A stretch of DNA of 26,364 nt from a virus. The notes below the pieces were generated by a model. The model was not told the DNA's origin, made no database searches, and was given only the letters and a program-made list of their open reading frames with translations. The position numbers and the translations under genes are program-made. Where the stretch lies: the IMG/VR virus record IMGVR_UViG_3300027763_003626, positions 1 to 26,364 of that record; one strand, written 5' to 3'. How positions within the stretch are numbered: the stretch's first letter is position 1; every line of letters starts with the position of its first letter. Positions 1 through 26,364 of the stretch are shown here, piece by piece.

Positions 1-1691
1 TGAGTCAACGACAGGGTGGCTGACGAGGCATTGGTAGTGAGGTCTCGACCCTCAAGGAACTGTGAAATGCTGGCGGCTGAGAATGAGTTCGGAAGCTGGA
101 ATCCGTAGTACTTTGCGACGTACGGCAGCATCAGGTCCGAGATTCCGTCCTGTGAGTTGTAGTCCACGTGAACCAGCTTTCCGAACTGGTCAATGAACAG
201 CTTGACCTCATCGAAGAACTTAGCCCACATGTAGAGGATGGACGCGATAATCTGCGGAGATGAGATCTTGCCACCGCCTGGGAAGTCAATGCTATAGCCG
301 TAGTTTCCCTCGAGGATGGTGCCGTCATCAGGAAGACCCTGAGCCGCGGCTGACTCTTCAAGATAGTGGGCTGGAACCAGCTTCGTGATCAAGTTCGGGT
401 TGTTGCTGTCGTAAGATGACGCAGAGGTGAGCAGCGTGGAGTTTAGCGTGACGAGGTCTGGATAGCTTGGAAATAGTACAGGACTGTAGAATGGATCTTC
501 GGTCGCAACTGGAACTGGAAGAGAAGACGTGGTCCTGAGGGAGGTCCTGTAGTTGCTGATCTGAGTGTGGAGAGAGTTGCCTGAGAAGTCGAGGACGACG
601 CGGTTGTTGTCATAAGTTCCAGGACCCTCGTTGAACCTCATGTAGAGGCGGAGGTCTGCCGATGGCTCCACGGTTCCAGATGCGCTGGTCACTATAGCGG
701 TCTTGGACCTGTTCCCGTGATAGAACTTGAACTCGTCTATCGAGCCGCTCAGGGTCTGCTTTGGCGTGAAAGCTGGAACTCCCAGAGATGTCAGGGACTG
801 TGTGCTTCCTGACCCGATAATCAGAGGCGCGCTTGAGAAGTCGAACTTTGAGAACTCCACGGCTGACTGAGAGTACCCCAAGAGCTCACCGTCAACATAC
901 AGCTTCAGCGCTGGAGTTGTGGCGTATTTTCTCTCCATCACCGCAGCAACGTGGCTGAATCTGCCTCTTGCTATACCACAGCTCGCTGACATTGCCAGCG
1001 TACCGCTGGTCACCAGGAAGACGAGACTTGTTCCGACCCCTGATGAGCTCGAGAGCGCCAGCGTAAACCCGTGATTGTTGGTCCCGAGCTTCTGGAGGAT
1101 CACCTGGTTGTCATTGCTGGCCACGTTTGCCGGAGCAAGATACATCTCAGCTGAGAATGACTTCTCAAGTGGGTCGATAACTCTCTGGCCAGACCTGTTC
1201 TTCGAGAGGGTCGGGTAGAGAATTCCAGCCCTGTCCTCGATAGAGACATAGGTTCCGAGACCTGCTGAGTACCCACCGCCCGGATTCTCGTTCCCTAGTG
1301 TGCCCGAGAAGTTCAGGTACCCGATATTTTTGGGCCAGGAGTCGTAGACCCACTTCTCAAATCCCGTGAGCCCGTCGATGAACTTGTTTATCTCAGACTT
1401 CGTGGAGTCGAAAGGAAAGTAGTTGATTATCGAGTCGAACGCGACGTTAGTCTTGCTCTCTGCGGAGTCAAAGAACGTGTGGTTTGCAAAGTTGGACCAG
1501 TCAACCGGCAGTTGCTGCGTGGATCTGAAGCCGTCTTCAAAGACCGTGAAGTCCACGCCGTTGCCGCCTCCGGACGACATCTCTGGAACCTGGGACATTG
1601 TCACGCCTTCCACGGCGCTGTTTCCATTCTGGAGCTTCTTGATGAAGCTTGGCGTGAAGATCTTCTGAGTGCTGTATGGATCTGTCGACAT
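1..1691 (-). CDS. LamG-containing virion structural protein (tail/baseplate), 3' end cut by window edge
   Basis: An open frame starts with ATG at 1691 and runs without a stop to the left edge, giving about 563 residues so far. The ATG overlaps the TGA of the preceding gene (ATGA). Residues about 175-335 look like a concanavalin A-like (LamG/Laminin_G_3) jelly roll, with a segment ending SGSIDEFKFYHGNRS and the core LKLYVDGELLGY. Residues about 472-547 form a different, partly helical section (IIASILYMWAKFFDEVKLF, then LMLPYVAKYYGFQLP) that faintly recalls the wedge protein that follows gp6/J in contractile tails (gp7 or P2 I). The gene lies two genes downstream of gp6, so a wedge or wedge-to-fibre role is my inference. 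LamG folds often bind carbohydrate. A distal fibre protein is the alternative. Confidence 0.75.
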   Translation of the reverse strand, partial: MSTDPYSTQKIFTPSFIKKLQNGNSAVEGVTMSQVPEMSSGGGNGVDFTVFEDGFRSTQQLPVDWSNFANHTFFDSAESKTNVAFDSIINYFPFDSTKSEINKFIDGLTGFEKWVYDSWPKNIGYLNFSGTLGNENPGGGYSAGLGTYVSIEDRAGILYPTLSKNRSGQRVIDPLEKSFSAEMYLAPANVASNDNQVILQKLGTNNHGFTLALSSSSGVGTSLVFLVTSGTLAMSASCGIARGRFSHVAAVMERKYATTPALKLYVDGELLGYSQSAVEFSKFDFSSAPLIIGSGSTQSLTSLGVPAFTPKQTLSGSIDEFKFYHGNRSKTAIVTSASGTVEPSADLRLYMRFNEGPGTYDNNRVVLDFSGNSLHTQISNYRTSLRTTSSLPVPVATEDPFYSPVLFPSYPDLVTLNSTLLTSASSYDSNNPNLITKLVPAHYLEESAAAQGLPDDGTILEGNYGYSIDFPGGGKISSPQIIASILYMWAKFFDEVKLFIDQFGKLVHVDYNSQDGISDLMLPYVAKYYGFQLPNSFSAASISQFLEGRDLTTNASSATLSLT

Positions 1692-3235
1692 CAGTTACCA
1701 ACCCTGAACCTTCCACTTACGCTCTTGTGAACAGTGCTCATACCGAAGTCATCGCATAAAAACTCTACTTCGTAGGTGTAGCCCTCCTGTAGAGATTTCA
1801 TGAGAATGTTGAAGTACATTCCATCTGAGTCGCTTGAGAGCCTGGTGCTATTGTTGAGCTTGTCAAAGGGAATCACTATCGTGTTGGAGTCAGCAAGCCT
1901 GATTTGGTAGTATACGCTCGACAAGATGATTCCCTTTCTGACATACGGGGTGCGGAACACTGCGTCTTCTCGGACTTTGTCAAAGACAAAGACTTGAAGC
2001 TTCACGTCATCGGTCTTTGAGTAGCTCTGCCGGAGATTTGTTATCTTGAACTGCAGGTCTGCGGGGTCTCCAATCTGAGATGTCGCCATCGGCTTGTTGA
2101 CTCTGAGAGTCTCTTTCTTGAAGGTGAAAGAGTCGTCCAGGGAGTTCCAGTATGCGTCGAACTCGATGAAGTCGCTGCCTGAGGCATTCATGATGTCTAT
2201 AATTCTGTTAGAGCCTTGGACTCGGCTCCTGCTGAACATGTCTACAGCAAACGAAGCAGAGTAGAATCCTGTCACCCTGGTGTCATTTGTGCCCTGCTTG
2301 TGTTGCGAACCCGTGAAGTACAGCGTAAGGTCGTTCTTCACCATCTTCAGTAGCAGGCAGTTGTCTCCTGTGACGGGTGAGTTGCTGGATCCAGAAGTTA
2401 GATTTGAGGGAGCGCCGCGGACAAAATTGCGGAAGAAGATTGACCCAGACTGGTTGAACACCAGATCGTTCCTGTGGTCTTGCGCTGAGTCGTCCCACGA
2501 GACGGATACGATTGGAGACTTGAACTTGTTGGCAGAGTTTCTTGAGGCGAACCTCTTGACAAATCTCGTCTTGTTGTCGGTCTCCTGAGAGCCAGAGAAG
2601 GAGACCCTAAATCCGCAGTCTGGTATCAGACCTGCTAGGGTGGCTGAAACGACTGTCGTGATGTCTATGTCTAGATTCTCGTTGCCGTTCACGAAAGTCT
2701 GATAAGATCCGAGATGAATTACTCCCGCTCCAAGATTTCCCGAAGCAATGACGTCGATGTTATTCGATCCAAGAAGACCCAGGGCGTTTGCGCCAGTGGC
2801 GTGCCATAGCACGCTGGCACCGTCGACATAGGAGCGTGTAACAAAGTTGCATGCATCGAGGTCGCTGAAGGCTGATATGTCCCTGCCGATTCCTTCGTCA
2901 AATGAGTTTGAGAGAGGGAAGACGGATACCGTGAAGTTCGATGGAGTCGCCTGGCCTGCAATGACGTCAAAAAGCTTTAAGCTGGCTTTAAAGTTTGAAG
3001 CGTTCAAGTCTATCGAGGAGCCTGTCAGATCTCTGACGGAACTTAGATCAAACTTCAGGAGTATCCTGGAGAGCTCGATGGGGTTCTCTTCGCTCGATAG
3101 CTCCGACTCGTTGTAGAGCTTGAACAGGTCGAGAGTGCCAGCCTTGCCAACATTAGCATCGGTAGCCCTGAAGCTGTTGTTGATTATCTTGTTTGTGATG
3201 TAGGTGTCGGCGCTTGCCGTGAGCAACAACTGCAT
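1691..3235 (-). CDS. Virion structural protein next to gp6, with DNRLRE-like N-terminal beta domain
   Basis: This 514-residue protein starts at an ATG that overlaps the TAA of gp6 (TAATG), so the two are translationally coupled. It has no signal peptide and no membrane segment, and it is rich in Ser, Asn, Asp and beta-prone stretches. Residues about 5-70 (SADTYITNK, then RILLKFDLSSV) resemble the opening of DNRLRE/CBM96-like beta-sandwich domains found in surface and fibre proteins. The remainder I do not recognise. Its place directly after gp25 and gp6 is where contractile phages encode further wedge proteins (gp7, gp8), so a baseplate wedge or fibre-attachment role is likely from context only. 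The frame is intact and composition matches its neighbours. Confidence 0.7.
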   Translation of the reverse strand: MQLLLTASADTYITNKIINNSFRATDANVGKAGTLDLFKLYNESELSSEENPIELSRILLKFDLSSVRDLTGSSIDLNASNFKASLKLFDVIAGQATPSNFTVSVFPLSNSFDEGIGRDISAFSDLDACNFVTRSYVDGASVLWHATGANALGLLGSNNIDVIASGNLGAGVIHLGSYQTFVNGNENLDIDITTVVSATLAGLIPDCGFRVSFSGSQETDNKTRFVKRFASRNSANKFKSPIVSVSWDDSAQDHRNDLVFNQSGSIFFRNFVRGAPSNLTSGSSNSPVTGDNCLLLKMVKNDLTLYFTGSQHKQGTNDTRVTGFYSASFAVDMFSRSRVQGSNRIIDIMNASGSDFIEFDAYWNSLDDSFTFKKETLRVNKPMATSQIGDPADLQFKITNLRQSYSKTDDVKLQVFVFDKVREDAVFRTPYVRKGIILSSVYYQIRLADSNTIVIPFDKLNNSTRLSSDSDGMYFNILMKSLQEGYTYEVEFLCDDFGMSTVHKSVSGRFRVGN

Positions 3236-5085
3236 TACTGGGCCGCTCCTATGATGTCACTATCCGGATACTTGAGCTCAAATATGGAACCCTGAGGGCC
3301 AAGATACAAGCCATTCAGCTTGGACTTCTGGAAGTCAAGAGAGAAATCGCTGTATGTGCGCTCAAGAATGACTCCCGTGAGGCCAGTAAGCGTGAGGCTG
3401 ACAAGAGATAGCACTCCGGACACATTGATTATCGAGTTGATGAGGTCAGCTTCGATTATCGGCTGGTCAATCTGGTAATACTTCCTGTCGAGCTTTTCCT
3501 TGAGTGCGTTGATCACATTTGCGACCACAACATTCTTGTTGGAGTTTGGCGTGCAGATGATCGAGAAGTTCACCTTGTAGTTGATGACGGTCGCGTCCAA
3601 GATGTCGACCGCATCTGAGACAAGTCTGAAGTCGTTCAGGTACGTGGCAAGGTTCTTCTTTAGGGTGTCTGATGTGTGAGTGAGCTCATCTGAGGAGTTC
3701 TTTCCAATCAGGTACAGCCTGGATGCCAGAGGATTGTCTGTGCTCTTTGCCACACTGGCTCGGTATACCCTACCAAAGTTTGACGGCAGTGTGTAGACTC
3801 TGGATATCAAGTCTTCCTGCGTCACAATTCTCGACTGCTGGTTCCTGGCCGCAAATATCATAGAGCGCAGGTCCTCGAGGCTCATTGCAGAAGCGCCGCC
3901 TCTGGCCTCCTCTTCGTTCCTCACATCGATGCTTGTAACCACCGCATTTGACACTGCAAGCGTTGGGCTCCTTGGGAAGTCTATTATCAGGTTCGATATT
4001 GTCCTGATTGTATTTGCGCCCACGTTGTGGTTCAGTCCACCACCATAGCGGTACGTGACTCTGAGTGTTGTGTTTCTCGGGGCTGTGCCAAGCGTCTTGG
4101 TCTGCAATAGGGAAGTTGGATCAATCGAGAACCTGCTGAGCGTCCTCTTTCCGTAAAGCGGGAGGGCTAGCTCTGACGGGTCTGGCAGAATATCATCGTC
4201 CAGAGAGGTCGCATCACCAGATCCAAACTGGAGCGTGGTGAGTCGATTCGTTATGTTCATGGTCGCAGTGAATCTTCTCGGAGCGGGTATGATCTGTAGC
4301 GACTCTGAGACGAGGTCGTCGTCATATCCGTAATTCTTGATCCTCTTGTAGACCACGTCCTGAGACAGAGATTCGACCTCATAGTAGTCTTCATCGTCTG
4401 AGTCCTTGACTTCAATGATCTGCGTGACGTCGGGATTTGCAAGGTTTATCGTCCTGAACGGGACAAAGCTGTCAGAGATTAGGAAAGACTCGACTTTAGT
4501 CTCTCCAGAGACAGCCTCTATCGACCTGCTTACGATGAACGTCGATGGATTTCCATCATCACCGAGCTCTCCAACAACGTACTTGGCGTAGAGAGTTCCA
4601 TAGCTGTCAGTTTCACCAAAGTCAAGCTCGGAGTCGATCCTGAACTTGACGCCGGCTCCGCTTGACATTGTCGTGCCAGACCCTATGATGGGCAGCGCAG
4701 AACTGTCTGGCAGATATTCTCCATCCTCAGAGAGGAGAGCTGGCACCTCGATGTAGAAAGTCACGTTTGCAACGGCAGGAGCCGCGCCGATGGCTTTTAC
4801 TCCAGCGTTTCTAGCATGCGCCTGAATGTTGACTGACTCTACAGCCGTTCCAGGATCAAGCTCATTGAACTGGTGGTCCAGGTAGAACGACATGGAGTCG
4901 CCGACGTAGGCAGCCAGCTCAAGGAACATTCCACCGAGAGAAGCCTCGTTGAAGTCCTGGATCTGCTCGCCAAAATAGTTCCTCGCATAGGTGAGGAGAT
5001 CTGCTCTGAATCCGGCAAAATCCTTTGCGAGGTAGGTCTTCTGGCTGAACCGACTGTTCAGTGATGTGGTCTTTAGTGTCGCCAT
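3235..5085 (-). CDS. gp6: Baseplate wedge protein gp6 (baseplate J-like)
   Basis: This 616-residue protein belongs to the T4 gp6 / P2 J family, which forms the inner ring of baseplate wedges and triggers sheath contraction. The N-terminal section is diagnostic: KDFAGFRADLLTYARNYFGE, then an 'FNEASLGGMFLELAAYVGDSM' type segment (residues about 42-62), then SFYLDHQFNELDPGTA. This start, in which a string of segments predicts a disc of stacked wedge subunits, is typical of J-like proteins. The C-terminal third (VINYKVNFSIICTPN, then IEADLINSIINVSGV) is the usual J-type alpha/beta part. Length is close to T4 gp6 (about 660). The ATG at 5085 directly abuts the stop of gp25, and the TAA overlaps the next start. 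The pairing with gp25 makes the assignment firm. Confidence 0.92.
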   Translation of the reverse strand: MATLKTTSLNSRFSQKTYLAKDFAGFRADLLTYARNYFGEQIQDFNEASLGGMFLELAAYVGDSMSFYLDHQFNELDPGTAVESVNIQAHARNAGVKAIGAAPAVANVTFYIEVPALLSEDGEYLPDSSALPIIGSGTTMSSGAGVKFRIDSELDFGETDSYGTLYAKYVVGELGDDGNPSTFIVSRSIEAVSGETKVESFLISDSFVPFRTINLANPDVTQIIEVKDSDDEDYYEVESLSQDVVYKRIKNYGYDDDLVSESLQIIPAPRRFTATMNITNRLTTLQFGSGDATSLDDDILPDPSELALPLYGKRTLSRFSIDPTSLLQTKTLGTAPRNTTLRVTYRYGGGLNHNVGANTIRTISNLIIDFPRSPTLAVSNAVVTSIDVRNEEEARGGASAMSLEDLRSMIFAARNQQSRIVTQEDLISRVYTLPSNFGRVYRASVAKSTDNPLASRLYLIGKNSSDELTHTSDTLKKNLATYLNDFRLVSDAVDILDATVINYKVNFSIICTPNSNKNVVVANVINALKEKLDRKYYQIDQPIIEADLINSIINVSGVLSLVSLTLTGLTGVILERTYSDFSLDFQKSKLNGLYLGPQGSIFELKYPDSDIIGAAQ

Positions 5086-5580
5086 TTATGCCGCCATGTA
5101 CATGATAACTTCTAGACCCTGATTCGTAACTCTCAAGTTCGGAATAGAGTATGTGATCTTGATGGATATTGCCGTAAGATCTTGTGTGGTAAGCAGCGCC
5201 AGCCTCCCTGTCTCAAATGTCTGGGGCTCGACAAATGGCATGTACCTCTTGATTGCAGCCTTGATCCTAGAGATTGCTTCTATGTCACCGTCTTCAGAGC
5301 CAAGCTCAGTGAGCAGCTCTTTAAGGTTTGCGCCAAAGTAATAGTTTCCAAGCCTCTCACCGTGATTTGTCAAGATCAGGTTCTTGAGATTGTCCTGGAT
5401 GGTATCTTTTAGATTGTAATGCATGGCGAGAAATCCCTCTTTCTCGCCGCCGAGCTGGACTGGCGTCTTGATGCCAATTGGATTGATGACCTCGTCGTCC
5501 AACCGGTTGTTCTGCCGGTAGGGCGAGACTCTCTCTCCAACTGACTTGAAGTCATAGACTGTGCGGTTCTGCTGTGGCAT
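5086..5580 (-). CDS. gp25: Baseplate wedge protein gp25 (GPW/gp25 family)
   Basis: This 164-residue protein carries the GPW_gp25 domain at about residues 48-140. The hallmark is the stretch ending NLILTNHGERLGNYYFGANL, the conserved 'T..GER.....FG..L' signature, followed by an acidic helix LKELLTELGSEDGD. gp25 (P2 W) is a small wedge protein that sits between wedge and sheath and helps start sheath assembly. T4 gp25 is about 132 residues; the extra length here is mostly an N-terminal arm of about 45 residues. An AGAAGG-type ribosome site lies about 10 bases before the ATG. The gene follows the 88-residue protein after 49 bases and abuts gp6, matching the W-J order of P2-like tails. Confidence 0.93.
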   Translation of the reverse strand: MPQQNRTVYDFKSVGERVSPYRQNNRLDDEVINPIGIKTPVQLGGEKEGFLAMHYNLKDTIQDNLKNLILTNHGERLGNYYFGANLKELLTELGSEDGDIEAISRIKAAIKRYMPFVEPQTFETGRLALLTTQDLTAISIKITYSIPNLRVTNQGLEVIMYMAA

Positions 5581-5629
5581 GGTATCTTACCTTCTAAGTA
5601 TTGTCGAACCGCTTTTTCAGTGTGCTTGC

Positions 5630-5896
5630 TTACGAAACTCCGACTCCAGGTCCTGTGGTAGCTCCCACTTGAGCCGACGGAGATCCAGCAGTTGTCACGG
5701 GTATTCCCGGTGACACATTGACTGTCACTACAATTGTGGTGACGTAAGCATCTACCGCAGCGGCAATATCTGAGGCAAGCTCTGCAGTAATCTGGTCAGG
5801 ATCAGCACCGTCCTGGGCACCAGCATCTTTGGCCTTCACAAAGGCAGCCCTTATCGACTGCTGCATAATGGATTTGCCCGGCGCGGCTATTGGCAT
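5630..5896 (-). CDS. Small Ala/Gly/Val-rich structural-module protein
   Basis: This 88-residue protein lies between the gp5-like hub gene, whose TAG abuts its ATG, and gp25. The first half is a predicted helical segment (SIMQQSIRAAFVKAKDAGAQ, then ITAELASDIAAAVDAYV). The second half is a low-complexity Val/Thr/Pro/Gly tail ending GATTGPGVGVS. There is no signal peptide and no cysteine. I recall similar small proteins beside baseplate genes in marine T4-like phages but know of no proven function. A minor baseplate component, or a partner of the spike/hub, is a guess from position. The frame is intact and codon use fits the module. Confidence 0.7.
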   Translation of the reverse strand: MPIAAPGKSIMQQSIRAAFVKAKDAGAQDGADPDQITAELASDIAAAVDAYVTTIVVTVNVSPGIPVTTAGSPSAQVGATTGPGVGVS

Positions 5897-7444
5897 CTAC
5901 TCTCCAAATATCCTTTCAGATTTGATGTTTGCTATCTCGCTCTCTCGAGTTGCCATGGCAGCCTTGAGCGCTGCTTGGGCTGACAGAATTTGAGGAGATG
6001 GCGCGCCGTACCCTGGCGTAGTGTGGGTGCTCAGCGTATCGCAGAAAGTCTTGATGTCTGCGATAATTGCCTTGAGCAGGTCTTCAAGCTGCTGGTACTT
6101 GACATATGGCTGACCCTCTCCTGGTCCGGGTCCACCGCCAGCTCCACCATCGTCTTTTGTGCGTCCCAAGAAGATCTTGCTTCCGCTTACCTGGACGGTA
6201 CCGTCTGGCAGAAGAGCAATAACTGCAAGATCTTCTGATGGAGTTCCCTCTTTGACGATTCTAATTCCGCCATTTATGGTCTGCTCTTCATTCTTTCTTG
6301 CGATGATTCGAACTTGATCAGACTTGATCACTGCAAACGGAGAGTCAGCGATGTCCTCAATTGGGGACTCGAAGGGCTTTGCCATCCTCTCGTTGGCAGT
6401 GTCAATTCCGAACTGCAAGTCTCCTGAAGACCGCATAGAGAGGTACACCCTAGAAGAATCGTTGACTAGATCTGGATCTCCCTCAGAGGCTAGCCCTGGC
6501 TTTATCTTGTTGATTCCGGGATTCTTATCGAGCTCGTTAAATTTCCTAGAGTTTGCTATGACCCTTGGCGCGGTGAGCTTAGGGTCCTCTCCAGCTGCGC
6601 TCTCACTCGTTGGACTTGCCGGTAAGAACCTGCCGCGGCCAACGACTATGTCAATTGCGCCCGCTTGCAAGATCTTTCTCTGGTCTTCTGTTTTTATCGC
6701 GTTGCTCGTCTTTGACTTGTCAGGCTCTGAGTCTGCTCCCCAGCCGCGCTCCTCACCAAGGCATATGAGCGTGTTGTTAGAGCCCTGGATAGTCATGTCA
6801 CCTGGTCTCTTTGTGAAGCGAGGCACAGGCTCTAGTGCGAGGTCCTTGTACGACTCAGAGCCTGCGATCAGGTCATCATATGGGTTCTTCTTTACGTCAT
6901 CTAACCTAAGAGTAGCGCGAGCAATCGTTCCATCGCCATTTTCGAAGCTGGGTATTTTATTCCCGCCAGAAGATGCAGACTTGTCAGATTTCTCTGCGGT
7001 CGAGAGAGAAGTTGAGAGAGCTAGCTTCCTGTCACCATGGGTGAAGTTCAGGTCATCGATGGCTGAATTCTCTGGAATTCTTGAAATCCAGTAGGGTAGA
7101 GGTCCGACCCCGTCTGATCCTTCAGATATGAGCCAGACCTGCTCTCCAGGCTTGATTGGCATGCAGATATGCGGAGGAAACAGCGGGTAGGCAATCATTG
7201 CCTTTCCCTGCTTATCAAAGTTGTCCGTCACAATCCTGACTATGCAGGAATTTCTAGGACAGGTGAGAAGATAGTTCTCATTTCCAATCGTAGGCTTGAG
7301 GAGTGCCAGCTTCTCTGCCGTGAATACCGATGGGTCACCTATGAATTCTGAGACCACAGCGCGGTACAGTATCTTTCCGCCTCCCGCGCCGGCAGTAGAC
7401 GGAGAGGCTGGACCTGGAGCAGACTTATTGCGTACGTCAGACAT
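5897..7444 (-). CDS. gp5: gp5-like baseplate hub / central spike protein without a visible lysozyme domain
   Basis: This 515-residue protein begins with a low-complexity Ala/Gly/Pro/Ser stretch of about 25 residues. It then has an OB-fold-like domain (about 25-140) of the gp5/VgrG type: ILYRAVVSEFIGDPS, the section with CIVRIVT, and CMPIKPGEQVWLISEG, the last being the typical 'PGe.VWl' strand. The middle is polar and flexible. The region about 400-430 (GGIRIVKEGTPSEDLAVIAL) looks like beta structure of a spike shaft. The C-terminus is helical. T4 gp5 carries a lysozyme domain after the OB fold; I see no such catalytic domain here, as in several marine T4-like hub proteins. The start overlaps the upstream stop as TGATG. 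The position before gp25 and gp6 supports the call. Confidence 0.82.
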   Translation of the reverse strand: MSDVRNKSAPGPASPSTAGAGGGKILYRAVVSEFIGDPSVFTAEKLALLKPTIGNENYLLTCPRNSCIVRIVTDNFDKQGKAMIAYPLFPPHICMPIKPGEQVWLISEGSDGVGPLPYWISRIPENSAIDDLNFTHGDRKLALSTSLSTAEKSDKSASSGGNKIPSFENGDGTIARATLRLDDVKKNPYDDLIAGSESYKDLALEPVPRFTKRPGDMTIQGSNNTLICLGEERGWGADSEPDKSKTSNAIKTEDQRKILQAGAIDIVVGRGRFLPASPTSESAAGEDPKLTAPRVIANSRKFNELDKNPGINKIKPGLASEGDPDLVNDSSRVYLSMRSSGDLQFGIDTANERMAKPFESPIEDIADSPFAVIKSDQVRIIARKNEEQTINGGIRIVKEGTPSEDLAVIALLPDGTVQVSGSKIFLGRTKDDGGAGGGPGPGEGQPYVKYQQLEDLLKAIIADIKTFCDTLSTHTTPGYGAPSPQILSAQAALKAAMATRESEIANIKSERIFGE

Positions 7445-7803
7445 CAGTCCTTGATCTTGCTGAAGACGTCGTCGGGGTCTATCTTTGCGTTCTGAGCCTC
7501 AGCTTCAGAGACTAGCTCAGCAAGCTTGATGAGCTGTTCATTGCTCTTTGCCATTCTCTCGATGTACTTGTTCAGGATCGGTCCAACAGCAATGTGCTCA
7601 GCAACTGAATTCTGCATGTTTCCATAAGCTTCGTGGAATAGCAGGAAGGCGTTCTGTCGGTCAGAGATCGCATTCTCGTAGATCTCCTTCCAAAGCGCCT
7701 TTTTCTTGTCCTCGGTGGTCGTGATGGTGTCAAGCAGCTCAGAAAATTGCTTGATCTTATTGAGCTTAACCTCTTGGAGATCTGCAACGTCAACGTGATT
7801 CAT
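7444..7803 (-). CDS. Small helical protein between the late sigma factor and hub genes, unknown function
   Basis: This 119-residue, strongly helical and charged protein has no cysteine, signal peptide or membrane segment. The charge and heptad-like leucine spacing (LNKIKQFSELLDTI, then ILNKYIERMAKSNEQLIKL) suggest a helical bundle or coiled coil. The ATG at 7803 lies 14 bases inside the sigma-factor gene and has a GGGAG ribosome site in front. Its TGA overlaps the start of the gp5-like gene. I do not recognise the family. The position suggests either a tail-assembly helper or a partner of late transcription, and nothing in the sequence separates the two. Confidence 0.72.
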   Translation of the reverse strand: MNHVDVADLQEVKLNKIKQFSELLDTITTTEDKKKALWKEIYENAISDRQNAFLLFHEAYGNMQNSVAEHIAVGPILNKYIERMAKSNEQLIKLAELVSEAEAQNAKIDPDDVFSKIKD

Positions 7804-8539
7804 CTTTTCTCCCTGAGTCCTCGAGGTAAATTTCTCTCTGAACGTCCTTGTACAGCCGCCTTATCATCGACATTGATGACGAAAGCTGTTTGGAATTCAG
7901 GCCAGAAATGTCTCTCACATAGACATAAATAGCCCTCTTGTTCAAAAAGTCTAGATTGTCTAGGTTCTCGTGGACAGTTATGACGGCGTTAATGCAGGAC
8001 ACATCATTTTCGCTCTCGACACGGCTCTTGATACCGTGGAGGATACGCATGATCTCACCTCGCTTCTCGCGGTCGATCATGACATCATCAGGCGACGGTG
8101 AGATCTGACTGCTGGCTATCAGGTACTCATCTCTCTTCGAGAGCCTATCGGTGTCGTTGATGCTGACGTGATTATCGCGGTTCTTTTTCTTCCGGCGAGA
8201 GTTCAAGATCAGCCAGTTCTTTGCCACAACGTTGAAGTATGAGAAGGCCTTGGTGCCTCTTGAGCTGTCGAACTTGTGAAGTGTCTCATACAGGAATGAG
8301 ACGCAGTCGTTCTTGAGCACTGAAAAGCTGTCATCTCTGGAGAATCCATAGATGAGGATCAGGTTCTCAACCAGCGTATTGAACGCTGGCATGATCTGCT
8401 GTTCGTAAACAACTGCCCTTGCGAGGTGGTCTGGAGTATTTTGGAACTCCACTATCCCCTGCTGGGTCTTGCTGTCAAAGTAGAAATTAGGACCGTCTGT
8501 CCCTGACTTCTTGGAGCGCCTAGTTCTTTTCTTCAGCAT
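7790..8539 (-). CDS. gp55: T4 gp55-like late-gene RNA polymerase sigma factor
   Basis: This 249-residue protein shows a sigma-70 region 2-like block at about residues 40-122: FLYETLHKFDSSRGTKAF, then SYFNVVAKNWLILNSRRKKK. This is the 'FD..RG..F.TYA...i' pattern that binds the RNA polymerase clamp and the promoter -10 element. T4 gp55 directs host polymerase to late promoters with the sliding clamp. This protein is longer than T4 gp55 (about 185 residues), with a very basic N-terminal tail (KKRTRRSKK) and a longer helical C-terminus. The gene overlaps its upstream neighbour by 20 bases and its downstream neighbour by 14. It lies directly before the baseplate genes it would be expected to turn on. 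Confidence 0.85.
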   Translation of the reverse strand: MLKKRTRRSKKSGTDGPNFYFDSKTQQGIVEFQNTPDHLARAVVYEQQIMPAFNTLVENLILIYGFSRDDSFSVLKNDCVSFLYETLHKFDSSRGTKAFSYFNVVAKNWLILNSRRKKKNRDNHVSINDTDRLSKRDEYLIASSQISPSPDDVMIDREKRGEIMRILHGIKSRVESENDVSCINAVITVHENLDNLDFLNKRAIYVYVRDISGLNSKQLSSSMSMIRRLYKDVQREIYLEDSGRKDESR

Positions 8540-8846
8540 TTGAACCCTCCTCTAGTTGCACTTCCTCTACTTTGCCGATGAGGTTGGCGACCTTCAGAAT
8601 GGCATCTCTACAGATTCTGATGTCCTCAAGCACGGCTCGTACCTGCGGGCTATCGAAGAACAGTGGGATTTGCAGTATCTCAGAAATCGAAGCATATCTC
8701 TCATCTAAGATGTCAAGAGAAGATTCGATCCTGTCAACTATCTTGAGAATCATCAGGCCATGCTTATAGTTGAAGTACAGAGAAACTATCAGCAAAACCA
8801 GCAAAACGATACATATCACGCTAAGAGATACAACAGTGCCCATCAT
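8520..8846 (-). CDS. Single-pass membrane protein with helical cytoplasmic tail, unknown function
   Basis: This 108-residue protein has one N-terminal membrane segment (about residues 5-27, VVSLSVICIVLLVLLIVSLYF) followed by a charged helical tail (IVDRIESSLDILDERYASI) and an acidic end. Similar short membrane-anchored proteins occur near structural genes in marine T4-like phages, without a proven role that I know of. Two ATG codons in a row (8846 and 8843) both suit; the second gives the tighter junction with the preceding gene's TGA. The 3' end overlaps the sigma-factor gene by 20 bases. A membrane partner in lysis control or in superinfection blocking is conceivable, but I cannot show either. 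Confidence 0.7.
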   Translation of the reverse strand: MMGTVVSLSVICIVLLVLLIVSLYFNYKHGLMILKIVDRIESSLDILDERYASISEILQIPLFFDSPQVRAVLEDIRICRDAILKVANLIGKVEEVQLEEGSNAEEKN

Positions 8847-9997
8847 CTGAAGTACCGTCCTATCTCCCTGTCGTAGCTCTCAGAAATTGCGGCGTGAGAG
8901 AAATTTTTCCGGACCTTGTCACCGAGATCAATGGCCCATTCCTTCGGCACCGCGCTTGATTCTCTGAACTTAGTGACCTTCTTCTTGAACTCTTGTTCAG
9001 ATACTGATGCCCACTTCATTCCAGGAACAAATATCGTTCCATCAATTTTGCTCTGGTGCACATCAGTCAGCTGGTTCTCAAGCTTCACAAACTTCCCAAG
9101 GTTCATGAAGTCAAGGTGTCCAGACCAGTTTGTGGCAATCACAGGAACATCGCTTGCAGCCGCTTCCAAGATGGGAAGACCAAATCCCTCGCCTCTTGTC
9201 GCTGTAATGAGGGCCTTGATCTTCTCATTCTTGTACAGAGATGCAACTTCAGAAGTAGTCATCTCGCCGTGAAGAAGGTGGAATCTAGGGAATGGACCCT
9301 GTCGAACTTCCTTAAGAAGCTGGCGTAACATGTTCTCAGTGTGCTTTCTATCAAGAGTGCAGTTGCTGCCATGGTTGGTCTTGATGATGATGCCAACCTT
9401 GGGATCATTTCTAAACAGCTCGCAAAGCCACTTGATGGTGTAGAACGTGTTCTTTCGGTCGTTCTCAGGGTTGTTCCCAGTGATCTGTCCGAACATGAGA
9501 AAGTTGAAGTCAGTCTGGACATCGATATCAAGAGGATCTGGACTCTTGAGAATATCTTCTGGAAAGCACTCGTGGACCACGGAAATCGGAGTGTTGACCC
9601 TTCCAGTCCTCTCGATTGTCGATTTGACGAACGTAGAGGGAACTACAACGTGGCTCATGTTGTTGCATGCTTCAAGCCACTGTGGGTTGCACTTATCAGT
9701 CTCAACAAAGGCTGAGAGTCCAATGTTTACCTTTGCGAGGCTTGGATCCCACTCATTTGGAAGCTGGAGCTGAACAGAGACGTCGAACTTTTCATTTATC
9801 GGCGCAGTCCTCTTCATGATCTCGCCGATGAGTCCATCTTCCATGTCGGGGTTTATCATCCAGGGTGTGATTCCCCAGTTCAAGACCTGACAGCGGAGGT
9901 CAATTCCCTTTTGGTCAAGAAGCCAGCGGAAGACTTGCCTCGAGTGATTTCCGTAACCAGATAAGGTGAGCAGCGGTGCTCGGCACAGTACTTTCAC
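8843..9997 (-). CDS. Glycosyltransferase, GT-B fold (GT4-like)
   Basis: This 384-residue enzyme has the C-terminal donor-binding signature of GT4-type retaining glycosyltransferases: E270-GFGLPIL-E278 (the E-x7-E motif), followed by AAASDVPVIATNWSGHLDF. The N-terminal half has the acceptor-side start with a glycine loop (LSGYGNHSR, residues 12-20). It would move a sugar from a nucleotide-sugar donor onto a glycan or protein in the cytoplasm; donor and acceptor cannot be read from sequence. It starts with GTG at 9997, which overlaps the upstream TGA (GTGA), and a strong AAGGAGGT ribosome site lies at 10001-10008. It pairs with the next upstream GT4 gene. It is the last glycan gene before the late sigma factor block. 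Confidence 0.88.
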   Translation of the reverse strand: MKVLCRAPLLTLSGYGNHSRQVFRWLLDQKGIDLRCQVLNWGITPWMINPDMEDGLIGEIMKRTAPINEKFDVSVQLQLPNEWDPSLAKVNIGLSAFVETDKCNPQWLEACNNMSHVVVPSTFVKSTIERTGRVNTPISVVHECFPEDILKSPDPLDIDVQTDFNFLMFGQITGNNPENDRKNTFYTIKWLCELFRNDPKVGIIIKTNHGSNCTLDRKHTENMLRQLLKEVRQGPFPRFHLLHGEMTTSEVASLYKNEKIKALITATRGEGFGLPILEAAASDVPVIATNWSGHLDFMNLGKFVKLENQLTDVHQSKIDGTIFVPGMKWASVSEQEFKKKVTKFRESSAVPKEWAIDLGDKVRKNFSHAAISESYDREIGRYFR

Positions 9998-11247
9998 TTG
10001 ACCTCCTTGAGATTCCAGCGGCTCTTCTTAGTAGTCTTCCAGTCTTCTACAGTCTTCTTTAGGGTCTCATGCCAAAGATCGACTGTCTTCTGGTAAGAGA
10101 ATTCGCTCTTGACATAGCTCTTGGCCTTTGTGCCGAGCTCACGCCTCTTGTCAAATCCCATGTCGTACATCTTCACAAGGGCTTGCGCGGTCTCATCGAT
10201 ATCGCAAAAGTCTTCATAGATGTAGGGAACGTGCTGAGATCCTACAAGCGTCTTCTGCCGGATCTCTAGAGCGATTCCATTCTCAGATCCATCTCTGTGG
10301 TCTACAACTTGCCTTGTCAGGCCTCCAGTCTTTGCAGCAATGATTGGCCTGCCGCACTGCATGGCCTCTAACGTTGCTAGACCAAATCCCTCTGCGTAAG
10401 ATATGTTGAGACAACAGTCCGAAACATTGTGGAGGATGTTGATCTGCTCAAACCCGACGCGATCTGGAGAGAAGACTACGGTGTCTCTAAGCTCCAACTG
10501 CTCGGCGACCGAGTAGAGATTCGGGCCTTCCATGTCTTTTGGATCCGTGTGCATCACGAGAGTCGCTTTCGGATTTGCGTCTCCACGAGACTTGAGAATA
10601 TCAAGCATCTTTTTCCAGGCCCAAAGCACGTCAGAAGGGCGCTTGCGCCTAGCATTCCTGTTCATCCAGAAAGTAACAAAGTGATCTTCTCTGGCAGGTC
10701 CAAGAATGTTTCTCTTGTGGATCTTGACCTGATCTTCTGGCATCTGATAGTAGACGGAATCAGGAAGAGCGTGGGGAATGAAGTTCGTCTTCTCAGGGAA
10801 CTTTTCCCTGATGAGCTCATAAGTCATGTGAGAGTGGCAATTGATCAGATCAGTCGCCTCATAGAACGGCGAGTTGAACTCTGGATACGGGTGATTGTCC
10901 CATACATGCCACCAAACGATCGGACAGACCTGGTGTACTTCATCTTCCATCTCAAAAAGCCAATAGAAGAACCTGGGGTCCGTGAACAGGAAGATGACAT
11001 CTGGCTTTTCGGCAGCCAAAGTCTTCCTGATCAAATCTCTATCCCCAAATCCGTCTATTGGCTTTATGATGAAGTCTGGGTTGACCTGTATCGCGTCGTA
11101 GTTATCGTGCTTGACCGCAGCGCCGAACTGTCTAACAGTCCACTCGCCCTTTGCAATCAGGCCGTTCACCAGGTGGCGGCTCTGAGTTCCCACGCCAGAA
11201 GTGCTCAGTGCGTGATCAGACAAAAGTAGTATTTTCTTCTTGCTCAT
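9994..11247 (-). CDS. Glycosyltransferase, GT-B fold (GT4 family)
   Basis: This 417-residue enzyme is a typical GT4 glycosyltransferase. The N-terminus KKILLLSDHALSTSGVGTQS holds the first strand and the glycine-rich acceptor loop (G18-G20). The C-terminal half carries E286-GFGLATL-E294, then AMQCGRPIIAAKTGG, the donor phosphate and sugar site. A Trp/His-rich stretch, VWWHVWDNHPYPEF (about 111-124), recalls acceptor-contact loops. The substrate is unknown. The ATG at 11247 has an AGAGGA site about 7 bases before it. The 54-base gap in front is one of the larger ones in the block, so a local promoter is possible, though I see no clear one. Its stop overlaps the next GT4 start by 4 bases. Confidence 0.9.
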   Translation of the reverse strand: MSKKKILLLSDHALSTSGVGTQSRHLVNGLIAKGEWTVRQFGAAVKHDNYDAIQVNPDFIIKPIDGFGDRDLIRKTLAAEKPDVIFLFTDPRFFYWLFEMEDEVHQVCPIVWWHVWDNHPYPEFNSPFYEATDLINCHSHMTYELIREKFPEKTNFIPHALPDSVYYQMPEDQVKIHKRNILGPAREDHFVTFWMNRNARRKRPSDVLWAWKKMLDILKSRGDANPKATLVMHTDPKDMEGPNLYSVAEQLELRDTVVFSPDRVGFEQINILHNVSDCCLNISYAEGFGLATLEAMQCGRPIIAAKTGGLTRQVVDHRDGSENGIALEIRQKTLVGSQHVPYIYEDFCDIDETAQALVKMYDMGFDKRRELGTKAKSYVKSEFSYQKTVDLWHETLKKTVEDWKTTKKSRWNLKEVK

Positions 11248-11301
11248 ATTCCTCTAGAACCTTTGCAAAACTATCAATGGCTCTAGATGGTTTAAAGGAG
11301 A

Positions 11302-12099
11302 TCAAGTGCAATACTTAGTCTGATGGTAGTCACAGTACTTACAGGACTCTCGATTCTTCATGAAGAGTCCGCGCTTCACTGAGGCGATCATGTTGGCAAC
11401 CATCTTCCTCGCCTTCTCTTCAACGGTTGGCCCGACCGAGACTGTGAACAGCTCACAGGAGCGTCCAGGCTTCACGCCCTTCTTGAGAAGAACATAGCCG
11501 CACTTCACGTCCTTTGACGGCAAAGACTTCTTGGCTCGCCAGAAAGACTTGTAGAGAGCGATCTGTGCCAGGACATTGAAGTCTCGGCGTTTGTCTGTGC
11601 TCCATCCACGGGCACTGGAAGTCTTCCAGTCGATCACCCAGTAGACCCGACCCCGCTTGCCATCGCACTCAATGAGACCGTCGATGAATCCCTTGAACTT
11701 GATCTCCTGCCCAGGGATATCCTCATAGAGTGCATGCTCAGCCTCTATTGCGACCCAATTAGGAAAATTCTGATCAAGGAAAGCTGGAACTTCATCAAGG
11801 ATCTGACGAGCCCACTTGACCCAGCTGTCGACAAGTCCATTCTTCTTGGCGTCAGGAAGCTCATCAAACTTCTTCTCCGCCCACACGCGGCGAATCTCAG
11901 CCTCGACATTGTCAGGATTCATGGTCCTGGTTGTCAGGAAGTTCTCGAGCTCGGCGTGGACTATGGTTCCAAAGTCAAGATTGGGAGATGGCTTCGAAAG
12001 ATCGACCTTGTCGATCTGAGCCAGCTTGTGACGCCATGGACACTCCTTCCAGGTCTTGATTTCAGAGTAAGATACGTGTGGCTTTTGGGTTGGGAACAT
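11302..12099 (-). CDS. Cas4/RecB-like PD-(D/E)XK nuclease with a probable 4Fe-4S cluster
   Basis: This 265-residue protein fits the PD-(D/E)XK nuclease superfamily (PDDEXK_1). The visible motifs are VSYSEIKTWKECPWRHKL at the N-terminus, H49 in GTIVHAELE, D140 in GFIDGLI, D157 and K159 in VIDWKTS, and Q179 with Y183 in the helix that follows. Cysteines C20, C253, C256 and C264 (CKYCDYHQTKYC) have the Cas4/AddB spacing that holds a 4Fe-4S cluster. Such enzymes resect DNA ends, here presumably in phage recombination, repair or host DNA breakdown. It is out of place between gmd and the GT4 genes. No good ribosome site precedes the ATG at 12099. There is no Cas gene or CRISPR nearby. Confidence 0.85.
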   Translation of the reverse strand: MFPTQKPHVSYSEIKTWKECPWRHKLAQIDKVDLSKPSPNLDFGTIVHAELENFLTTRTMNPDNVEAEIRRVWAEKKFDELPDAKKNGLVDSWVKWARQILDEVPAFLDQNFPNWVAIEAEHALYEDIPGQEIKFKGFIDGLIECDGKRGRVYWVIDWKTSSARGWSTDKRRDFNVLAQIALYKSFWRAKKSLPSKDVKCGYVLLKKGVKPGRSCELFTVSVGPTVEEKARKMVANMIASVKRGLFMKNRESCKYCDYHQTKYCT

Positions 12100-12135
12100 G
12101 CAACATCATATACCAACGCAATCTCAATTTCACAT

Positions 12136-13107
12136 TTACAGAGACTTTTTTGTGAGTTCAAGATCCGCTTCGTACATCAGCTTTGCCAGACTCTTGAACG
12201 TAGTCTTAGGAGTCCATCCAAGCTTTTCCTTCGCCTTTGAGTAGTCGCCCTCAAGCCACGGAACCTCGTGTGGCCTCTTCAACCTGTCGTCAATCACAAG
12301 GTGCTCGTCCACATTGAGACCCGCAATATCAAACACTTCGTTCAGGAATTCTCTGACCGTGTGGGTCTCACCAGTTGCGACAACGTAGTCATCAGGCTTG
12401 TCCTGTTGGAGCATAAGCCACATCGCCTCAACGTAGTCCTTGGCATAGCCCCAGTCTCGTAGAGCGTCGAGGTTCCCAAGAGAGATCTTGTCCTGTAGGC
12501 CAAGCTTGATCCGCGCCGCCGCCAAGGTGATCTTGCGAGTCACAAAAGTCTCGCCACGCCGCGGACTCTCATGATTGAACAGAATACCAGAAGATGCGTG
12601 GATTCCGTAACCCTCACGGTAGTTGCGAGTGAGACCATGCGCGAAGACCTTGGCGCAAGCATATGGTGAGGCTGGCATCAGACGAGTCTCCTCACTCTGA
12701 GGGTGCTCGGGATTATCTCCGTACATCTCAGAAGAAGATGCCTGGTAAAATCTGCAGCTCGGCTGCATGGTCCTGATACATTCTAGCAGTCTCAAAGGAC
12801 CAACAGCGACGGCATCCACAGTCTCTTCTGGAACGTCAAAAGAAACTCGGACGTGAGACTGCGCAGCAAGATTGTAGACTTCATCGAACTTTTGATTCGA
12901 AAAGAGCCTGTAGAAAGATCCTGCATCATTCATGGAGCCATAGACAAGCTGAAAGTTCGGGTGCTTAAGCAGGTGATCAATTCGATCAGTCGCAAGAAGA
13001 GAAGTTCTCCTCTTCATTCCAATAACTCTGTAGTCTTTCTCTAGAAGGAGCTCGGCGAGATAGCTCCCATCTTGCCCAGTGACTCCAGTGACTAGTGCAG
13101 TCTTCAC
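12136..13107 (-). CDS. gmd: GDP-mannose 4,6-dehydratase
   Basis: This 323-residue SDR enzyme converts GDP-D-mannose to GDP-4-keto-6-deoxymannose, the first step to GDP-L-fucose and related sugars. The N-terminal NADP(H) loop [13 protein letters not shown] (residues 7-19) is the classic Gmd form. S125 and E127 (SSSEMYGDN) and Y149/K153 (SPYACAKVF) give the catalytic set, and [17 protein letters not shown] (177-193) is the family GDP-mannose signature. Length is slightly short of bacterial Gmd (about 345-370). It starts with GTG at 13107, which overlaps the upstream TGA (GTGA), with AAAGGA in front. Together with the GDP-L-fucose synthase 700 bases upstream it makes the complete route. A GDP-rhamnose path is less likely because Fcl is present. 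Confidence 0.96.
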
Positions 13108-13817
13108 GTTGAGTCCTTTGTGCGGTTAAAGATTTCTTGCTTGACAAACACTGTGTTTACTTGATCTCTATAGACTTCACTATAACCAGAATTCAAGATG
13201 AAGTTTCTTACTCTCTGCTCTCTTTCTACAATTTCACTGTATCTGGCAAAGTCTTTGTGCCCATCTTGAATCTCGCAAATCAGCATCTTGGGGTCTAGCT
13301 GCTTGAGATCGAAAGATCTCAATACGCTTTCTTCGTAGCCTTCAACGTCGATCACGAGTAGATCAGCATTCTTCAAGCCAACGGCGTCTAAGATAGTTTC
13401 CAACCTATAGACTTGAACCTCTCTTACTCCAGAGAAATTCTGTTCCAAAGCTTCTTTAGCCCACGAGATCTCTTTGTAAGCTTCAAGATGGTCCTTGTCA
13501 AGTGTCGTGATGCTGGCTGCGACAGCAATTCTTGCTTTTGATTCGACTTCTCCAACAGCGCAACAAACTACTTTTATCTCAGGATTGTGAGAGTGATTCA
13601 AAGAGCAGGCACGAGCGTACTCAGAGACAGGCTCAACATATAGCCCTTTCCAGCCAAGCTTAGATAAGGCGTAAGTGTTGCTCCAGCTTATTCCATCATA
13701 AGCGCCGACCTCTACAAAAACTGGGTCCTCACCAGCGTTTGGCAAGAGCCACTTATTGTATATCTGCTCCAAAGATTCAATCTGGCAATCATGAGGAACC
13801 TCAAGCTTAGTGTACAT
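13104..13817 (-). CDS. FkbM-family SAM-dependent methyltransferase
   Basis: This 237-residue protein has the FkbM layout. SAM motif I is FVEVGAYDG (34-42), an acidic end of strand 2 follows in LYVEPV (59-64), and the typical motif is [13 protein letters not shown] (155-167). FkbM enzymes mainly O-methylate hydroxyls of polyketides and sugars, and in glycan clusters they usually cap or decorate sugars. The acceptor cannot be read from sequence. The gene lies between fcl and gmd, with an 11-base overlap at its start and an AGAGGA ribosome site, so it is expressed with the fucose genes. Methylation of fucose or of a neighbouring sugar is an inference from that position. Confidence 0.88.
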
Positions 13818-14739
13818 GGAATCCTCTTACGTTTGGATATCGATCTTGGAATTTTCTAATAGTCTCTTGAAGGCCTTCTCGAAGTGGTGTATACTCTGCT
13901 GACCAGCCAAGAGACCTCAGCTTATCATTTGAAGACGGCTTCTCGTACTGTCCGTCAGGCTTTGAAGAGTCAAACTTGATGTGTCCCTCAAATCCGATTT
14001 CCTCTCCGATCATCAGAGAAAGATTTTCGATAGAGACCCAATCAGGGTTACCGATGTTGATAGGCTCCTCGCCATCATAGTTTTCCGCAAGCCACAGAAT
14101 GATCTTGGCTGCGTCCCTGGCAAAAGTGAACTCACGGATTGGACGTCCAGATCCCCAGACAACGACTTCATTCCTGCCTGCCTGCATTGCCTCATGGAAC
14201 TTCCGGATGAGAGCTGGAATGACATGACCACTGTTGAGATCGTAGTTGTCATTGATACCGTAGAGATTGTTTGGAATGACCGAGATGAAGTTGCACCCAA
14301 ACTGCTGGCGATAAGCCCTGCTCTGGACCTCAAGCATCCTCTTTGCGTACGCATATCCAAAGTTCGATAGATGCGGAGGACCCATGTGAAGCTGATCCTC
14401 TGTGAGCGGGTACTTCACATAAGGCGCGTCTGGGTAGATGCAGGTCGAGAGCACAGAGACAAGCTTCAGCTTATTCACTCTGCAGGCATTCAGCACATTC
14501 ATGTTCATCTTGACATTGTCATCAAAGAAGTCAGCGACATAGTCAGTGTTAGCCTTCACACCTCCGACCCTTGCGGCACAGTGAATGACCGTGTCTACTC
14601 GTCCATCTTCCAGAGTGAGGATAGCATGATTCGAATCCGTGAGATCACATTCTCTCGAGCTGAGTCCAACGGAACCAGGAGACAGAGCAAGAATCTCGCT
14701 GCCAAGAAGTCCAGTTGCTCCTGTGACTAAATTTTTCAT
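13807..14739 (-). CDS. fcl: GDP-L-fucose synthase (GDP-4-keto-6-deoxymannose epimerase/reductase)
   Basis: This 310-residue SDR enzyme epimerises and reduces the Gmd product to GDP-L-fucose. It shows the NADPH loop TGATGLLG (residues 6-13), AARVGG (55-60), the active-site run LSTCIYP (97-103) with C100 at the place of the catalytic Cys of E. coli Fcl, and Y129/K133 (YAYAK). NNLYGINDNYD is the usual family motif that follows. I chose the ATG at 14739 because it overlaps the TGA of the 76-residue gene (ATGA) and puts the beta-strand MKNLVTGATG at the N-terminus. An in-frame start at 14796 would add 19 unlikely residues inside the upstream gene. Confidence 0.95.
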   Translation of the reverse strand: MKNLVTGATGLLGSEILALSPGSVGLSSRECDLTDSNHAILTLEDGRVDTVIHCAARVGGVKANTDYVADFFDDNVKMNMNVLNACRVNKLKLVSVLSTCIYPDAPYVKYPLTEDQLHMGPPHLSNFGYAYAKRMLEVQSRAYRQQFGCNFISVIPNNLYGINDNYDLNSGHVIPALIRKFHEAMQAGRNEVVVWGSGRPIREFTFARDAAKIILWLAENYDGEEPINIGNPDWVSIENLSLMIGEEIGFEGHIKFDSSKPDGQYEKPSSNDKLRSLGWSAEYTPLREGLQETIRKFQDRYPNVRGFHVH

Positions 14740-14966
14740 TTGATAAGGACCTCGTCGCCTGTCCAGACAGCGACTCCAAGACAAGCTAAGTTCCACTTTT
14801 TCACGTCACCCTCAAGCGAAGATTCACTCCAGGATGGGACTTTAATGTTGACTCCAGAAGCGCATCTCTCGACTCCGTCTTGGAAGATACGCCACACAAG
14901 ATTGCTATTGCCATGCTTTGTGTTAAATCTGATCAAGAACTTGCTGGTAGCTATGTCATCTTTCAT
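14736..14966 (-). CDS. Small conserved-looking phage protein (76 aa), unknown function
   Basis: This 76-residue gene has ATGA overlaps on both sides: its ATG at 14966 overlaps the TGA of the FkbM-like gene and its TGA overlaps the fcl start. That fit makes it a real gene in spite of its size. The sequence has a beta-rich pattern: FLIRFNTKHGNSNLVWRIF, then GVNIKVPSWSE, KKWNLACLGVAVWTGDEVLI. I recall short proteins of this 'RFNT..WR.FE.G / IKVP.W.E / KW...C' form near nucleotide-sugar genes in other marine phages, without a known role. It has no signal peptide and no membrane segment. It may be a partner of the sugar enzymes, but that is a guess. Confidence 0.78.
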   Translation of the reverse strand: MKDDIATSKFLIRFNTKHGNSNLVWRIFQDGVERCASGVNIKVPSWSESSLEGDVKKWNLACLGVAVWTGDEVLIK

Positions 14967-15610
14967 GGCGCAATCTCAAAGAGGTAATCTGCCCACCATC
15001 TGTCATCAGAGAAATCATGAAACTCTCCTCTAGTCACTATGCCGTGGCTAGAACCAACTAAAATGTAACCAAACTGTTTGAGATATTCAGCTGCTGATTG
15101 TACTGTGTTGTCTGGAAGATCAGGGTAGATTTTCCCCTTCCTTGCGTCTTCTAGCTCTAGGGTTATCGATCCAATCTTCTGCGACCTGAGATAAGCCTCA
15201 AAGGTCTTCAATATTGTGAGATCTGCACCCTGGGCGTCTGTTATCAGAGTGTCTATCTGTTCGATTCCCTTAGACTGCAAATAAGCAGGATAGTTCACGC
15301 TTCTGACCTTCACAACTTTGCCATTATGAAGATTTTCATGTGAACGATAGGGAAAATCTAAACTATTTCCCTTTGATATAGAGCTTGTGCCAAGGTCTGA
15401 TCCACCTGAAAGCGTAAACTCAATCTCGCCATCATGAGTCCATGCTGCGGCAGTCATGACCTCGACATTTGGAATCTCATTAAGTCGCTTGTGAAGATCC
15501 GCATACTTCTCAAGAGGGTCAATCCCATAGTGCCTATCGAATCTTCCTGAGTTCACTAGCTCTATGAATGTAGAGCAATAAGATAGACCGATGTATACCA
15601 GATTCTTCAC
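14963..15610 (-). CDS. FkbM-like methyltransferase
   Basis: This 215-residue protein resembles a reduced FkbM methyltransferase. YGIDPLEK (28-35) fits the acidic end of SAM-binding strand 2, and TLITDAQGADLTILK (121-135) matches the FkbM motif usually written 'lKIDvqGaE..VL.G'. The N-terminal glycine motif is weaker than normal (YIGLSYCSTFI), so SAM binding is likely but less certain than for its 237-residue relative. It starts with GTG at 15610, with an AAAGGAA ribosome site 6 bases before, and follows the 226-residue protein by 15 bases. Local G+C is low (about 37% in a sampled 60-base line at 15061). A sugar O-methyltransferase role is an inference. Confidence 0.75.
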   Translation of the reverse strand: MKNLVYIGLSYCSTFIELVNSGRFDRHYGIDPLEKYADLHKRLNEIPNVEVMTAAAWTHDGEIEFTLSGGSDLGTSSISKGNSLDFPYRSHENLHNGKVVKVRSVNYPAYLQSKGIEQIDTLITDAQGADLTILKTFEAYLRSQKIGSITLELEDARKGKIYPDLPDNTVQSAAEYLKQFGYILVGSSHGIVTRGEFHDFSDDRWWADYLFEIAP

Positions 15611-15625
15611 GGCTAATTCCTTTGT

Positions 15626-16306
15626 CTAGGCTTCAAAGAGAGGGCTAGTAATGTTCTCACTGGTGATCATGCACCACGAAGAACAGCTGGGGTTGGGGTC
15701 AAAATCTAATCTTCCGCCTTGAAATCGATGGGTAGCGCTGTACTTTGGCCAAACTGCGCCGGCAGAATTTAGAGTGTCAATTATGGAAGCAGACCTAATC
15801 TGTGCATTGCAGCCTTCGACTCTAGGATTCTTGAGGTCGTCAATCAGTATGACGTAATTCTTGTACTTTTGAGTTATTAGCTCAACTTCTCTTAGGACGG
15901 TTGGATCATCATCTTCATCAGAATGAGCGTCTAGCCAAAATACAGGAATAGCATCGCGGGGCACGGCCTTATCGATCTGCCCAAGAAAGCTCAAAGAGTC
16001 CGAGTGAGTTATCGAGACATTTTTGCGGACGGAACATTGCAAAGTTGCTGCTTCGTAGTTGCTCCTTGAGAGCTCGCAGCTATGTAAAATTGTCCCTGGA
16101 GAATTCAAAGAAACGTAGTCGCAGGTGATGCCTAAGTACGTTCCTGTCTCTACAAAGATGTCATAATGCCTCAAGAGCTTGATCATAAAATCACAGAGAA
16201 TCGCGTCTCTATGAAATCCAGAGATCCTCTCGTTACGAAACTCGATGCAAGAGTTTGTTCTCAGGAACTCTTGCGCGTCAAACGCCGCAATTGAAACAGA
16301 AGACAT
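15626..16306 (-). CDS. Class I methyltransferase-like protein (Methyltransf_24 type)
   Basis: This 226-residue protein has a Rossmann methyltransferase outline: FVETGTYLGITCDYV (51-65) as SAM motif I, the acidic strand HSCELSRSNY (75-84), FWLDAHSDEDD (123-133) and ILIDDLKNPR (153-162). The 'WLDAH...ILIDD' pair is usual for Methyltransf_24/CmcI-type enzymes, in which these acids bind metal and the hydroxyl acceptor. It probably O-methylates a sugar or small molecule in the cytoplasm. Its ATG abuts the stop of the aminotransferase gene and the ribosome site is poor, so coupling is likely. The exact subfamily is uncertain, and an inactive relative is possible because motif I lacks the usual third glycine. 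Confidence 0.7.
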   Translation of the reverse strand: MSSVSIAAFDAQEFLRTNSCIEFRNERISGFHRDAILCDFMIKLLRHYDIFVETGTYLGITCDYVSLNSPGTILHSCELSRSNYEAATLQCSVRKNVSITHSDSLSFLGQIDKAVPRDAIPVFWLDAHSDEDDDPTVLREVELITQKYKNYVILIDDLKNPRVEGCNAQIRSASIIDTLNSAGAVWPKYSATHRFQGGRLDFDPNPSCSSWCMITSENITSPLFEA

Positions 16307-16972
16307 TCACTTACCGGTGCTTTGAAAGATTTCTAGTCCTGAGACGTCGTGGTACTTCCAAGAACCGCCACAGTCTTTGTTGTCGTCAGAGACCTCAAGG
16401 AACAGTTGAATTCCTCTAGCGGCCTGCTCGGGTGGCATGTACATGTTCCATCCCATCATCTGGATCTTGTCCTGATCGTAGGGCACAGTAATATCGCGCC
16501 CCTCGTACCGAGCAAGCTTGAACCAGTCATATGCTGCCTTGTCATTTGTCAGGATCATGCCGCCCTTTCCAATCGGCACTGTCTTCTTGATGTGGAAGGA
16601 AAGACAGTGGAATGTATCCTGCACATACATCCCCTTGGTGAATCTCGTAGCTCCATCGACAATGTTGTATGGATCTAGCTTGTAGCACCCAGACCAATCG
16701 AAGTCGACAAAATCTGGAGTACAGCCAGCGTGTATGATAGTCTGTGGAACTGAGACATACGTGCGGGATGGAATTTTTATCTTGCCGCTAGCGTTGTTGT
16801 ACCTGAGACAGAGAAACAACGCGTCGGTGCAATTATCGACGCTTACAGCGTACTTGCTACCTGCGTAGTTAGCGACCATCTTCTCAAACGCATCAACAAC
16901 GTCCCAGGGGTCATTGATGACAAACCCAAGACCCTCTAGCTTTGGCTTAATTTCCTCAATACTAGCGAACAT
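16307..16972 (-). CDS. Short DegT/DnrJ/EryC1-type PLP sugar aminotransferase
   Basis: This 221-residue protein matches the large-domain core of DegT/DnrJ/EryC1/StrS nucleotide-sugar aminotransferases. It has AVSVDNCTDALFLCLR (42-57), IKIPSRTYVSVPQTIIHAG (65-83), the PLP-ring aspartate D106 in YNIVDGATRF, and the Schiff-base lysine K130 in SFHIKK, followed by the IGKGGMILTND glycine turn. The D106-K130 spacing matches the family. The usual length is about 370; here the protein ends after residue 221, so the C-terminal small domain is missing, although the reading frame is clean and the next gene follows at once. A strong GGAGGAGA site precedes the ATG. Donor Glu/Gln and a keto-sugar acceptor are the family norm. 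Activity is not assured. Confidence 0.8.
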   Translation of the reverse strand: MFASIEEIKPKLEGLGFVINDPWDVVDAFEKMVANYAGSKYAVSVDNCTDALFLCLRYNNASGKIKIPSRTYVSVPQTIIHAGCTPDFVDFDWSGCYKLDPYNIVDGATRFTKGMYVQDTFHCLSFHIKKTVPIGKGGMILTNDKAAYDWFKLARYEGRDITVPYDQDKIQMMGWNMYMPPEQAARGIQLFLEVSDDNKDCGGSWKYHDVSGLEIFQSTGK

Positions 16973-17858
16973 TCTCCTCCCACCAAAGCAACAGGTTCAA
17001 ATACTGCAGCTCATGTTCCTTTAGTTTATCTCGAGAGATCAGAAGTTTAGCAAGCTGCTTAGATCTCACGGGAGATCTTGACTTCCAAACTTCTGACTGA
17101 TCATCTATGGCGCCTGCAACGTGGTCTTTGGTCAGCGTGAAGCTCTCAGCAGATGGACTCAAGCCGTACGTCAAAGCACAATTTTGAGCGTCTCTAAACT
17201 TGTGCGGGAAATCCTTGTGGTGAGTCATCTGATTGAAGACTTTCCAGACTAGATCGACAACTGATTCGCTTCTAGCGACTCTCTCAGGGTGCGCAAAAGT
17301 ATCGTGCTCGTGTCTGGTGTTCCTTACTCTTATGCTGTCAAAGCATACCTGCTTGTTCGGCGCAATCTTGTTGCCCAAATACTGGCAGAATAAGCTGACT
17401 CCGCCGCTTGCGTGGCAAACAAATGGAAAGACATTCTCCATGAACGACCGGTGATAGACATTAGTCTGTTGGTCGTAGTCGGTGATGCAGAACGCCTCTT
17501 TGCCTTCTGGATTTTCATAAACAATTTTTCCGCTACTGACTTCTTGGAAAGTAGCGCAAAGTGGCTTCCACTTCTCGAGGCAACGAAGAATCTCGCTGGC
17601 AGGATCTTCAGTGATGAATTCCGTGTCATCATCTATGAAGATGTAGTACTCGTAGTTCTTCTGGACCACATCGTACAAGAATGTCCGACCCTCAGAAAAT
17701 AGAAGCTTAGACTGGTAGAAGTCCGACGCAGGATCTTCAGGGGTGCTCCAGTTCAGTCTATAGAAGTCGCAAAAGTCACGCGTGAATAGCTCGCGCTTTT
17801 GGACTGACAGAGGGTCATTGACGTACCTTCCCTGCTCGAGTATGCAGAACTTTTTCAT
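16962..17858 (-). CDS. Probable GT-A-type glycosyltransferase with DDD motif
   Basis: This 298-residue protein shows YYIFIDDDTEF (71-81), a buried strand ending in the DxD-type metal and nucleotide-sugar site of GT-A glycosyltransferases. The segment before it (FLYDVVQKNYEY) and the later HASGGVSLFCQYL fit the remaining sheet and acceptor loop. I cannot name the family. The C-terminal 70 residues are helical and basic. The ATG at 17858 overlaps the upstream TGA (ATGA), and the end overlaps the aminotransferase gene by 11 bases. Membership of the glycan block is clear from context. Donor sugar and acceptor are unknown. A non-catalytic relative cannot be excluded. Confidence 0.7.
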   Translation of the reverse strand: MKKFCILEQGRYVNDPLSVQKRELFTRDFCDFYRLNWSTPEDPASDFYQSKLLFSEGRTFLYDVVQKNYEYYIFIDDDTEFITEDPASEILRCLEKWKPLCATFQEVSSGKIVYENPEGKEAFCITDYDQQTNVYHRSFMENVFPFVCHASGGVSLFCQYLGNKIAPNKQVCFDSIRVRNTRHEHDTFAHPERVARSESVVDLVWKVFNQMTHHKDFPHKFRDAQNCALTYGLSPSAESFTLTKDHVAGAIDDQSEVWKSRSPVRSKQLAKLLISRDKLKEHELQYLNLLLWWEENVR

Positions 17859-18526
17859 CGAGAAAACTCAGAGTAGTAGCCTCCAACCTTGAAATCTGTT
17901 CCCTTGGTGACTGAGGTGAGGTTTCTCTCTGGAAAGTATTTGTCTCTTGGCAGGATTCTAAAGTCCAAGCTCACGCGAGTGAGACCAGTCTCATTGATCT
18001 TGTTTCCGTGCGTGAGCTTGTTTCCATTGAAGCAGACCAGTTGGCCAGGATGACAGTTCATGGGCTTATAGTCTCCGAGTCCTGGTACGCTCTCGCACCA
18101 AGTAGCGCTGGTCCCATACATCACTGTGAGAGGGATCTGGAAATTGATTTCTCCATCAGGGTGCCTGTGGTCTATATCGCTATCATAGTGCCACTTGTAA
18201 GTGGCCTTGTAGTTTGGAACATGGACTCTGAACGAAGGAAATGTCTGATAGATAAATTCCTTGTTGACGAGGGGAGAAACGACTTCACGCAAGATGCCGT
18301 GATAAGCATCGATGATTTCAGTCCAAGAGAATGGACCATCATGGTTCAGCCTCTTATAGAAAGCAGAGTGATACTCAGTCTTGCTCTCATTGCTACTGTC
18401 AAGGTTATCGAACATGAGGTCGCTTCTCTGGACATGCAGAAGCTCTAAAGCAGTCACGCCGAACAGATCTTGCACGTGGCTTCTGATCGGAAATTTGGTC
18501 TCATCGTAGTCAAGAATTACCGGCAT
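17855..18526 (-). CDS. StrG-like 2-oxoglutarate/Fe(II)-type oxygenase
   Basis: This 223-residue protein resembles the streptomycin-cluster StrG family, a cupin/2-oxoglutarate oxygenase-like group. The visible metal set is H113 and D115 in KWHYDSD, followed by GEINFQIPLTVMYG, a distal H173 in GNKLTHGN, and R184 in TRVSLDFRILP, which would hold 2-oxoglutarate. The arrangement H-x-D...H...R is the family pattern, but activity of StrG proteins is poorly known. A role in hydroxylating or oxidising a sugar is inferred from the neighbours. The ATG at 18526 has an AGGAG site 5 bases before. It follows the sulfotransferase by 8 bases and overlaps the next gene by 4. Confidence 0.75.
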   Translation of the reverse strand: MPVILDYDETKFPIRSHVQDLFGVTALELLHVQRSDLMFDNLDSSNESKTEYHSAFYKRLNHDGPFSWTEIIDAYHGILREVVSPLVNKEFIYQTFPSFRVHVPNYKATYKWHYDSDIDHRHPDGEINFQIPLTVMYGTSATWCESVPGLGDYKPMNCHPGQLVCFNGNKLTHGNKINETGLTRVSLDFRILPRDKYFPERNLTSVTKGTDFKVGGYYSEFSR

Positions 18527-18534
18527 GGAGTCTC

Positions 18535-19239
18535 CTATCTTAGTCCCGCAAATTGCTCTCTGATGATTGAATCGTAAGCGACCCTGAACCTCTCTCTGGT
18601 GTTCTCATAGACTTCGGGGGCTTGGACGGCTTCAGCACTTAACGCGGCTGGATCATGAGGAGTCACAGACTTAGTGAGGCTCTTGTTGCACTTCTCATAT
18701 ACGGCAAGAATTTTGGTGGTATCTACTTCCCTACCGAGGAATCTAAGAACGTGGGCCATGGATTCGACTGGATTTGACTTGAGCTCTTCATAAGAGAGGC
18801 TGATCATCGACTCAATGTCAGAATTATCCCTAGTCCACCTGGAGAGGTGCGCTCTGTATTCTTCAACTAGAGACTGAACCTGATCGTCAAGCCACTGATT
18901 CCTCTCGCCGTTCCAGTTGCTGGCAATAGTGTGATCGTAGCGTAACTGGGAATAAATCGTGTCTACTGGGTCTCTGTGGAGGTAGATCACCTTCTTGAGG
19001 CCAGCGGTGAGACCCTCAGAGGGTTCGTAATTTCCCACGCGCCGATCATGAATGTGGAATCCCCAGAACGACTTTGGATTAGGGTCAAAGAAGCTCTGGA
19101 CATAAGACGGCTCTCCGAGATATGACTCGAGCAGAATTCTGAGCCAGTGAGAACCAGTCCTCGGATAAGAGACTAGCCGTGGAAATTCCGGATTGTTCTT
19201 GACTCCATCCCTATCTAACATAGCGGTAATGTCATACAT
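18535..19239 (-). CDS. PAPS-dependent sulfotransferase
   Basis: This 234-residue protein has both cofactor motifs of cytosolic-type sulfotransferases. YPRTGSHWLR (25-34) is the 5'-phosphosulfate loop, with the 'PKTG/PRTG' form, and VIYLHRDPVDTIYSQLRY (84-101) is the 3'-phosphate-binding strand and helix with its Arg and Ser. It would transfer sulfate from PAPS to a hydroxyl, here probably of a sugar. PAPS must come from the host because no PAPS genes are in view. I chose the ATG at 19239 over an in-frame start at 19317 because GAGGT lies 5 bases before it and the longer form would overlap the GT11 gene by 86 bases. It lies directly after the two fucosyltransferases. Confidence 0.88.
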   Translation of the reverse strand: MYDITAMLDRDGVKNNPEFPRLVSYPRTGSHWLRILLESYLGEPSYVQSFFDPNPKSFWGFHIHDRRVGNYEPSEGLTAGLKKVIYLHRDPVDTIYSQLRYDHTIASNWNGERNQWLDDQVQSLVEEYRAHLSRWTRDNSDIESMISLSYEELKSNPVESMAHVLRFLGREVDTTKILAVYEKCNKSLTKSVTPHDPAALSAEAVQAPEVYENTRERFRVAYDSIIREQFAGLR

Positions 19240-20011
19240 CGATAACCTCGTAGTGTTCTGGAAGAAGATCCTGAGTGTCTTTTGGTCCAGAGGGTCCGAA
19301 CCAATTTTTCGGAGCAATCACGACTTGCTCACTTGAGCTGGCCAGCCAAGATCCCCACCAGCTGAAAGAGCTATTTGCGATGATGTGGTGTTCACAGCTT
19401 GACATGGCACACAGGTCTTCAATGTTAGAGAGGCCTTCATACACCGTTGCTTCAGCAATATTTTGCCGGCACCACTCTCTGTCGTCCGAGAAAGCAATGA
19501 AGTCAACGCTACCAAGCCTCTTCCTGAGTATATCAATCGCCGCTCGATAGTAATCAACGCTTAGCGGTGGATGAGTGTCTCTGAGCTTGACATAGTCTCC
19601 CCTCCTTACGTGGATAGCGACTCTCTGCTTACCAACAGGTAGCTTGTCTTTAGTGGCGTTTCTCAGCGTCTCTTCAAACTGGAAGATCTTTCGTACATGC
19701 TCTGGATCGGTGATGTACTTCCAAGACTGTAGATAGCCGACAACATCGCAGTTCCCAGGTATCAAAGCCATCTCTCGAGAATGGGAGAACCCGGGTTCAT
19801 TCCACCTATATTTTATGAACTGCGCAGTCTGCTCGTTCAGATCAACGGCTGGAATCTTGAAGTGATTTCTAATCTCTGCTCTGCTCTCATCAGGCAGGAT
19901 AAGCTGGAGATTTCTATCTTTTGCAAGGCAAGACACAGCCGCGACCTGGAACATTTGATTGCAGAGCCGACCGTAGCTTCCCAGCATGGAGAAGCTCACA
20001 TACTCACTCAA
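19232..20011 (-). CDS. Alpha-1,2-fucosyltransferase-like enzyme (GT11)
   Basis: This 259-residue protein carries the GT11 motifs in order: GRLCNQMFQ (14-22), VVGYLQSWKYI (90-100), IHVRRGDYV (133-141, the GDP-fucose-binding HxRRGD), FSDD (174-177) and NSSFSWWGSWL (213-223). GT11 enzymes move L-fucose from GDP-fucose in alpha-1,2 linkage to galactose or related sugars, in the cytoplasm of bacteria. Length is a little under the usual 280-300. The start is TTG at 20011, supported by AGGAG 8 bases before it and by an 8-base overlap with the GT10 stop; the next in-frame ATG would cut into the first strand. With gmd, fcl and the GT10 gene it forms a fucosylation set. Confidence 0.92.
   Translation of the reverse strand: MSEYVSFSMLGSYGRLCNQMFQVAAVSCLAKDRNLQLILPDESRAEIRNHFKIPAVDLNEQTAQFIKYRWNEPGFSHSREMALIPGNCDVVGYLQSWKYITDPEHVRKIFQFEETLRNATKDKLPVGKQRVAIHVRRGDYVKLRDTHPPLSVDYYRAAIDILRKRLGSVDFIAFSDDREWCRQNIAEATVYEGLSNIEDLCAMSSCEHHIIANSSFSWWGSWLASSSEQVVIAPKNWFGPSGPKDTQDLLPEHYEVIDV
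19245..19249 (-). promoter_or_regulatory. Ribosome binding site that sets the sulfotransferase start
   Basis: GAGGT on the minus strand lies 5 bases before the ATG at 19239. This supports the shorter sulfotransferase reading over the in-frame start at 19317. Confidence 0.7.
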
Positions 20012-20846
20012 CTCCGAATCTCCTGCTCAGGATATCAGCCACGATGTTGTCAATGCTGTAGTAATCGAGGCTCTTTGCGTGATTTGCCTCTATGGGATCT
20101 AGCATTGACAGGTAGAGGTCTTCATTTAGCTTTGGAATGATCTGCATGAGGTCCATTGCGCTCTCAAAGACAATGATGCCCTTCTGGTCAAAATGCTCAA
20201 ATACGGTTGGATCTCCCCAGTACACTGGTACCGTGCGGCAAGCAAAGCAGTCTAGTATCTTTTCAGTGTGGTAGTTTGGCGCCCTGTTGTTCTCGATCGA
20301 TATCGAGAATCGATACGGCAATAGGGCTTCGGCTTTTCTGTCGATTGGATTGCAGCCTCGACCGTAGAAATCGACATCATATCCAGCCTTCCGAATGTGG
20401 TGCGCAATGTCATGCCTCAACCTGTGACCTTCAAGGATTCTCTTGTCAGAGAATATGTGAGAGCAGTCTCTTGACTTGGCATGCTTGTCGTGAATCGCTG
20501 GCGTATCAACAAAGATCCCATCTGCAGGCATGTAAGCCGCTTTTTCGGGATACATGTCGAGAAGCTTCTGGTCGTGGGTCAAGATTAGGTCAAAGCTAGA
20601 TCCAATCTGCTCGAGGATCTGGTAAGACTGAGGCTCAAAAGCCCTGGGCTCCATGATCCAAGCAACGTTCTTCTTTGTGTTTACCCTCCCAACAAATTGC
20701 GTCATCCTGCCTGTGAAGATTGTGATGCCGTCGTACTCTGAGAGCATCTTGACGTAGGAGATTTTTTCAGGGATTCTCCCACGCTCAAGCGTCTCGTCAT
20801 AGGAGTCGGCATGCGAGATGTTCTCGTCTATCAAGTTCACAATCAT
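20004..20846 (-). CDS. Alpha-1,3/4-fucosyltransferase-like enzyme (GT10)
   Basis: This 280-residue protein has the GT10 donor-site signature in the right order: RFSISIENN (179-187), NYHTEKILDCF (191-201) with the invariant Y..TEK, and TVPVYWGDP (205-213). These match the 'FxxxxENs...YvTEK......VPVvwG' pattern of alpha-1,3/1,4-fucosyltransferases such as those of Helicobacter, which use GDP-L-fucose and act on GlcNAc. The N-terminal half (acceptor domain) is less conserved, as usual. There is no C-terminal heptad or membrane-anchor region. The ATG at 20846 overlaps the upstream TGA (ATGA), and its own TGA overlaps the GT11 start by 8 bases, so the two fucosyltransferases are coupled. Acceptor and linkage are not provable from sequence. 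Confidence 0.9.
   Translation of the reverse strand: MIVNLIDENISHADSYDETLERGRIPEKISYVKMLSEYDGITIFTGRMTQFVGRVNTKKNVAWIMEPRAFEPQSYQILEQIGSSFDLILTHDQKLLDMYPEKAAYMPADGIFVDTPAIHDKHAKSRDCSHIFSDKRILEGHRLRHDIAHHIRKAGYDVDFYGRGCNPIDRKAEALLPYRFSISIENNRAPNYHTEKILDCFACRTVPVYWGDPTVFEHFDQKGIIVFESAMDLMQIIPKLNEDLYLSMLDPIEANHAKSLDYYSIDNIVADILSRRFGVE
20020..20024 (-). promoter_or_regulatory. Ribosome binding site that supports a TTG start for the GT11 gene
   Basis: AGGAG on the minus strand lies 8 bases before the TTG at 20011. The TTG start keeps the first beta strand of the fucosyltransferase; the next in-frame ATG would remove it. Confidence 0.65.
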
Positions 20847-21433
20847 CTGAGCGCTGGCCTATTTCTCTTTGAGAGCATGTGGCCCTCGATGACTTCCTTG
20901 TCGAGCCTGCCCAAGTCCAAGAGTCCATCTAGACCGAGGAAATGTGTGTTGGTGAACCCCAGCCTCTCGAGGTGCTGCTCAAGTGGGTACTTTGCGGCAT
21001 TGAAGTTATTCCTGCCCAAGAGGTAACCGCCTTGGACCACGTTCTTTGCTGCCCAGTCCTGACCAGCCCACTTGGCGACTGGCGTGGTCGGGAACGAGCC
21101 TATGTCGTTGTGGACAAAGGCGATCTCAAAATTGTCATCAGGAGATAGGTCAAGGGAGTTCTTGATCCTCACTCTGTCGTGGTTCTTCGGGTTTGCGATG
21201 TCAAATCCAATACAGCGATCCCTGCCAAAGAACTCACACAGCATGTCAAACCCAACGCAGTTGTTGGTCCCCATCAGGAGGATGAATCCATGCTTTGGAA
21301 TGTCAGAAATCTTGAAGACCACGTCTTCATAGATCTTGCAAGCGTAGTAGTCCCTGCTGTAGTTGTCAACATCACCGTGGAGATGGACTTGCTCAAACCA
21401 GAACTTTTGGCTGTAGTAATCAGACTCTTTCAT
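20843..21433 (-). CDS. Rossmann-type, methyltransferase-like protein
   Basis: I cannot name the family of this 196-residue protein. The pattern HGFILLMGTNNCVGFDML (48-65), RCIGFDIANP (73-82) and NFEIAFVHNDIG (100-111) looks like SAM motif I, the acidic end of strand 2 and motif IV of a class I methyltransferase, but the glycine motif is poor (GTNNCVG). A Rossmann enzyme of another sort, or an inactive one, remains possible. It starts with ATG at 21433, with GAGG about 5 bases before, and follows the GT2 gene by 6 bases. It overlaps the GT10 start by 4 bases, so it is likely to act on the same glycan or its precursor. Confidence 0.6.
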   Translation of the reverse strand: MKESDYYSQKFWFEQVHLHGDVDNYSRDYYACKIYEDVVFKISDIPKHGFILLMGTNNCVGFDMLCEFFGRDRCIGFDIANPKNHDRVRIKNSLDLSPDDNFEIAFVHNDIGSFPTTPVAKWAGQDWAAKNVVQGGYLLGRNNFNAAKYPLEQHLERLGFTNTHFLGLDGLLDLGRLDKEVIEGHMLSKRNRPALR

Positions 21434-21439
21434 GGAACC

Positions 21440-22186
21440 TCAGCTGATCCTGCTATATTTTGGTCGGGTCCTGATCAGCCTATCAACTCTACCCTGATCG
21501 GCAGAATTGATAACATCGTCGCTCAAAGGATTCCAACGATTATAGACATAGAGAGCGTTCGGAATGAAAGCGTGGCGCTCTCCAGCCATCTCAAGCATTG
21601 GAATCATGAAAGAAACGTCCCAGCCAGTCTTGAAGTACGTTCCGTCAACGTCCCTCAGATCCTCGTCCCTTATCGCGTTCCAGATCCTGCTCTTGAACGT
21701 GCGTAGGTGGCTGGAGATGAACTTATAATCTCTGTAGGAGTTACTCCTGACAACATCATCGGGAAATGGCTCGCAGTTTGTTCGGGTCTGGCCAGTTGGC
21801 CAATGAATATGATTTCCGTAGGTCAAGAGGACGCGAAAGTCTCGGTACACATTGCTGACAATCGCAAGAGAGAACTCAGAGAACAGGAAATCGTCTCCAT
21901 CGATGACCATAAGAACTGACTCAGGATCTTTGTCAGTCTCGAGGAGCTTGAAGCCTTCGACAATGTTGTGCAGCGCCTTCCTGTTCTCGGTGTTGTGGAC
22001 TACTGTGAACCTGGCGTCTGGAAATTCCGCAAAATGCTTGTCAATTGCTGCCCCAGTGTTATCGGTGCTGGCGTCATTATAGACAATGCACCGAAAATCA
22101 GTGTGGCTCTGCGACTGGATGGAGTGCAAGCACCTGGAGATCCAGTGCTCTGTGTTGTAGGTTGGTACGACAATATTGAATCGCAT
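21440..22186 (-). CDS. Glycosyltransferase family 2 (GT-A)
   Basis: This 248-residue GT2 enzyme opens with RFNIVVPTYNTEHWISRCL, the standard first strand and helix. It then has VYNDASTDNT (35-44), whose D38 contacts the nucleotide, and VIDGDDF (94-100), which is the DxD metal site. The acceptor side is short, so it probably adds one sugar to a cytoplasmic acceptor. I chose the ATG at 22186, which overlaps the preceding TGA (TGATG); a GTG one codon earlier at 22189 is also possible. It lacks membrane segments, unlike polyprenol-phosphate GT2 enzymes. It is the second of two GT2 genes in tandem, which share little beyond the motifs. Confidence 0.9.
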   Translation of the reverse strand: MRFNIVVPTYNTEHWISRCLHSIQSQSHTDFRCIVYNDASTDNTGAAIDKHFAEFPDARFTVVHNTENRKALHNIVEGFKLLETDKDPESVLMVIDGDDFLFSEFSLAIVSNVYRDFRVLLTYGNHIHWPTGQTRTNCEPFPDDVVRSNSYRDYKFISSHLRTFKSRIWNAIRDEDLRDVDGTYFKTGWDVSFMIPMLEMAGERHAFIPNALYVYNRWNPLSDDVINSADQGRVDRLIRTRPKYSRIS

Positions 22187-22926
22187 CACTTGTCCTGATT
22201 GTTCGTAGATGTGTTCCTGCGGTAACAGTACTGGCGCTCAGCAAGAATCGAAGTCTTTCCCAAGAGGGCTGTCGCTCTGAAGTTAAAGTCGCTGTCCTCA
22301 CTGTTCAGCACACGGAGGCCGACACCGGGAGGATTGAACCTGAGCCCATATCCGAACAGCGCTCGGTGGAACATTGCAGAGACTCCGGCAGTCTCAAACC
22401 TTCCAGTCGAGTAGTGGTTCACTCCTGGCGTGTGGAATCCACCCAGGACAAGCTTCGAGACTGTTTCCTGCTCCATCACAGTTAGTTCTTCTCCGAGAGC
22501 AGGCAGTGACATCGCTTGATCCACGTCATCTTCGTCATAACAGTGGTAGAAACCACAGAGATTGTGCAGCGTATTTGTCTCAAAGAGGCATCTGAGCTGA
22601 CGGAAGATCCTATCAGGAAGCGAGATGTCATCGGAGTCGTGGGACGTGAAGAAGTCACATTCGCTATTTGACATCACGTAGTTGAGGGCATGCCACTTTC
22701 CGTGATTATCTTCGAACTTGTGGTACTTGACGCGCAGATCTTCCTTTGCGAGCTCGCTAACAATCTCATCGATCCCTTGGTCAGGGCTCGAGCCGTCATT
22801 AACGACGGCAATTTCGAGGTTCTTCCACGTCTGATTTTGGATGCTCTGGACGCTCTGCTTGAGATACCTTCCGTGATTGTAGCACGCAATCACGACCAGA
22901 ACCTTCGGCTCTTTCTCACTTATCAT
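22186..22926 (-). CDS. Glycosyltransferase family 2 (GT-A)
   Basis: This 246-residue GT2 protein starts with KVLVVIACYNHGRYLKQSV, followed by VVNDGSSPDQ (41-50) with D44 as the nucleotide contact, NHGKWHALNYVM (74-85), the 'n.G...A.N.g' GT2 helix, and HDSDDIS (96-102) as the metal-binding DxD. It would transfer a sugar of unknown identity in the cytoplasm. No membrane segment is seen. Its ATG lies 11 bases inside the end of the fusion glycosyltransferase gene, and its TGA overlaps the next GT2 start. The C-terminal Asn/Asp-rich tail is normal for short phage GT2 enzymes. The call is firm for family and open for substrate. Confidence 0.9.
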   Translation of the reverse strand: MISEKEPKVLVVIACYNHGRYLKQSVQSIQNQTWKNLEIAVVNDGSSPDQGIDEIVSELAKEDLRVKYHKFEDNHGKWHALNYVMSNSECDFFTSHDSDDISLPDRIFRQLRCLFETNTLHNLCGFYHCYDEDDVDQAMSLPALGEELTVMEQETVSKLVLGGFHTPGVNHYSTGRFETAGVSAMFHRALFGYGLRFNPPGVGLRVLNSEDSDFNFRATALLGKTSILAERQYCYRRNTSTNNQDK

Positions 22927-24823
22927 TCATGACTCCGGGCTGTGGCTTAGGCGGGTTCAGGTGAGGAGTCTTTCTGCTCCAGTCGATTTTCTGGTGGAAG
23001 ATCCATCCACCCATCTCACTAGAGAGCTTATTGGCTAGCTCGCGGATGTCCGCGTCAGTGACCTCTGACCAAGGCTTGTCGAAGAACATGTTGTTTTCAG
23101 ATGTATCGACCTGCGGGATATTGTACATGCTCTGCCAGTGCTTTGACCAGTAGTCACGGTAGGTCCTGATCTTGCGTTCCATATCAAACCACGAGTAGTG
23201 GTGCACTGAAGGGAGGCCATCGGTCGCGGCGTAGAACCAGTTCTGGTAAGCTTCAAGGGCAGCAGAGTTTCCATTGAGTCCCGCAATCCTGGCACCGTGG
23301 ACATTGTCATCGTAGAAGTTGGCAAACTTGATGAAATCACCAGTCTCAGCGTCGACATAGTCACAACCATCAGATCCCGGCTTAGAGTAAGTGCCGCCAT
23401 CCTCATCGGTGACCCTAAAGACTCCAGGAATCCCGTGGGTGATGTTTGGTCTGTTGCGGCTCAAGCGCCACTTCCAGGGATTTATGTCAGCGCGGACCTT
23501 GCTTGGACCTCCCCAGTACTCGATCACCGGCAGCGCGAGGAGGTCAACCCCAGCTGGGAACCTCTTACAAAGCTGCTGGACCTTGGAGTAGTCGTCCTCA
23601 TGGACGACCTCATCGGCGTCCTGTTGCCACAGGAATTCGAGCTTACATCGCCGGCGGGACTCGGCCTTCTGGGCGCCATCGAACACCGCAAACCGGGGGT
23701 GGTTCCAGTCTCTGGCGACCTGGTGGACGTCGAGCTTTGGCTCCAGCTTGGCCCACTCCTGAAGCTCCTCCCAAGTACCATCCTTGCTACCGCCGTCGAC
23801 CACCACGACTTGCCCGCAGAATCCCAGCAGGGAAGTTATGCTTTCCCGCCAAGGATAACTGTGCCTTATGCAGTCGAGTGTCGTCGTGTACCCAGAGATT
23901 CCCACGACTGGGGTCCTTGAGCTGAGGATGGAGTTCCAGAACTTGCCCCTCGCAGCGTAGAGATAGGATTCAGTGAGACCTGCGTCATCAGTCGCAAACC
24001 ACTCCTCCTTGGCATGCTCGACGTTGTCGTTGGTTACGACCTCGCAGCCGAGCAGCTTCGCCTCGATGACCATTCGGGGGCAGGTGTCGCCACCGAGCGG
24101 GAGGTAGACGAAACCCTCTGCGGTGGACATGCGCTCGAGGACCTGCTCATACCTCCAGCCGCTGATGACCTCGTACTCCTTCCCGTTGTCCTCGCACCAC
24201 TTCACGGCGTCGGCAAAGCCCTTGATCCAGGAATCAGAACCGAGGACGAGCCACTTTGTTCGAGGCTTTCCAGCAGCGCGCTCCCTGAGGAACTTCACTG
24301 ACGCAAAGAACTGGTCGTCAAAGACCGAAGACAGGACCCAGTTCTCTCTCTCGAGCAGGAACGGGAAACGCTTGGTATACCTCTCCTGCTGGCGCTCAGA
24401 CATGAACCAGAGGGACTGAGCACCGTACATGAACGCTGATACGAGCTTGCCGTGATCCTCGTTGTTGCAATTGCAGTGCTTGCCTTCGGCAGCCTCATGC
24501 TTCTCGGGAGAGCGGTACCTGCAGAACTTGTAGTCGTACTCAAGGATGGAGTACTTGATATTTGCAGCGATCGACGGGATCAGATTGAGATCCATCTGTG
24601 CAAAGTTTCCGAAGATCCAGTACTTGTCCTTGCCCTCTTCGAGGAGCTCGTGCGAAACGTCCCTGGAGTGGAGCTTCAGGATAGGCAAGGGAGCTGAGCT
24701 GATCAGGGCACCAGAGGTGAGCTCCGCACCTCCGAGATACTCCTCCTGGAACAGGTCAGCTACGAAGATGATCTCGCACTCCTGAGGGATGCTGAGCTTC
24801 TTACCAAAGGGACTGTCGAACAT
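22916..24823 (-). CDS. Two-domain glycosyltransferase: GT-B-like N-terminus fused to GT2-like C-terminus
   Basis: This 635-residue protein appears to join two transferases. Residues about 15-300 have a GT-B-like outline: IIFVADLFQEEYLGGAELTS at the start, WLVLGSDSWIKGFADA (191-206), and LPLGGDTCPRMVIEAKLLGC (241-260), with an acid near the donor site. Residues about 305-560 are GT2-like: VGISGYTTTLDCIR, VVVVDGGSKDGTWEE (339-353) and FLWQQDADEVV (397-407) with the DxD. A Cys-rich loop (C101, C117, C119) in the first half could bind metal. It is the first gene of the glycan block, with GAGGAG in front of the ATG. Local G+C is high (about 62% in a sampled line at 23521), unlike genes downstream, which suggests a separate origin. 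Confidence 0.82.
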   Translation of the reverse strand: MFDSPFGKKLSIPQECEIIFVADLFQEEYLGGAELTSGALISSAPLPILKLHSRDVSHELLEEGKDKYWIFGNFAQMDLNLIPSIAANIKYSILEYDYKFCRYRSPEKHEAAEGKHCNCNNEDHGKLVSAFMYGAQSLWFMSERQQERYTKRFPFLLERENWVLSSVFDDQFFASVKFLRERAAGKPRTKWLVLGSDSWIKGFADAVKWCEDNGKEYEVISGWRYEQVLERMSTAEGFVYLPLGGDTCPRMVIEAKLLGCEVVTNDNVEHAKEEWFATDDAGLTESYLYAARGKFWNSILSSRTPVVGISGYTTTLDCIRHSYPWRESITSLLGFCGQVVVVDGGSKDGTWEELQEWAKLEPKLDVHQVARDWNHPRFAVFDGAQKAESRRRCKLEFLWQQDADEVVHEDDYSKVQQLCKRFPAGVDLLALPVIEYWGGPSKVRADINPWKWRLSRNRPNITHGIPGVFRVTDEDGGTYSKPGSDGCDYVDAETGDFIKFANFYDDNVHGARIAGLNGNSAALEAYQNWFYAATDGLPSVHHYSWFDMERKIRTYRDYWSKHWQSMYNIPQVDTSENNMFFDKPWSEVTDADIRELANKLSSEMGGWIFHQKIDWSRKTPHLNPPKPQPGVMNDK

Positions 24824-24903
24824 TTTTCACTCCTCAAAATTGAACACTTCAACTTCTGGAGGTACTAGTTTTAAGAGAAAAGAGAACAGAGACTAGTAAC
24901 GAC

Positions 24904-24930
24904 CAGTAGAACAACTAGTAGATTCTACTG
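24904..24930 (-). repeat. Inverted repeat, 8-bp stem with 11-base loop
   Basis: CAGTAGAA and TTCTACTG (24904-24911 and 24923-24930) are perfect inverted copies around an 11-base loop that contains ACTAGT. It lies just after the T-run of the candidate terminator in the direction of transcription. It could be an operator, an RNA processing site, or part of a double terminator; sequence alone does not say which. Confidence 0.5.
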
Positions 24931-24935
24931 AGCAG

Positions 24936-24959
24936 AAAAAATAGATAAAAGACTCTATT
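24936..24959 (-). terminator. Weak candidate Rho-independent terminator
   Basis: On the minus strand AATAGA and TCTATT (24954-24959 and 24940-24945) can pair around an 8-base loop, with a run of six T ending at 24936. It lies about 30 bases past the stop of the discoidin/PA14 gene, where a terminator is expected. The stem is only six base pairs and AT-rich, so it would be weak alone; neighbouring hairpins may help. Confidence 0.35.
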
Positions 24960-24983
24960 GAGGAAGCTTCTCATCTTGAAGAA

Positions 24984-24997
24984 GTTTCTCTAGAAAC
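24984..24997 (-). repeat. Short hairpin over the stop codon of the discoidin/PA14 gene
   Basis: GTTTC and GAAAC pair around a four-base loop (24989-24992) that holds the TAG stop codon (24990-24992). With a 5-bp stem it is modest, but it is the first of three hairpins in a row in this gap. Confidence 0.35.
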
Positions 24998-26021
24998 CTC
25001 TTGTTGCTGGGCTATAGAAGACCTTTCCTGTTACAGTCGTCGTCTTGCCGATTGTTGCAGTCGAGTGGCTGAAGGTCATGATATCACCACCGCCATTCTC
25101 ACCGAACTGGAACCTGACCGGATAGTAGACTCCAGCAGTGAGTGATGCTGTTCCTGATACCTCAACTGGACCATGGAGACCGCCGTTGTTGATAGTCGCA
25201 TTAGTTGTTGAGAATCCGGAGACTGCGTTACTTCCTATCCACATGTAAGATGCGTCGTCAGAATTCAGATAGAAAGTGTAGGTCTCTGTGGTCGTAGGAA
25301 CAAAGTATCCAAGCCACTGCCTGCTGAAGCTCTCGCCTTCTTCTGCGCTGGAATCTTCAATGACCGTTGTCTGCACATTAGTGGCCGTAGCCGTCGCAGT
25401 TGCGAACCAGCTCACAGCATCTGCGAAGTATCCAGAGTACGTTGTGCGATAGAGACCAGCAAGGTAAGGGCTCGATCCTCTTGTGATGTAGAAGATCTGT
25501 GTTGCCGTTATCCTGCTGGTGGTGATTGAGGCGTCTGTCGACTGGACATAGATTACCGTCCATGACGAGGCATCATTGCTTCCCTCCAGAATCCACTGGA
25601 CTGGATCACGACCGTTGACATCGGCACCCGTAATATACCTAAAACCGTCAACTGTTCTTCTGGAACCAAAGTCAATCTGTAGGACCCAGGACTTGGTGAC
25701 ACCGGTCACATTGCCACTCACAGTTCCGTTTCCAGACCAGTCGAGGAAAACGGTTCCGGTGTTGTTGTCGATCGCCTTGCTCGCGTCCTGACCGGCTGGG
25801 TTGACTCCGCTTGGATTGGTCGCAGTTGCTCCTGTGTAGTCAACACGAGTGCCCATGAATGTGAGATGGAATTCAGCCATCTGCATCATCCCGACGGGGT
25901 AGGTCGGATCCTGCGTGATGTCGCGTACCTTGGTGACAGCGAATCTGAAGTAACGGAATGTTTGGTTTGTCACGTTTCTGGGAGCGAGTGAGCCAGCGAA
26001 TGAAGAAACTCTAGAAAACAT
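24990..26021 (-). CDS. Adhesin-like virion protein: discoidin (F5/8 type C) plus PA14/GLEYA-like domain
   Basis: This 343-residue protein has two carbohydrate-binding-type domains. Residues about 22-180 are a discoidin/F5/8 type C domain of the bacterial sort: ASKAIDNNTGTVFLDW, WVLQIDFGSRRTVDGFRY, then GRDPVQWILEGSNDASSWTV. Residues about 185-340 look like PA14/GLEYA: LAGLYRTTYSGYF, then WLGYFVPTTTETYTFYLNSD, DASYMWIGSNA, and FQFGENGGGDIMTFS. There is no signal peptide and no membrane segment. The ATG overlaps the TAA of the preceding LamG gene by one base (TAATG). It is most likely a tail-fibre or capsid-surface adhesin that contacts host or environmental glycans. It is also a candidate substrate for the glycan block next to it, which is inference only. 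Confidence 0.82.
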   Translation of the reverse strand: MFSRVSSFAGSLAPRNVTNQTFRYFRFAVTKVRDITQDPTYPVGMMQMAEFHLTFMGTRVDYTGATATNPSGVNPAGQDASKAIDNNTGTVFLDWSGNGTVSGNVTGVTKSWVLQIDFGSRRTVDGFRYITGADVNGRDPVQWILEGSNDASSWTVIYVQSTDASITTSRITATQIFYITRGSSPYLAGLYRTTYSGYFADAVSWFATATATATNVQTTVIEDSSAEEGESFSRQWLGYFVPTTTETYTFYLNSDDASYMWIGSNAVSGFSTTNATINNGGLHGPVEVSGTASLTAGVYYPVRFQFGENGGGDIMTFSHSTATIGKTTTVTGKVFYSPATRGF

Positions 26022-26364
26022 TAGACACCGTACCTGCTGCGACCAGCCTGGAAGTTAGTTGAGACCTGCCCTGCCGAGAGTGCTATGTTGTACACTTGGA
26101 ATGCGCCAAGTCTCATGTTGGAGAAAGTTCCGTCTCCCAGGTTCGTTGCGTCTGTGTGGGCGATGGCGTAGTGTAACGGTAGGTTGCCACCATCGTTGTA
26201 GGGAGTCGAACGTGTTATAGTGGAGGATGTAACGGCAAGCGCACCGTTGACATAGCCTCGCAGGACCGATCCATCGAACGTGAAACCTGCGTAGTACCAG
26301 GCGCTTAGCGGAGTAGATATGGTCGATGAAAATCCTGGCTGGTTAGACCAGACAGAGAACTTCA
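26021..26364 (-). CDS. C-terminal part of a LamG-like virion protein, 5' end beyond the window
   Basis: An open frame enters from the right edge and ends with TAA at 26021-26023, giving about 114 residues. The sequence is a typical concanavalin A-like (LamG) second half: WYYAGFTFDGSVLRGYVNG, then the closing MRLGAFQVYNIALSAGQVST and NFQAGRSRYGV, the common end of such domains in phage fibre proteins. The TAA overlaps the start of the discoidin/PA14 gene, so both belong to one adhesin or fibre operon. The N-terminal part, and with it any trimerisation or attachment domain, is out of view. Confidence 0.8.
   Translation of the reverse strand, partial: KFSVWSNQPGFSSTISTPLSAWYYAGFTFDGSVLRGYVNGALAVTSSTITRSTPYNDGGNLPLHYAIAHTDATNLGDGTFSNMRLGAFQVYNIALSAGQVSTNFQAGRSRYGV

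What the first reader, a model, noticed from the sequence alone, without database searches (positions are those of the whole stretch)
12136..20846. Phage-encoded full GDP-L-fucose route with two fucosyltransferase families
Gmd and Fcl together convert GDP-mannose to GDP-L-fucose, and GT11 and GT10 proteins with intact donor motifs lie in the same gene string. GT11 (alpha-1,2) plus GT10 (alpha-1,3/4) is the pair used, for example, by Helicobacter to make Lewis-type host-mimic glycans. Finding both, coupled by an 8-base overlap, with the donor synthesis genes in a phage structural region points to a dedicated phage fucosylation system rather than a single tailoring gene.
Basis: partly seen in the sequence, partly recalled or inferred. 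Interest (0 to 1): 0.88.

Follow-up and report, generated by a model that had tools for sequence, protein, structure and literature searches.

The report
Phage genes for fucose-bearing glycans
A large virus of bacteria carries its own genes to make activated fucose and to attach it to a sugar chain, as part of a bigger sugar-building gene block; similar sets exist in other aquatic phages, so this is a good new example rather than a new kind of thing.

Summary
The minus strand carries an intact Gmd, a divergent Fcl (GDP-L-fucose synthase) with its active-site positions kept, a GT11 and a GT10; GT10 and GT11 overlap by 8 bases (TTG start). AlphaFold models match fucosyltransferases solved with GDP-fucose, and comparison with relatives shows no decay. 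The four genes belong to a 12.7 kb, 16-gene glycan island of a T4-type myovirus, with a sulfotransferase, FkbM methyltransferases, a short DegT protein and other glycosyltransferases. It is not unique: the isolated cyanophage S-SRM01 and six more contigs in my census carry all four families, and S-SCSM1 is in print with Gmd, Fcl and three fucosyltransferases. Nor is the link obligatory: 14 of 21 other records with both GT10 and GT11 lack a full Gmd-Fcl pair. The Helicobacter/Lewis parallel is not supported. Most useful addition: a relative with an 85%-identical baseplate protein keeps Gmd and Fcl, while the rest of the island seen on its contig differs, as in a serotype locus. No polytopic exporter was found in the phage. 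The acceptor (virion protein or host surface glycan) is undecided.

The parts
12136..13107 (-). Gmd, GDP-mannose 4,6-dehydratase (GTG start)
   Evidence: TIGR01472 442.5 bits > 415; PF16363; PDB Gmd hits; 89% identical in relative G043 with pN 0.07, pS 0.77
13104..13817 (-). FkbM-type methyltransferase
   Evidence: PF05050 79.5 bits; a full-length DegT stands in its place in relative G043
13807..14739 (-). Fcl, GDP-L-fucose synthase (epimerase/reductase)
   Evidence: NF047922 253 bits, below cut-off 500; 18 best PDB hits all this enzyme, with STC, YxxxK and GHV(I/L)P aligned to the best one; 75-76% identical in G043
14736..14966 (-). small ORF, no family
   Evidence: no Pfam match; shares 4 bases with the Fcl start (coordinates)
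14963..15610 (-). second FkbM-type methyltransferase
   Evidence: PF05050 36.9 bits
15626..16306 (-). ORF with relatives in other phage glycan loci, no family
   Evidence: no Pfam/PHROG/NCBIfam match; iterative profile finds 8 sequences, own copy included, among the loci
16307..16972 (-). short DegT-type sugar aminotransferase-like protein (221 aa)
   Evidence: PF01041 84.8 bits; equally short copy in L026, 65-67% identical
16962..17858 (-). ORF, no family
   Evidence: no match; only its own copy found among the loci
17855..18526 (-). possible 2OG-Fe(II) oxygenase of carbohydrate clusters
   Evidence: TIGR04324 28 bits, below cut-off 150; no Pfam match; relatives in 4 other loci
18535..19239 (-). 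sulfotransferase, start ATG 19239 overlapping the GT11 end by 8 bases
   Evidence: PF00685 61 bits; weak matches to solved sulfotransferases; 37% identical copy in L026
19232..20011 (-). GT11 fucosyltransferase (TTG start)
   Evidence: PF01531 106 bits; phrog_2644 193 bits; H-x-R-R-x-D invariant in 24 of 24; model matches NodZ/POFUT1/FUT8
20004..20846 (-). GT10 fucosyltransferase
   Evidence: PF00852 34.9 bits; E66, R144, E195 and K196 invariant in 15 of 15; model matches alpha-1,3-fucosyltransferase with GDP-fucose
20843..21433 (-). ORF, no family; also next to GT10 in L026
   Evidence: no Pfam match; 54% identical in L026
21440..22189 (-). GT2 glycosyltransferase
   Evidence: PF00535 71.7 bits
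22186..22926 (-). GT2 glycosyltransferase
   Evidence: PF00535 83.3 bits
22916..24823 (-). large protein with a C-terminal GT2 domain
   Evidence: PF00535 31.9 bits; 55-56% identical in L007 and L026
8843..11247 (-). two glycosyltransferases of the 'group 1' type (8843-9997, 9994-11247) in the flank
   Evidence: PF00534; present in the four backbone relatives G003, G014, G043 and G044

Best explanation
This is a glycan-biosynthesis island of an uncultured T4-type myovirus. The host supplies GDP-mannose; phage Gmd and Fcl turn it into GDP-L-fucose; GT11 and GT10 add fucose residues to a glycan whose core is built by the phage's other glycosyltransferases; sulfotransferase, methyltransferase and other enzymes decorate it. 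Overlapping genes probably couple GT10, GT11 and the sulfotransferase in translation. Shown by families, aligned catalytic residues and folds: the enzyme classes, and the likely donor class for GT10/GT11. Inferred: that fucose is the product and the donor, the order of steps, and the acceptor. I think the acceptor is slightly more likely a virion (tail or capsid) protein glycosylated in the cytoplasm (about 0.45) than a host surface glycan (about 0.40). Enzymatic part alone: about 0.8; the confidence given is for the whole statement with a virion acceptor.
For: Gmd over its equivalog cut-off. Fcl closest to GDP-L-fucose synthases, with the Ser/Cys, Tyr-x3-Lys and His positions kept (residue roles recalled). 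GT10 Y192/E195/K196 align with positions 246/249/250 of the solved alpha-1,3-fucosyltransferase 2nzw, and the phage GT10 profile aligns its invariant Glu, Arg and Lys with FUT9 positions that I recall as E137, R202 and K256. GT10 model pLDDT 91.7; its ten best Foldseek hits are all fucosyltransferases. GT11 model pLDDT 96.0; best hit NodZ with GDP-fucose, and the top 43 VIA rows are all fucosyltransferases (Z 12.8-14.9), then 11.7. Low non-synonymous against near-saturated synonymous difference in 8 of 8 pairs. No ORF of 60 aa or more with over 2 predicted membrane segments in the pieces that cover the 132 kb contig but for about 200 bases; the same hydropathy filter finds 35 ORFs with 6 or more segments in 80 bacterial GT10 loci. 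Island contiguous with baseplate genes on one strand.
Against: Fcl scores half the NF047922 cut-off, a cut-off that 4 of 14 control genomes pass. 14 of 21 other records with GT10 and GT11 lack a full Gmd+Fcl pair, among them 6 of 7 complete cyanophage genomes, so the transferases can live without phage GDP-fucose. Backbone relative G014 has both transferases and Gmd but a GalE-like SDR instead of Fcl. No PF00483 nucleotidyltransferase in G001/G002, so GDP-mannose supply depends on the host. VIA ranks many non-fucosyl GT-B enzymes level with GT10s for the GT10 model, and Foldseek mixes heptosyltransferases among the GT11 matches from rank 8. No direct evidence for any acceptor; absence of an exporter does not exclude use of host lipid-linked glycans.
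Confidence: 0.4

Rival explanations
1. Same enzymes, but the acceptor is the host's surface glycan (O-chain or capsule intermediates at the inner face of the membrane). The changed surface blocks adsorption by competing phages or re-adsorption of progeny.
For: This is the published reading for GT clusters of jumbo cyanophages (PMC7824862, passages) and pelagimyophages (PMC7029224, passages). The island sits beside baseplate genes, somewhat like the hypervariable host-recognition region described there. Difference between close relatives fits antigen-like change.
Against: No polytopic protein such as a flippase, polymerase or exporter found in the pieces of the 132 kb contig, though host machinery could serve. 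If the phage is lytic (lifestyle not tested), it has little time to remodel a surface.
Confidence: 0.4
2. The Gmd product is diverted: Gmd (alone or with an SDR) makes GDP-D-rhamnose or another GDP-6-deoxyhexose, and GT10/GT11 use that or host GDP-fucose, so this is not a fucose route in practice.
For: PBCV-1 Gmd makes GDP-rhamnose as well as the Fcl substrate (PMC5408694, passages). Fcl is below its equivalog cut-off. G014 keeps the transferases and Gmd without Fcl.
Against: Fcl catalytic positions intact and 18 best PDB matches all this enzyme; Fcl kept near Gmd in G043 and G003.
Confidence: 0.12
3. The glycans hypermodify phage DNA to resist restriction.
For: [quoted passage not shown] seen only in another paper's reference list.
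Against: No thymidylate-synthase-family gene in any of 7 records searched, three of them short fragments; other base-modifying routes were not searched. Fucose plus sulfate decoration would be unusual for DNA (general knowledge).
Confidence: 0.04

Closest known systems
Synechococcus phage S-SRM01 glycan locus (MW015081, isolated freshwater cyanophage)
   Same: Gmd, Fcl, GT10, two GT11, FkbM methyltransferase and GT2-like genes on one strand within about 11 kb; a sulfotransferase-family gene elsewhere in the genome
   Different: Also has a NodZ/FUT8-type enzyme and SIS/nucleotidyltransferase genes. Gmd 51%, Fcl 36%, GT11 32%, GT10 35% identical. The GT10 is annotated only as 'putative transferase'. 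A Kyanoviridae phage.
Synechococcus phage S-SCSM1 (PMC9602691; MK867354)
   Same: Published as carrying Gmd, GDP-L-fucose synthase and three fucosyltransferase genes (passages; gene table of part of the locus)
   Different: GT11, NodZ and a protein O-fucosyltransferase, but no GT10 match; GDP-mannose 3,5-epimerase and a wcaG RNA annotated
Chlorovirus PBCV-1 Gmd/GMER
   Same: Virus-encoded GDP-mannose to GDP-L-fucose pair, shown in vitro (PMC5408694, passages)
   Different: Virus of green algae; glycans on the capsid protein; transferases not compared here
IMG/VR contigs G003, G014, G043 (loci L007/L104, L026, L086/L102): same phage backbone
   Same: Same flank (nuclease, two GTs, hub/baseplate-side genes) and Gmd at the island edge
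   Different: G003 also has NeuB and an NTP transferase. G043 has UDP-galactopyranose mutase, GT90, NAD synthase and UDP-glucose dehydrogenase-type genes, and no GT10/GT11 on the contig. G014 lacks Fcl on its 20.5 kb contig.

Membership tests
Gmd (GDP-mannose 4,6-dehydratase) | score over the TIGR01472 equivalog cut-off | tested here: met
   442.5 against 415 bits
Gmd (GDP-mannose 4,6-dehydratase) | converts GDP-mannose to the 4-keto-6-deoxy intermediate | not testable with these tools
   needs an enzyme assay
Fcl (GDP-L-fucose synthase) | score over the NF047922 equivalog cut-off | tested here: not met
   252.8 against 500 bits. 0 of 56 phage records reached it (S-SRM01 473), while 4 of 14 control genomes did. 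So I say 'works like Fcl', by best match and residues, not 'member by this model'.
Fcl (GDP-L-fucose synthase) | Ser/Cys, Tyr-x3-Lys and His active-site positions aligned to a solved enzyme | tested here: met
   STC, YAYAK and GHVIP aligned to GDP-L-fucose synthase 4e5y; roles recalled
GT11 | PF01531 over cut-off with the H-x-R-R-x-D motif | tested here: met
   106 bits; H134, R136, R137 and D139 invariant in 24 of 24 sequences
GT11 | alpha-1,2 linkage | not testable with these tools
   linkage cannot be read from sequence
GT10 | PF00852 over cut-off with the donor-site Y-x2-E-K motif | tested here: met
   34.9 against 23.9 bits; Y192, E195 and K196 align to 2nzw positions 246/249/250
GT10 | GT-B fold closest to solved GT10 fucosyltransferases | tested here: inconclusive
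   Foldseek ranks fucosyltransferases 1-10, but VIA Z ties them with other GT-B enzymes
Phage glycan island of the cyanophage type | Gmd+Fcl with GT10+GT11 on one phage genome, also found elsewhere | tested here: met
   7 of 21 other records with both transferases
Helicobacter-type Lewis antigen synthesis | GT10 closest to Helicobacter enzymes | tested here: inconclusive
   Nearest tree rows are phage GT10s; the one Helicobacteraceae row sits in another starred group of three inside the same larger set. H. pylori FucT was not in the tree, and it is the best solved match.

The most novel reading that the evidence does not exclude
The island works like a serotype locus of the phage particle. GDP-L-fucose supply (Gmd/Fcl) is a near-constant core at a fixed genome site beside the baseplate genes, while fucosyltransferases, sulfotransferase and other tailoring enzymes are swapped between close relatives, giving virions of one lineage different sulfated, fucosylated coats that change recognition by hosts, rivals or grazers.
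Probability: 0.2. Interest if true: 0.65.

Novelty: new member of a known kind. Interest (0 to 1): 0.36.

Why it matters
It extends virus-encoded GDP-fucose synthesis with two fucosyltransferase families to a distant T4-type lineage. It also gives a comparison, of near relatives with conserved donor synthesis and different transferases, that makes the open question of what phage glycan clusters decorate (virion or host surface) directly testable in a cultured carrier such as S-SRM01.

Tried and rejected
Chance or mis-annotation: rejected (scores, motifs, folds). Decayed copies: rejected; open frames, and low non-synonymous against high synonymous difference in 8 of 8 pairs (dS saturated in 7 of 8, so no ratio is quoted). 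A truncated, dead DegT: an equally short form exists in L026, so decay is unlikely though activity is unknown. Late promoter TATAAATA, up to 1 mismatch: 1 hit, on the + strand, against 5.5 expected. Sigma-70 promoters and terminators in 8000-26364 no more than shuffles (13 against 14.3, sd 3.5; 18 against 14.3, sd 4.0), so no regulatory claim. Rfam: no match up to E 1 in the window. Host: not determined; no tRNAs in the window or the five contig pieces scanned; baseplate matches weak and mixed (Microcystis, Flavobacterium and uncultured phages, 32-34%). My reading of 7790-8539 as a T4-type late sigma factor found no support. Sulfotransferase as the novelty: tblastn found none in 50,697 phage records, but the Pfam model finds the family over cut-off in S-SRM01, S-SCSM1, G014 and G017 besides the window phage, so it is not new.

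Selection and drops: the family census used 56 records: 40 of 77 other GT11 contigs (hand-picked, mostly but not strictly the longer ones), 2 copies of the window phage, 2 of the backbone relatives, and 12 phage records, 10 of them from the 19 with a GT10 tblastn hit. It is not a random sample. Two contigs outside the census, L019 and L029, also show all four genes by tblastn. The search for related loci kept 80 of 118 GT11 candidates and 80 of 147 bacterial GT10 candidates. The 21-record count drops W08 (GT10, no GT11) and the window copies G001/G002. Thresholds for a 'full pair' were mine: Gmd at least 280 bits, Fcl at least 165 bits; NCBI's own Fcl cut-off would leave none. G041 has Gmd cut by the contig end and is counted. 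The GT10 tree bootstrap had not settled and has long branches.

Papers: PMC9602691, PMC8557907, PMC7029224, PMC7824862, PMC5408694 and PMC12619734 were seen as passages only; others only in search listings. PMC10527164 is not held. I do not claim that the GT10+GT11+Gmd+Fcl set is absent from print.
Full report
What was checked. All island genes lie on the minus strand and are open. Gmd (12136-13107) passes its NCBI equivalog cut-off, 442.5 against 415 bits; Fcl (13807-14739) scores 252.8 against a cut-off of 500. That miss must be told: 0 of 56 phage records reached the cut-off, but 4 of 14 control genomes did. [quoted passage not shown] The active-site letters (STC, YAYAK, GHVIP) align; their roles are recalled. 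GT11 (PF01531, 106 bits) and GT10 (PF00852, 34.9 bits, C-terminal part only) both pass Pfam cut-offs.

Donor-site evidence. GT10 Y192/E195/K196 align with positions 246/249/250 of 2nzw, the H. pylori enzyme (organism recalled). In a 15-sequence phage alignment E66, R144, E185, E195 and K196 are invariant, and the profile aligns the first two with FUT9 positions that I recall as E137 and R202. GT11 H134, R136, R137 and D139 are invariant in 24 sequences. The GT10 model (pLDDT 91.7) has fucosyltransferases as its ten best Foldseek matches, two of the top three solved with GDP or GDP-fucose; the second aligner puts unrelated GT-B enzymes level with them, so the fold alone does not settle the donor. 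The GT11 model (pLDDT 96.0) matches NodZ with GDP-fucose first, with heptosyltransferases appearing from rank 8; the top 43 VIA rows are all fucosyltransferases.

Overlaps. GT10 ends in TTGAGTGA, whose TTG starts GT11 behind an AGGAG; GT11 ends in ATGTATGA, whose ATG starts the sulfotransferase. Both 8-base overlaps suggest coupled translation; this is inference from sequence.

The island. From 12136 to 24823 there are 16 genes: Gmd, FkbM, Fcl, a small ORF, FkbM, an unknown, short DegT, an unknown, a possible 2OG oxygenase, sulfotransferase, GT11, GT10, an unknown, GT2, GT2 and a large GT2-domain protein. Two more 'group 1' glycosyltransferases and a PD-(D/E)XK nuclease lie at one flank, then further genes and the baseplate wedge. 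Lectin-like domains occur near both ends of the window (GLEYA/PA14 at 24990-26021; laminin-G in 3-1691). GC is 0.44-0.50 in most of the island, about 0.47-0.51 in the adjoining GT/nuclease flank, 0.50-0.54 in the baseplate part, and up to 0.59 in the large GT2 gene: no sharp boundary.

Which virus. The window is 99.94-99.97% identical to the matching parts of two longer IMG/VR contigs, G001 (70.5 kb) and G002 (132 kb). Both have a T4-type portal gene (268 bits), so this is a T4-type myovirus, distant from named phages (baseplate protein at most 34% identical). Host unknown.

Backbone relatives. G043 has a baseplate wedge 85% identical. By blastn (E up to 1e-20) homology to the window runs through the flank into Gmd and Fcl (78-79%) and no further. 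A full-length DegT stands where FkbM is between Gmd and Fcl; an extra epimerase and a UDP-glucose dehydrogenase-type gene lie between the nuclease and Gmd; the 9 kb from Fcl to the contig end hold an HtrL/YibB-family gene, another epimerase, a GHMP kinase, a UDP-glucose dehydrogenase-type gene, UDP-galactopyranose mutase, NAD synthase and GT90. No GT10 or GT11 is on the contig, though some could lie beyond its end. G014 (L026) keeps the order GT2-GT2-(ORF)-GT10-unknown-oxygenase-DegT-sulfotransferase-GT11-(two genes)-Gmd at 35-68% identity, but has a GalE-like SDR where Fcl might be expected. G003 has GT2-GT2-GT11-GT10, then other genes, then Gmd (70%) and Fcl (55%) at the same flank, with NeuB and an NTP transferase. 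In all 8 gene pairs compared, synonymous difference is 0.70-0.92 and non-synonymous 0.07-0.44, as expected of maintained genes; saturation forbids exact ratios.

How common. Of 56 phage records searched, 24 have a GT10 over cut-off. Leaving out the two window copies and W08 (no GT11), 21 have both GT10 and GT11, and 7 of these also have Gmd (at least 280 bits) and Fcl (at least 165 bits): G003, G017, G018, G037, G040, G041 and the isolated cyanophage S-SRM01. In S-SRM01 Pfam confirms GT10, GT11 and Gmd and NCBIfam the Fcl match at 473 bits. Two contigs outside the census, L019 and L029, also show all four by tblastn. Against tight coupling, 14 of 21 lack the full pair, and 6 of 7 complete cyanophage genomes with both transferases reach neither threshold. 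The records were picked for GT11 or GT10 hits, so these are not frequencies in nature. Sulfotransferases pass the Pfam cut-off in 5 of 55 records: G002, G014, G017, S-SRM01 and S-SCSM1.

Origin. In a tree of 104 GT10s the window sequence pairs with L026 (100/87), next with a row from an uncultured Prochlorococcus assembly (98/93, long branch), and lies in a starred set of 34 rows, 24 phage and 10 cellular; most bacterial rows, largely Pseudomonadota, are on the other side (bootstrap not settled). A GT11 lies on 13 of 80 bacterial GT10 loci, so the pair is not a Helicobacter signature.

Mechanism. Host GDP-mannose (no PF00483 gene in G001/G002) feeds Gmd and Fcl; the product feeds GT10/GT11; other GTs build the core; sulfate and methyl groups are added. 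The acceptor is open. For a virion acceptor: location among structural genes, and no ORF with more than 2 predicted membrane segments in the pieces that cover the contig (about 200 bases missing), while the same filter finds 35 ORFs with 6 or more segments in 80 bacterial GT10 loci. For the host surface: the published view of similar clusters (PMC7824862 and PMC7029224, passages). DNA modification is unlikely.

Verdict. Observation confirmed, interpretation partly right, kind already known: S-SCSM1 is in print with Gmd, GDP-L-fucose synthase and three fucosyltransferase types (PMC9602691, passages), and chlorovirus enzymes make GDP-L-fucose in vitro (PMC5408694, passages). What deserves follow-up is the conserved donor pair with exchangeable neighbours at a fixed site.

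Noticed in passing
window 16307-16972 (-): DegT-type protein of only 221 aa instead of about 387; an equally short copy, 65-67% identical, lies in L026 6346-7011, so it may be a real compact form.
   Followed up: partly
window 24990-26021 and 3-1691 (-): Lectin-like proteins (GLEYA/PA14/F5_F8; laminin-G) lie near both ends of the window around the glycan island.
   Followed up: no
L102 2803-16839 (relative G043): The differing island includes UDP-galactopyranose mutase, an NAD synthase and a GT90; an NAD synthase is also annotated in the glycan clusters of S-SSM7, S-SCSM2R and Sf-FS3.
   Followed up: no
L116 5223-7529: A Cyclobacteriaceae MAG has GT11, GT10 and a GT2 side by side, much like the phage arrangement; it could be a donor locus or a binned phage contig.
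   Followed up: no
window 7790-8539 (-): By eye resembles a T4-type late sigma factor, but no Pfam or PHROG match.
   Followed up: partly
L094 960-1057 and L101 3199-3285: wcaG ncRNAs are annotated in cyanophage glycan clusters; no Rfam match in the window.
   Followed up: partly
L122 6001-6780: A contig assigned to an uncultured Prochlorococcus single cell carries the cellular GT10 nearest to the window's; long branch, and it may be a phage contig.
   Followed up: no
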